Program-made: the position numbers and the translations under genes
DNA from: Trissonchulus latispiculum
Taxonomy: Eukaryota; Nematoda; Enoplea; Enoplida; Ironidae
Direction: 5' to 3'
Length of the DNA stretch: 64,000 bases
NCBI GenBank assembly: GCA_030248195.1
Contig: JASAND010028129.1
Span: 29,444 to 93,443 of the forward strand
The notes under the pieces: generated by a model
What the model was told of the DNA's origin: nothing
The model's input: only the letters and a program-made list of their open reading frames with translations
Databases searched by the model: none
Shown here: positions 1-64,000 of the stretch, piece by piece
Position numbering within the stretch: the first letter of the stretch is position 1
Layout of the letters: the number at the start of each line of letters is the position of its first letter

Positions 1-2657
1 GATGCAGTTTTGTATAATTTTGGTTTTCTATGTATCTGTGAGTGGGGGGGGGGATAGCAGCCAAGTTGCCAACGCCTTGGTCTATGTGCACAGCGTTGTG
101 CTGTTTGGTTGACTTGGCTTATTTGACTATGCCTTGTGTCTGTGTGTTGGTGCACAGATGTTCCGTGGGGGGCAGGTGACACAACCAAGTTGCCAATAGC
201 TTGGTCTAAATTATTGAACTTGGCTTATCTGCGTACTTATTTGTAGCAGTGTTCTACGCTATTAGTCTTGCAAAGGGATTTGGTGGGGGGGGGGAAAGCT
301 CCTTGTGTAGTTTGGTTTGGGGGGCCATGGGATGTTTCGTTTTAAACTTAAAAACTTTTAAGCAAACTTACGTAGAATTTTGGCGTCTACCTTCCGCCAA
401 TCTTACGCAAGGCGAACGAACCCTAAGGGGGCGGGGAGGGGGGTTGCCTCCATGAGTGTGTTGGGGGAGCGGTAACCGTAGTTTGTCTGGAACTTTGGGT
501 CTTGGGGGGGTAAATCTTGGAACATTGGTGGTCGACCCCGAAATGTGATGGGGCGTACCCACTCGGAACCTCCCTCCCCAAATTTTAATTTCAGAGATTC
601 CAAAAAATAGCCACAAATTCAAAGTTTTCTCAATTTTATTCGTTTTACTTCAAAATAAGGCTTGTGTTTAACGTTTTAGGCGTTTTTCCACTGTTTTAAA
701 GCAATTGTAAGTCAAAATTTGAGGAAAAGTTTTCAAAAAAATTCCATTTATGGGCAAAATTTTGTTAACGTTTGGGTCCAAAAATCCCAGTGAAACAATG
801 TCAATTTTCAAATTTCCTGTCTCACCTAAATCAAATACAACAACCTACAAGTCGAAATTTAATAACTTTGTATTTAATTTAATTTAATAATTATTATTTT
901 AAAACTATTTTAAATAAAAATTTTAAAAAACTTCAAAAAATTCTTGTCCACAAATATCAACGGTATTTTGGAAAACTTCCCTCCACCCCTCACCGCAATA
1001 AAACTATTCCAATTTCCAAATTTCCTATGTCTCACCTGATTCTAATACAAAAACTTACAAATAGAAATTTAGTTACGCTGTATTTAATTCAATTTAATTT
1101 AATAACCACTATTTTTAAAACAATTTTAAGTAAAAATTATACAAAACTTTTTAAAAATTAGTTCGGCTGGGGAGCGGTAACTGAAACTTGGGTGACGGTA
1201 CGTTAAAAATTCTACGAAGGTAAGGATGGTCAAAAATTTTGGGGAACATAACCCCCAACCACTCCCACCCTTCATAAATACGGCTAAGCGAAAATTGTCC
1301 AAAATTCCCTAAATTTTCCATTTCTTTCTAATTTTTGGCACTCTTTGGCAAAAAATCTAGGAGAATATAAAAATCTGGAATTCCGGGAGCAGCGCCAAAA
1401 TTATTTATTTTGGACACTGACGAGGGTCCCCTCTAACAAAGCTATCGCTTTCATCCCTACAAAACCATAATCGCAACCAACGCTATAGGCACAAACATCG
1501 TGATAGTTGCATCCCCTCCCTCTTTCCTGCTCGGATATCGTTTATCACTTTCAATACGCAGCTTAATTTAGCCAAGCCCATAAACCAAGCATCTTCTTAC
1601 TTTACATTTTAAAAATGTTCTCGATTAAGGTTGTATATTGTAAAAAAGTATAAATGTTAAAAAACATTTTTACAGTTAACAGTAGCAAAATTTCGGACTT
1701 TTTAACAGATTTTTTTACATTTTTTAACACCACTTTTTTACACTTTTTAACAATCGATTTTTTTACCTATTTTTAACATTTTTTAACACTACTTTTCGCA
1801 ATTTTTTTACACTTTTTACAAGTTTTTTTTACACTTCTCACAGCTATACGTATGCCGTCGATTATGAAAAATAGCGTTTTCAAGTACAGTATATATTGCA
1901 GACAGGTTTTGTTTCAGTGAGTACATTAAAAGTATATATTTTATTTCAACAAGTAAAAATGACATTAAAAGTAAAGACAGTGGTTAGACCCTGTTGAGGA
2001 TTTTTTGGGAATTCATTTTCGATCAATAAGTTGCCGACTATAGCTCGGTTGCAACTGGATTTCGTGCCAGATAACATGCTCAGAGGATTGTTTCCTTTCA
2101 CTGAAAATTTAGAAATCCTGCAAGATGGGTTCAGTGAACATCTCAGTCAATAAAATTTAACAAAATGTCCAATTAATTCTAAGCCATAATGGAACAATAT
2201 TTCAGAATAAAAAGTTTACACTCAAAATAATTTCTGAAATCTAAAACACAACACAATACTCTGACAAAATTTTTCAAAACCGAACATTCTCGTTATATGA
2301 AAATTTTGAAACTTGAACTAGAAATTTTTCTGAAATTAAATAATTTGAAAATGCTATTGACTTTCTGATCTCACTAATGCAAATAACCTAAATGGCGGTT
2401 TCTATATGTTTCTTTTGCTAAATCTTCAGTCACTTTATTAAGTGGAAAAAGAAAACATGAACAGTTTCTGGAGGTTTGCGTGCAATTAACAAACTTCTTG
2501 GTCAATTATCAAAATGAATAATAGCCTCAGAGGCTGTGTCCTGCAGTAAATGCTTAAACTCATCCTTTCCGACAGTTGAATGGCGCGTATAACATTACTC
2601 TGGTACAGAAGAAATGAATTTGACATCGAAACATTTTTTACACATTTTTTATACTTT
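1..2657. other. Non-coding, repeat-derived flank without a supported gene
   Basis: No open frame here looks like protein. The first 300 bases hold G tracts and the phrase CCAACGCCTTGGT, which recurs near 19,511 inside the gag-only LTR element, so this may be a relic of that family. The stretch 640-1,400 is very A/T-rich with scattered G and C runs. I see no RNA gene or clean element boundary. Confidence 0.5.
1640..1850. repeat. T-rich low-complexity tract
   Basis: Degenerate repeats of the type TTTTTAACAC and TTTTTTACAC fill this stretch. A few similar words recur at 2,630-2,660 and 3,905-3,960. It looks like a decayed microsatellite or the tail of a retroelement. Confidence 0.6.
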
Positions 2658-2817
2658 TGTAGACTATTTCCTTGATTTTACCCTAAATTATTCAAGAGTG
2701 AGTGCTAACTTTATGAAAAGTCAATCTAAATTTGACTGCTGTGTACGGTCCAACGCCGTACATAGCTAATTCACTTTCGCCTCCATTTTGATTTCAATTT
2801 CAGTCAGTCTAGATTCA
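2658..2817 (+). repeat. LTR of TRIM-like element, copy 1
   Basis: It is a 160-bp terminal repeat with TG...CA ends, nearly identical to 3,330-3,489. It contains the short hairpin GTACGG-tccaacg-CCGTAC. Confidence 0.7.
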
Positions 2818-3329
2818 AACTTGGTGACGAACTGTGGTTTTTGGGTGCCACCTCTGTGATTACCACTCTCTGGCTCAGTTTAAGTCACGGTTGGGGGATT
2901 TTTGGGGTCACACCCTCTTTGTCGAGCGCTTCTGTTGGCACTCGCTCTTGATGTTATTCATATAAATTTATATCTTCGGATTATTTCCTGTTTTGTTATG
3001 TGCGCTCTAGTAGCGGCTGAAGGGCTCTGTCCCCATATTCTTTGTATTTGTATGTCGGCAAAGCCCGTATATGTTGAATGTACCCCCGGTATGTTCTGGC
3101 GTAGTTTTACCCGTGTCTCGGCAAAACCCAAATATGTGAAAAACATGGGGTCGAGTGATTCCCGGTATCCAAAGTGAACCGAGGAAATATTTATCAATTT
3201 TCCCATTTCTTCTAAAACGCATTTTATCTATACTAGTAGCTAGGGTACGTAGGTTAACTCAAATTTTATTACTAACCTATGTGCCTGGAGGCCGCGGCGA
3301 GGGCGCGCCTTTCAAAAGAGGGGGTAATC

Positions 3330-3489
3330 TGTAGAATATTTCCCTGATTTTACCCTAAATTATTCAAGAGTGAGTGCTAACTTTATGAAAAGTCAATCTA
3401 AATTTGACTGCTGTGTACGGTCCAACGCCGTACATAGCTAATTCACTTTCGCCTCCATTTTGATTACAATTTCAGTCAGTCTAGATTCA
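3330..3489 (+). repeat. LTR of TRIM-like element, copy 2
   Basis: This is the second 160-bp terminal repeat, directly after a purine tract at 3,314-3,325. A partial interior matching copy 1 follows it, up to about 3,587. Confidence 0.7.
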
Positions 3490-3589
3490 AACTTGGTGAC
3501 GAACGGTGGTTTTTGGGTGCCACCTCTGTGATTACCACTCTCTGGCTCAGTTTAAGTCACGGTTGGGGGATTTTTGGGGTCACACCCAA

Positions 3590-4540
3590 ATATTTGATTG
3601 GAACTTTTGTAAGGTTTGTTGTTTGGTTTGGGTTTTCTTTTTATACAAATTTAATATGGTGCTTGCCCAAATGTGTTTACCTGTTTAACTCGGATTTTGT
3701 AAAAGTGTTTTGAATTTGAAATATTGTTTTGTCTGAAATTACTTGGTCTTTGTTATTCTTGGAAAGTAAATCCGTGTAAATTAGGGCGTGCCATTTATTT
3801 TAGTTAGGTTAGCGATTAAGTAGGGATTGAATCAGACGTATTACACACTCTACCGAACCTCTAATCTTTATTGAATAACAAATTATTTACATACAGAATT
3901 TCACAATTCGACACTTTTTAACACCTTTTTTACACTGTTAAAAACAGGTGCAAAAAATTAATTACTTTTTTTACATGTAAATTAACAACCCTATTCTCGA
4001 AGATTCACTAAGCAATGGACTATAAAAGCTTTACCCGCTGATATAAAACTTAGGAAATCTTATTTCAAATTGAAATGTTAGTTTTAATTGTACATATAAG
4101 TGTGCTTGTAATTTGACAAAGCCGGTGTTGCTATAGGTTGTTTTTCACAATATATAAAGCTGATTGTCTTGCTTTCGTGGCTGATTCATGTTTTCCTTCA
4201 AGATTTTTACATTTCTGATTTGAAAGATTATTGTACCAATTGAAAAGATTTCGCACGTCATTTCGAACTTGGTAACAATGGATAAAACTTTCATGAATAA
4301 GCTATTACTGTAAATTGTTTGGAAACACGTAATACAGTAGTTTGAATATTATTATTTTGCGAATAAAAGAGCTATTCTGTTGCATTGTTTGGAATCGCAT
4401 AACGCAGTACGCAAAAGTTTAAACAATGAGCCAGCGTTTTACGTGACTTGCTTGCCATCTTGCTTTATTGTAATGTTACGTTTACTTATTGTCCAGCTTT
4501 GCGTCTGCAGACTGCATGCTCCAAGAAATCTGCACTACCT
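3590..4540. other. Intergenic, nothing recognised
   Basis: A/T-rich sequence with only short open frames and no domain or boundary I can support. The phrase TTTTTTACACTGTTAAAA near 3,930 resembles the T-rich tract at 1.64-1.85 kb. Confidence 0.4.
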
Positions 4541-4543
4541 GTT

Positions 4544-4804
4544 GTGAAGTATTTCTTGATATTAAATTGAGCGCAAACGTCAGTCTCTCTCACGTCTTGG
4601 CGAAAAACGGCCCCACCGTATTCCGCCAAGACAAGACGTGAGAAAGACTGACGTTTGCGCTCAATTTTAGATTATGGAAAATTAGCTAAGAAACCGAGGT
4701 TCCTACACGAGAGTGTAATTTTTGCATTTATCGTTTGTAAAGATAACACTACATTTTAGATAAATTTAGATGAAAATCGAGAGAAATATCAAGAAATACT
4801 TCAC
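4544..4804. repeat. Nested inverted repeat (hairpin within hairpin)
   Basis: An outer pair of 19-bp perfect inverted repeats lies at 4,544-4,562 and 4,786-4,804. Inside is a second pair with 23-bp perfect arms at 4,564-4,586 and 4,645-4,667. The inner arms continue for about 15 bp more, interrupted by a 5-bp duplication. No coding frame is present. It could be a small foldback element or a hairpin RNA template. I found no clear target duplication. Confidence 0.7.
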
Positions 4805-4883
4805 ACTGTCCCGCCCATCTAGAGGGTGTTACTGGTAAAAAACATTTTATACCTGTCGTTAAACTTGCTATCAAATGAAAGTC

Positions 4884-5265
4884 TTAAGGCCGGTTAGTCT
4901 CGTGTGTCGCGTGCCGCAGAGTCGTATGTCGCGTGTCGCTTGTCGCGATTCACAGGTTCATAGCTTTTGGCGACAAAAGCGTCGTGCGACAAATTGTCGC
5001 GTGTCGTAAGGAGTTTAAAATGTTTAAAATTTAATAAATTTTAATTTTAATTTAATTTTAGATAAAATTTAAAATGCGTCTAGTCTATGGAATGTTGGCT
5101 TTGGCAATTGTTGCACTGAAATATCCTGCGACAGGCAATCAGCCTGTGAACACACCAGTCACTGCGACAAGCGAAATGCGACATACTACAAATCCTACGC
5201 GCATACGACATACGACTTGCGACAAGCGACACGCGACAAGCAACAGCCTGTGAACCGTGCTTTAA
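4884..5265. repeat. Foldback element rich in TGTCGC words
   Basis: The left arm (4,884-5,010) carries many TGTCGCGTG/TTGTCGC words and TTCACAGG. The right arm (5,110-5,265) carries their reverse complements (GCGACAAG, CCTGTGAA). The centre is A/T-rich. The ends TTAAGGCCGG and CCGTGCTTTAA are imperfectly inverted. This is the layout of a non-autonomous foldback DNA transposon. Confidence 0.6.
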
Positions 5266-5570
5266 AAGAAGTGAACAAGTTTTATCATGGAACTATATAT
5301 TAACTCAGACCGATTGCGGAGCACTGAGGTGGGATAGATCCGGTGTTTCAGGTATTTTTATTTGGTCAAAGCTTAGTCTTCCAATGAGCTGAATGTGAAA
5401 ACCCTAAGCGAACCAAAAATGCTTTTCATGTTCAAATAAGTACCCTTTGAGAATGATTATCCTGGAAGTTTTTATTGAACGTTTTAGAGACTCTGGAGAT
5501 CTTTGCATTTATAACCCATTGAGAATGTAATTCTTAGCTTAAAGGATTGAATTGAAAGTAAAGAATTGGC

Positions 5571-5642
5571 CATGTGGGGGTTCGAACGACGGCTCTGCCG
5601 CTTGCTAATCATATATACGTGCATACCACTACACCAACGGGC
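5571..5642 (-). tRNA. tRNA-like sequence, probably a pseudogene or SINE head
   Basis: Read on the - strand, this has a Pol III A-box-like word TGGTGTAGTGG about 10 nt from the 5' end and a B-box-like GTTCGAACC near the 3' end, about 70 nt in total. An AGC triplet sits near the anticodon position. The T-stem does not pair well and the anticodon arm is poor, so a functional tRNA is unlikely. Confidence 0.25.
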
Positions 5643-5846
5643 TGATTTCCCATTTCGGGCTCATCAATCAATCTTTCCTATGCCTGCTTCTCTTACAGTT
5701 TCGTCCGCATTTGTCCGACTAAAAAAACACATTGTTTCTTAAGAAAACTGGAAAAAGGGCTCCTTTAGAATGATCTCGTTGAAGTGATTTAATTTGATAT
5801 TTAGTTTAGATTGATTTTGTTTTAGGTTCACGAAATCAGATTCAGC

Positions 5847-7800
5847 ATGCCCGATCTTCTTGATCTGCCTGATCATGTACTGGTGGATATTTTTCGCCTG
5901 ATTTCCTGGCGCCGCAGAATTCCTCTGGAAAGTGTCTCCAGACGATTTGTTTCTCTTCTGTTTCAGTCTTATCGTGATGTGGATTATTTTATTTTGGGGG
6001 CCGTCGACACTGATCTTAGCGTCAAATTTCGTTTTCGCCGAAAAAGCGAAATCATGTTTGACCGGCTTTTGCAGGTCATGAATCGTTTTCGTGAACTGAA
6101 GGAGCTCTATATTCTAAATCCGATCGAAGAATCTGTCTTGGCTAGAATTGGCGAGGCTTTTCCTAATTTGCATACTTTGGGAATTCAGTTGGAGAACCCG
6201 ACAGATTTTCGCCAAATAGAACCGCTGCCCAGAAATATTTCGCTGGTTTTGCATCATATCGACGTTCGAGGCGGCAAACGTTTGAATCAAAGTGAAGTTC
6301 GTGAATTTTCAGAATTTCTTGCTGGTCGTGGAATTCAATTTAGCTACTTTCTGGAAAAGGATCTTATTTATGATGATGATGAATATATCACCGGTAGATT
6401 TAGTCAGCATATTTTTTCGAGTCAAAACAGTTTATCGTTTTTTGGGCCATTCTTTAATGGTGTGTTCGTGCCGTATTTTGAGAGCTCCTTCTGCCAGCTG
6501 AAATCGCTGATTCTCGCACGTTTTGACTTGACCTCTGTCACTTTGAGCCTGTTGGTAGAAAATTGTCCTTTACTCGAGGAATTGGTTGTTTCTCTTTCCG
6601 ATTCGAACCGGCATGACTACAGACTGCAGAAAAATTCTTTTTTTTGTTTCCAAAATGACATTGCCTCAGCTACGTTACTTGAGTGCTGCTATCGACAACG
6701 ATTTTCCAAGTTCGATGTTGACAGGTTTAACTAGCTCTGGTTTGTTACAGCATCTCGATCTGCAATACGACAGGATCGATGTTTTCAAAAGTCTTGTTTC
6801 TGCCAACCCCAATCTGAAATATTTAAGTTGTACCATTAGGCAAGACTTCATTTCAGTTTCTGATTTTGTTGATTCCTGCCTTAAAAATCTCTTCCATCTT
6901 GAAACCGCGGTCCTTCAACTGCGGGCGGATCTTGATTGGGATTTTGATACTGTCGCCACGTCTTCTGGATCTTTGTTGCCCAACCTTCGATCCCTTACAA
7001 TTGATGTTCTCAGAATGAGTACGAACTACGATAGATCAGTAATTTCCCGCCCCTCCTTTTCCAGCCTTCTACACAGTGTCACTCGTCTTTCCTTGAAACG
7101 TCATGAAATTGGTTGTGAAATTCGCTGTCCTGTTTTGGTTGAACTTGAACTGGATCAGATCAACTTTACCAATGATCTGGCTGGATTTCGAGTTGGACCC
7201 AATTTCAGATCACTTAAGCTGTGGTATCCAAGACTGAAGCCTGCATCTGTTTTTGTGAATGAAAGAGTTCCTAACATTTACGATTTGAGTTTGGCTATTG
7301 CAAATTCCAATTGTTGCCAAATCTTGTCACTAACAGTTTACCTTGATTATTTGAAGAGATTAGCTAATCTGAAACTGCTTCACATATACTATCCCACGGC
7401 CCCATTTGAGTATGTCCCAGACTCGGGGTTTAATTTAGGAAAGACCCTTGGCTCTCTGCAATCGTTGGAATTTATTCATGTCAGGACAGAGGAGTACGCC
7501 CTCCAGGATATTCTGAAAGCCATAGCAGAAGAGCGACAGCGGTTATTGGAACAAGGAGTCACCTTGGAATTCCTGGAGTACTGTTTCGATAATTATGATA
7601 CCGGTCTGGTGAGGTTGGCGACACCAAATTCGGGCAAAATGCGGTCCCGAGAGAAACCAGAAGGTCTGCTGAAACTGCACCAATTCTTCAGATATAGATC
7701 ACCCGATTTTTCTGGTTATCATCCAAGGCGGTCGGACAACTACATCATCATAACTCCTCCTGCTCTTAACGAACAGGATTTTGCTGCGCTGATTCGTTAG
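5847..7800 (+). CDS. F-box/leucine-rich-repeat-like protein, copy 1 (one frameshift)
   Basis: The N-terminus (residues ~5-45) is an F-box-like segment, LPDHVLVDIFRLISWRRR, followed by a long leucine-rich region with recurring 'NLxxL' and 'CPxLEELVV' phrases. By family knowledge F-box proteins bind Skp1 in SCF ubiquitin ligases and the leucine-rich part recruits substrate; which substrate is unknown. The frame is open to about 6,734 in one phase and from about 6,586 in the next. The switch falls at a run of eight T (6,639-6,646), and one extra T would give a 650-aa protein, matching the intact 647-aa paralogue at 45,744-47,687. This could be an assembly error or a recent mutation. A splice acceptor (TTTTGTTTTAG, ending 5,825) lies 22 nt before the ATG, implying a 5' UTR intron, as in both paralogues. 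Confidence 0.8.
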
Positions 7801-8040
7801 ATCTAATATAACATTTTTTGGAGATGCAGGAACTTAATGGCTATGCTTCAGTTGTATATTTTCTAGCTAGTATGAAAACTGTTGAATAGACGGAAAATAT
7901 TAAGGATTTTATTTCTAAGCTATGGAAAAACTGTAGGTTTTATACCTTCTGATATGTTCGCAGACTGCCCTTAACGCTTAACCCCAATTCGCTGATAATG
8001 GGACTACGTTGTTTCGACTCTGCAGCGACGATATGCCGAC

Positions 8041-8481
8041 CAGAGATGAAACCGGGTCACTATTTACTGACCCGGTGACCCGGTATTTTTGAATATTCAG
8101 GTTTAAGCTTGCAAAAAATTAAAAATACTTTATTTGGGTGCGGTGAGTGTTCTTACCATTTTGGACATTTTTGACGACTAAAATATCAAGTTGGGCAAAA
8201 GTTTTGCTTTCCTTAAAGTATTAGCATTGGAAAGTGAATATGGTAAGTAAAAGTAAGCCGGAAAAAGTCAAAACGATTTGCACGATTTTGAGCTCAATAA
8301 TGTGAAGTAAAGTACATAGCTTTTTGAATCAAACAAATTGGAACAAAATACTTTGCCAAAGTCATAACATCATCTAATTCTAATCATAGGGTTTAACATT
8401 AGCTAGCACTTTTCAGTTTTATCATTATATATTTTAGTAAAATCAAGAGTCCATAATAATTTCCTATATATTATAGAAGAT

Positions 8482-8540
<59 letters not shown>

Positions 8541-9285
8541 TATATATATATTCTTAATAATAGTGCAATTATGCACTCTTCGTAAAATATTTCATTTAGT
8601 TGTATGATTGAAGTTTCACTCAGCGGAAATTTTTTAGAAATATTTTTTCGTATGGCTAGGATTCAGAGAATATGAAATAAAATCAATCACAATTGGTTTC
8701 TGAAGATATGTAGTAAGCCATGACAATTGCAAAATATGCAAAATAAAACTCAGAATCTGTAAACCTTGTTTTGCTGAGATTTTCCTTCTTACCGAGATTT
8801 GAAACCCACGGTCTGACCCTCTCCCTCCAAAAATAATAACAGCAGCGATAAAGCACTTATAGTTTAGATGGAGCATGGAGAATTTTAGATCTTAAGATAA
8901 AGATTTCAGACTCTCAAGGCCCATGTAATATATAGTTTTCATTTTCTAGTTAAGATTCAACGCAATGATTGTAGTTTCAAACCTAGATCTAAGCTTGACA
9001 GGACATTACAAATATTATGAGGACACTACTACAAACTACATACTACGACAAGCATTTAAAAAACTCCATGATTAGTTACGAATATTTCTTGTGCTAGTTT
9101 TTGAGTAATTGTTGAAGTTTTCAGTTGGCAAAAATTGGTAAAACTTTGAAAAATATCTTATAACAGCAAAAAAATTTCTTCATTCAAAAATACCGGGTCA
9201 AGACCGGGTCAGAGCTCCTGACCCGGTGACTCGGTCGATATAGTGACCCGAACTGACCCGGCCCGGTGACCCGGTTTCATCTCTG
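8041..9285. mobile_element. Non-autonomous hAT-like DNA transposon (8-bp target duplication)
   Basis: The ends are inverted repeats starting CAGAGATGAAACCGGGTCA. The element is flanked by a perfect 8-bp duplication ATGCCGAC (8,033-8,040 and 9,286-9,293). Eight-bp duplications with CAGRGATG-type ends are typical of hAT transposons. Subterminal regions repeat TGACCCGG words. No transposase frame is present, only short open frames, so movement would need a transposase in trans. The interior holds a (TA)n microsatellite. Confidence 0.85.
8487..8538. repeat. (TA)n microsatellite
   Basis: About 25 uninterrupted TA dinucleotides inside the hAT-like element. Confidence 0.95.
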
Positions 9286-9339
9286 ATGCCGACAACTTGT
9301 TCTGTTACTCACGGGTAGAATTTGTGCCAGTAAGAAATT

Positions 9340-9425
9340 TCCCGGACCGGGCCCGGGCCTGCTACACCGACCGGGCAGGGCCGATCCCGGCCCGGATCCC
9401 CCATTCAAGGCCCGACATGCAAAAT
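9340..9425. repeat. GGCCCGG-rich remnant, left part
   Basis: Runs of GGCCCGGG and CCGATCCCGGCCC end in ATTCAAGGCCCG. Similar text recurs at 10,259-10,350 and, inverted, at 42,110-42,200. It looks like one end of an old element into which the 9,450-10,161 transposon inserted. Confidence 0.45.
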
Positions 9426-9449
9426 ACAGTGTCAAACAATAGTTAGCGT

Positions 9450-10161
9450 CAGTGATGGAACCGGGTCACTTAGGCTTGATCCGGTGACCCGGTTGAGCCC
9501 TGACCGGGTGACCCGGTTTTCCAGAAAATTCCAAAATCTGCAAAAGGTTTCGATTTTGCCTAAGAATGCTAAATTTTTGACTTCCATGTTCCATCACCAC
9601 CACAAAAAGAATAACTGTGACATACCTTTGTTTGCTCTAGGTTTTTTCAAAAAGCAATAAGCAGTAGCATTTTTAAAATTAATGCAGAAATTAGTTGGCA
9701 AAACCAATAATTTATCCGTCTGCGAAATTTCGGGAAATCAATCCGTGGTAAAAAGTGTAAAAAGTGCGGTCCAAAACTACGGAGAACTTTAAAAAAATTG
9801 GTATTATTTTATCTTGCGCAAACATCTGCCTTGGTTGCGAAAATAATCTGCAAAACACATGGTACTAAATAGTTTTTTTACAATAATCATGAAAATGATA
9901 AAGCTAAACAATAGACTGCCAGATACAGACAGATTCAAATAACCTCAAACTGCGAAAATGCTTAAGACTAAAATATAGGAAAAAGCAAATTAATTCTGCA
10001 CATCGAACAAAAATTTAAGATAAAAATGTAGCTTTTAAGCCAAAAATTTCAAAAATTTGTGGCAAATTCAGAAAACCGGGTCTAGACCGGGCCGAGGCCG
10101 AAGCTCTTGACCTGGTTACCCGATCCAAATAGTGACCCGAACTGACCCGGTTCCATCTCTG
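9450..10161. mobile_element. Non-autonomous hAT-like DNA transposon, second family member
   Basis: The inverted ends are CAGTGATGGAACCGGGTCA (left) and CAGAGATGGAACCGGGTCA (right, reverse complement). The flanking 8-mers GTTAGCGT (9,442-9,449) and GTTAGTGC (10,162-10,169) match at 6 of 8 positions, consistent with an aged duplication. The termini closely match the element at 8,041-9,285 but the interior differs. There is no transposase. Confidence 0.75.
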
Positions 10162-10258
10162 GTTAGTGCTATTTACTACAACTTAGACACCTCCTGGAAG
10201 CTTAAATTTAACTTTCTAATGAAGAGAATTTTGAAAGATTTTGAAATTGGCACAATAA

Positions 10259-10350
10259 TCTGACCGGGCCTAATCGCCGATCTGCCGTTCCAACAACCGG
10301 GTCTGGGGCCGGCCCGAGGCCCGATTCAAGGCCCGGGCACACGGGACAGC
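10259..10350. repeat. GGCCCGG-rich remnant, right part
   Basis: Contains CCGGGCCTAATCGCC, GGGGCCGGCCCGAGGCCC and ATTCAAGGCCCGGGC. It matches the 42.1-kb remnant in inverted orientation, including the GTTGGAACG phrase. Confidence 0.45.
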
Positions 10351-11059
10351 CATCCGCCAATTAATCGTCTTTCATCCATTTGTGAACCCGTTAGGCTGGG
10401 TAGTGTTCAGCCTTTAAGTCGCCTCCAGCCGGCCGTTTCAGATAGTCGATGGACCGAATCGAGCGAATTGGTGAATAAACCGATACTTACTGCTTATATA
10501 TACTCAAAATAAAAACGTCTCACTTCGGCAATGTGAGTGCTCGGAGTATGTTATTCCACTACAATTTCCATGAATGCATTTCTAGAGAGCTAATGAAAGG
10601 ACGAAATCTTGGCGCACGAGCATGAGAAGGGAAGCCTGCATAATGCCAAATAAACGGACTTCATTTAATTGAAAAAGCAAAAGACATAACTGTACGAAGA
10701 CAACATGAGGTGAACCCGAAAGTTGCAAATATATCTAAGACCGGAATTCGGCACAGGACTGTGACAAAATCAAGTAACATCAAAGAAAAAAGGACACGCA
10801 TTATGACAACACGGGTTTTTAGTAACGGAACATAAGTACATACATACCCACTGCTAACACAATCCAAAACTGACTTAATTAGCACAGCTAAGTGCAGCAT
10901 TTCAAAGCACCAAATTTTACAAAACAGAAAAATGCTGGCAGTCACTTTGAGATATGAATACACATCAGTTTTAAAAATATTTTCATTAAGCTAAAATGCC
11001 AGGACGGTATAGTATGTCATCTCAGTACGTCTTGAAATCATATTTTCAACAAAACTTAA
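10351..11059. other. Intergenic, nothing recognised
   Basis: A 100-codon open frame on the - strand (10,661-10,963) has no recognisable domain or splice context. I treat it as chance and see no other structure. Confidence 0.4.
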
Positions 11060-11067
11060 TATATTCT

Positions 11068-11346
11068 CAGAGGCGCACATAAGGGGGGGACGGGGGGGCG
11101 CCCCCCCCGAAATCAGATGCAAAGGAAAATTTTTATTGTCCGCGCTGCGCGGACGTAAAATTTCAAAAATTTTCGCGCCCCCGGCGCGAAATTTTTTCTG
11201 TTTTTGCTGAATTTACGCTTATTTTTGCATTTTAAACGTTGTTGTCCAAAATTTGTCAACTCTGGGGGCGATACCCCCAGACCCCCCAAATTTTTCTGAG
11301 GTCCGCCCCCACTGAAAAAAGTTCCTATGTGCGCCACTCGCCACTG
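11068..11346. mobile_element. hAT-like MITE with poly-G/poly-C ends
   Basis: The 279-bp element has inverted ends built around GGCGCACATAAGG. A perfect 8-bp duplication TATATTCT flanks it at 11,060-11,067 and 11,347-11,354. G8 and C8 tracts lie just inside the left end, and the core holds a GCGC-rich stem (TTTCGCGC...GCGCGAAA). The 74-codon open frame across it is a by-product. Confidence 0.85.
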
Positions 11347-11354
11347 TATATTCT

Positions 11355-11865
11355 ATACTCTTGACGACTTCAACGAAGATGCATCTGTTTGAGGATTTCT
11401 TTCTCTACATTGCTTAACGGGGCAAATTTAGCAAGTTTTAAGGACAGACATTTTGCATGAAACAACCCGATATGTGTACTGTTTAACTATATAGTCAGTA
11501 TTGCCCCATATATAGCCCAGTCCGACTTATTAAGGCGCCTTTGAAGCATACTTTTTGACCATTTTAGCGTTTTGGCCGACTTTGGCCCCCAGCCAAAAAT
11601 TTTTTCCGGCTCCGGGAGACATAAAAACTAGCTTATGTTCTTATTTTTGATTTGTACGACAAGAATATATATGGGTTTCATAGGCCAAAATTTTTCTATC
11701 TGTAGTTATTCAAGCTACAAAACCCCCTTATGAGACATCAAAAGCGAGAAACCGGAAAAAAAGAAAAAACACAATTTTCGTAAGCGATTTTTTAGGGCAA
11801 CTTTTTAACGGAAAGTGGTACGGGGATGAAACTTGGCAAATATACTAAACTCGACACGTACAATT
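11355..11865. other. Intergenic, nothing recognised
   Basis: Mixed-composition sequence without a supported gene. A TTTTTTCCGGCTCCGGGAG word near 11,600 resembles the core hairpin of the MITEs but no element ends are visible. Confidence 0.35.
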
Positions 11866-11877
11866 TTTTGCGCACAT

Positions 11878-11923
11878 AATCTGCGCAGGATCTGCGCAGG
11901 AAACTGCGCAGCTTCTGCGCAGC
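11878..11923. repeat. Cluster of TGCGCA palindromes
   Basis: Four CTGCGCAG-type palindromes follow one another at 8-11 bp spacing, preceded by a fifth TGCGCA at 11,868. They could pair with each other in several ways or bind a dimeric protein. Confidence 0.7.
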
Positions 11924-11965
11924 CTTGTTTTACACGGTCATTCGACCATTTTCACTCATAATATT

Positions 11966-11991
11966 ATAGGGGTCGCTACCGCGACCCCTAT
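11966..11991. repeat. Perfect 11-bp hairpin (ATAGGGGTCGC)
   Basis: ATAGGGGTCGC at 11,966-11,976 pairs exactly with 11,981-11,991 across a 4-nt TACC loop. It is the leftmost strong member of the hairpin-rich locus. Confidence 0.8.
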
Positions 11992-11999
11992 GATATAGT

Positions 12000-13790
12000 T
12001 TTTGTTAAGGAATTGAGGTCATAGTGACTTTTGAAAATTTTGTATCTTTAACAGATTAACATAGGCAAATTTTGGAAATTTTTTAAAAATTGTTTATTTT
12101 GGGCAGTTTAAGCATCCTATTGTGTATGAAATGCGTTTTTCTTGTATTTAGAGCCAAACTGGGTCCATTTTGGGACAAAAATGAGTATATATTGCAAAAA
12201 TAGAAATTTTGGCTTGACCCCCTGGAGCAACCACAAGAGAACCAACCCCAGGATAAATCTATATATATATACCAGTTTAATCTACAGGCTGGCATTGTTT
12301 AGTGGGTGTGGAGCAGTCATATTGTAATCTGCACATACAAAGTTTAGATTTCCCATTTTAGACGGTAACAAAACTATCAGGATCTTCAGACAAATCAATG
12401 ACTGAGTCATACCTCAACGCTAGCCTTATCCAGTCACAAAAACGTTAAACTACTTCAAAACTGGCACAAGATCTGTGAAATCATAGAACAGAAAAATTGA
12501 AAGGAAATATAATATAGGATATATTTATTCAAAACTTTAGGGTCTTCATTGGGTCGTCAATCATTATTGCGCCCACTGGCGGATCTGGGACTTTGGGAAG
12601 CGGCGAGTGGCCTTTCAGGGAGCAATTTTCACTGAAACGGGAAGGTGCGAGGCGAGGGGCCAGAACACTCCAGAAGTTGAAAAAAATCGTTTGTCCATTT
12701 TAACAAAATCGCTCATCAAACATTCAATTCTTTTCAGTGGCACGGACCCGACCCCCCGACTCCTGAATCCGTCGTTGGTAGAGTCACAGATATCAAGTCG
12801 TGAAATAGTGTTTAATAAGGTGTCATACCACAGGAGAGGAAGATGGGCCAACATTCATAAAAACAATAATTTCCACCGAAACCTACGAAATCTACACTTA
12901 GGTGAAAATGCCCCCCCAAAGTAGGGGAAGGTCCAAAAGTGGGGGATAAAATAAGCAATGGCCTACAAATGCTAAAATACTGTATAAATAACCTGTTTTC
13001 AACATAGTGCTATACCCAAGCTAAACCATGCTAAAAATTAAGGGTGCTCGAGTGGGAAAGGAACCCAAAAACTGGGGGCGCCCCCACCCCCCGTACTAAA
13101 GCAAACTCAGTATATTCCAATAATTAACATATGTAATGAAGTGGGTAAGATCGAGATTCCAAATTCCGCAACAGTCTATCACGACTGACTCTGGGTATCA
13201 ACCACTTCGAGTACACGGAAGGTCGACTCGTTTATGACCAAGGGTTCAATTTAAACACTTACTTGTGCAGGGGCTATGAATCCAAAGCTTGATCTGAACC
13301 TTATGTCCTAGTCAGTGGATTCAGTATTAGGACACAACAATTTAATAATGATAACTATAATGATATTAGCAACGATAGTAGTGACAGTAAACAATGAACA
13401 GGATTATTACAGTGCGTACAGGGGATAAGACAACTTACAAATCACAAACTATATGCTATTTAAACAATTAGACAAACAATAATGGTTTGCCAGAGTTGCC
13501 AGTATCTGATTTACCCAGATTATTAATGGTTAATAGGGACAAGGTTCCGATAGCTAAACTCAACTCTACTATATTCCTCTTTCTTTCCTTTCCTGACTAA
13601 CTAACCAATTGTTTAGCCTATTACCAAACTATACTGTGCGGTCCCTATATGGTTGTGTTCGTGTGGTTAGATTATAACTCTTCTACCGTCCTCCTTACTA
13701 AAGGACAATACAATACCAATAAAACAGGCTGCTGAACAATTCAAATTAACTAGATTAAAGGGGTTAGTAGTGCAAGGTTTCCGGTCTTTG
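12000..13790. other. Intergenic, weakly structured
   Basis: No gene is supported. Only weak hairpins are visible (ATGACT-g-AGTCAT at 12,398-12,410; TGTCCTA...TAGGACA at 13,305-13,335). C and G tracts near 12,910-13,090 suggest decayed MITE sequence. Confidence 0.35.
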
Positions 13791-13797
13791 GGTGAGC

Positions 13798-15360
13798 CCG
13801 AAATGCTAGTAACAATAGCACTTTCGGATGCTATACGGTTGCCAAGGGGTCAAACACAAGGGGGGTCCGGTTGGGGAGATTCCTGGTCCGTTTATGGAGT
13901 TAGTACAGATTAAGTTTAATTTTAATCTCTTCTTTAAATTCTCTGATTCCGACTGACTTGAAGAACACTGATTAACTTAAGCCCAGGGGCAAGGGGTAAC
14001 AACCCCTTCAGTAAGACTGATGATAAGCTCAAAAAGATTCATCTTTTGGATTGAAAGAAACGAATAAAGTTCAATTTGAAATGCTGTGAAAGGATGATTT
14101 CCAAGTTCGTTGAACTAGGTTTTAGGTCCCGTATTCAATTCTGGTGCTTGACTTCACAAATAGTCTCTGCCTTAACCGTTCCACAAAAGTCCGATCCGAC
14201 CTTCTCAATGTACCTTATAGAACTGATTCCGATCCAAATAACTGTCCAATATCCGTATGTCCTCCTTCGGACTGACCGGACTGACTATCAATAGCTCTGA
14301 TCAAATATATATATTACTGAGACTTCCGAAATACTGACGATCTAGGCTTGATTCCGGCAGGACCACGTTCGCTTCCGCACCTGAATCAAATGGGTTAAAA
14401 CCCATTAATACAAGTTATAGGTGCGGGATTCGAACCCAGCAACCATTACTCACATTTTGGCTTTCTGAACTTAGAACAAACTCGTACAAGTCAAATTTGT
14501 TGTGAAGGTTCGCGATTCAAGCGGATTAACACAAGTTCTGAATGATTTGAGTAAGATCACGATACTTAAAATTGGTTTTAAGTAAAACGTTAGTTTTTAG
14601 GACAATTTCTTGCGTTCTTGTGCAAGAAATTGTGCCTTCGATGTGAAACTGTGATTTCAACTTGATTTCTCTTTGTACAGTCTGCTTCTGTACGATTAAA
14701 ACCTATTACTTGAATTTGATACACTTTTGGGTCCTTTAACAGCAGACAGGTACTCCTTTATTCGGCTAACACGAGAAACATTAAATTGGTTAAGATGATC
14801 AAGTTTAGGACCTTTTGTTTTTCGGGTCCTAGCAAGGAAGGTAACAACTTCCTATCTTTGATAAGTGTTACTTAATTAGAAAGCGATTTGCACGTGAGTT
14901 TGGCGAGAACACAATACTTGAATGTAAAGCTTTTAGTTTCGCGAGTTTAAGTAAGGAAGGTAACAACTTCCTGGTCTTAGCAAATATTAGCCGGTTAAAA
15001 GAGAGTTAACGCACAAATTTAACGAAAACGTCATAATTTAACGTAGAACCTCTGTTCTTTGCTGGGTTCTACCAAGGGAAGGTAACAACTCTCTATTTTA
15101 TGAGTAGTAAACGTTGAAGACTGGATAAGTTCACAAAACTGGTGATTTTAGCCTTTATTAGAAGATGGTTCTGGTGCCCTATCCATAATACTTACGTAAC
15201 TACGGTTGATTTGCTTATTTCAGGTATATTATCAACTATTGCCTAACATTAGTTAAAATCGTCAGAATGTTGAAACCGATTATTGCCATTTGTGAGTAAT
15301 TAACATGGATGAATTTCACATTAGTCATAATTGAGCAAGGTTGATTTTTCAACCTTGCTA
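13798..15360. repeat. Hairpin array, left half
   Basis: Short inverted repeats follow one another with unrelated stems. Positions: 13,798-13,827 (11 bp with a one-nt bulge, loop GTAACAA); 13,907-13,928 (7 bp); 13,991-14,008 (6-7 bp, loop TAACAA); 14,375-14,426 (8-bp CCGCACCT stem enclosing an 8-bp AATGGGTT hairpin); 14,602-14,633 (12 bp perfect); 14,675-14,693; 14,806-14,831 (7 bp); 14,835-14,853 and 14,954-14,972 (AGGAAG stems, loop GTAACAA); 15,043-15,072 (8 bp); 15,334-15,359 (11 bp perfect). No protein-coding frame is present. Function unknown. Confidence 0.75.
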
Positions 15361-15423
15361 ACTTTTACGAAACGGGATTTGATTAATTTTTGTCTTTGAA
15401 CGTGAACACCGACATGAAATGGT

Positions 15424-15908
15424 TGTGAAGATAGCACTCACAAGAAACATACAAATATGTTCGAATTTTACAAAGTTTGACAAACGCTCAGTATTTTTCC
15501 AACTCCTGTCTAAATTCATCAGTCAATTAGCTAATCTCGAAATTAGTTCAAGCTTGAACAGGTTAGTTGAAGGGAGGTTGAGCTAGAGATTGGTCGGGGG
15601 CTTTTGTAGAGTAGCGCCAGCGAATTTTTGGGGTTCATTGAATCGGGTAAAGCTAGTAAAGTTATTGGTGCTTGTTCAATTTTGTTTGCTGTTATTCAAA
15701 TTATTTCTCTAAAGTTAGTTTCGTGAATTCGTAGAGTAAATTGTGTTATTTTCAAATATTTCTTTCAGTGGGTTAGGGTCAACACTTTCCGACATCGCAC
15801 ACCACACAGTTACCTCGTGATCTTGTCTTATCCTAAATTATAGATAGTCAACTCGTTTTATTTAAGAGTCAGAGCATTTTACTAACATACGTATACTCGA
15901 ACTTCACA
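15424..15908 (+). repeat. LTR1 of gag-only element
   Basis: About 485 bp, starting TGTGAAG and ending CTTCACA. It is nearly identical to 22,222-22,707; differences cluster in the last ~60 bp. Confidence 0.85.
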
Positions 15909-15910
15909 TG

Positions 15911-15926
15911 TGGCGACCGTGTCATG
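15911..15926 (+). other. Primer-binding-like site
   Basis: TGGCGACCGTG begins two bases after LTR1, where reverse-transcription primer sites lie. The same site follows LTR2 at 22,710. Confidence 0.6.
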
Positions 15927-16186
15927 TGGTAGATGTCGGGAAATGGTGACCTTGACCAAAACTTTTGTCTTAAATTACAGATTTTACTAAAGTTTGATTT
16001 TTGATTTAGTCTTTTTACAAAAATTGTCGCAACCAAGCAACAGTCGTAGATCGGGGGACCAAGGCTAAAAACCCCCGTGGGCCGCTATGACGGGGGGCAC
16101 TCCTCCCCCTCCCCCAAATTACTTTGGGTGCAAATTCTCAGAGTCCCCCTTATGCACAAAGGTTGAATGAAGTATTTGAACTGCCA

Positions 16187-18337
16187 ATGATGGGGGGAAG
16201 TACGCAGTTACAGAGTGGAGGGTGTGCCCTCCCAAAAGAAAACCCCCAACTCCAACCATCCCTCCCCCAAGCTCAGAATCCACCCCCACCTCCCCCAAAC
16301 CCGGGTCCAAATTTTTCGGGGGGAAAGCCTTGGGATCGTCGTCAGAATCAGTTTTGTATTATAAATATGTCGTGTGACGACAGAAAAGACCAGGAGCCCC
16401 TTATTGAAAATCGTTTTGAAAGTTTGGGAGCTCATACGTTAGAATTCACCCCCAAACCCCTTTCAACCCCTGCTGTGTCCCAAACAGTTTTTTCTCCTGT
16501 GGCCGGCCCGTCGTTCCCTCAGGTGTCGAATGATCAGGGGGCACCCATATGTCCAGATTATCAACATTCTTACGGTTCTAGACCTGCTAATATAATTTCG
16601 GCTGCGTCAAGAAGCCCTCAGATTCCGAATTCGGGGGGTCCGCCCCCATGCCAAAATCCGCCCCCACCTGGCCAAAATTTGGGTCAAAATTTTTCTGTGC
16701 CTTATCACGCAGTGCCTGATTCCTGGCCTTCACAACGCCAGTACCAGTCGAATGCTCCGCCACCTATGGCACTGCCTCCCCAGGCTGCTGGACAGGCCAA
16801 TTTTGATCCAAATTATTATTATGGCCGGAATCAACAGTATACGTACGTACAGCCAGACTTTTCTTCTGAAGCTCAATATGGCTGCCAATCGGGTTATTGT
16901 CCAGTTTATGATCACGCTCCGTCTTTTTATCAGCAGTCCCAACAGTTGTTGGCTCCAATGAACCCAGATGTTGGTCTAGGTACCCCTAAAAATTATGGGT
17001 TTTTTCCGCAACAACAAAGGGGTCAACAGCAGACTGCAACCCCTCCTGTTATGCATGCTAGTGATGTTTCTGTCAGTAAGCATAGTGCCCAACTGTATCG
17101 TACGTATATGGCGATTTTGCAAGATATTCCCCGTTTTGAACCGGCTTTGGAATACTTCGACGACTGGTTGCCCCAATTTGTGTCGGCTGCTACGATTTAC
17201 GGAATTCCTCAAGAACAATGGGCCCGTTTGATGTTTAGCAAACTGTCGGGAAAAGCGCTTATATTTGCTTCTAGAATTGGTCCTGGTGTTGTAGAATCGT
17301 TTGATAATTTTGTTCGTTTGATGAGGACACAATTCCCTAAACCTAAAATATCTGTTTCTGAAAAATTCCACCGGTTTATCCAGCGGGTTCAGCAGCCTGG
17401 AGAATCAGCGCGTCAATATGTGTCGGAGCTGCAGTTGCAAGCTTTGGAAATTTGGCCGTCTGAGGTTGACCGGGACAGGCACTGCGTGCAACAACTATTT
17501 GATGGAATTCGTTCAGAATATGCGTCAGCTTTGGCCTCAAGTTTCGGTAAGGGAGAACCCACATTGAATGAAATTTTATGTATCCTTGATAAATTAGAAT
17601 CTCGTAATTCCAGAACGGGTTTTTATGATTTTCAAGCCTATGTTGCTCCGGATCTTGATGTGGAAGCTCAAAAATCTCCAAAAGAGGGGGTGGCCCCCCT
17701 TGATTCGACACCTGTGACGCGGCTGGAGCTTCGGGAGTTGAGAAACTGGTTTGAGTCAAAATTGCAGCAGGAGTTGAAGGAATGGGAGGACGAAAAAGAA
17801 AAGGGTTCTCCTATCTGTCGATATTGCAATAAACGGGGTCACCACTCTGATCGATGCTGGGATAAAAATCGTTCAAGGGCCACTTTAAATCATACCCAAG
17901 CTTCTGAGGCTCAAATTCAAGAACAGGTCAATCTGGTGGGGTTTTACCCATTTCACCCTCCCTATTCAGCATATTGCTTTCCGCCAGTACAGACGCAGCC
18001 GGTTCCGACCTATGCCTACTACCAGCAGCAATATCAGTCTCAGTGGCGGTATCAGCAGCCGTTTTCGCTTTGTCCACTGCTACAGTCGCCTCCACGTCTT
18101 GTGGCGGCGCCTGTCGCTGTGGGGGCCAAACCGGTTGCCCCAGCTGCCAACCGCAATTTTAGCTGCCACGCAGCGGCTGCACTTCCATCAGCTGTTCAAA
18201 TGCCATCAGCTGTTCCGACACCGATGGCCCCAAAAGTGCACTTGATTCAAATTGGGCCTGTTCATGAAAAAATGCGGGCGTCCTCCCCTCAGATTTTTTT
18301 CAGCTTGCAGCACACATTTGTCCGAGTCCTCCCTTGA
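16187..18337 (+). CDS. gag: Gag polyprotein of the gag-only LTR element
   Basis: The first in-frame ATG is at 16,187, giving 716 aa; the frame is open back to 16,091 without another ATG. The N-terminal ~300 residues are Pro/Gln/Tyr-rich and disordered-looking. A retrotransposon-gag capsid region follows (about residues 320-490) with phrases such as WARLMFSKLSGKALIFA and ESARQYVSELQLQALE. A CCHC zinc knuckle, C-x2-C-x4-H-x4-C (CRYCNKRGHHSDRC), lies near residue 545. The C-terminus is Gln/Ala/Pro-rich and stops before any protease motif. A 95-codon frame at 18,252-18,539 in another phase may be a worn extension. Gag packages element RNA in virus-like particles; retaining only gag suggests trans-mobilisation by a pol-encoding relative. 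Confidence 0.85.
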   Translation: MMGGSTQLQSGGCALPKENPQLQPSLPQAQNPPPPPPNPGPNFSGGKPWDRRQNQFCIINMSCDDRKDQEPLIENRFESLGAHTLEFTPKPLSTPAVSQTVFSPVAGPSFPQVSNDQGAPICPDYQHSYGSRPANIISAASRSPQIPNSGGPPPCQNPPPPGQNLGQNFSVPYHAVPDSWPSQRQYQSNAPPPMALPPQAAGQANFDPNYYYGRNQQYTYVQPDFSSEAQYGCQSGYCPVYDHAPSFYQQSQQLLAPMNPDVGLGTPKNYGFFPQQQRGQQQTATPPVMHASDVSVSKHSAQLYRTYMAILQDIPRFEPALEYFDDWLPQFVSAATIYGIPQEQWARLMFSKLSGKALIFASRIGPGVVESFDNFVRLMRTQFPKPKISVSEKFHRFIQRVQQPGESARQYVSELQLQALEIWPSEVDRDRHCVQQLFDGIRSEYASALASSFGKGEPTLNEILCILDKLESRNSRTGFYDFQAYVAPDLDVEAQKSPKEGVAPLDSTPVTRLELRELRNWFESKLQQELKEWEDEKEKGSPICRYCNKRGHHSDRCWDKNRSRATLNHTQASEAQIQEQVNLVGFYPFHPPYSAYCFPPVQTQPVPTYAYYQQQYQSQWRYQQPFSLCPLLQSPPRLVAAPVAVGAKPVAPAANRNFSCHAAAALPSAVQMPSAVPTPMAPKVHLIQIGPVHEKMRASSPQIFFSLQHTFVRVLP

Positions 18338-18913
18338 ATGCGCCCCTGTCTTTACTTGTAAAAGTGGGTGTCAAGAAGAGGCCGCTCCTTTAAAAAAGGG
18401 GGTGGACCCCCGCAAATTGAACGATCTATGTACTCAAACAGAAACTCTGTCTGAAGTTATTGATTCTCCAAGACCGGAAAACCGCCCAAAAGAGGGGGTG
18501 GAAGCCATTCCCTCGCGATTTCTAGACAAACCGTCTTAAAATCTTTCTTGACCTGCGCAAAACTTGTTGACAGCGTTTTTCACAAGATTTGCACACGTAT
18601 GATGATGTTTCACAAATTTGCCAAAAATTTCAATCCTGAATCTACTTTTATTCGTCGTAATTTTGTTAATTTGCGTTTGTGTTTTCTTGTATTTTTGTCT
18701 GTATGCCCCATCCGTGTATCACCTAAAGTTTCGTATTATCACAAAGATTTTTATTTTAGCGTCATTGATTTTTACTTTTTATCTTTATTTTAGATTCATG
18801 CATTCATCTATATTTCCTTTTCCTTTTTCACAGCATACTTCATAGCCTTTTACATAAAAGTGTTCACCCTCTCATTTTTTCACTATTTTCGAGCTCTCCT
18901 ATTTACTTTTTGA

Positions 18914-19111
18914 AAATTTTGAAATTCTGTGCCGAGGTCGGCACGGCTAAAAACGAAACTGATCGGGGGAGGCCACAACTTTGTGTAAAGGAAGAGCTGT
19001 CCATACGTAATATGAAAACCAAAACGGGAACAAAAACGGTTCAGGTATGTGTGAGATTTGGCCATATTCACCCAATGTTCACCTGTGCCGACCTTGGCAC
19101 AAAAATTCAAA
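18914..19111. repeat. 28-bp inverted repeat pair
   Basis: Arms at 18,914-18,941 and 19,084-19,111 share TGTGCC-RAGGTCGGCAC flanked by TTTTGAA words, separated by about 140 bp. They could be the ends of a small element or an RNA stem. Confidence 0.6.
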
Positions 19112-21764
19112 AAATGGCTCCAAAAGTGTTCCTGTTTGCATAGAAACATGCAGCAGCATGGTTTGGTTAAAACTATCTAATCTGGAAAAAATTCTATCCA
19201 GGCCATTTTAATCTACTTCATTTAGTTCACCCTTAGTTGGCCGCATGTTCACCTTGTTTACCTATGCCGACGTTAAATTTTGTTACCTCGTAACTTTTTT
19301 GAAATCCACTTTTTACTTACTTACCTTTTTGAAATCCATATTTATTCTTACACTTTCCTTTTTCTGGAACTTCTGGATACAAGTTTTGAATGATTTCGGC
19401 TAAGTCACTTTCACCTTTCACTTTCACGTTTCTGTGTTTTTCTCACTTTTGATGTATTGCACCTTTTATTTTGTGTTTAGCTGATTTTGGTAATGTCGGT
19501 ATTTTTGCCCAACGCCTTGGTTGTCACTCCTGTATTTTGGACTAACTGCCTGCAGCTTTCTGTCCTGATGGGTTCTTTCTTGGATGACCTTTAAGGTGGT
19601 ATTTTTCTGTTTATTCTTTCTTTAGTATATACTATACGTATATACGTATATACGTATATATTCGATTTTTGAAATTTCTATGCTTCAAATACATTGACTG
19701 GTGTTCTCGGTGCTTAAATTCCGTTAGATTTTTCAATTTTTAATACATTTTAACCGTATTTGTAAGTTGTTTAGAACTTATTAAATATACGTTGTTTTCG
19801 AAATTTAGAAATTTTACTTGCTACTCCAGCAGGGGTTGCAGCCTCTCTGAAGGGTGAAAAGTTCTCGTTTTCGTAATTAAGTTTTTAGATTTTCAATCAT
19901 TGTTGCCCTTTGAATTAGTGACAGTTTACTCCAACTGTGCTGTTGCTACAACACCTTAAGCTTGACACACTTTCTGACGATCCTAATTAGTTTTTCGTCT
20001 TTCAGGGTTTGGCACTTGTAACCCCGAGGGGTTGCAACCCTTCCACGCTTTAAAGGTCAACCCTGCGGTAATTGTAAAATCATATCAAATTAAATAAATC
20101 AGCAAAGCATTTTCATATTTTACCGTTTTTATTTTTGGGTTTCTTACCTTTTTCACCCTCTTTTTGGAGTGGTGCCTTGCGGGCCGTTGCGACCTCCGTA
20201 TGCCGGGTGGGAGGGCCGCACGCTCGGTATCATTCTTTTTCTTTTTGGATTCCGTTTTGAGTAGCTGTGAGTCTTTCTTTGATTTAGCACAGGCCTTTGT
20301 GCCGGTGCCTCCATATGCTGGGGCGTATCGACACTCTGGTCTGGAGCTTCCCAAATCTTAGGTGGGGCTGTAATTGTGTCGTCTATAATTATGTCGTACT
20401 TATTTTTGTTTTGCATAATAATTTTGCCATTTTATTAATTAGATTCCATTGTGTGCTTTATATTTGTTGGCCTTAATTTTTGTTTTGTGTTCTAGATTTT
20501 GCTGTCGTCTAATCATTTCTACTGTCCGGTGCCGCCCCCCCTGTCTGGTGCGCAGGTGTGCTCCCAATGGTGATTGGTGTCTATGATGGATCTGGGTGGT
20601 GGTTGCGGTGCAGCCTTCGTTTGGCTGCTTGTGGGGTCGTCTGGCCCGTTGTGATTTGGCCGCCGGTTGTGATGGTGTGAGCTTGGCTGTCCACACAGGT
20701 TGGCTCCCTTGTCTTGGTGCTATTTCTGGTGCACCGGGTTTTCCGGTAACTTTTTATCTGTTTTGCCATATGTCTGGCCGTGACTTTTTCTATTTCTGGG
20801 GTGGTATATCTATGCGGGTACGTTCGCGCTTTGCCTGCGCGTTCCCTTGACTAGGTGGGGGCCTAACCGTTATGGGGTCCCCTTGGACTGTGAATGGACT
20901 GTGCACGAGAGGTTGTAAGGCCTCCTGTTTTTCTGACTGGCCGGTCCTGGTGTGAGCAGGGGGCCCTACGGCGGTCGTAGGCCCTCCTGCTGGGTACGTG
21001 CGCTCCTGTTCTGACTGTGACTACACTGCTGACCTGGTTGGCGGTTGGTTGTTGGGCCATCTAGGCTGTGTTTGCCATCCTGACCTGGTTTCTTGATGGT
21101 TTGGGTTTCCTGGCCGACTGTCGACTTGTGCTTCAGCATTGACTTTTGGGTCATTCCATCTTGTTGTGGCAACCAAGTCCAGGGTGAACTGTTGTTGGCT
21201 TCTGAAATCTTGGGTTCGCTGGTGCGGTGCTGAATTGAATACCGCTGTCCCCTCCTTGGCACACCTGTTGACACTGTCCCTCCACCCTATATTGTGGTTG
21301 TGGTAGTTTCGGGTTGTCTGTTCTGTTGCATATTTCTTTATAATAGTTTGGGAGGGAGCCGTTTGGGATCAAATTTTTCTAAAAATGGGGTGTTTGATGG
21401 TTTTTGTTTCTTTCATATGGGTACCCGCTACCTCGGCTTGGCCGTTGTAAATGTCCGTTTGCCGGTACTTGATTAGACGTTTTTCACTGTTGCTTTTTGA
21501 TATTTCTTTCTAGTAATCCGATTTAACAATTTATTCTAGTTTTGTTTTGCATAATTTCTTACGTTTACTGACTATATGTATTCTACTTCTTGATTAGCAA
21601 TATTGAAAAACGGTTTTCAAAAATGGTTTCTTGTGTTTCTCGTTCGCATAACCTCACATATCTCAAAGCCTCGTGTGAGCTTCGGTCGGTCCTGAAGTTT
21701 CCTGTAGTAGTCTAGGTTCCCTAATAGGTAGTTTTGTGTAGCTGTTTGTAGTACTGCGTTGTAG

Positions 21765-21830
21765 TAGTTATGTGTTGTAGTAGTTATGTGTTGTAGTAGT
21801 TATGTGTTGTAGTAGTTATGTGTTGTTGTA
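21765..21830. repeat. 16-bp minisatellite (TAGTAGTTATGTGTTG)
   Basis: Four to five tandem units, followed to about 21,970 by degenerate TAGTAG/ATGTAGGTACGTTG variants. Confidence 0.85.
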
Positions 21831-22204
21831 ATATAGGTATGCTGTGTTGTAGTAGTTAAGTGCTGTAATAGTTATGTATTGTATTAATGTAGGTACGTTG
21901 TAGTAATATTAATGTAAGTAGATATGTAGTAGTAGTAGTAGTTATGTGTTGTATTAATGTAGGTACGTTGTCGTAATGTAATGTAAGTAGATACGTAGTT
22001 GTAATGTTGATATTGTCTCGATTCAGTTCCGAGTAGTTTTACCAACGGTATATGCATATGCATTATTTTATTTGTACGTAATTGCTAACAATCATTTTAT
22101 CTTTACTAGTACGTAGGTTAATTGTGGGTAACTCCATTTTATCATTATTCTAATTGTGTTTGTATATCGTTTGCTGTGTGAACCCGTCCGAGGCCGCACG
22201 GGGC

Positions 22205-22221
22205 CAAAAGAGGGGGTATTA
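22205..22221 (+). other. Polypurine tract of gag-only element
   Basis: AAAAGAGGGGG lies directly before LTR2, where plus-strand priming occurs in LTR elements. The same word precedes LTR2 of the TRIM-like element. Confidence 0.7.
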
Positions 22222-22707
22222 TGTGAAGATAGCACTCACAAGAAACATACAAATATGTTCGAATTTTACAAAGTTTGACAAACGCTCAGTATTTTTCCAA
22301 CTCCTGTCTAAATTCATCAGTCAATTAGCTAATCTCGAAATTAGTTCAAGCTTGAACAGGTTAGTTGAAGGTAGGTTGAGCTAGAGATTGGTCGGGGGCT
22401 TTTGTAGAGTAGCGCCAGCGAATTTTTGGGGGTTCATTGAATCGGGTAAAGCTAGTAAAGTTATTGGTGCTTGTTCAATTTTGTTTGCTGTTATTCAAAT
22501 TATTTCTCTAAAGTTAGTTTCGTGAATTCGTAGAGTAAATTGTGTTATTTTCAAATATTTCTTTCAGTGGGTTAGGGTCAACACTTGCCGACATCGCACA
22601 CCACACAGTTACCTCGTGATCTTGTCTTATCCTAAATTATAGATAGTCAACTCGTTTTATTTAATAATCAGTACATTTTACTAACATTCGTAGACCCAAA
22701 CTTCACA
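22222..22707 (+). repeat. LTR2 of gag-only element
   Basis: Second copy of the ~486-bp LTR, followed by the same primer-binding-like site and leader, i.e. the start of a second interior. Confidence 0.85.
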
Positions 22708-22918
22708 TGTGGCGACCGTGTCATGTGGTAGATGTCGGGAAATGGTGACCTTGACCAAAAATTTTGTCTTAAATTACAGATTTTACTAAAGTTTGATTTT
22801 TGATTTAGTCTTTTTACAAAAATTGTCGCAACCAAGCAACAGTCGTAGATCGGGGGACCAAGGCTAAAAACCCCCCGTGGGCCGCTATGACGGGGGGCAC
22901 TCCTCCCCCTCCCCCAAA

Positions 22919-23757
22919 TTACTTTGGGTGCAAATTCTCAGAGTCCCCCTTATGCACAAAGGTTGAATGAAGTATTTGAACTGCCAATGATGGGGGGAAG
23001 TACGCAGCTACAGAGTGGAGGGTGTGCCCTCCCAAAAGAAAACCCTCAACTCCAACCATCCCTCCCCCAAGCTTAGAATCCACCCCCACCTCCCCCAAAC
23101 CCGGGTCCAAATTTTTCGGGGGGAAAGCCTTGGGATCGTCGTCAGAATCAGTTTTGTATTATAAATATGTCGTGTGACGACAGAAAAGACCAGGAGCCCC
23201 TTATTGAAAATCGTTTTGAAAGTTTGGGAGCTCATACGTTAGAATTCACCCCCAAACCCCTTTCAACCCCTGCTGTGTCCCAAACAGTTTTTTCTCCTGT
23301 GGCCGGCCCATCGTTCCCTCAGGTGTCGAATAATCAGGGGGCACCCATAAGTCCTGATTATCAATATTTTTATGGTTCTGGGCATGCTACTGTAATTTCG
23401 GCTGCGTCAAGAAGCCCTCAGATTCCGAATTCGGGGGGTCCGCCCCCATGCCAAAATCCGCCCCCACCTGGCCAAAATTTGGGTCAAAATTTTTCTGTGC
23501 CTTATGACGCAGTGCCTGATTCCTGGCCTTCACAACGTCAGTACCAGTCGAATGCTCCGCCACCTATGGCACTGCCTCCCCAGGCTGCTGGACAGGCCAA
23601 TTTTGATCCAAATTATTATTATGGCCGGAATCAACAGTATACGTACGTACAGCCAGACTTTTCTTCTGAAGCTCAATATGGCTGCCAATCGGGTTATTGT
23701 CCAGTTTATGATCACGCTCCGTCTTTTTATCAGCAGTCCCAACAGTCCCAACAGTCC
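22919..23757 (+). pseudogene. Truncated second gag copy
   Basis: Nearly identical to the first ~820 bp of the gag region from 16,122. A CAG-to-TAG change puts a stop at 23,074-23,076, and the frame resumes from an ATG at 23,167. The copy ends in a tripled CAACAGTCC unit at 23,735-23,758 and is cut before the capsid domain and zinc knuckle, joined to the last bases of an LTR. Confidence 0.85.
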
Positions 23758-23969
23758 CAAACTTCACATGGTGTTAGGCCGCGGTTGCGGTCATTATTAG
23801 GAGCAAAACATACATCAGATACGGCTAACTTAACTAGAAATGACAATAACAGCGTGTTCTGACTTTGGAAACAAAGATATAGCAAATGCAACTAGAAACT
23901 ATGCTCACTACAGCTTAATTTATATTAACTTGACAACGAGACCGACCATTTGATAGATTCCTGTTCTTG

Positions 23970-26782
23970 CGATTCGTCCGCACTCTTGACAAAGAGTGGC
24001 TTACGCGGACGAATCGAGGATATCCAGATTCGGTCTGATGGGGACCTAATACGGAGTCCCCGTGACTCTAGGTCCTATGGCCTTAACCTCATTTGCATAT
24101 TTTGCTAAACAGCACCTAAACCTAGGTTTCCTACGCAACCGAGTACTCACAAACTTCCAGATATGCACACAAGACTTGCAACCTAAACCTACATTACTTA
24201 TTACTACTTTTCCTGCGTACTATAGGAGTTCTAATATAATTCCGGCACTTCATACAAATCATGCACACAGAGAATCAATAACCATTCAGACAGTCACTTG
24301 CTCGATTACGATTGACGACTACATTACATAAAGCGTACATACAGAGGTCCTAGGTAATCTAGTATTGAACTACGTAATCCTATTTGTTAATTAAACACAA
24401 TCATGCAACATTTGTGCGACACCTAAACTAATAATCACTTATACCTTACTTATGCAATGTTTAGATTAGAGCAAGTTCCTATTAATAAAAATGCAATCAT
24501 TCGTACAAATCACACACACACCTCATTCCTGCTTAAGATCTGAGTCTTGATCACTCCAGCGATGCTCACAACCCTCATCGGACAGAAGGAGTTTCCGCGA
24601 GTCAACGCGCATACAATCGTAGAAGCCAATACAATGCCATTCGTGCAATTCATGCATACACAAACACGCAATCTCTTAGGTAAGTACTTATCTAACTAAT
24701 CCTAAAAACAGACATAATTACAAACAATGTAGATGGAAACTAACTCTAAAATTTAAACGAGAATTTGTTGTGAGTTTTAGGCGTCTAAAACTCAGTTTAT
24801 AGCGCGGAACTTTGGTAATTTTGAGAACTTTGCAAGTTTGAGAAAGCCGTGTGAGTAATGATTGCCAAGCAATCATTACTTAACAAAACCATTATTATCA
24901 AACAAAACTACCAACAATAATTAAATTAATTAGTGGGGAAGCCGGTCATTCCCCGCGAAACGCTTAATTATTAATTATTTAGAAAGAGCAAGAGGTTATT
25001 TTGGAATTCTTGTTTTAAAACTTGCTCATGCACTTTTGATAACCTATTACTTTTTAGTTACCGACCTACAACAAACAGTGCAAATTACAAACAATGATTT
25101 TAAGGCTTAACAAAGCCTGAGATTAAAACAATATGGCCGGCAACTCCTAGTTGCCGGCTGTGAGGTGAGTATTGCCATTTATTAACTTAATAAAAATAGG
25201 GTCGTAGCAAAGGGACCCTCTAACTCAAACTTAGGGATTGGGTCCCCACTCAAATATCCCATATTCTACTTTTAAACCCCAAATTTAGGTCAAAAGGACC
25301 TTGGTAAAAATTGATAAAGGGTTGGTCGTGGCTTGACCGAAAATGCAAGCAAAAGATAACAAAATACATGAATGAAATAATTAAAGGCGGAGGTCAACAA
25401 ACCTCGATATACAGAGAGTGTCGGCACGAAAGACAGAAAAACAGAAATAGGGGCAATTCTCAAGACCTCCATCGAACAGGAGGGGTTTACATGAGCTGCC
25501 CCTTTATTTAAATAATAAAATAATAATGAAGAGAAAGGTGAAATGAAATGAAACAAAATAAAAGTGGCTCAAGGCCCACGCATGCTATCATAACTAAAAT
25601 ATGGCCTTAGGCCCAAAGCATTGAGTGAAAAAATGGGGCTCCATGGCCCAAAGGACACATAAAAAATGGCTCATAGGCCTTAATAAAACGTATAAAAAGT
25701 TGGCCCGAAGGCCCAAAAAATCGCAAAGAAAAGTGGCCTTAATAAAAAAATAAGGCCGAAAAATGGCCGTCAAATCCTAGCGTTTTTATCTCAACTCGTG
25801 GCCAGGTATAGAAGACCTATTTGGCCCTAATTTGAGAGCGTTCGCTGTTTTATACTCAATTTTTTCTGGCCCGAAGGCCAGAAAAGTGCTAATTTTGACC
25901 TAACCGGGGAGGTGCGTTGTATTCCCTATGCAGGTAGCAACTGCACTAGGGAACGCACAAAGGGAGAGGGAAGCAACCGCTCTCGGTTGCACTCAAACGA
26001 ACACTGATTTGAAAATAAAATTTTGGGACCGAGCTGACAGTTTTGCTGACAGCTCGGTGACAGGTCATTAGCGAGACCTGGAGCTCGCGTCTCCTTTGAT
26101 TTTAAGGCAAAGCTTCTAGAAGATTCTAGAACCTTCTAGAAGCTTGCCACCTTTTCCGTGTGCTGCGCTGCAGCGGGCTGACCCAGCTGGCCGTTGGGGG
26201 TGGAAATTAATGAGATTTTGGATTTATTGCCCCCCAACTGACCCATTTTTGATATATTTTGGGTGCCGAAACTTGGCGAAATTTTGCGGAATTTTCTCTA
26301 ACACATAAACGCAACCAAAGGGAGAACTTTGTGAAATTTTGTAACTTTATTGAATTGTTGCGCACGATATACAATTTTCTATGAGTTAAGAGTTACATTA
26401 CAATAATCTACGTACTTACCTACGTTTATCTAGCTACTTATATTTATATTCATATTATTAATAAAGGGGATTAGCCCCCTTCTAACCTACATGTCTTGGG
26501 CCAATACTACTGTTTTCTTCGTTTCCTCTTTGTTGGCCTTGTCCTCGGCCAAAAGTTCAGGTGAGGACAACTGCTAGGCCTGGAAAGAAAGAGGCCTAGC
26601 AGGGAGAGAAAAAGAAGAGAGAAAGTAGGACACCACCTGACTGAGGTGTAGTCTGGGAGGTAGACAACCTCCCAGACAATAGAAAAGGAAAAGAAGTTTG
26701 ACTTAAGTCAAACCTAAAGAAAACCAATTTTAGAACACTCCTTTTTGGAGTGATAAGATTACGACACGAAAAGTAATCTTAT
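23970..26782. repeat. Hairpin array, right half
   Basis: Perfect inverted repeats with short loops: 23,970-24,016 (12 bp, with a 6-bp hairpin in the loop); 24,771-24,794 (10 bp); 24,854-24,880 (11 bp); 24,916-24,972 (9 bp around a 6-bp hairpin); 25,136-25,158 (10 bp); 25,862-25,885 (10 bp, loop CGAA); 25,912-25,958 (5+7+5 bp, loop GTAGCAA); 25,973-25,990 (7 bp); 26,028-26,058 (9 bp); 26,110-26,145 (12 bp); 26,539-26,570 (8 bp); 26,571-26,602 (10 bp); 26,651-26,677 (11 bp); 26,696-26,713 (18-nt palindrome); 26,736-26,752; 26,753-26,782 (10 bp). Stems are unrelated. Before the gag-only insertion this was continuous with 13,798-15,360. Confidence 0.8.
26110..26145. promoter_or_regulatory. Perfect six-unit heat-shock element
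   Basis: TTC and GAA triplets alternate at exact 5-nt spacing, starting at 26,114, 26,119, 26,124, 26,129, 26,134 and 26,139 (three TTCTAGAA words). This is the canonical HSF-binding array (nGAAn pentamers in alternating orientation). The same bases form a 12-bp inverted repeat (AAGCTTCTAGAA and its complement). No convincing start site or gene is adjacent, so activity is inferred from pattern only. Confidence 0.6.
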
Positions 26783-27628
26783 AAAAACATTTTCCTTTAT
26801 AACTTTCTTATTATTGGGAGTTGAAAAGTCGGGTTTGGATTTTTCGAATCAGAATCAAATTCTCTTTCATATTAGCCCAAGTCATTTTCTGACCAAAAAT
26901 ATTAAAATTAACTAATTATTACCTAGTTAATACTTAATTATCACTAATTAACCCTACCTAACTACGTACTTAGCTATTTTGTAACTGATATTGAAACCAG
27001 CTGAAATAAGGGATATTGTTTAAAAATTCATTGCTGGCGCAATATAAGTCGTAGCAACAAAAGCTTTATATCGTTGGATTCAGCTCAGCTTGAATTTTAT
27101 GATTGTTATTTTTACTCACTTTTGTTAAATCTGCTTTGCCAAATTTTTGGTCAAAAAGTGGTATTTTTCAAAAAATCAACTTTCAAAATTTGAAAAACCA
27201 CATATATCTGGTGAAAGCGGGCGCCTAGGCGGTCCTGAAAATCTAATCGAAAAAATTTTCCGTTGAGTGAGTCGCGAGTAATAACCAGTCAAAGTTGCAA
27301 AAAGCGGCAAACATCAAAGGAAATGGAAAAACGAAATTTTGGAATAAAATGCTTATTTCTCAACCGATTTTTTTTCGTTCTTGTGTCAATCGATGCGTCT
27401 TCGGACGGGCGAATTTTTCGGAACGAATGAGCTGAATAGCTTGAATGGTCCGAAAAAATTCCCCGATAAACCGATATTTTAAAATTTTTTAAATTTTAAA
27501 AAATTTTAAATTTTATAAAAATGTTCGTTTCGCTGCAAGGATTCCGAAAATATATGGTTTTATGGGGTTACTACGTATATTTAGCTCACTGGAGGCCTTA
27601 TAGATTTTGTACACACATTTTTGTGTCA
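26783..27628. other. Intergenic, nothing recognised
   Basis: A/T-rich sequence without hairpin density comparable to the region to its left and without a supported gene. A long near-palindromic A/T run sits at 27,478-27,522. Confidence 0.4.
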
Positions 27629-27636
27629 GACTTTAG

Positions 27637-28337
27637 GGCCCATGTCAAGATAAAAGTCACTTGATTTTCTTGAAGCTTTTATTTTCATGGGGGTTCTTGG
27701 GGTTCTGGGGGTTCTTAATTTTTTGTAGAGATTTGATCTATAACTATGGTTAGTTTCGTTTTTTGATGGGGGTTCTGGGGGTTCTTGGGGGTTCTTAACT
27801 TTTCGAATAGATTTGATCCGTGACTACATATATTTTGTTTCAAATTTTTGATGGGGGTTCTTGGGGTTCTGGGGGTTCTGAAATTTTTTTCAGGAGATTT
27901 GATCCTCTACTGCCTAGTCTTAAACGTTTGCTGGAAGTTCTGATGGTTCAGGAGTCCGGGTGTACCAAAAAGTGTGCGCGTTGTCAGGGCTTAAATTAAG
28001 TTCGAACTTGTTGCTCTTGTCGTCAGCTTTCGATTGATACCCATATTGTGGATATTGGATGTTTCATACGCAGAATTTTCAGTCTAAGTTTATGAGAAAA
28101 GCCAGGAGGACCCCCCCCCAGTACACCCCGGTTATGTGCTACAAATTTGATGACTGAGATCCATATACACATATTATAAAAAAATCATGTCTGCTGAAGT
28201 ACCTGCTGAAGGAAAGGATCCGCAACGTAGTCACGTACAAATCAAAGTCCTGGATGCAAACCCATGAAAAAAATTTGAGAACCTCCTTTTTTCTGATGGG
28301 GGTTCTGGGGGTTCTAACTTTTATCTTGACATGGGCC
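27637..28337. mobile_element. MITE beside F-box copy 2 (8-bp duplication)
   Basis: The perfect terminal inverted repeats start GGCCCATGTCAAGATAAAAG. The 8-bp duplication GACTTTAG flanks the element at 27,629-27,636 and 28,338-28,345. The interior has three ~80-bp tandem units built on GGGGGTTCT words (27,689, 27,770, 27,852) followed by AGATTTGATC. There is no transposase. It lies at the 3' end of the F-box pseudogene. Confidence 0.85.
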
Positions 28338-29233
28338 GACTTTAGTTATAGGTATCAACAAACAGTCAGGAATACCGAAAGGATTGCAGATCGCACTTAG
28401 ACTACGCAACTGAGGAAATGTTAAGTCGGACACAGTACCTTCCTCAATACAGTGTTCATAGTAAATGAAACCACGAACAACCAATTCCTGCAAAAGAGGA
28501 CAATTTTCCGTCAAACGAGTTAAAGTTAAACACGAGCACCATAAGTCGGGAATAATTAGGCGTTTCAGATGACTGAAGGAATTGCAAAATTCGGGCTCAA
28601 ACACAGCATAATCGAATTCGCGATGCAGAGAAACCGATAAACGGTCCAAAGACGGCGGGATTAATTTATTAAAGTCCCCATACTCTTCATCGTATTGATC
28701 TATCTGACTGTAATCCGATTCCATACAGTAGCCAAATCGAATACCGTGAGAAGACAGGAATTCGGAAATTTCACTCAATAAAGTTTGATCCAAAGTCTCA
28801 GTCTCCGGGACGTCAAGGTAGTGCAAGTTCAAAGAAATATTTTTAGGCAACAACACATCTAGCAGGAGGCTTTTGGGTTCACCAATTGAATTCCCAGCAC
28901 ACGTAAATTTGGAAAAGAATCGCCTAAGCTAGCCACGAGCGATTCTCGAATCGGATTCAGGAGATAGAGCTCTTTCAGTCCAGAAAATCGATTCATGATC
29001 TGCTCAAAACGGGCATCAACGATTTCGCTCTGTCGAAAACGAAACTCGACACCAGGATTGATGTCGGCTGCTCCCAAGGCAAAACATTCCACATCGCGAT
29101 AGGACTGAAATAGGAGGGAACGAAATCGTTTGGAGACTCTTTCCAGAGGAATTCGGCGGCGCCAAGAAATCAGACGAAAAATATCAACCAAGACAGGATC
29201 TGGCAAATCAAGAAGATTAGCCGTTGTGGACAT
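28338..29233 (-). pseudogene. F-box/leucine-rich-repeat-like protein, copy 2 (frameshifted, truncated)
   Basis: From an ATG at 29,233 the frame gives an F-box (residues ~5-45, LPDPVLVDIFRLISWRRR) and leucine-rich sequence close to copy 1, then hits a TAG at 28,859-28,861. The related sequence continues in another frame to 28,338, where the MITE duplication begins. The 3' half found in copies 1 and 3 (about 350 residues) is absent, and beyond the MITE the joined frame meets a TGA at once. A splice acceptor TTTGTTTCAG sits about 24 nt before the ATG, as in copy 1. Probably non-functional, though the F-box alone could be expressed. Confidence 0.8.
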
Positions 29234-29458
29234 GACTTTAACGCACCAAACACGAATCTGAAACAAATATTAAAAAGCTAATTAATAAGTCTGCCAGGAG
29301 AGAAGACTGTCTTTGAGTATATACATCTCCCACTTAGGAAAAAAGCTTAGCAAGCCCTTCTAAAGCCTCAGAAAGCTTCTTTAAATGTAGAAGACCTGCT
29401 CCTAATTCTTCTACAGTTGTTTCGCCGAACGGCATCCATTCTAAGCAGTGATTATATA

Positions 29459-29725
29459 CTGGGTTTTCTTAGTGGGAGGAGGGGGGCACCCCCACATTTT
29501 GGGTTTCCCCCCACTCGACCCCTTCCCCCACAGTCGTCCCCGCCACTTTTTTAGGCTTCTCCTCCCCACTCACTATAAGGTGTCCAGAAAATGCCAAATT
29601 TTAAGGACTTTTGGTCAAAATTTTCCAAAAATTTCGCCGGAATTTTTTGGCAAAAACCGTCTATTTTGGTACTAAAACTTGATTTTTGAGCACTTTCGAG
29701 CTTATGTAGTTGTAGCAGTTTATTA
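29459..29725 (+). mobile_element. Truncated poly-G MITE, CTGGGTTTA family
   Basis: It starts CTGGGTTTTCTTAG followed by GGGAGGAGGGGGG, then CCCCCACTC, CACTATAAGGTG and a core TTTCGCCGGAA word shared with the copies at 32.1, 52.8, 59.3 and 60.6 kb. The right end is missing. Confidence 0.65.
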
Positions 29726-30063
29726 ACGTAATTTTAACATAAGGTAAACGATTACTCAATCAGATGCGATAATGTGCCGAGCATCTACATAGAAGCAGGA
29801 AAACACTAGGAAGGGTAGGTACACACTCTTCCTATTATAAACTCAAAAAAGTCAAACAATTTTGCGAACGTTGTGCCGAATATTATTCCATGACTCATTG
29901 GTGTGCAGCACTTCAGCTTAAAATTGGAATTCAGGAATGATCCCGAGCAAATCAAAGAAAAGCGAGGCATGAATCAAGAAGTTATTTCACCCAAGAATCA
30001 CGACGCAAGAGGATTTGGCTCCGACTTAAAAGGTGGGTGTGCTAAGCATATACAAGTGGCTGA
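29726..30063. other. Intergenic flank of the 11.6-kb LTR element
   Basis: No gene is supported. The last bases before the LTR are the CTTA target duplication (30,064-30,067). Confidence 0.4.
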
Positions 30064-30067
30064 CTTA

Positions 30068-30563
30068 TGTGGCGAAGCCGAGTTTAGTGCGAGAGTGGGC
30101 TTAGATAAAACTAACTAATTTATTAAAAACAGTTTATATTAAATAAAACCTCTAGCGAGAGGTACTAAAATAAGTCCCTTAGCGAAGGGAAGTCATTTAC
30201 AGACGCGAGTGAGGCAGACATAACGGTATCTTAGAGAGTGAATCTGTTCAGTATTAAGTTCTAGAAAAAGGCGTCAACACGCGCTGTCTTTGATATAAAA
30301 GGCTGCCACTTAACAGGAAAGAATTCGTTGCCCAACTACTAAAACTAGAGAAAAATGGGCCTTTTAAAAGGATTACAAAAGTGGGTTAAATTTACTGAAG
30401 TGGAAAAACAAAAGAAGGACAAAATATGTATACACCCGGATCTGTTATGGGTGATATACTTTTAGAAGAAGTTTAACAGAACTTTAAAATGAAAATGATG
30501 AATTTTAAAAGAACTTTAAAATTAAACTGATTGACGTCACGCAGTGACGTTTGCACTGTTACA
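30068..30563 (-). repeat. 3' LTR of the Ty3/gypsy-type element
   Basis: 496 bp, + strand ends TGTGGCG and GTTACA. On the element strand a purine stretch AGAGGAGG precedes it (30,568-30,580 region), where a polypurine tract is expected. Confidence 0.9.
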
Positions 30564-30667
30564 CTTGCCTCCTCTAACAAAGGCGTGGACCCCACGCCAC
30601 ACAAAACAAAACTAGCTAAAAATAGAGAGCAACGAACTGTCAGGCGCAGTCAACAGGGGAGGTAGAG

Positions 30668-32871
30668 TCACTGTCTCTGGATGGAGTGGAACACCACGAC
30701 CGTTCCACACCGGCCGATCCCATAATAGACATCAGTTTTTTGGATATGGGCCTTGGCAAATAGACGGCATGTCATACGCCGCAAGGCATTAACCTGAGAT
30801 GGTCGAAGGATACGCTTTACAGCTGCCGCAACCGTCGTAAAGTGACCATCTTCCAGCCCCTGCAGGAGGACAGCCATGAGGCCCTCCAAATGGGTCGTGG
30901 ACATATTGTTCAAGGCCAGGGCCCGATGAACCGTAGCTGGGTAAGAGCGGCGGCCAACCGCTGCTGAGGATGTAGGAAGGTCCCGACTATCCACAGGGCA
31001 TCCCCCCAAAAGAAATGCCAGTTGGACCATACAACCCGGATGCCCAGGAGACGGATTATTCTTACAATACCAGTAGAGGCCGATCAGCGTGCGCAGGAAG
31101 AACACACAGTGTTCCGTGTCCCTCATGCCCGAGTGGAACAACCGGAGGGCATTATAGAGGCGTTCCATGTTAGGGACTTCACTGAGTTTATATCCATTTG
31201 CTGACAGTGGGGAACTAAAATCCATGCTCAGGAGACGAGTGTCCAACTCCCGAGATAGATTGAGCAGATCTCGCCCCACAGTGAAGGAGGGCCGAGGTAG
31301 GGAAATCTTCCTGAAACCAGGGACCTCAGCCCCAACAGCATAATAGCATTGCAGTTCGTACTGCAACTGCTGTTGAACAGCAGGTTCCCAGTCATACAGT
31401 ACGAACCGAAAAGTGGGTTCATCACACGAACAGTTGCGTTTATAGCAACTGAGACAGGTCGCGAGGCAAATGCAAAGCTTTGCCCGAGAACTGTCATCAT
31501 AACAGTTATCGCAGTCAGTTTTGGAGCCTCGGGCACGGAACACGGTGCAGTAGGGATGCTCATTTTCATGAGCAGACTCCTCCCGGCCACAAACCTTGCA
31601 CCTGAAGCATAGGCAATTTGGACCCCGGATTCCACATCGGGGGCAAACGGCGTTAGCCCGTTTCGCTGGAGGCGAACCACAGTTGGAGCGAGTGCGGGCG
31701 CTTTCTCCCAGCGCCAGATCAGAACCGTCTGATGGTTGGGACACGGTGCCGGGACGCAACACCTCTTCCCAAAGACCACCCGGGTCAGAAGCCACATCAA
31801 TAACCAGAACCTCGGACGGGTCGGCGGGTTCCTCTTCCCCTGGGGGGTTGGCGGGTGCCACTTGGTCCGATGGGTGGACAAATTCATCCTGCACCGGAGT
31901 CACGCTTCTGTCAGGAACCTGTCCGGTTTCCCCAGACGCTGCCACAGAACCCGGTGGGACCCCTGGGCCGGTAGGGGGAAGGACACCTTGGGTCACAGAG
32001 GGCCGCACCCCTAGAGAACCAAAAGGCCGTGGGTGGCGTAACGAAGCCAGGCCACTGGACGGGGCTGGACTAGGAGGTTGAACCCACCATCCCGAGGGTC
32101 TGGGTTTATTTTACTGGGGGGGGGCGGGGGGGCGCCCCCCCACTTTTTGGGTTCCCCCCCCACTCGAGCACCTCCCCCCCCACTCGTCCCCCCCCCCACT
32201 TTTTTGGGCTTCCCCCCCCACTCACTATAGGGTGCCCAGAAAATGTCAAATTTTTAGGATTTTTGGTCAAAATTTTCAAAATTTTTCCGGCTTCGCCGGA
32301 AATTTTTGGTCAAAAATCGTCTTTTTTGGTGCTAAAACTCAATTTTTGAGCACTTTTAAGCTTAGTTATAGCAGCATATGTAGAAAACAGGCTTTTTATA
32401 TGGTATTTTTAGCATTTTTAGCCCATTTTATTCCCCCCCCCCCACTTTTCGACCTCCCCCCCCCACTAGTGGGGGGGGGCTCCCCCCCCACTTTTTTTCG
32501 CCTAAAGTAAACCCAGAGGGTTGACCTCTTCCCGGGGGAACCGCTCCACTCCAGCCAGAAGCTTGCTCCACCGGCGTTGGGTAACTCAACGGTGGACAAT
32601 AGGCAAATTCTGGAGGAGGTGGTTGATATCCGAGTCCCGGAGGAGGTACCAGGCGGGGTCGTCCCCGGCCAAACCCCAGGCCACCTGTTCCCGGCAAAAA
32701 ACCCCAGCCAGTACCACCAGAAATGGCCTCCCGAGAAGGCCGGCCACAGGCATATTGCACCGGGGAAGCACACCCGTCACAAACAGTTTGATGGGATACA
32801 TTTCTGACAGAGGCGCTGTGGGAAAAGATATTTTCATATCCGCAAACTTCACATGTAAGGGAAATATTCAT
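30668..32871 (-). CDS. Cys-rich accessory ORF of the LTR element, split by a MITE
   Basis: The frame starts at ATG 32,871 with a zinc-ribbon-like pair of CxxC motifs (residues ~5-35) and a Gly/Pro-rich stretch. A 417-bp MITE (32,100-32,516) interrupts it, and the same frame then continues to a stop at 30,668. The second part has an acidic/Pro-rich segment and a dense Cys block (CPRCGIRG, CKVCGREE, CDNCYDD, CLSCYKRNC). A roughly 290-residue helical-looking C-terminal region follows. Without the MITE and one duplication copy the frame is continuous at about 590 aa. It lies between integrase and the 3' LTR, where errantivirus-like elements carry envelope, but nothing in it looks like one: no signal peptide or membrane segment. 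I do not recognise the family. The Cys clusters suggest zinc and nucleic-acid binding. Confidence 0.55.
32100..32516 (+). mobile_element. Poly-G MITE, CTGGGTTTA family (full copy)
   Basis: The inverted ends are CTGGGTTTATTTTA and the complement of TAAAGTAAACCCAG. A perfect 5-bp duplication AGGGT flanks it (32,095-32,099 and 32,517-32,521). Just inside lie G9-10 and C tracts, then CACTATAGGGTGCCCAG and a core TTCCGGCTTCGCCGGAA hairpin. It interrupts the accessory ORF. Confidence 0.9.
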
Positions 32872-32913
32872 AGCGATGAATAGTTGTACAGTAAAATTAA
32901 ACAGGAAAACCAT

Positions 32914-33306
32914 GAACTAGAATAAGAGGGCAACTGCAACTGAAGTTTTGGAAAATTAGAAAATGTAGTGATGGTAGATTAATTACTGCGCGGCATAGAA
33001 CAAAGTAGTTTAATACATCTTGCAGTCATTTAAGATTTGGTTGTACAGAAGTCAGAGGGTCGTTGCCGTGCGTGAAATATTTGGAAAATGGAACTGCATA
33101 TATATATATATAGTCAAGTTGAAAGGATAGATATGTCTGGCACGAATTAACAGCAATAACTACTTGCATAAACAGGACTTGTGTAGGCTGGCCATTGGTG
33201 ATAGCATATGTACAGGTGTTTGAAGCATGGAATAAATGTAAATATTAGGCATGAGTAATGATAAGTCTATGCTAGCGTAATGGTGAGAGTATGATGAACA
33301 AATTAG
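32914..33306. other. Spacer between pol and accessory ORF
   Basis: A 393-bp spacer on the element strand with no frame of note. It could hold a splice acceptor or promoter for the accessory ORF. A (TA) run lies at 33,099-33,112. Confidence 0.4.
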
Positions 33307-34857
33307 CTACTGGGATCGGAAAAAGTCAGATTGTTTCCGATTGCGCGCGGACCGCCGCGGGGACTGTGATGAATCACAGTTGTTTCCAGCCACATCAACA
33401 GAGCCATTCGTTGGAGCCGCTGCAACTGAGGCTTGATCATTAGGTACGGCAGGCATGTTAGCCTGCTCGTCTCCCCGGACATATGGTTTCAACCGGTTAG
33501 CGTGTACGTGGAGGTGACCCATCCGTTGATTATGTCTTCCACTAGGAGGCGCCAGGGTCACATTCGGTGGACTGTGCTTAATGACCTGATAAGGACCGGT
33601 CCAGGTGAGGGCCAATTTGCGTTTCTTAGGCATTTTCATCATGACCCAATCACCCGGAGCGAATGACTGTGGACGTGCGGTCTGGTCATACGTTCGCTCT
33701 TGTTTAGCGTGAGCCGCACTCAGGTTTTGTGCAGCAAGCTGCTAAATGAGGTTCAGCTGGTGAGTCAGCTGCATAGCAAAGGTAGGTGTGTCTACATAGG
33801 CCATATTTGGAAACGTTAGACTGGTATCTACGGGCAGAGCGGGGTTTCGCCCATAGACCATCCGAAAGGGAGTTTCTTGGATGCTTTCCTGTGTGGTGCT
33901 TCGGTAAGCGAAACGGACCAAAGGTAAATACACATCCCAGTCTGTATTTCCGGTATTGACATAAGATGTCAACATACCAGCTAATGTGCGGTTGAACCGC
34001 TCAACCAAACCGTCACATTGTGGATGGTAAGGGGTAGTAGAAACCTTACGGATACCACAGATGGCCAAGACTTCAGCAAGCAATTCTGACATAAAATTTG
34101 TTCCACGGTCGGACAGAAGCCGCCGAGGAGCACCATGTCGGCAGAGGATGTCAGTAACAAATACCTTTGCTATGGTTGCTGCAGTTTGATCTGGTATGGC
34201 AGCACATTCCGGATACTTAGTAAAATAGTCCATAAAGACCACTATGTACTTCATTTCGCTTAGAGATAGAGGAAACGGACCCAGAATATCCACGCCCACG
34301 CAATCAAATGGACCCTCGACCGTAATAGGCACCAAGGGAGCTTTTCCAGCCTGTTTAGGATTCTTCCTTGCTTGACAAGCGTGACAAGTGAGACAGTGTT
34401 GGTACACGTCTTTCCGTATAGTAGGCCAGAAGTAGCGCTCTAGCAAATGTGAGTACATGCGCTGAGCACCCAAATGAGCGCCAAGTGGCTCGTCGTGGTA
34501 AGCTTCGAGGAGCTCGGCACGACAACCTTGCGGAATTGCGATCTGCTCGTACACAGCATTTCGACCACGCAACATGGGCCATAAATGTATCAAAATACCC
34601 TTGCGAAGGTCATATCGCGGTGACGCAAACACTACTTCAGCAGCTAATTTGGGGTCGTCCGGGAGTTCCCGGAAAGCTTTGTAGGCGTACATTGCCTTGA
34701 AATCTGGATCTTTAGCCTGCTGTCTGGCAAGTGAGACTGGATCTTTCCATAGATCTGTGAGTAAATATTCAGACTCAACCTGGCTGCGGTCAGTTAGTTC
34801 CTTCACATTTGGCGATTCTTCCAATGTAATGGCAGTGATGGCAGGCACAGCGGACTG
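33307..34857 (-). CDS. pol: Integrase region of the Ty3/gypsy-type element
   Basis: It is in the same frame as the upstream RT ORF, separated by one TGA (34,858-34,860). From the GTG at 34,848, H118 and H125 with C152 and C155 form the HHCC zinc finger. The catalytic triad is D187, D247 and E283, spaced DD35E as in active integrases. A second in-frame stop, TAG at 33,742-33,744, splits the core from a C-terminal tail (33,741-33,307) that contains a TWTGPYQVI phrase and ends in the basic SPRRSARNRKQS typical of Ty3-type integrase tails. Integrase cuts target DNA and joins element ends. If the stops are real, expression needs readthrough, or this copy is dead. Confidence 0.85.
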
Positions 34858-37800
34858 TCAACCAGCCACCCGAGACAAAGCGTCGGCAACCTTGATGGAA
34901 CGCCCTGGCCGATGAATAACTTCATAGTCAAATTCTTGAAGCAAAAGTGCCCATCTCGCTAACCGACCAGCTGGTGTTTTCGTAGTCAAAAGCCAACGCA
35001 GGGCAGCATGATCAGTTACCAGGGTAAAATGGTGTCCTATCAGATAATGGCGGAATGCCTTTACTGCATGTACTACAGCTAAACATTCTTGTTCCGTGAC
35101 CGTATAGTTCTTCTCCGCCTCTGTTAATGATCTAGATGCATACGCCACTGGGTGCTCTCCATCGTCTTGCATCTGTGACAACACCGCACCTAACCCTCGT
35201 CCACTGGCGTCAACCGTCACGATAAAGGGCAGAGAGAAATTTGGAAAGGCCAAAACAGGGCTGCTGATCAGCCGCTGTCTAAGCTGCTCGAAGGCTGCGT
35301 CGCAGTTGTCCGTCCAGCGGAACGCTGCATTTTTCTTCTCCAGCTGGTGTAAATCGTGTGCGATAGTTGCAAAGCCTTTGATAAACCTCCGATAGTATGA
35401 GCAAAGGCCCAGGAAACTTCTGAGCTCCGTGATGTTAGTTGGAGGTGGATAGGCTTTTAATTTTTCAATCTTTTCGGGATCTGGCTCCAGACCCTCACTG
35501 GATATGACATGGCCCAAGTAGAGAACCTTCGATTTGCAGAAGTCGCATTTGGTTAACTTCAGTTTCAGATTGGCCTCTCTCAAACGGTCCAGCACGGCTG
35601 CCAAATCAACCAAGTGTTGTTCAAAACTCCTGGAGAAAATAACAATATCGTCGATATAGGCCAGACAAGTCTGCCATTGTAAACCAGAGAGGACCACATC
35701 CATCAAGCGCTGAAACGTCGCTGGCGCGTTGCAGAGCCCGAATGGCATAACAGTGAATTCGTGCAGACCCCATAGGCTGCAAAAAGCAGTCTTCTCGGAA
35801 TCCTCTTCAGCCACCTTGATTTGCCAATAACCGCTGGCCATGTCCATGGTACTGAAGAACTTAGAGTTACCGAGGGCATCCAGAATTTCATCAATTCTCT
35901 TCAATGGGAACACATCTTTCTTAGTGAGTGCATTCAGCCTACGGTAGTCCACGCAGAATCGTAGCGTTCCGTCCTTTTTGGTAACGAGGACTATTGGACT
36001 GGCCCATGGACTCCGACTAGGTCGTATTACCCCGGCTTCCAACATTTTATCGATATTGTCTTTCACCACGCATCGCTGTGCTACCGGAATTCGGTAAGGT
36101 GGTTGTTTAAGGGGAGTAGCGTCCCCCGTATCAATGGTGTGAGCCACCATATCGGTATTACCCAGCCTACCGTCAGGACCAACGAAGCGATCTGCGTATT
36201 GCAGCAAGATTCCTGTCAGTCGTGCTTTCTGCAGTGATGTGAGGCTAGTCTTGGATAGGTCCAACTTTTCCAGGATCCAACGCTTAGTTGCTCTCCGTTC
36301 TTCAGTGGACGAAGCATCGTCAAAGGTCTTAATTTCCCTTTCTGCAAACTGTACCGTTGCATCATCATCACCATTAGTATCGGGTCCAGCCCAGGACACG
36401 GCGTTCACTTGAGGCAGCGGCCGTGCCTGCAACAGTGGTTCCGCAGTTCCAAGAACCATGTTGGCGTATACCGTGACGTGATGGTTAGACGAGTTCAGCA
36501 GTCTCACTGGCAACACAGACCCATCAGCTACTGATGGCAACACAGTTCTAGCTGCTTGAATGCCCAACTTCAGTAGGTTAGGCGCATGGGGTTCAAAGAC
36601 CGCTTCCCCCGTTAATCCTGCCCGGTCATACCGGCAAGGTACAAGCATTTCACATCGAGGAGCCACCACCATGTTGTTCAGGACAACTAGCTTGGATCCG
36701 TGATTTGCCCTGGTCAATCGCAAATGATGTCTTCCTATTTGCAACTTTTTCTCACGAAACAGTAGCTTGACTGCATCAAACTGTTTCAGAAAATCGAGCC
36801 CAAGGATCAATGGGTGATTAATGACCGAGGTGACATAAGCTTTCTGAGGATACAACGAGTCACCTAACTGTATTTGAATGGTGACAGACCCAACTAGTGG
36901 GACATCTTGACCTGTTACAGAGGTGGCCATTTTTGTTTCCGGCTGGAAGGTATTCATTACCGAAACTGGTAGTTCGCACAGTTTGTCACGTCGGATTAGT
37001 GTAATATGACTTCCAGTGTCCAGCAATGCTCTTGCTTGATGATCATCAACAAGAACTTCCACATAAGATAGAGCTGATACCGGCACTTCATCCTCCGTTG
37101 GAAACGCGACATGAGAAACTATATGAGTGTCACCACTTTCTGTGCTGCTGGCAGAACAATTTGGGGTAAAATCAGCTGTTTGAAATCGAACAGAAGAGGT
37201 GGGGGCTGGTGGAGCCCTAGTGGGAGCAAAGGTATCCATAGGAATTGCTTGCCGTTCGGGTAAAACTGGTATCCCATACCGATAGGAAGGGTCTCCCGCT
37301 TCTCTCATCTGTCGTGCTTGGGGCATTGGGACTGCCAGAGATCTTCGGGCCATGCTGCTCCGAAGTATTGAATTACGGATTCTGCGATCTGAAGGAGGAT
37401 CTGTCACTTCCGCCAGAATATTAGCGTCCAAATCAGAAGCTGTCAATGATTCGTGAAGACTGTCATCTGGATCTGCTAGTTGATTACGTCTACGTTGAAT
37501 AGCAGATCTTGCTCTGGCAAACTGAGTGGAGGTTCTGTCATAGCCATTTCGTAGGGATGTAAGGACACGGCTGAGATTGAGTCCGCCGAGCAACTGTAGT
37601 CCATTTGGGAAACAGTGTGCAACGATCACGCCAACGCTGACATACAGACAAACTAGGAATGTCCAAACCTGGAACCAGTTGAAAGAAAGTCCGTGTAGGA
37701 ATCCAAAATAGCCTTCTTCCATGATTGCTGACACAAAATTCCTCGACCCTAAGGACGTAGAAACATTTTGGTGTACCCTCATCCCCAGAGAGTCGAGAAT

Positions 37801-37941
37801 CTTCCTTTGGAAATCCAGTTCTCCCAGTAGTTCATTCATCGTCATTTGAGACTGGAGGTCGCTCCAGTTATACATCACAATCTGATGAAAGATTGTTGGC
37901 TCAAACGCCCACGAGGCCGTGTAATTCCAATCGAAGATTCA
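34858..37941 (-). CDS. pol: Envelope-like C-terminus + protease + RT + RNase H
   Basis: The uninterrupted frame runs from just after a TGA at 37,939-37,941 to the TGA at 34,858. Counting from the GTG at 37,878, residues ~67-90 form one strong hydrophobic helix, probably the membrane anchor of the envelope-like protein, followed by ~190 polar residues. The aspartic protease active site DTGS is at 287-290. Reverse transcriptase includes FSTMDMASGYWQIKV and the catalytic YIDD at 741-744. RNase H begins near residue 887 (VDASGRGLGAVLS). The order PR-RT-RH then integrase is that of Ty3/gypsy. The fused membrane anchor at the N-terminus is odd: pol is expected directly after gag. Confidence 0.9.
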
Positions 37942-37999
37942 GAGCTCAGGGAGATCTCGCAGTTCAGTATAGGATCCATCTGACTTATACAGCAAGGTT

Positions 38000-40900
38000 T
38001 TATTTTGCAAAAGGAATGGTATATATTTCCTTGCTGCGACTGCATTCCGCTGGTAGACCATGTGTCTGCACGATATTGGTCACCACATCCATAAATCCCA
38101 AATGCTCTTCGTTATGGTACCGAAATTTTATGGGAATTTCTTTTGTACACGAATCATTCATGGCCACAATCCAATAGGTTCCCGGCTCCAGCGGTTGACA
38201 AGGCCACACCTCAACAGCCATTCCTCCAGCTCGAGCAAAAACATATGCTTTCAGCAAAACTGCTCGCACCGCTAAAGTCGGATTCGACATCAGATCCGCT
38301 TTCAGAATTTCAAGGGTGTTTGCTGAAATTTTACAGACAGCATTTAATGCTTGTTCAAAAGCAAATCGGATGTGATGACTTTCCTTCAACGTGATAGCTT
38401 GAAGCGAACCAGCTAGAATATCGCTGGTCACAATCCCGTGATTTTTCGCCCAATCTTTGATTTGGTGTCCGTTGGACGCTGTTAGCATATCCTGGAGAGC
38501 GGCTTCATCAAGCACTGCTTGCGGTGTGCCATCCTGATCTGTTTTCGTCGTCGTTGGCACATCGCCGCGAACTTGTCGTTTCTGCACCTGTTTTCTTTTT
38601 CTATGTAGCCAATATAGGCGCTGTGACAACACACGGAACGGAATGCCCTGATCGCTGATAGTAATCTCCTTCCCGTCACAGTCTTTAGTTTTCCATTGTT
38701 GACGAAACGTTAGCGCCAAGTTGCCATCTTCGGATAGCCAGTTGGTATCCCACTGAATGCCCGGAAGAGGTCTCCAGGGCAAAAACTCACAGCCCTCCTT
38801 CTCATCCACGTCCCAAAGGAGGTGGGTTCCATCCTTGAGCTGACAGCTTCCGGAACTGTAATCGCAGTGGCGAACATCTCCAGCTGAGCTTTCCATCTCG
38901 CCGGAGTGGTGCCTTTTGTAGACAACAGCTTTGTGCATGTAGCAGTTAGTGACCTCAAAGTGCTTGTAATAACAACAATACATTCCCCCGCCAGGATTCC
39001 ACCACTCTAGATCCAACCCGGTCTCATACAATTCCCCTACTTTCCGCAGCGGTCCTTGCTCGCACTTATGCCACTCTTTCATACTGTAGCATTCGTCTGC
39101 ATCGACACGGACATTGAACTTGTTATCTATCACCTTGTGGTGATTGCCCAGGAAATAAGTCATGACCTCTTTGGTCTGAGTAACTTTCGTACATTTATAC
39201 GCAACTGACTTATATCGGACATAATTGTGCTTATAAAGCAAAACGTCTGTCGCTAACGGCTGCGAATCTGGGTCAGTGAAACTCATCCGACATTGCAGAG
39301 GATCAGGTAGCCGCCAAAACGATTTGCCTTCGTCGGAAAGACACAGCATTGGATGCTCTGGGGCGACCAGCGTGTTATCACCATTGATGCCAATGACCAT
39401 GGCTGTCAATAGGAGGAATAGCAAAGTGGTCAATGCATTTCGTCCCACAGAAGATTTATGGCAGTCAACAACGTGGTTGGCTTTCCGTCGTACTCGCTTA
39501 CTAGCTTTGGTGCGACGGACTTGCATTGACCAGCCGGCTGACGCATCACAGCTCAGAGATGACACAGCTGGCACAGATTCCCTTTCACTGAGTTGAGCCG
39601 TCAACCTGTGATTTTGCTCCATGAGTAGCTCATTCGTCTCTTGTTGTCTCGCCAATTCCCGTTGCATCTCTTCCATTTGCGCCCTTGGATGGTCAAATGC
39701 ATCATTAGTCAGCCCCTGGCCCGAGTCCATAGTATTCACCGCATTAACTGGACTCCCGAAACGATTCCCAGTTAATTGTCGACGTTGGGTCGGTCGTTGC
39801 TGAGAAGGTAGAGATGGTCCTGGTCGGGCCTGCCAAGAATTCTGCTGCGGTCTCGTTGAAAACTGTGACTGTCGTTGTCTGCAGGCAGAGGCATAGTGCC
39901 CAGGCCGTCTGCAATGATGGCAAATAGGACGGCTATCAGTGGTAAACTGTAGTCTCGGGGGTCTAGTGTTATAGCCTGAGTACTGTCCCCTATCGTTTCG
40001 TGAGAACGGTCTGGATGACCCATTACTGTTAGACTGTCTGCGATCGGAGACTTGACGCGCTAGTGCTTTCATTTGCTCTTGCAGTTGTTCAATGCTACGT
40101 TGTATTTGATTCGATGACACTGTGTCCGGGGATAGTTGAGACGGAGAAGGGGAAGATACGGAGTTGACGGAGAAAGAAGTCGTGGCAGGCAACATGGCGG
40201 ACATTGTTTGAGGGCGGATCGCTTCGAGAGCTTCTAACTGCTGGGCTTTTCTTACGGCATCCTGAAAATTGGATGGGCTCAATGGAAAGAGAGCCCTCTG
40301 GTAGTATGGATGCAGATTCTGGATGAAACTCCGATACAGGAGAGTTTCGCGGGCGTCCGGGACCATGTCCGGATACCCATCATCAGCCAGTTGCTGAAGC
40401 TGCCAGGCAAAGTCGGCAACAGATTCATTGGGTCTCTGCTGTCTCGAAGCGAGGCCCAAGCCAGCAATGAGTTCCGCTTCTTTCCTTTCCAGTAGCGACT
40501 GGAGTGCCGTCTTTAATTGTCCGTAGTCAGCTTTTACAGCTGCATCCAATTCCATATACTTCTTCCTCGCTTGATCACGCAGGTACACCGGAATCATTTT
40601 CGCCTTCTGACCGTCGTCATAACCTTTGGCTACGGCCATGAATTCGAAAGTTATGAACCAGTCCTTTATGTTCTCCCCGGGTTTTCCGGAGAAAATGGAC
40701 ACTGCATCTTTGGGGAGGGAAACACTTCCATTGGCTCCTGGCATGTTGGGAGGTCCTTGCTGTGTTAAACGTCCTACAGTTGTTTGGATCTGCTGAATCT
40801 GCTGAATAGGATCTGCTTGTTGTAAAGCAGTTAGAAAGGCTGGATTGGTAGCCTGAACGTCTGTTTGGAGTTGCTGTATGGTACGGTCGACACTGTCGGA

Positions 40901-41176
40901 GTGGGCTGTAAAGCCTGCCTTTAGTCCCGATAGCTGAACAGCTAGATCGTCTAGGTGCTGGTTGAGGCTTTGGAGATAGGTACGGTCTTGCTGAATTTGG
41001 AGACTCTGATTGGTAAGGGCTTGCTGGAGCTCGTCTGTCTTCTGAGACAAATGGGCAGCAAATGCTCGGCTTGGGCTTTTCGATTTCGATCGACCTGAGG
41101 TACGGGCTGGATTTTGTTGGCTCGACTGAGCGTAAGTAGTTCCGCTATTTACTGGTAGAGGCGGACGTTCGGACAT
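38000..41176 (-). CDS. gag: Gag fused to an envelope-like ectodomain
   Basis: 1,058 aa from an ATG 38 nt inside the 5' LTR boundary. Residues ~35-140 look coiled-coil (Gln/Leu-rich). A retrotransposon-gag capsid region spans about 160-320 (GENIKDWFITFEFMA, ESVADFAWQLQQLA). A CCHC knuckle lies at 419-432 (CHHCRRPGHYASAC). Another coiled coil at ~500-530 precedes a basic stretch and a hydrophobic helix at 580-597, which could act as an internal signal peptide. After it comes about 460 residues rich in Cys and Trp with the furin-like RQVR at 867-870 inside a strongly basic run. The stop is at 38,000, and the neighbouring frame carries on towards the membrane anchor in the next ORF. The ectodomain reading rests on architecture only; I do not assign it to a glycoprotein family. 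Confidence 0.8.
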   Translation of the reverse strand: MSERPPLPVNSGTTYAQSSQQNPARTSGRSKSKSPSRAFAAHLSQKTDELQQALTNQSLQIQQDRTYLQSLNQHLDDLAVQLSGLKAGFTAHSDSVDRTIQQLQTDVQATNPAFLTALQQADPIQQIQQIQTTVGRLTQQGPPNMPGANGSVSLPKDAVSIFSGKPGENIKDWFITFEFMAVAKGYDDGQKAKMIPVYLRDQARKKYMELDAAVKADYGQLKTALQSLLERKEAELIAGLGLASRQQRPNESVADFAWQLQQLADDGYPDMVPDARETLLYRSFIQNLHPYYQRALFPLSPSNFQDAVRKAQQLEALEAIRPQTMSAMLPATTSFSVNSVSSPSPSQLSPDTVSSNQIQRSIEQLQEQMKALARQVSDRRQSNSNGSSRPFSRNDRGQYSGYNTRPPRLQFTTDSRPICHHCRRPGHYASACRQRQSQFSTRPQQNSWQARPGPSLPSQQRPTQRRQLTGNRFGSPVNAVNTMDSGQGLTNDAFDHPRAQMEEMQRELARQQETNELLMEQNHRLTAQLSERESVPAVSSLSCDASAGWSMQVRRTKASKRVRRKANHVVDCHKSSVGRNALTTLLFLLLTAMVIGINGDNTLVAPEHPMLCLSDEGKSFWRLPDPLQCRMSFTDPDSQPLATDVLLYKHNYVRYKSVAYKCTKVTQTKEVMTYFLGNHHKVIDNKFNVRVDADECYSMKEWHKCEQGPLRKVGELYETGLDLEWWNPGGGMYCCYYKHFEVTNCYMHKAVVYKRHHSGEMESSAGDVRHCDYSSGSCQLKDGTHLLWDVDEKEGCEFLPWRPLPGIQWDTNWLSEDGNLALTFRQQWKTKDCDGKEITISDQGIPFRVLSQRLYWLHRKRKQVQKRQVRGDVPTTTKTDQDGTPQAVLDEAALQDMLTASNGHQIKDWAKNHGIVTSDILAGSLQAITLKESHHIRFAFEQALNAVCKISANTLEILKADLMSNPTLAVRAVLLKAYVFARAGGMAVEVWPCQPLEPGTYWIVAMNDSCTKEIPIKFRYHNEEHLGFMDVVTNIVQTHGLPAECSRSKEIYTIPFAK

Positions 41177-41179
41177 GCA

Positions 41180-41213
41180 GTGGAATGCTTTTTATCCCAC
41201 CGCTGCCACCATA
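41180..41213 (-). other. Primer-binding-like site of the Ty3/gypsy-type element
   Basis: On the element strand TGGTGGCAGCGGTGGGA follows the 5' LTR after a 3-nt gap. Primer sites of LTR elements occupy this position. Confidence 0.65.
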
Positions 41214-41709
41214 TGTGGCGAAGCCGAGTTTAGTGCGAGAGTGGGCTTAGATAAAACTAACTAATTTATTAAAAACAGTTTATATTAAATAAAACCTCTA
41301 GCGAGAGGTACTAAAATAAGTCCCTTAGCGAAGGGAAGTCATTTACAGACGCGAGTGAGGCAGACATAACGGTATCTTAGAGAGTGAATCTGTTCAGTAT
41401 TAAGTTCTAGAAAAAGGCGTCAACACGCGCTGTCTTTGATATAAAAGGCTGCCACTTAACAGGAAAGAATTCGTTGCCCAACTACTAAAACTAGAGAAAA
41501 ATGGGCCTTTTAAAAGGGTTACAAAAGTGGGTTAAATTTACTGAAGTGGAAAAACAAAAGAAGGACAAAATATGTATACACCCGGATCTGTTATGGGTGA
41601 TATACTTTTAGAAGAAGTTTAACAGAACTTTAAAATGAAAATGATGAATTTTAAAAGAACTTTAAAATTAAACTGATTGACGTCACGCAGTGACGTTTGC
41701 ACTGTTACA
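41214..41709 (-). repeat. 5' LTR of the Ty3/gypsy-type element
   Basis: 496 bp, near-identical to 30,068-30,563. The CTTA duplication follows at 41,710-41,713. Confidence 0.9.
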
Positions 41710-42109
41710 CTTATATTTCAGTGGTTACTAATCTACTCTGTAAATCGACCGTTAGATTATAAGGAGACTGAACGGATTAATTGAAGATCTGACAACCAAG
41801 AGACAGCCAGCGTCCGGCTTGTCTTCGAGTGGTCAACCTCAGTCAACGTTGACAGGTTGTAGGACATCGATTGAAATCAGTGAACAGTATTTAATACGTG
41901 TAGAACCGCCATTCCCTCCCCTAGTACTAGGGATACCACACCTACACCAGGCACTGGCTCCGTACCGGGCGGTCAGGCCCCATTGCCGACCTGGGCAAAA
42001 ATTAAGTAAACTTACGAAAAATTTTGACAGAATTTGGTAACATTTTGAATTTTGAAAGACAAAAATAGATTATAGGTGGCTTGCACCAATGACAATTAGC
42101 TGTAGAGTT

Positions 42110-42200
42110 GTGCTCGGGCCTTGAATCGGGCCTCGGGCCGGGCCCCGGCTGTTGGAACGCGAGGACGGTCAGCCGCGAAGAACCGGCCCGAGCCGGGCCT
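42110..42200. repeat. GGCCCGG-rich remnant
   Basis: CGGGCCTTGAATCGGGCC and GGGCCGGGCCCCGGC words match 10,259-10,350 in inverted orientation, so both are fragments of one element family. Confidence 0.45.
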
Positions 42201-42403
42201 ATTTTTAGTATAATTATATAATTATAAATTTTCCGTGGTTGGTAATTAAATTTAAGTGCTACATAAAGTCATATTTTCCTGGTGAAGAGACTTTACGATC
42301 CAGTAATGAAATTGGCACTTAATTGCTACTTGAGTAGCACTTAATCGCCGATTTTGCTTTTAAAATTGGTTGAGCTAACGTCACGTGATTTAAGCTGGAA
42401 CTC

Positions 42404-43399
42404 AAGGTGCTGGTTCGGGTTCGTGTATTTTAGGACATTAAAAGAGCAATTGTCGTTGAAATTTATTCAAATTTGCTACAATTACAATATTTACCCTATA
42501 AAACATGTTAGAAAAGTCGCGGCTTGAAAATTTGAGTTTTGGAGCAATTAGCTTTATTCTGCCATAACTTGCACTGTGACCACCCTACATGGATGAACTT
42601 ATAGTCATTCGAATCCTCTCACCAAGACCTACAACCTTGCTCTTGAGTTTTCTTCGATTAATTAAGGTTTAAAAGATAACAGCGAAAATCGATTTTCGAG
42701 GTCCAAAACCGGCCATTTTTCGAAAAATCAAATAGTGCAAGATTTCGACAGCTTCAACAGCGCTGGTCCGTCGGTCAAGTATTGTCCATATTTGTGGTCC
42801 TAAAGGACATCTTACGCCCAAAGGAGAGCTCTCTACGGTATCTCTGCCGGCGCACAGCAGCGAAAATGTGAAATTTTGAAAGTCACAACTTCATTGTTTT
42901 GAACACGGTTTTCTCTCAACTCTTGCAATCAATTAAAAAAACGGCTTTACACACATTATTTTTGAGACAATTGCCGATGGCTATTTTTCATGGTTTTGCA
43001 TTTTGACTTTCAGTTCGAGAGAAATAAGCGTCCAAACTTGAAAATTTTGACGAAAATCGGACAAAATTTACGTTTTTCTCAAAATCTTGAGCTTCTTTGT
43101 TAAACAATTTCAGAAAAAATAGCCCTCGGGAAGACGTTTCTTTTGAAGCCTGAACTGGTCGCTTTTCGTTAGCTTTCCCACACTTCGAGAAATCCATGTT
43201 TAAAACTGTTTTCATGTTATTGCAAGTCGTTGTTCAAATATCATATTGTTCAAGCCGAAGAGTTGAAATGAGACAGCTATACTACACCTAGTTGTAACAA
43301 ACACATTCTAAGCTTTAAAATGATATAACAATTATTGGTGAACTCCAAAAATTGAGAAAATTACATAAAATTTGCTGCAAATACCCGAACCAGCACCTT
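42404..43399. mobile_element. Non-autonomous DNA transposon with 17-bp perfect TIR
   Basis: AAGGTGCTGGTTCGGGT at 42,404-42,420 is exactly repeated inverted at 43,383-43,399. The flanks AACTC and AAGTC match at 4 of 5. The interior of about 960 bp is A/T-rich with no transposase. It may have inserted into older sequence related to the GGCCCGG remnants. Confidence 0.7.
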
Positions 43400-43544
43400 A
43401 AGTCGTACTTAACTTCTACTTAATTTAAGTGGCAATTAGTCAAGTATCATAATTAATTGTTCCGGGCGTGCCGGTTTTATGAGGGGAACAGGGAAAATTT
43501 CTTGATGAAGAAATATAAAATACAATAGTGTTTTAGCGTCAAAA

Positions 43545-43900
43545 CGTCGTTTGCTAAGAGATGCTGTCTGTAGGTTGGGAATTGTCAAATAAGTATACGA
43601 GGGTTGTGCAGAGTATATTGGTAATTGCAAAGTTTTTTAGTTATTTTGTTCCGGTCGGGTCGGGTTTATGCAAGGCACGGAGAAAATTTCTTGATGAAAC
43701 AATATAGTGTTTTCGCGTTATATGTATATATAATATTTGACGCGAAAACACTACATTTTCCACGAAGAAATTTTCCCCGTGCTCCGCATAAACCCGGCAC
43801 GCCCGGAACAATATAATTAAAAAACTTTACACCCTGCACAACCCTAGTAGTATATAATTCTACAATTCCCAGCTAGTCAGCATCCCTTAGCAAACGGCGA
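43545..43900. repeat. Long near-perfect palindrome (~355 bp)
   Basis: Two arms of about 170 bp meet near 43,725. Shared words in inverted order include GCTAAGAGATGCTG, TTGGGAATTGT, AGGGTTGTGCAG, AAAGTTTTTTA, the GTTCCGG...CGGGTTTATGC segment, AAATTTCTT and AGTGTTTTCGCGT. A half-copy of the inner part lies just to the left at 43,450-43,540. It could be a foldback transposon or the template for a long hairpin RNA. The short - strand frame here is incidental. Confidence 0.8.
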
Positions 43901-45743
43901 AAAATAGTTCAGTTTTCTTTCTCAACTCTGCTTCAGGACGGACCTAGACAGATTCAGACTGTGCAAACACGAAGCAACCCATTCACAATTCCGGCGAAAT
44001 TTGGGGAAGTAATCCTGGACTTTACACAACAGAAAACACACGTTCTGCCATTTAAAAAATAGCTTCAATTTAAAGATATTTAATCAAATTAGGCATTTGT
44101 CCTGCCTGCTTGTCAATACAGCAGCATGGTGGCATTCGTGGGCAGAAAACCTGAAACCCCATCTGGAAACGAAACCGAAAGCTAGAACAATAACCTGAAC
44201 CAGAAACGAACATTATATACTCTTCTCTTTATATAATCCAAACAATTGTCAAATACTACCATCGGAATTTTTTCATATCGATATCCGCCTATTCAAACAA
44301 AGCAATGGTTTCTACTAAGGTTCTCGTAGCTTTTCTCAGTTCTATCCTGAGCATGGAATTTCCAGTTTTAGTCCCGCTCCGCTGCTACAACTCATACTTC
44401 GAAACTTGGTGTAGTGTGACTGGAAATTTTTCTCAAATTGGATATTATCTGGACATTCGTTGTTTACCACAAAACTAAGCTGCGAACACACTGAGCCACT
44501 CTTTACTTATGCGACCCAGGGATATCAATTCACAAATATGGCGCTACGGAACCACTACAGCTAAAATCTAATACATTGCCAGAAGACTAACATTGCAACA
44601 GACCATGTAGGCTTTCTTACATAAAAGCACTAAACAACCGAAAACCTTTATTAGTAAAAAACACCAAAGCATACATGAAAAAGAAGCAACTAAAACAAGA
44701 CGATTACGCATTGGACAAATAAACAAACGACCCTGAATACAACCAAGTGTTTCATCGACTGACTTGTTTCATCGTTAACGTGTATCAAAAACTAAAACTT
44801 TACGTAAATGCTATGCGGCCAGCAATATCTAGCCCCAAATAAAGCAAGTTATAGTTGACAAACGACTAGGCATCAAAACTTCTGTACTGACCAAATACTC
44901 TACAAAAACAAAACGCCGAAGTATTCACAGTAAATCCGCGTCAAGAGCATCGATATAACACTTAAACGTTAAATTAAAAGCCCGATTAAATAAACTAAAA
45001 TACGAGCGTTAGTTAGTACAATTTTATTTAGTTTATCTCAAAGAATTTGTTTCGTTTCTTAGTTGAAGCTTAACCTGTTCCATGAAAGCAGTGGCATTGT
45101 CAGTTCTGGCATACTCAAATTCAAGTTCAGTAGCACTTTTGTCTCGCTATTTTAGACAGCTTTCCATGTGCGCCACTGACTTCAGGTTAACCACGCTGGC
45201 TAGAAACAGACCCGCTAACCATTCGTAAATCACTTTTGAACCTACAAAGTCAGCATAATATATCTGTTTTGAAAGTCTAAACTAGAAATTAAGGTATGCA
45301 TAACAAAGTCGCCTTCATCGCCAAACTAGTGTCTACCACCCTGCAACCCGAGAGATAAGGTAAAGATTCTGGTATACTTCTAGAGAGAGAGGGTCGTTTT
45401 CGGCAGGTTTCCCACAAGTGATGGATGACCTCCTCCAGACAATTCAAAATATATATCTTCATAAGCAGACAAATTAGTAAATTTTCCCATCTTTTCCTTA
45501 ATTTTTCGAAATTTTCGCTGTTGTTTTTAAGGCCTGTCGACTATGATAGTCAATGAACCAAAGCTATTTTAGCGATTTCCGGCTTACCAGTTTTCAAGCA
45601 CATAAACTGTAGAATTATAAAAATTTTTCAAAAAAATTTGTCCTCAATTCGGATGAGCCATTCCCCATCAATCACCATAAATCTTTCCCTGAATATATGT
45701 CAGTCATTGTTTCACCAAAACATTAAAATGCTCACAGACAAAA
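43901..45743. other. Intergenic, nothing recognised
   Basis: A/T-rich sequence without long open frames, element ends or hairpin clusters that I can support. Confidence 0.45.
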
Positions 45744-47687
45744 CTACATAGAAAGGAAACAATCCTCATCCTCAACAAGGATACAATTATCAGGCGTGGA
45801 AGGTGCCATGGTAAAGTTGTACTCAAAAAATGGATGATCAGACAGCCAGTCAGGAGTAGCAATTTTAGCCTTCATTCTGGCATTCTTCTCCATTTCAGAA
45901 TCCAATTTCAGAAACTTTTGGCCACCGGAAGAGCTCTCAGAAACAGGAAATGTGTACTCTAAAAGAGGTACAGGCTGTCCCGCTTCCACTGCAGTGCATC
46001 TCTGATTAGCCAAACTCTTAAGAACGCACTTCTGCATATCCGCATAGAGACTATTCAAGGGAAAACGGAATCTGATAGTTTTCAAACCGTACAATCCTCC
46101 TATTCTACGTCCTATCTCGGAGGGAAAGGAATAGCATCCCGGATTATGCTGAAGCCTTGAAATGTCCAGATAAAAGTCAAGCGTTTCCGAAGAAGGAAGA
46201 GATTCCAGGTAACTCCAAAACAAAGGGAGCGGCAGCTCATCCAAGTCAGGAATGAAAGATAGCTCGATATTACACAGGTCTGGAACAATTCCGCCATCCA
46301 AATAAATTCGTTTTGGATCTGTCATAGAATCCAAAATTTCGAGCGATCTGAAGGCTGAACCAACTCGAATTCCGGAAACCGGATTTCGGAATTTCACAAT
46401 TTCTAGGCGGAGTCGGACCAAAACGGGACAATAAATATCACAGTCCAAATTGACACCGTGAAAAGAGAGATAAGTGATGCTGTGGAGAAAACGGGAAAAG
46501 GATAAACCGGAACCCGAAGGTATAGTGAGAAAAGAATTAGAATGTCCATATCCGTTGAGACTGAAGGATCGAAGACGTGGCCACGGCAAAGAATCGCTGC
46601 TCGTTGGATTCCACGAAACACTGGAAAGCTCAATCATAGCAAAGTCAAGGAAGGCGAGACCTCCAAGGGCGTTTTCAACAAAATCCTGCAAACCGCTGTT
46701 ATCTTGACCGGTGAAAATGTCCAGACCAAATCTTTTAAGATTAGGATTCAGCGTCAGTACTTTTTTCAGCGACTCCAAATCATCTGCAAAATTCAGATTC
46801 AATTCCTCCAGATTTCCGAATCTCGTTAAAGCGAGCAACAACGCTCCAGGCAAAATCCTTCGGCAGACAGTGAGTCTCTTCAGTTGAGGAAATCGCAACC
46901 GGGCACACTCTTCGTCGCTGGGAAGATTGCCATCGGGGAACCCAGAAAAGGCTAATTCCTCCAAAAACGGACACTGGCGACTCAGGGAAAGCAGGGATTG
47001 ATAAGAAATCGTAGAACGCGGAATTATCAGAGATTTTAGATGGCAGATTGCACTCTCCATTTCCGGAATGAAACCTTCATGACCCAGAGGAACTGGGAAT
47101 GCCACCAGATAAGGTAAATTTTGTGGAATGAATAGTCTAAGAGTTTGGCTGGTTAGTTGAAATTCGCCAAAGTAGAAATCAAGACGACTGTCTCGAAGTG
47201 ATAGCTGGCTCGAAATTTCCTGCAACTCGTTCCGATTGGATACAGATTCGCTGCAGACAGTATTGTGCATCAGTTTCAGCGAAATGTTTGCAGGCAATTT
47301 CTCAATCGGGAGGGGACTCGAAGAGTCTGTAAAATCAACTGCCAAAGTATGCAAATGAGGAAAAACGTCACCTAGTTTGGCCAAAACGGATTCACTTATC
47401 GGATTTAGCAAGTAGAGTTCTCGCAAACCCGAAAACCGAGTCATGACCCAACTCAGTCGGCGGCCAACGGATTCAATTGGACCAGAAATTTCGGACCAGT
47501 CTGGATTCTCTGCGGCGCCAACGGCGAGAAATTCGACGTCCCGATAGGATTGGAAGATGAGACGCCGAAATCGAGTGGAGACTCTTTCCAGGAGAACTCT
47601 TTGACGCCACGGCATGTGATGGAAAACGCCCACCAGAATGTGATCAGGCAAATCAGGCAAAGGAAAATAGACATTGTCAGCTGCCAT
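45744..47687 (-). CDS. F-box/leucine-rich-repeat-like protein, copy 3 (intact)
   Basis: Start chosen at ATG 47,687 (MAADNVYFPLPDLPDHIL), giving 647 aa. The frame is open 19 codons further up, but that part crosses a splice acceptor (TTCTTTTTGTTTAG, ~47,719), so it is intron and 5' UTR. The F-box-like domain covers residues ~10-50. The rest is irregular leucine-rich sequence with phrases shared by the other copies (FQSYRDVEFLAVGAAE, LRELYLLNPI, CPFLEELAFSG). The likely role, from family knowledge, is substrate adaptor of an SCF ubiquitin ligase in cytosol or nucleus; the substrate is unknown. This is the only copy of the three without a disabling change and serves as the reference length. Confidence 0.85.
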   Translation of the reverse strand: MAADNVYFPLPDLPDHILVGVFHHMPWRQRVLLERVSTRFRRLIFQSYRDVEFLAVGAAENPDWSEISGPIESVGRRLSWVMTRFSGLRELYLLNPISESVLAKLGDVFPHLHTLAVDFTDSSSPLPIEKLPANISLKLMHNTVCSESVSNRNELQEISSQLSLRDSRLDFYFGEFQLTSQTLRLFIPQNLPYLVAFPVPLGHEGFIPEMESAICHLKSLIIPRSTISYQSLLSLSRQCPFLEELAFSGFPDGNLPSDEECARLRFPQLKRLTVCRRILPGALLLALTRFGNLEELNLNFADDLESLKKVLTLNPNLKRFGLDIFTGQDNSGLQDFVENALGGLAFLDFAMIELSSVSWNPTSSDSLPWPRLRSFSLNGYGHSNSFLTIPSGSGLSFSRFLHSITYLSFHGVNLDCDIYCPVLVRLRLEIVKFRNPVSGIRVGSAFRSLEILDSMTDPKRIYLDGGIVPDLCNIELSFIPDLDELPLPLFWSYLESLPSSETLDFYLDISRLQHNPGCYSFPSEIGRRIGGLYGLKTIRFRFPLNSLYADMQKCVLKSLANQRCTAVEAGQPVPLLEYTFPVSESSSGGQKFLKLDSEMEKNARMKAKIATPDWLSDHPFFEYNFTMAPSTPDNCILVEDEDCFLSM

Positions 47688-48328
47688 GGCTAAACAAAGC
47701 AGTTTATAAATCTTATCTAAACAAAAAGAACATGTAGAGTACACACATATCTGCTGATATTTTGATTGAAGTGCAGACAGGCCAGGCTGGACATTTTATC
47801 GAAGGTCCTCTTAATTCTGACCTTCTTCCGGAATGTGGGAAGGCTCTGAACTTCCTAACCACATTGAATGCACTTTCACAATGGTCCAGGAATAGGAGGA
47901 AGAAGAACAAGAAGAAGATGGGCTAACAAGAGTGAGGCAGCAGACAGGCTCTCCGTTATCAGCTGCAAGTATATACATACTCGGCACGCTAAAGGCCCAC
48001 CCCCACAAACGTGTATATACCTAATGAACCCCCACAAATCAGATCTTAGTAAAATCTGGAGTGGGAGATTGGTTTACTAAGTTCTGATTTTTGGAAGGAG
48101 GGGGTTGCTTGATACACACACTATCATTATGCACTCTTGGTACAGTAGGGTCGATCGGAATTCTGGTTCCGGTACTTTTGCTCTTGGCTACAATTATATA
48201 TACGGTTCCCTTCTCAGTATTAGTGAAGCACAGAGAAAGAAAGCAAGACAGAGGCGAAGCGCGGATAAATCGGACTTGGCTGTTCATTACTTATAACGGC
48301 TCCAAGATGATCCGTGATTACTAAGACC

Positions 48329-48763
48329 ATACATTAACATAGGGTCGGGTCCTGGGGGGGGCTTGTCCCCCTAGAATTTTGAGGGGGCTTGTACTTTGAA
48401 CCACAATTTTCAGGGGGGGGCTTGTACCTCAATAATAAATTTGTAAAAATTTTCGAAACATTAACGCTAATTTTATTAGAATTAGCAATTTTTTATTTAA
48501 ATTTGCAAGAAATCTTCAATTTTTTGAAAAAATTTCAAAATTTTGCTTGATTTTCCTGAAAAATTAAACATTTATTGCTAAAAAATTCCGGCGAAGCCGG
48601 AAATTTTTTTAGATTTTAGTGTAAAAACTAATTTTTTCCGGCTATTTTTGCCTACCCGTTGGCAATGTTTTTGTTACCCCTTGTCCCCGACGGCGGTAGG
48701 GCTTGTACTTTGTCAGTGTTGGGGGGGCTTGGACCCCCCCAGACTCCCCCGCGTTAACCTATG
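48329..48763. mobile_element. Poly-G MITE, CATAGGGTCGGG family, copy 1
   Basis: A perfect 9-bp repeat ACTAAGACC flanks the element (48,320-48,328 and 48,764-48,772). The ends are only partly inverted (CATTAACATAGGG versus CATAGGTTAACG). Inside are G8 tracts, repeated GGGGGCTTGTAC phrases and a core TTCCGGCGAAGCCGGAA hairpin at 48,587-48,603. Confidence 0.7.
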
Positions 48764-48999
48764 ACTAAGACCGAACCAAGGTGGGAGATCAAGGGCCATC
48801 TACCTCTATACCAGGGGCGAATCTGGGAGAGGGGGTCCAAGGGTCCAGAGCCCCTTTTTGGCTGGTTGCCCTTTTCAAAATCCTGGATACGCCCCTGCTT
48901 AAAATCCAAAGACCATTATGAGGCGAAAATACAATTATAGACATCAAGTTTTGGGGGACTTAACCCTCCATACACCAACATTTCGGATTTGACTTTGGC

Positions 49000-49182
49000 C
49001 TATCTTTGCTTAAAAATTCTGCCTGCATTCTGCATTCTGTCATAAACAATGATTTTATGAACAAGAACAATCTCAACTTTGTCTGGTAACACTCTTTGGT
49101 CTAAGAAATTCTTCGAAACAATTGTAACTTCCGGTTCAAATTTTCTACTGACCTCAGGACACCATCTATCTGCTGCTGCCAT
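49000..49182 (-). CDS. Candidate terminal exon or small ORF
   Basis: A 60-codon frame starts MAAADRWCPE and stops at 49,000. Just before it lies a clean acceptor TTTCCTTACCAG (ending 49,186), so it may be the last exon of a - strand gene or follow a 5' UTR intron as the F-box genes do. The protein is rich in Val, Lys and Glu without a recognised domain. It could also be chance. Confidence 0.25.
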   Translation of the reverse strand: MAAADRWCPEVSRKFEPEVTIVSKNFLDQRVLPDKVEIVLVHKIIVYDRMQNAGRIFKQR

Positions 49183-49489
49183 TATCTGGTAAGGAAACAA
49201 AAATTTGCACCAATTTCATCCTACCTCAAAGTAAAATCGAATGACAATTATCTATGTAATGTCGAAGAATTTGTGACGAACGACTGGCTCTGTAACTCCC
49301 TGGAACAAATTGAGCGAAAAGACACACGTTGAGATAGACTCGTGCTACATAGGAACAGTTCAAAAAGGAGTTTCCCCCATTCTTGATTATACTTAGGTAC
49401 ATAGGCCGTGAAAGGAACAACGCAGAAACAGACAAATGGACCGGTAGAAAACGGAGAAAAACAAACTTAAGTTAAATTTTCGTTCTGTG

Positions 49490-50590
49490 CTCAAATTTTC
49501 AATGTACTGTCCATGGATGAAACGGGGTGGTATGGGAGGAGTGCAAACTCCTCCCAGCCAGGAAAGAGTACAACCCCTACTGGCGAGGGGTAAGGAAAAA
49601 GTAAGCAGAAATGGTAGGGAAAAATAGGTTTTCGCACCGAAATACAGAAAATTTTCCGGCCCCGCCGCATTTTTTACTAAACTTTCTTAATTTTTTCAAA
49701 AAACTCGATCGAAATTTCCAAATTCTTTATAAAAATTGAGAATTTTCTTGAAATTCTTTAAAAACTGCTAATTTAGATTACTATATAATTTACGTTATTT
49801 AATGATTACAAGCCTCCTCGAAAATTTTGGTTCAGGGTACAATCCCCCTCAGAATTTTTTGGGAAAAGCCCCCCGAATTCGACCCTATCGTCTACTTTCA
49901 TCAGTCAGAATCGTATTAGTCAGAATTTCATTAGTCAGAATTTAAAATTTGAAATAATATAAGTTGAACTTTCATTTGTCAGAATTTCATTAGTCAGAAT
50001 TTCGTAAGTCAGAATTTTATATTTCTAGTTTCTTCAAAATCTCGCACGTTGCCCTTTCCCGATAAAGTAGGGGAGAGTAGAGAAGAGCAGAACTAAAATC
50101 AACTCTTTTGTAGCTCTTAACTCTTCCCCAAAAAGAACATTGATGATTTTCGACATACCATACCATACCATACCATAATCCAACAATTATTACGTACTCT
50201 TGGCCATTCTGATTCTTCTAGAATTCGAACGAAACAGCCTATCTTCATTTCCTGTCTACAAAATGTGGGTACCCAGTTGTTGGGGAAGGGGAACCCTTTT
50301 GAAATGAAAGTTTACTCGTTGTTGGTGTGTACAGCCAAGACACATATATATACTTGTGTCGACTAGATATCATTTTATAAAATTATCATCAAGATCAGCT
50401 ATCTTGCTACAGTTTGCACAAGGAAGAACAGTGCTTTTTTACAAAATTCTGACAACCGAAATTCTGACTAATGAAATTCTGACTTATGAAATTCTGACAA
50501 ATGAAAGTTCAACTTATATTGTTTCAAAAATCTAAATTCTAACTAATGAAATTCTGACTACTGAAGATAAACCGACCCTATGTGAATGTT
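49490..50590 (-). mobile_element. CATAGGGTCGGG-family MITE, copy 2, split by a foldback
   Basis: Reverse-oriented copy of the 48,329-48,763 family: AAAGCCCCCCGAATTCGACCCTAT at 49,864-49,888 and GACCCTATGT at 50,574-50,583 match that element's left end, with the 49,889-50,572 foldback inserted between. The far end near 49,490 is poorly defined. A core CCGGCCCCGCC word near 49,658 is a degraded hairpin. Confidence 0.55.
49889..50572. mobile_element. Foldback/Mutator-like element with 9-bp duplication
   Basis: The inverted arms, about 130 bp each, consist of repeated AGTCAGAATTTCATT words. Both arms contain ATATAAGTTGAACTTTCATTT. The perfect 9-bp duplication CGACCCTAT flanks it (49,880-49,888 and 50,573-50,581). 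Nine-bp duplications with long TIRs are typical of Mutator-like elements. The centre holds a CCATA microsatellite (50,157-50,177) and no transposase. Confidence 0.8.
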
Positions 50591-50602
50591 GTGATAGGTA
50601 CT

Positions 50603-51063
50603 TAGGGTTGTTCCGATACTAAATTGACCGAACCGGGCCCGGGCCTACATTATCAACCGGGCCGGGCCCGCTACTAGGCGCGGAGCCCAATCAAAGCCCT
50701 GAGCCAGCTACCAGGCCAGTCCCAAGGCCCGGGCCCGCTCCTTGGCCCGGCTTTAAATCCCCGATCAAGGCGACAGGCCCGGACTTCGAAGCCCGGGCCC
50801 GCTACTAAGCCCGGGCTTCGAAGTCCCGGCCGCAGCAAGTCCCAAACTCGCAAACTGAGCCCGACTGGCACGATGAGCCAGGCCGGCCCGGTGAGCCCGG
50901 CAGCCCCGGTGAGCCCGGCCTCTAAACCCGGGCCCGGTAGTGGGCCGGGCCCAACACAAAATTTTCCGGGCACGGACCTAAACCCCGGGCCAGACCTAAA
51001 CCGGCACGGACCTAAACCGGCCAAGGGTCAGGAGCACTCTACATGGCCCGGGGACAACCCTCT
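50603..51063. mobile_element. GGCCCGGG-rich DNA element
   Basis: The ends TAGGGTTGTTCC and GGACAACCCTCT are imperfectly inverted, and the 9-bp repeat ATAGGTACT flanks the unit (50,594-50,602 and 51,064-51,072). The interior is an irregular array of GGCCCGGG words that creates long GC-rich frames on both strands, which I regard as non-coding. Confidence 0.7.
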
Positions 51064-51073
51064 ATAGGTACTG

Positions 51074-51920
51074 TCCAATCCTTCAAATAGTAAATTAAGT
51101 AAAATTGTGACAATTTCCTCTTTATAGAAAAAATTTGGAACAATTCTTAGCTCTGGACAAGGAAACTAATTTTGAATAATTCCCGTTAATTTCGTCTGGG
51201 ATGAATTATCCCCCCAACCCTTTTGGGGAGGATAAAGTTCAATTGGGGACACTTGTATTAATAACATTCATTGACGTGTTTGCGCTATTGAAATTAAGTT
51301 TATATTGTCGTTTGTTGCTGGTTTAAAGGTTTCATGGTAAATGGGCATAACTTAATTTTTTAAAATTTTTAGAAACTTAAACTGGAAGCGCAACGTCATT
51401 ACAAAAATTGTTTTTGCTCATCGATTTAAAAGAATTGATTCAATTCCAGTACCCAATAATTTTACCCACACCCATGCTCTATGTCTGCGCAATCGGACGA
51501 AGTCGGGGCAACACTGTAGTAGCTCCCCCCCAAGACGATAAGACGCAAAAACAGTCACTGGGCGTCCGACCGCTCCGTATGTGACCAGCCGGCTTGTCAC
51601 CGGCCGGAACGTCGACAACCCGGTCTGGACAGGGCCCGTCGGTGCACAGCACTACTCTAACTACAATTCACTAAATATTGTAGAATAATTTGCAGGGCAT
51701 CTAAATAAAAACTCAACCAAGAGACAAGAACAATACTAACTAAAATAGCAAAAACCTATGCCTACACTTTTACTAAACGAAGCCTAGCTAAAAAATCCAT
51801 AGCCAGAGTACCATCTTTTTACTTCACGCAATACCATACATACATACATCTATTTACAATATTCTCAAATCAAGTCCATACAAAATCAATATCAACTAAT
51901 TTATCAATTTTTCAGATCGA
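51074..51920. other. Intergenic or 3' flank of the candidate host gene
   Basis: No supported gene. The 66-codon - strand frame at 51,418-51,618 has no domain. The first part could be 3' UTR of the gene whose last exon ends at 51,921. Confidence 0.35.
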
Positions 51921-52059
51921 TCACAAATGTTGTGTAGAATTTCCATTCCAATTAGCAGTATCCTCGTCTGGTCGAGTTTCATCCAACCGATTTCTCAGTG
52001 TAACCATGTTGCCCTCGTGGCGGATTGACCCAGAAGCAGAAGAATCACCAGCGGGCGAT
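51921..52059 (-). CDS. Candidate host gene, last coding exon
   Basis: The acceptor TTTTTGTGTTAG ends at 52,060. The exon opens with the third base of a codon and gives 45 residues (SPAGDSSASG..., ending STQHL) and a TGA at 51,921-51,923. The upstream exon at 53,653-53,437 ends with two bases of a codon, so the phases match exactly, giving a Gly codon at the junction. The sequence is polar, Ser/Asn/Asp-rich and without a domain. The intron between the two (1,377 bp) contains a foldback (52,129-52,578) and a MITE (52,848-53,155). Confidence 0.5.
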
Positions 52060-52128
52060 CTAACACAAAAATGAAAGAAAATGCAGCAAAATGTACACAT
52101 TACACAATTTACATAAACCTGGCAACTG

Positions 52129-52578
52129 GTGTATTAGAACGGCCGGGTGGAACCGGCCGGCGGCCGGGCGCCGAAAAACGTCACCGGCCGGCCGCCGGCC
52201 AGCGGCCGGCCGGCCGTTGGCCGTTCTTGGCCGGCGGCCACCGGCCGACCGGCCGCCGGCTAGCAACACAAATTTTTGAGTGTCTGAGCCAGAAAATTGC
52301 TAAATATTTAAATTATGCATTACAAAGACAATGAAAACAATTTTTACCTTATGTACTTGGATAAAGTTCACCTTCAGTCTTGAATTTGTTCTGTAAATAT
52401 TCGTCGCTGTGTTCAAATTGCAGTGTTAACTACAAATATTTGTGATAGGCCGGCGGCCAGCCGCCGGCCAACGGCCAGCCGGCGGCTGAACGGCCGAACG
52501 GCCAACGGCCGGCCGCCGGCCCGACGCTCAGCCGGGCTGGCCGCCGGCCGAAAAGCCGCCGGCCGTTCTAAAACACTA
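52129..52578. mobile_element. GGCCGG foldback element inside an intron
   Basis: Two GC-rich arms (52,129-52,270 and 52,445-52,578) made of GGCCGGCGGCC words are inverted relative to each other around an A/T-rich centre. The outer ends are GTGTATTAGAACGGCCGG and GTGTTTTAGAACGGCCGG (complement). A 10-bp duplication CTGGCAACTG flanks it (52,119-52,128 and 52,579-52,588), compatible with 9-10 bp Mutator-type insertion. Confidence 0.8.
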
Positions 52579-52847
52579 CTGGCAACTGCCAAGTATTAAT
52601 TTAAATAAAATTAATACAAAAACGGCTATGTTTTAATGGCTACGTATAGGACCGCTTCCTCTGAATAAAGGGATGGGACGTAGTGATGTTCATTGTCCAA
52701 TTTTTTGTGTTGACCGGCCGGTTAAGGACGAGGTAGAGTACGTAGGCCGTCAGTTAAGCCAGGCTCGTGACAGACCAGGGCTCTCCGTCAGCAAACAACA
52801 AACCAAGACCAGGGGCCGCTCCCCGGTACAGCAGTCAGTCTACTAGG

Positions 52848-53155
52848 CTGGGTTTACTGTAGTGGGGAGGGGGGCACCCTTACTTTTTGGGGCCCCCCCT
52901 CGAGCACCCCCACCTAAACTTTTTGGGCTCCCCCCCCACTCACCTTAGGGTGCCTAGACTAGAAGTAGCCAAATTTTCAGGATTTTTGGTCAACGTTTTC
53001 AAAAAATTTTCGGTGTCGCGTTGCTTACAAATCGTCTTGCTAAAACATAATTTCTGAACACTTTTTAGCTTAGTTAAAGCAGTATGAAAAACAGGCTATT
53101 TATACTGTATTTTTAGTATTGTTAGCCAATTTTATCGCCCCCCCCCCCCACTTCT
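52848..53155 (+). mobile_element. Poly-G MITE, CTGGGTTTA family, right end lost
   Basis: Starts CTGGGTTTACTGTAG followed by GGGGAGGGGGG, with CACCTTAGGGTGCC and the interior of the family. It stops in a C13 tract near 53,150 without the TAAAGTAAACCCAG end. Confidence 0.7.
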
Positions 53156-53436
53156 GGATCTTCCAGCCGCCTTCGGAGAACTCACTCAAGCCAGTACTCC
53201 TTCCCAGAACGCCACCGGAGGTGCAGCAGAAACGAACCCCAGCAAGAGTCCCAATAAAGACGCCATAGCGGGCTTCCACGACAAAAACGTCCCGAGCCAA
53301 TACGATCCTCAATACGCACCTTCAAGCAAAGAATGAACGGCCTCCCTCCCCCTACACCTGACTGTATTATGAAATCAGCCAATCAACGTAAAGGACAAAA
53401 ATGACTGAAGTAGCGAATGAATAAGAGAGAACTAAC

Positions 53437-53653
53437 CCAGCGCCCGATTTAGGACCACCACTCGATGATCCGGACTGGCCCGACCCTGGCGAAGCGGTGA
53501 CTGGTCGCGGCGAACCCGAGAAAAAGATGTTTCCAATCATAGTGTAGAGGAAAGTCAAGGGATCAGCCAAGACATCAGATAGCCCATCCACCCAGCCACA
53601 CCGCCAGTCGAAACGCCCGACTGACCACCACCGCTCCCGGGCATAAATCGCCT
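53437..53653 (-). CDS. Candidate host gene, internal exon
   Basis: 217 bp between an acceptor TTTTTGTCTTGTATTTTAG (AG at 53,655-53,654) and a donor GG|GTTAGT. The frame reads through (YARERWWSVGRFDW..., DPLTFLYTMIGNIFFSG...) into a Ser/Gly-rich end. The hydrophobic stretch might be a membrane segment. GC-rich third codon positions contrast with the A/T-rich flanks, supporting coding. It joins the exon at 52,059-51,921 in phase. I do not recognise the family. Confidence 0.5.
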
Positions 53654-54156
53654 CTAAAATACAAGACAAAAATAAAAATACAACATAATAGGAGATAAAC
53701 GGGAATGCTTCACAGAGGCCACCAGTAGCTAGATTGAGGTTGTATTTTGTTTTGGATAATACAGCTACATAGGGCGTACCCAAGATTTTGAAAAGGAAGG
53801 GGTTTTGGCATAACATGTACCGAAAAGGTAGGGGTTTTGACAAAAATTATACTTTTTGTAATGAAGTATTGAGAAAATTTTACTTCGTATAACCCAAAAC
53901 AAGGATGTTTCAACTTTCAACCCCCAAAACCTCGCCCCTGAGTACACCCATGCCACTATATACCACAGTAGTGGCAACATTTTCTCTGAAGCCAGTAGAC
54001 AGTAGAATTAGTACCAGTTCAATACAAAAACAAATTCGAGGTCATAAATATTACCTGAAACCAGGTTCCACAAAAATTTTCTCATCAGAAAACACGCAGA
54101 ATGGCACAAGAAGGAAGAAAATCGGGTTAAGATAAAAAAATGAAAGGGTTAAGGTC

Positions 54157-54557
54157 ATATATACCTGAACGGGAGGCCAAATTTCACTGACCCTTGTGGA
54201 AGCAAATTTGGGTACCCCTTGTGAGAGCGATTTTTCTTAAGCGTACTTTTGAAAGCGATTTTTAAGCGTTGTTTAACGTTTTTTAACGAAAAACAGCTAT
54301 TTTTTAGCTAAAACAACGTTTTTTGGGCGTTTTTTAGCGAAAAACAGTGATTTTTAATGAAAAATTCCGGCGTAGCCGGAAAAGTTTGCGAAATTGTAGT
54401 CGTAAAACCTATTTTTTGGGCCATTTTCTTACCCCTTGTGTGTGGCCAATTTTCTTACCCCTTGTGAGAGCAAATTTCGAGACCCCTTGTGGGCGACTTC
54501 GCGGAGGGGGGGGAATTTCCCCCCCCCCCTTTCCCCCCCCCCCTTGTCCACCTGTGG
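54157..54557 (+). mobile_element. Poly-C MITE, CCCCTTGTGG family, copy 1
   Basis: The perfect 8-bp duplication TTAAGGTC flanks it (54,149-54,156 and 54,558-54,565). It repeats the phrase CCCCTTGTG six times, has G8/C10 tracts near the right end, and carries a core TTCCGGCGTAGCCGGAA hairpin. It shares ~90% of its sequence by eye with 60,207-60,587. Confidence 0.8.
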
Positions 54558-54565
54558 TTAAGGTC

Positions 54566-55150
54566 TGAATTTTTATTAGCATTTTTCGATTTTCAAAATC
54601 CTCTGATGTTTGCCGCTCTTGCACTTTTGACAAGCTACTGTTCGCTCAGTATTTGATAGAAATTTTTTTGATTTCATTTCGGGACCGCCTAAGCATCTGC
54701 TTTAACGCAGTAGAAGTAACTTTTTAAAATGTGAAAGTTGCTTTTTTCTAAAAATCACCACCTTTTGACCCAAAATTTCAATATATATACTGGTATCAAA
54801 AAATTGTGTGCACATAAGTCATGCTAAATATTCCATCTTTGCTGAATCCAACTATGTCAAAATGTTACCGCTCGCTACAACGCTTATTGCGTGTGCTATA
54901 AATTTTCAAATATTTGCCCTTTTTATATACGGGTTATAATTACGGGTTACGGGTTATAATACGTACGTAGTTCAATTTCGAAGACGCAACAAACTGCGTG
55001 CAAACTAAACAGAAATATTAGAAAAAACAAAAGTTTTTTGGCCGAATTTTAAACAACGTTCCTAAATCCGGCTTGGGCAGCTACTTAGGAGAATGCCGTT
55101 TTAAAAATATTCTCCTAACTTAGGCGGGAATACCACCGCTCCATTTCTCT
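54566..55150. other. Intron-like spacer, nothing recognised
   Basis: A/T-rich, with a doubled TTACGGGTTATAA word near 54,930-54,960. It lies between candidate exons 2 and 3. Confidence 0.35.
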
Positions 55151-55302
55151 TAAATTAACAAAACTCTCAGCGTTTAGGACAATCTCTTGAAATGCCCATC
55201 CCCCTAAAACTGCAAGCAAACAAGCTGTAAACAAACTGTCCTTTACCAGGAGCAGCCAATATGGAGCTACAGAGCTGTCGATAGGTAGGCAAGCACCCGT
55301 AG

Positions 55303-55602
55303 CTAATAGACATGGGAATGCTTGGGAAAGAAGGGACGCAGCCAGAGGTTACGCCCCCAACGGGACAGGGCCTTGTAGGCATTGTCCGACGCCAGGGTCA
55401 CCAGATCCCCACAACTGGGGCTCCCATCCCAACCCTGTGAACAGATCGCTGGATGAGGTGGTGAGCACAGACGGCCTGAAGTTCCCCGGTCAAGGCCCCT
55501 GAATCAGTGAAACAGACGCGCAGGGACTGGGAGAAATCGCCCATTTCATCCGTTCTTCAACCGTTCTCTGGCTGTTGTGTTTGGATCCAGGGGTCGTTCA
55601 GT
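55303..55602 (-). pseudogene. Candidate host gene, second exon-like block (disrupted)
   Basis: The acceptor TTATGTTTTTGTTTAG ends at 55,603. The frame expected from the first exon meets a TGA after 16 codons. Beyond it the same frame looks coding (MGDFSQSLRVCFTDSGALTG..., GC-rich third positions) and then another frame does (DLVTLASDNAYKALSRWG...) up to a TAG at 55,303. So either the exon is decayed by one nonsense and one frameshift, or the true boundaries differ. A donor-like GGGGC|GTAACC within it would join the 53,653 exon in phase. Confidence 0.35.
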
Positions 55603-56307
55603 CTAAACAAAAACATAAAATGTTAGTTATTAGCATACATGCACGTAATTGAAGAGACGATCTGCATAAGCGAGAATTAAATGTAAATTCTGGACAGTTT
55701 TTTGCCTGTGGCGTCATTTCTGACGAAACTGAGCAAATGGTCCGAAATCGGCAACGCGAGGTTTCGAATTGTTAGTGATCATCTAATCAAACATTCAAAA
55801 AAATTCCCGATTCAAATACAGAATACTTCTTCAAGCCAGTCAAAGGACTTTCATTTCCCCATTAAAATTTAATTAGGCTTATTTGGGGTTGTTATCAGCG
55901 TCTAAAACCGGATGAAGTCACCACCCGGGTTAATTAAGCTAACCTTAACTTGGAATTAACCTGGGATGATTTAATCCCTGGTTTCTGTTTGTATGTACGT
56001 ATATACGTATAGAAGTTACACCAACGCACCTGACTCTTTTTTAAAGAGGAGGCCCTAATTTTTGCTTTCCTAACCCGCGAGTTACTGGGGATCCTAATTT
56101 TAGCGAAAATAGGGAAATTTTCAAAAACTTTTACCAAAAAATATATATATGAATATATATATATATACGTATATATATTTGTAGACTATTAAATCTATTA
56201 TATGCTTAGACGTTACGCATATGACATTTATGCATATGTACGCGCATATATATATATGTTGGCACAATGAACTTCAAGTTAATTGCCCTTATTGACATTT
56301 TAAGTAG

Positions 56308-56668
56308 AGATGCACCGGGGCCGCCACTACCGGGGCCGGGGCCGGGGCCGGGGCCGGGACCTCATCGTGGCCCCATCCGGGGCTGGGGCCACCTTGACCC
56401 CGGTACCGGGGTCGGGGCCTGGAAATTGGGGGTCCAAATCGAAAATTTTCAAAAATTTTCTGGAAAATTTAAATTTTGCAATAATTTTTGATATGCAAAC
56501 GTTACTATCCTTGTTATCATTAGTATCGGCGCAAAACAAACGATTTTTAACAGTTTTTGACTTTCGAAAATTCAAAATTTTGGTCAAAAAATGTCAAAAA
56601 TTCACAAAATTTTGCTAATTTTTGGCCCCGGTCGGTACCGGGGCCTGACCACCGGGGCCGGGGCATCT
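56308..56668. mobile_element. CCGGGG-rich element nested in the composite
   Basis: It starts AGATGCACCGGGGCC and ends with the complement of AGATGCCCCGGCCCC. A GGGGCC microsatellite sits at 56,318-56,360 and related words at the right end, with an A/T-rich centre. The target duplication is not clear. Confidence 0.55.
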
Positions 56669-56985
56669 GGCTTATTTTTACTGGGGGGGCGGGGGGGCCG
56701 CCCCCCATTCGGCGACCTCCCCCCCCCATGAAAAGCCCCCATAAATTTCGACCTCCCCCCCATAACCCAAAAAATTGGCAATTTTTACCATTTTTACCCT
56801 AAATTTTCGAAAAAATTTCGCCGGATTTTCACTATTTTAACGTAAAAAACACCTAAAATTAGTCATTTTTTAGCGATTTTTGGCATTTTTTGTACAAATT
56901 GTTAAATTTCAAGTTTATAAGCTAAAGCAGTACTTATATACGTAGTTTAATTAAAGATTTATGCAAGTAGTTAAGAGATTTACGT
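56668..56985 (-). mobile_element. Partial CTGGSTTAT-family poly-G MITE
   Basis: It starts CTGGCTTATTTTTACTGGGGGGG and contains CCCCCCATAACCC and TTTTACCATTTTTACCCTAAATTTTCG, which match 58,466-58,888 in reverse. The right end is missing. Confidence 0.55.
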
Positions 56986-56990
56986 ATACC

Positions 56991-57366
56991 CTGGGCTTAT
57001 TCTAGGGAATTTTTCTTGGGGGGGGCCCTCGGGGGGCGAGTCATTCTTAGGGGGGGGCGAAAATTTTTCAAAATTTTTCTAAAAACATGCTAAAAATAGC
57101 GCTATTTTTATAGTAAGCGCCAAAAAAGTTCGTTTTTAGTGCAAAAATCGTGCTTAAATAGGCAAAAATGGACTAAAAATCTCCGGCGAAGCCGGAAAAT
57201 TTTTGAAAATTTGGCCTTCTCAGCGATTTTTTCAGGGTAAAAGTTGGTACCAAAAGGGGCACCCACTTTTTTTGGGGGGGGGCGATTTTTGGGGGGGAAC
57301 GATTTTGGGGGGGGGGAAGGGTGTTTATGGGGGGGGGCCCACCCCCACCCACTAGAATAAGCCCAG
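56991..57366 (+). mobile_element. Poly-G MITE with CTGGGCTTATTCTAG ends
   Basis: The inverted ends CTGGGCTTATTCTAG are perfect over 15 bp. G7-9 and C tracts follow, and the core hairpin is CTCCGGCGAAGCCGGAA at 57,181-57,197. No clear 5-bp duplication was found. Confidence 0.75.
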
Positions 57367-57632
57367 CCAGTTCCCTCCCTAAAATTCCTCATTTATACAA
57401 TACTTTCAATGTCGATAAGGGCAATTAACTTGAAGTTCATTGTGCCAACATATATATATGCGCGTACACATAAGCATGTCATATGCGTAACGTCTAAGTA
57501 TATAATAGATGAAGACATCCTGCTGTGACAGTTTTGGTTGTACGTACAATCTGTTTTAAGGCTGTTTGTACGTACAACCACGCAGCCTGAACGATTAGGC
57601 TGATAGTACGTGACGTATATAGACGTATATAC

Positions 57633-57952
57633 TTGAAGCGCTGCTCAGCGACCACATAGAACCAAAAGACTTCAGGCTGACACAGATGCTTCCGGCAGAA
57701 GACCAAACGTTCCGGCGGGAGGACAATGGAACTGGCACAGTCCGGCTCTGGGCTCCAAATCGAACACATGTCACCAACCGATGCCAGAGCGGTCTGTTGT
57801 GCCAGCTGGTCAAAGCTCAGCTCATCACCAGCTTTGGAAGCAACTACGTATATATATAGAACTGAGGCATCATCAGACAGCTTCAAAGAGGAAAGTTGCT
57901 GGTGTTGGTCAAAACTGTCAAGAACCAAAATGGGCTGTTCAGCTTCAGTCAT
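57633..57952 (-). CDS. Candidate host gene, first coding exon
   Basis: ATG at 57,952, then 106 codons to a donor AA|GTATAT (phase 2). The protein begins MTEAEQPILVLDSFDQ and is acidic, of balanced globular composition (VLYIYVVASK, PEVFWFYVVAEQRF). No low-complexity artefact explains the frame. I do not recognise the family. A hAT-like element lies 26 bp upstream of the ATG (57,979-59,244), so the 5' UTR or promoter is interrupted. Confidence 0.4.
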
Positions 57953-57978
57953 AGCAGCACTTTATCACTATCTACAGG

Positions 57979-59244
57979 CAGTGGCGTAGATAGGTCTTTT
58001 CGTCGGGGTGGGCCGATCTTTGGCAAGTCGGGGGGGGGGTGCAGGGGCCGAACCTACCCCAACCCCCTCCGAAATTCAGCAATTTTTACCGCGACCCACA
58101 GTCGACCGTAAATTTCAACACTTTTCAAAATAAAATTGATTTTTCCAGATTTTGACAAAAAGCGACTACAGAAGCTGTAGTAAACTTGAGAAATTTTCAT
58201 CAGAAACGGCTTAATAAAGTTGACTTTCTCAGGTTTTCACCAAAAAGCTGCTAGAGAAACTAATTCTTTAAGATCACAGTTGATAATTTTCAACTTATTT
58301 TGAACTGAATTGTTTTTGAATCCCCAGAAGTCAAACATTTTTGATATTTTAGACATGAAAGGAATTATTTCTAAGCACGTTCTTGCTGTTTTATTTCAGA
58401 TCAGCAAATAATAGCTAGCATTGCACGCGTGGAAGAGCTGTGGAGAATCCAAATGTCGCGAAGGACTGGCTTATCCCTTGGCAATTTTTTATGGGGGGGG
58501 GGGGCATAATTGGGGGGGGGGGCCCCCACGGGTGGGGGGGGGGCTCACCCAAAATGGGGGGGGGGGGCATATTTTAGAAATTTTTTTCGAATTTTTGTGG
58601 GTTTTTTGCGTACTAACTGCTAAAAATCGCTAAAAAATGACTAATTTTAGGTGTTTTTTAAGCTAAAATAGCGAAAATTTAGTCAAAAATCCGGCGAAGC
58701 CGGAAAATTTTTTGAAAATTTAGGGTAAAAATGGTAAAATTTGGCAATTTTTGGGGTTATGGGGGGGGGAGGTCGGGATTTATGGGGGGGGCTTTTCATG
58801 GGGGGGGCTCCTCGAATGGGGGGGGGGGGGGAGGTCGCCGAATGGGGGGCGCCCCCCCCCCCCCCCCCCCCCACTAGGGATAAGCCAGAAGGAATAACAC
58901 CCACGGGGAATAACACCCATTCGTAATACATATGAGTAAAGCAGGACTATAGGGGCTCAGCCCCCAGTAGAAAATTTTTAGAAATATTACGTTTTAAACC
59001 CATATTTCCGGTAACTTTCGCACGAAATTTTCTTCTAAGTTTGACTTCGAGCTAGCGATTTTTTGAAAAATTAAAGGGTCAAAACCTATTTTTCAGACTA
59101 CTTTTCACGACAAAACTGGCTGAATATGCTAAGCTCGCGCTGCGCGCGAGCTTAAAAATTTTTGCTCTAGCAAAATTTCCAGGGGGGCAAATGGGCTTCG
59201 GGGGGGGGGCGCCCGCCCGGGCGCCCCCCTTATCTACGCCTATG
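57979..59244. mobile_element. hAT-like element with CAGTGGCGTAGATAGG ends
   Basis: The left end is CAGTGGCGTAGATAGG and the right end CATAGGCGTAGATAAGG (complement). A perfect 8-bp duplication TCTACAGG flanks it (57,971-57,978 and 59,245-59,252). No transposase; another MITE is nested at 58,466-58,888. Confidence 0.85.
58466..58888 (+). mobile_element. Poly-G MITE with CTGGCTTATCCC ends
   Basis: The inverted ends CTGGCTTATCCC and the 5-bp duplication AAGGA (58,461-58,465 and 58,889-58,893) are perfect. Several G8-12 runs and a C24 run lie near the ends, and the core hairpin ATCCGGCGAAGCCGGAA sits at 58,689-58,705. Confidence 0.9.
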
Positions 59245-59248
59245 TCTA

Positions 59249-60030
59249 CAGGGTATTTTTTCCGGGGGGGGGGGCTTCCCGGGGGGGCCCGGGGGGGGGG
59301 AGGGGGAGAAATTTTCGGGGGGATGGGTGTATTTTACTGGGGGGCTGTGCCCCCACTTGTGGGGTTCCCCCCCACGCGAGCACCGCCCCCCCCCACTTTT
59401 TTGGGCTTCACCCCCCACTCACTATAGGGTGCCGCCCAGAAAATGCCAAATTTGAAGGATTTTCGGTCAAAATTTTCAAAAATTTTCCGGCTTAGCCGGA
59501 AATTTTTGATCAAAAATCGCCTTTTTTGGTGCTAAAACTTGATTATTAAGCACTTTTAAGCATAGTTATAGCAGTGTATGTGGAAAACAGGCTGTTTATA
59601 CAGCATTTTTGGCTCATTTTATTTCCCCCCCCCCCACTTTTCGACACTTCCCCCCCCCCCTAGTGGGGCGGGGGGGGGGGGGGGCGTCCCCCCCACTCTC
59701 CCCCCCCAACTTATTTTTGCCTAAAGTAAACCCAGCGGGGGAAGATTTTTTGCAAAAATGAGCCAAAAAATGGTATTTTTTGGCATATTTTGCATGGTGA
59801 AACGGAAAAAGTTCTCAAAAATGCCAGAATTTAAGCTGAAAATAGCTATTTTTACGAAAAAATCTCCGGCGAAGCCAGAAAATTTTTGAAAATTGACCTA
59901 TTTTTGGCAAAAAAAATGGGCCTCCAAAAAATCCCGGGGGGGGAAAGCAAAAATCCCGGGAGGGGCGATTTCGGGGGGGGAAGGCATTTTCGGGGGGGGG
60001 GCCCGCCCCCCCCCGGTAAAAAATACCCTG
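59249..60030. mobile_element. Poly-G element with CAGGGTATTTTTT ends
   Basis: The left end CAGGGTATTTTTTCCGGGGGG and right end CAGGGTATTTTTTACCGGGGGG (complement) are inverted. The flanks share CCTATG, but no exact duplication is seen. Core CTCCGGCGAAGCCAGAA at 59,865-59,881 (one mismatch in the stem). It hosts the MITE at 59,321-59,735. Confidence 0.75.
59321..59735 (+). mobile_element. Poly-G MITE, CTGGGTTTA family, nested
   Basis: 5-bp duplication CGGGG (59,316-59,320 and 59,736-59,740). The left end is degenerate (GGGTGTATTTTA), the right end intact (TAAAGTAAACCCAG). Core TTCCGGCTTAGCCGGAA. Confidence 0.8.
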
Positions 60031-60206
60031 ACCTATGCAAAGCAGTCATAAAATAACAGTTTTATATAAGTGTATATATATATTATAGGGGAGCGCGAGA
60101 GCGGTGAAAAATGAAATATGGGTGGCACTGGGTTTTAAGCGGACAGAGGCCTAGGTTTTAAAACGTTAATATGGGAGGGGCAGGTTGTAAATGCCAGGAG
60201 GACCAG

Positions 60207-60587
60207 CATACCAGAACGGGAGGTCAAATTTCACTGACCCTTGTGGAAGCAAATTTGGGTACCCCTTGTGAAAGCGATTTTTCTTAGGGGTACTTTTGAA
60301 AGCGATTTTTAAGCTATTTTAGCCTATTTTTAGCAAAAAACAGCAATTTTTGAGCTTAAATATATACGTTTTTTGGACGTTTTTTTAGCTAAAAATAGTA
60401 ATTTTAAGGGAAAAATTCCGGCAAAGCCGGAAAATTTTTGGAAATTTTAGTCGTAAAACCTACTTTTTGGGCAATTTTCTTACCCCTTGTGGCCAATTTT
60501 CTTACCCCTTGTGGGAGCAATTTCGCGACCCCTTGTGGGCGACTTCGCCGAGGGGGGGGGGAAATTCCCCCCCCTTGTCCACCTGTG
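60207..60587 (+). mobile_element. Poly-C MITE, CCCCTTGTGG family, copy 2
   Basis: Flanking 8-mers AGGACCAG (60,199-60,206) and AGGACTAG (60,588-60,595) match at 7 of 8. Interior as in 54,157-54,557; core TTCCGGCAAAGCCGGAA. Confidence 0.8.
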
Positions 60588-60595
60588 AGGACTAG

Positions 60596-61368
60596 GTTAA
60601 TAGCGCATTAATCGGAAGCGGGACCGCCAGAATGTACGCAAGCTGCCTGGGTTTATTTTACTGGGGGGGGGGCGCGCGCCCGCCCCCCACTCGCCCCCCC
60701 CCCCACTTTTTTGGGCTTCCCCCCACTCACTATAGGGTGCACAGAAAATGCCAAATTTTAAGGATTTTTGGTCAAAATTTTCAAAAAATTTCCGGCCTCG
60801 CCGGAAATTTTTGCTGAAAAATCGCCTTTTTTGGTGCTAAAACTTGATTTTTGAGCACTTTTAAGCATAGTTATAACAGTGTATATATGTGGAAAACAGG
60901 CTATATATACGTATATACAGCATTTTTAGAATTTTTGGCTCATTTTATTTCCCTCCCCCACTTTTCGACCTCCCTCCCCACTCTCCCCCCACTTATTTTT
61001 GCCTAAAGTAAACCAGGCTGCAGTGGTCGAAATACCGCTATTGGTCGAATACCGCTGGTCGTCTGCTCGGCATGCTGCGGCGGTGCTCCATCTCCCTCAG
61101 TCACAACGCTCAGGCTCACCTCTACAGGGCTGCCATACGTCCATGCTTCGAATACTGCCTACCAATCTGTACCGATTTACCGGACTATGCTCTATGGGGG
61201 CTAGAGGCAGTTAATCGTAGAGCTGGCAGACTGTGTGGCAAAGTGAAGTTCGACACCGTACAGTTACGCAGGAACATCGGCTGTCTGTCCATCCACCTCA
61301 GTTTTGTCTGCCTTATCGCCTGTCCTGTATTACGATTATCTGGATTATTTCTGTCCTGCTGTTATTGA
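60596..61368 (+). pseudogene. 3' tail of a non-LTR retrotransposon ORF2 (RT), split by a MITE
   Basis: After removing the MITE at 60,647-61,016 the frame runs from about 60,600 to a stop at 61,366-61,368. It contains GRLLGMLRR, LYRAAIRPCFEYCLPI and LEAVNRRAGRL, which match the conserved thumb/C-terminal end of LINE reverse transcriptases (pattern 'LYxxxIRPxLEYCxPxW...LExVQRRAxR'). The catalytic RT and endonuclease parts are absent. This fits a 5'-truncated LINE copy. Confidence 0.7.
60647..61016 (+). mobile_element. Poly-G MITE, CTGGGTTTA family, inside LINE fragment
   Basis: Ends CTGGGTTTATTTTA and TAAAGTAAACCAG, perfect 5-bp duplication GCTGC (60,642-60,646 and 61,017-61,021), core TTCCGGCCTCGCCGGAA. 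Confidence 0.9.
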
Positions 61369-61435
61369 TTGGTTACGATTTATTATATTTCTCTATTTAT
61401 CTATCTCTGCCTAATATTTAGTCCTGCTGTCCATC

Positions 61436-62524
61436 ATGCCGCAGTAAATTTGCTCGAAGTGTAATAAAACTATCGACTCCTCCTCCCCTACCTCCTGCTA
61501 CTGCTGCGGGCAGAATTTTCATGATGCCTGCTCTACTGGCAACCTGAAGACGAATATGGCATCCGGGGTTGTTTTCCTGTGCCTGGAATGCAAAGGTGTT
61601 GTTCCTACGGTGAAGAATATGAAGGTTGAGCTTGTCCAGTTGCGCGAGCAGCTGAATGAGACTCGCTCTCTGGTCAACTCCATGCAGTCCTCTGCCCCTC
61701 CTGCTCCTGGGGGAGGCTCCCCGGATCCAGTGGCGATCACGTCTCGTCTTGACTCTTTGGAGGCGAAATTAGACAGTTTTGTATCTACCTTTGATGTGCA
61801 GTCGTGGCTGGTTGGCTTAGCTACGGTTGTGTCTAAGGCTACGACAGAAGCGGTTTTCGCCAGCATGGCGGAGGCGGAGCAGATGAGAGAAAAACGGGAC
61901 AAAATTTGTGCCTTCGGTGTTCAGCCAGATCCCAATAAACCTGATATTGACATTATCCGGGAGGCTATGGTGGATGTGGGCGTTGCTGCGGATGCCGTCG
62001 TCAATATCTGGCGTGACGCCCCGCAACGTGATGGCCCTCCTCTACTGAAGGTGCAGCTGTCCGATCAACGGGTCAAGAAGGTGATTCTTGATTTGGCCAG
62101 GGAGAAGAAGTTCCCGCAAGGGTGGGGGATCCGGCGGGACATGACGTTTCGTGAAAGGCAGGCCATGCGCTATGCTGCTGCACAGCATCAGCAACATGGC
62201 CTTCTGGTTACCGATATGCGTCCCACGGCGGTCCCGGTGGTTCCTGAAGGTCTGGGTCTTGGTCGTCCAAATGGGCGGGTGGCAGCGACGTACCCACCTG
62301 AGGTTGCGGCTGCGTTCACTGCTGCTGCTGCTACTACTACTAATGCTGGTACTGCTAGGTCAGCGGCCCTAAGTCTGGCGCCTACGCATCCAACTTATAG
62401 TGAGGTTGCGTGGTCCATGATGGCTCCTGGTAGTCATTTGGTCAGGCCGAGAGTGCCCGGTCGCCGATTTGGAAATTCTGCTGCTGCTGCTACTGCTACT
62501 ACTCCCACAACGCAGGGAAACTAA
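61436..62524 (+). pseudogene. LINE-type ORF1 protein with PHD-like zinc finger (early stop)
   Basis: The frame starts ATG at 61,436 but meets TAA at 61,445-61,447 (fourth codon; a CAA-to-TAA change would explain it). It is then open to 62,524. The first ~50 codons give a Cys/His pattern CSKC-...-CYCC-...-H-x2-C-...-CLEC typical of PHD-like fingers in ORF1 of CR1/L2-type LINEs. A coiled coil follows (VELVQLREQLNETRSLV), then a nucleic-acid-binding-like domain (ICAFGVQPDPNKPDIDIIREAM) and an Ala/Thr-rich tail. From the internal ATG at 61,556 it gives 322 aa, lacking most of the finger. ORF1 proteins coat LINE RNA. Confidence 0.7.
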
Positions 62525-62861
62525 CTTATGAGATACGATACGAATGTTCTTTTGTTACGGATCCGAACTTTATCTACTGTTATTATTGTAATGCTAATTA
62601 GAGAAATGAAAATCAAACGTGGACACCCAAAGTCAGACCAACCTTAATCACGTAACCGGTTTCGATGCTCCACCGGGGGCATCTTCTTCAGACGATTCAT
62701 CACACGCTGCTGTCGTTCCTGAGGGGTCAGATAGCGGGGGATCCAATTTCGAGAGGGAAGGAAAATTTCAAAGTTCTCTAGGGTTGGGGCTCCAGGGGTC
62801 AGACGGGAAAGAACTGGGGGGACCGGAGGACCGAAATTCCCGGGAGGGTCAGTAGGAGTAG
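62525..62861. other. Spacer between LINE ORF1 and Penelope-like fragment
   Basis: The + frame 62,619-62,855 (Ser/Gly/Asp-rich) and the - frame 62,644-62,865 overlap; neither has a domain. Two in-frame TAG stops (62,853-62,855, 62,859-62,861) separate it from the RT frame. Confidence 0.4.
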
Positions 62862-64000
62862 GCAAACAAACCCTTGGTTTGGTGGCGCTACATCGATGAC
62901 ATTTTCATTATTTGGGATGGCACCCGAGATGACCTAGCTGAATTTCTGCAGCTGGCGAATAGCCTTATCCCCAGCATCAACTTGGAAGTCGACGTGGGTG
63001 AGACCAAAGTTAACTTTCTAGACGTTTCAGTAGAAATCCGGGATGGAAGAATTATAACAGACCTATTCACGAAACCCACGGACACGAGACAGTATCTCCA
63101 TTTCGAATCCTGCCACCCTGTAGAGCATAAGCTTCCAATTGCATATAGCCAGGCCTTGAGGATTTGCCGTATCTGCTCAAATCCAGACACGGCCCGGCTC
63201 AGGTGTAGGCAGCTGAAAGAAGACTTGGTAAGAAGAGGCTATCCCAGAGGCAAAGTTCAGCGGAGGATCGAAAGGGCTTTGTCAGCAGATAGAGACCAGC
63301 TACTCACTCCCAAACTCGATCCTGGGACACAGCCTGAAGAAAAGTCGTTCTACTTGGTCCTGCCATACCATCCGGACCTCAGAAACGTTAAAACCATCCT
63401 AAGAAGTCATGAACATTTTCTGAATGGTCTAAGCTTTAAAGTGAATCTGTTCTGGCGTCCCCCACCTAAGCTTAGAAACATGCTTGTGAAGGCCAAATTG
63501 CCAGTGCCAGAAAGAGCCCCACGGATCGCTAATTCTGAGCCCAGTGGAACCTTTCGATGCGGCAGGCGGAAATGTGCTCTCTGCCCCTCTATCAAAACCG
63601 GCACTAGCATCAGGAGCTCTGTAACTGGCTTGGAATATCGTCTGAAGGGCCATTTTGACTGTACAAGCAAGGGGACTGTATATCTGGCGGAGATTAAGGG
63701 GTGCCCCTCCCAATATGTTGGAGAAAGCGGAAATCCTCTCTCCATCAGGTTTAACAACCACAGGTGTGACATTCGAAAAATGGATGCTAGTAAACCTCTT
63801 TCGTGTGATTTCAGGAACCATACCCATACATTAGATCAATTATTAGTAACTGTATTGGATTTTTCTGACGACGAAACTACTCGGAAGAAGAAAGAAAAGT
63901 GGTGGATTAGTCAACTATTTTCTGACCATCCTTTTGGAATCAACTGGGAGCACGTTCTCCGTCACAACAAATCCCCACCCCCCGGGTCCAGGTTTACTAG
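62862..64000 (+). mobile_element. Penelope-like element, 5'-truncated, running off the window
   Basis: The open frame from 62,862 to the window end has the RT catalytic motif YIDDIF within its first 15 codons, then LEVDVGETKVNFLDVSVE and FTKPTDTRQYLHFESCHP, the conserved RT C-terminal block of Penelope-like elements. A linker has Cys pairs (CGRRKCALC), and a GIY-YIG endonuclease follows: VYLAEI...QYVGESG...IRFNNHR, with later TLDQLLVTVL and KEKWWISQL. RT copies element RNA and GIY-YIG nicks the target. The fingers/palm N-terminal to YIDD are missing, so this copy is dead. No start codon. Confidence 0.85.

Follow-up and report, generated by a model that had tools for sequence, protein, structure and literature searches.

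Giant gypsy-like LTR retroelements are known from planarians as Burro, and in the part of the report drawn on here their viral-fusion-glycoprotein-like region between gag and protease is called the first case of its kind (PMC6431247). The same part of that source gives LTR lengths of 1.9-6.5 kb for the Ogre LTR retrotransposons of plants (PMC6431247). For structured retroviral RNA, the GACG-tetraloop hairpins of alpha- and gammaretroviruses have a conserved loop that acts in packaging and perhaps in dimerisation, as far as the consulted part of the source goes (PMC516450). The locus described here lies in a window of 64,000 nucleotides from the nematode Trissonchulus latispiculum, and it has features in common with all three. 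Like Burro, it belongs to a giant LTR element with extra domains; a candidate fusion-glycoprotein-like region lies between gag and protease, and its 6.4-kb LTR reaches the top of the Ogre range given in that excerpt. Ogre differs in its plant hosts, and the same excerpt mentions neither hairpins for Ogre nor loop-sharing hairpins for Burro (PMC6431247). Like the GACG hairpins as they appear in the consulted part, the hairpins here have a conserved loop, and their paired stems covary; in contrast to a tetraloop in a retroviral leader, the loop here is of a 6-7 nt UUG type, and it is carried by at least ten stems in the LTR and in internal non-coding sequence (PMC516450). In literature searches, no paper was listed with a mention of this loop family.

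The sequence-only reading, in which structured RNA was one option, did not recognise the nature of the locus. Rather than a single structured-RNA locus, it is a solo LTR, ~6.4 kb long, and belongs to a dispersed LTR retroelement present in hundreds of copies; another insertion split it later. The core 17-mer of the hairpin at 14835..14853 has 674 exact copies in the 734-Mb genome. Copies end in TG..CA, and 11 of the 14 having both ends are flanked by exact 4-bp target duplications; L018 and L022 differ, and L028 proved to be one half of an LTR pair, the right LTR in a full-length copy. One or both ends were missing, as searched, from 6 of the 20 loci. All 20 were picked for an exact match to the core of the hairpin at 14,841/14,960, and therefore the invariance of this bait hairpin is uninformative. 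Genomic hairpin clusters can thus be LTRs of giant elements, which would escape searches tuned to short LTRs.

Both parts of the solo LTR were delimited by homology to other copies and by their ends, and both are assigned to the minus strand. The left part, 13132..15423 (plus-strand start TGTAATGAAGTGG), is the downstream end in coding sense, presumably U5, and it is without ~257 bp at 13,235/13,236 that L009 carries. The right part, 23771..26995, contains in coding sense U3 and a presumed R. It is truncated; L010 continues for ~656 bp more, to CATTACA. Between the two parts lies an LTR-type insertion (15424..23770, no strand assigned) with ends TGTGAAG / CTTCACA, target duplication TGGT and direct repeats at 15,424-16,946 and 22,222-23,746 that are 98% identical. 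This nested insertion is separate from the hairpin element. The two sides were contiguous before it arrived, as had been proposed, since copies aligning across that point are uninterrupted.

The arrangement of two LTRs around a gag-type internal region was seen in one copy, on contig C2887. This full-length copy measures 26.8 kb, with LTRs at 25,715-32,160 and 45,981-52,545 in the same orientation, an outer target duplication GATT, and a 13.8-kb internal region with Retrotrans_gag inside. Ends and target duplications would also fit a Ginger-type DNA transposon, for which the consulted part of the source gives TGTNR ends and 4-bp TSDs (PMC2836005); the TIRs of Ginger are longer, and the two-LTR arrangement tips the balance against this identity. 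A second full-length copy on C1763 was rejected, with no LTR right end in the 2 kb fetched at the expected place and a contig that stops before the far end of the expected second LTR. Candidates for the primer binding site and the polypurine tract, a TGG-containing stretch and the purine-rich GTGGAGGT, lie beside the LTRs.

Retrotrans_gag adjoining the LTR (E 3.5e-08) and a gag-asp protease (E 1e-09) are both above the Pfam cut-off and both on the minus strand, so that the gag and protease reading frames lie opposite to the GTAACAA loops. NADAR is also encoded in the full-length copy, likewise on the strand opposite to these loops. By position the minus-strand order is gag (L028), the Fusion_gly match (residues 487-758) and the protease (1139-1233), the last two in one frame. 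The Fusion_gly match has E 1.5e-05 and 23.9 bits, below its Pfam cut-off of 29.8. The gypsy RT-bearing protein of the window matches nothing in L028, L029, L030 and L032, which cover the internal region. The one full-length copy thus yielded no RT, and the gypsy-type RT, RNase H and integrase that mark a Burro-type element were not found in these four loci. The element was therefore not filed as Burro, from which it also differs in the sub-threshold fusion-glycoprotein match, the separate frames of gag and the later ORF, the NADAR ORF, and its size of 26.8 kb with 6.4-kb LTRs.

All hairpins named in the sequence-only reading were located, and the dense perfect inverted repeats it reported are real. 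Outside the nested insertion, 11,966..26,782 holds 11 stems that are 10-13 bp long and enclose loops of 3-10 nt, starting at 11,966, 14,602, 15,334, 24,771, 24,854, 25,136, 25,862, 26,110, 26,571, 26,651 and 26,753. The first lies outside the retroelement, which starts at 13,132. Expected numbers were taken from 30 dinucleotide shuffles. In 13,750-15,423 there are 5 stems of at least 7 bp against 0.70 expected, and 2 of at least 10 bp against 0.00. In 24,700-26,800 the corresponding counts are 13 against 0.83 and 8 against 0.03, in agreement with the earlier expectation that such stems are rare by chance. The excess over shuffled controls at the locus is not confined to it: stems of at least 10 bp number 14 against 0.20 expected at 52-62 kb and 2 against 0.00 at 8-12 kb. 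Many stems in these two regions are G/C runs or GC-rich repeats. For stems of at least 8 bp, shuffles indicate no excess in 0-8 kb (0 vs 1.30) or in the gypsy body of the window (1 vs 1.30), where 6-bp stems number 29 vs 16.1. A search of 8,000-31,000 against Rfam 15, with E values up to 3 admitted, gave two matches, neither of which came near the gathering threshold. A search with an F-box protein gave no homologue among 8000 scored candidates.

The loops were found as described: GTAACAA at 13,809, 14,841 and 14,960, TAACAA at 13,997, GTAGCAA at 25,934, the 10-nt GTAGCAAAGG at 25,204 and CAACAA at 25,395. In the coding-sense RNA, GTAACAA becomes UUGUUAC, and the hairpins that follow are all assigned to the minus strand. 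The UUGUUAC-loop hairpin at 13804..13820 (TGCTA/TAGCA) is lengthened past a bulged base by CCGAAA/TTTCGG and is almost unchanged in both subfamilies. AAGGGG-TAACAA-CCCCTT (13991..14008) varies by copy in both stem and loop. Two UUGUUAC-loop hairpins on AGGAAG/CTTCCT (14835..14853 and 14954..14972) and a weakened third (15077..15093, loop at 15,082) are units 1 to 3 of a degenerate tandem repeat of ~120 bp and therefore not independent hairpins. TAGGACC/GGTCCTA (14806..14831) is the neighbour of the hairpin that carries the loop motif in the 120-bp unit. The hexaloop hairpin GAGGT-CAACAA-ACCTC (25390..25405) has CAGCAA in most copies. The UUGCUAC-loop hairpin TGCAG/CTGCA (25929..25945) also extends beyond a bulged base; its closing pair is A-T in L013 and L026, and its loop varies with CAA kept.

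Among the other stems, likewise on the minus strand, GTAGAACC/GGTTCTAC (15043..15072) shows compensatory changes between copies, and the 10-bp TGAGTTTTAG/CTAAAACTCA (24771..24794) has one pair with two pair types. Two fixed compensatory pairs are present in the 9-bp ACCGAGCTG/CAGCTCGGT (26028..26058), where they separate the subfamilies, and in the 11-bp CTGCTAGGCCT/AGGCCTAGCAG (26571..26602). The 12-bp AGTAATGATTGC/GCAATCATTACT (24854..24880) is conserved, and the 11-bp GTCTGGGAGGT/ACCTCCCAGAC (26651..26677) is alignable in 12 of 21 copies. The set is completed by the 11-bp AGCAAGGTTGA/TCAACCTTGCT (15334..15359) and the 10-bp GCCGGCAACT/AGTTGCCGGC (25136..25158) and ATAAGATTAC/GTAATCTTAT (26753..26782).

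The long stem at 26110..26145 (no strand assigned) is better explained as a palindromic array of three TTCnnGAA units, itself an inverted repeat, which we take to be of the heat-shock-element (HSE) type. Of 21 copies, 19 have a recognisable array, with variants, and two are not alignable there. Heat-responsive LTR elements such as ONSEN carry an HSE-type array in the LTR. The element here has this array in common with them and differs in its env-like region; its heat response is only predicted, in that an array in U3 could make transcription heat-inducible. A minus-strand TATA-like box at 25,843-25,856 was dropped as unconserved among copies. A B-box-like GGTTCGAATCC was noticed by eye on the minus strand at ~14,421-14,436, where ARAGORN gave no tRNA, and a tRNA-related origin was rejected.

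One set of stems has a common loop in a single orientation, in the LTR and in non-coding internal parts. It comprises 11 stems with GTARCAA loops, all on one strand; these were chosen as paired, and further changes in their stems are single cases. GTAACAA is closed by 10 distinct 5-mer arms (8 groups), and the runner-up among 660 heptaloops by 3. GTAACAA-loop hairpins number 77 on one strand, 42 of them the bait hairpin, and 0 on the other. A covariance model of the loop hairpin has 118 matches in 25 sources; within the window it has only 6, all on the plus strand and all in the LTR. The same loop hairpins adjoin the 3' LTR (L032) and occur close to internal ORFs (L029), with arrays at L032:1010-1120 and L029:2398-2610. 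Between copies the loop is not strictly constant: at 13,997 L026 and L027 have lost the motif, and a site that reads GTAACAA in L020 and in most copies of subfamily B has GTATCAA in most A copies. The variants mostly keep 5'-UU followed by a purine, presumably a U-turn-like motif. Kissing with the element's own RNA was rejected as a role of the loop, as TTGTTAC (plus letters) occurs 4 times in 14 LTRs vs ~10 expected. Mimicry of a tRNA anticodon loop and presumed complementarity to a conserved GUAACAA in small-subunit rRNA are both weak, since in most loop variants nothing beyond UU-purine is kept.

Many short stems of the LTR are more conserved than their surroundings. For stems read from the window copy, with bait and HSE stems excluded, identity between subfamilies A and B is 84.5% in stems, 72.3% in loops and 68.3% in the rest. 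Between the subfamilies, paired substitutions far exceed one-sided ones, indicating that the arms have been kept complementary to each other in the lineage of the element. Stems were read from one copy alone and compared with what is fixed in the other subfamily, with no filter on other copies. The window copy gave 130 pairs, of which 120 are unchanged, 3 changed on one side and 7 on both, all 7 remaining Watson-Crick. One-sided and two-sided changes were 8 and 5 (4 Watson-Crick) in 129 pairs from L010, 1 and 2 (2 Watson-Crick) in 100 from L026, and 2 and 8 (8 Watson-Crick) in 113 from L017; the stems of these four runs overlap. Chance Watson-Crick pairs in the same copies changed on one side in 30-33% (30.5% in the run from the window copy) and on both in 4.7-5.8%, 44-48% of the latter still being Watson-Crick.

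Tree counts on 30 conserved stems (274 pairs) show double changes staying Watson-Crick in 9 of 9 cases on internal and 11 of 18 on terminal branches. Pooled slid controls gave 9 paired of 20 doubles, and therefore the paired share alone is weak and the ratio to one-sided changes stronger. The conserved-stem filter of the tree and fixed-difference counts itself favours paired cells, which single-copy scoring avoids. L020, whose right part is not homologous, was removed from all three counts; it was part of earlier ones, and terminal-branch doubles with it included were 24 of 49. L013 belongs to neither subfamily group in the fixed-difference and single-copy counts. The early stem comparison used 13 copies and the later alignment 21. 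In homologous copies, then, stems are kept by paired changes with few one-sided ones, as would be expected if the folded form matters. With hundreds of copies in two diverged subfamilies, this LTR family is a natural source of covariation data for dozens of helices.

We lean towards these hairpins being cis-acting RNA stem-loops. The UUGUUAC set would then be a recognition site present many times over, with packaging as its most likely role. The fold would act in the RNA of the element itself, with the loop read as UUGUUAC. The repeated hairpins would most likely be bound by the element's Gag, which could lead to selective packaging or genome dimerisation, as with conserved-loop hairpins in some retroviruses. 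To our knowledge, little has been learned about the packaging signals that metazoan Ty3/gypsy-type elements use, and a loop recurring on unrelated stems points to a putative binding site that is directly testable. More tentatively, the LTR and the stretches between ORFs might together carry an RNA address tag with many sites: ten or more hairpins whose self-complementary stems are unrelated and whose U-turn loop (UUGUUAC / UUGYUR) is shared. A protein recognising chiefly the loop would read this tag, which would allow a 20-kb genome to be packaged or RT-less copies to be mobilised in trans. Some loop-motif hairpins fall within the presumed U3, which we counted against the packaging reading.

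The hairpins might instead serve translation, splicing or export of a very long leader, for instance by ribosome shunt or internal entry. Only 76 nt separate the LTR from the opening of the gag frame, and the first gag ATG lies ~180 nt from the LTR, so that nearly the entire leader is LTR, and a sense-strand AATAAA at 25,503, found in 9 of 21 copies, would suit a short R and a U5 of ~4 kb. This role is unlikely, as the loop hairpins beside the 3' LTR and near the internal ORFs are beyond the reach of a leader.

Wobble changes count against the RNA reading. In plus letters, one-sided changes to GT and AC are 30 and 24 on internal branches, 52 and 52 on terminal branches, and 3 and 2 among fixed differences. 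Selection on one RNA strand would favour GT or AC, and neither is favoured, which leaves room for DNA folding or copy correction. Assigning the strand by wobble was abandoned: an internal GT excess of 72 vs 45 came mostly from unconserved stems (41:20), and conserved stems are symmetric. The outer stem of L029:2411 pairs further on the antisense strand, which was counted against a coding-sense RNA fold. Single-stranded or cruciform DNA might be what folds, whether as first-strand cDNA or as DNA inside or outside the chromosomes; such hairpins could, for instance, bind proteins during integration or strand transfer. The missing G.U preference on both strands agrees with this, as do the few fixed wobble pairs (5 of 183, in stems chosen as well paired). 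We nevertheless regard DNA folding as improbable: we know of no LTR-element step that needs dozens of internal DNA hairpins, and a strand-specific loop suits any single-stranded product, RNA included.

Mutation alone, in which one arm is repeatedly rewritten from the other by template switching or hairpin-templated repair without any function, had been raised in part by the sequence-only reading. Template switching leaves perfect short inverted repeats, and both the symmetric wobble counts and the hairpin-rich repeats elsewhere in the window accord with it. Such a process would not produce the higher conservation of stems than of flanks, and it would leave unexplained one loop on at least ten stems, all on one strand. 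Compensations, moreover, are mostly single pairs scattered across many stems, and we consider mutation alone very doubtful. A host gene for a free-standing structured non-coding RNA, interrupted by a retroelement, would correspond to the structured-RNA option of the sequence-only reading and would suit the dense structure and the lack of a recognised coding frame (judged by eye), yet its probability is close to nil, as it is refuted by the hundreds of core copies, by the TG..CA ends with target duplications and by the LTR-flanked full-length copy.

The hairpins claimed by the sequence-only reading are all present as described. Dinucleotide shuffles predict 0.03 stems of at least 10 bp in the right part of the window's LTR copy (24,700-26,800) and 0.00 in the left part (13,750-15,423), against 8 and 2 observed. 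Averaged over 150-base windows, the RNA folding z-scores of the two strands are -2.45 and -2.44 at 26-27 kb, and only about -0.7 at 14-15 kb. Regions at 8-12 kb and 52-62 kb are likewise hairpin-dense, many stems there deriving from G/C runs and GC-rich repeats, so that hairpin density by itself is not the striking feature. Within the presumed R region, a series of short GGCC/GGCCC hairpins with differing loops occupies 25560-25780. A dispersed family, D8 (48578-60821), centres on CCGGC-NNN-GCCGG, whose 3-nt loop varies; this pairing of a constant stem with a variable loop is the converse of the main finding, a constant loop on changing stems.

The exact core of the hairpin at 14,841/14,960, GGAAGGTAACAACTTCC, has 674 genome copies (313 + 361) in 733.8 Mb, and its reversed control has 0; among the approximately 100 places listed, the sites are often paired, 104-122 bp apart. 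Twenty loci with this core were fetched for comparison. They are homologous to the window across 13,132-15,423 and 23,771-26,995, and those alignable at the site of the nested insertion are uninterrupted there. Both ends could be placed in 14 copies, which measure 6.1-7.0 kb. The unit begins TGTAATGAAGTGG and closes with CATTACA or a near variant; exact target duplications of 4 bp, varied in sequence, flank 11 of the 14. The window copy lacks ~656 bp at its right end relative to locus L010 and ~257 bp close to its left end relative to L009. Two subfamilies, A and B, are found among the copies, ~70% identical to each other. A tRNA B-box-like GGTTCGAATCC lies within the LTR at 14421-14436 (-), in a stretch well conserved between them (86%).

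On contig C2887, same-orientation copies at 25,715-32,160 and 45,981-52,545 flank 13.8 kb, with GATT common to both outer flanks. A DNA transposon is ruled out by this arrangement of two same-orientation copies enclosing an internal region, with GATT outside. The internal region is coded on the opposite, minus strand. A Retrotrans_gag match adjoins the LTR on the minus strand (E 3.5e-08), followed by a long frame in which a Fusion_gly match (E 1.5e-05, under Pfam's own cut-off) precedes a retroviral-type protease (E 1e-09). The next frame carries NADAR (L029:2800-4389 (-), E 5.1e-13), an NAD/ADP-ribose-related domain, here present in a mobile element. The paired copies and minus-strand coding establish the window locus as a solo LTR with its coding sense on the minus strand. 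With the window's gypsy RT-bearing protein as query, no match was found in the internal region. Planarian Burro elements are reported to carry a fusion glycoprotein in the interval from gag to pol; the same paper gives an Ogre LTR length range at whose top the present LTR falls (PMC6431247). Because RT was not found in the full-length copy, the element is not assigned to Burro.

Of the 660 heptaloops seen across the window plus the fetched loci, GTAACAA ranks first: its 5-mer arms come in 10 distinct forms (8 groups), against 3 for the runner-up. GTAACAA hairpins are distributed 77 versus 0 between strands (42 of the 77 being the hairpin used to choose the loci), and the hexaloops TAACAA and TGACAA 18 versus 0 and 13 versus 0. 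In 14 LTRs the heptamer occurs 81 times on one strand (28 in that same hairpin) and 4 times on the other, with ~10 expected on each. Among plus-strand sites not chosen for stems, 14 of 21 lie within stems of at least 5 bp (L010, 6/6; L027, 3/8; L029, 2/2; L030, 0/1; L032, 3/4), and the other strand of these five sources has none. A tally of 11 loop-motif stems used stems selected as paired, and its 100% holds by construction. A covariance model from 11 hairpins gave 118 matches in 276,301 bases from 25 sources; only six are in the window, all within the LTR.

The loop motif drifts at some sites. Variants at 25,934 are GTAGCAA, GCAACAA, TACCAA, TGACAA, TAACAA and TGTCAA, with CAA kept throughout and a compensated closing pair in L013 and L026. 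The loop at 13,997 is TGATAA in five B copies and unrelated in L026 and L027, and another site reads GTATCAA in most A copies and GTAACAA in most B copies and L020. Read in coding sense, most variants retain UUG or UUA. Conservation of the 14,841/14,960 hairpin cannot be judged, since every locus was chosen by it.

The cleanest test of stem maintenance reads stems of at least 7 bp from one copy alone and scores them against the other subfamily's fixed state; it was run without a conserved-stem filter, because such a filter favours paired cells. In four runs that have stems in common and are not independent, the window copy against B gave 130 pairs (120 unchanged, 3 one-sided, 7 two-sided, 7/7 Watson-Crick), L010 against B 129 pairs (8 one-sided, 5 two-sided, 4/5 paired), L026 against A 100 pairs (1 one-sided, 2 two-sided, 2/2 paired) and L017 against A 113 pairs (2 one-sided, 8 two-sided, 8/8 paired). 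For comparison, Watson-Crick pairs arising by chance in these copies show 30-33% one-sided and 4.7-5.8% two-sided changes, with 44-48% of doubles paired. One-sided changes in stems are thus reduced about fivefold to thirtyfold, and paired doubles are about as frequent as chance doubles. Stems are 84.5% identical between A and B, loops 72.3% and the remainder 68.3% (stems of the window copy only, without the locus-choosing and heat-shock-element stems).

With L020 left out, parsimony was applied to a 20-copy tree and covered 274 pairs in 30 conserved stems, a set biased toward paired cells. Doubles starting Watson-Crick remained so in 9/9 cases on internal and 11/18 on terminal branches, alongside 239 one-sided changes; six controls with the 3' partner shifted by 2 to 4 columns gave, pooled, 20 doubles (9 paired) and 593 one-sided changes. 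Two Watson-Crick types, each in at least two copies, occur at 24 of the 274 pairs and in 13 of the 30 stems, against 2 and 0 pairs upon shifts by 3. The 183 pairs fixed in both subfamilies include 11 two-sided differences, all paired, and 10 one-sided ones (3 GT, 2 AC, 5 other). Counted with L020 included, the compensations are chiefly single pairs spread over many stems.

Our best guess is that folding acts in RNA, because the loop set is one-stranded and lies mostly in non-coding parts of the transcribed genome. The change at the 13,809 hairpin in the seven B copies and that at 15,082 in most A copies give G.U in minus-strand RNA; one-sided changes overall are symmetric between strands, and pairing in the L029:2411 stem extends further on the plus strand. 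Folding of DNA, or copy correction, may be at work instead. The GACG conserved-loop hairpins of alpha- and gammaretroviruses have a packaging role and possibly add to dimerisation (PMC516450). The present set resembles such signals in placing a single loop on many coding-sense RNA stems, and may bind Gag. Leader functions instead of packaging are a close rival to this putative Gag binding.

The stem at 26,110-26,145 reads TTCTAGAA-GA-TTCTAGAA-CC-TTCTAGAA, an array of heat-shock-element type. Of 21 copies, 19 show it recognisably and two do not align at that position; the array may make transcription heat-inducible.

Three diverged F-box/LRR-like regions lie at 5826-7800, 28314-29269 and 45744-47795; F-box matches in the two regions that were tested fell short of Pfam's cut-off, and a search with the longest one, scoring 8000 candidates, gave no homologue at E 1e-3. 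The ORF at 62862-63998, without a Pfam match, contains 'YVGESGNPLSIRF', a string characteristic of GIY-YIG that suggests a Penelope-like element. A gag-like ORF is the only long frame of the nested LTR-type element (15424-23770); the element's direct repeats (15424-16946, 22222-23746) take in the start of that ORF, and its terminal CTTCACA has no counterpart at the first repeat's end. The minus-strand Ty3/gypsy-type element at 30066-41712 has a Monjiviricetes_fusion match (E 3e-05, under Pfam's cut-off) preceding its protease-RT frame, and its 501-bp LTRs are 99.8% identical.
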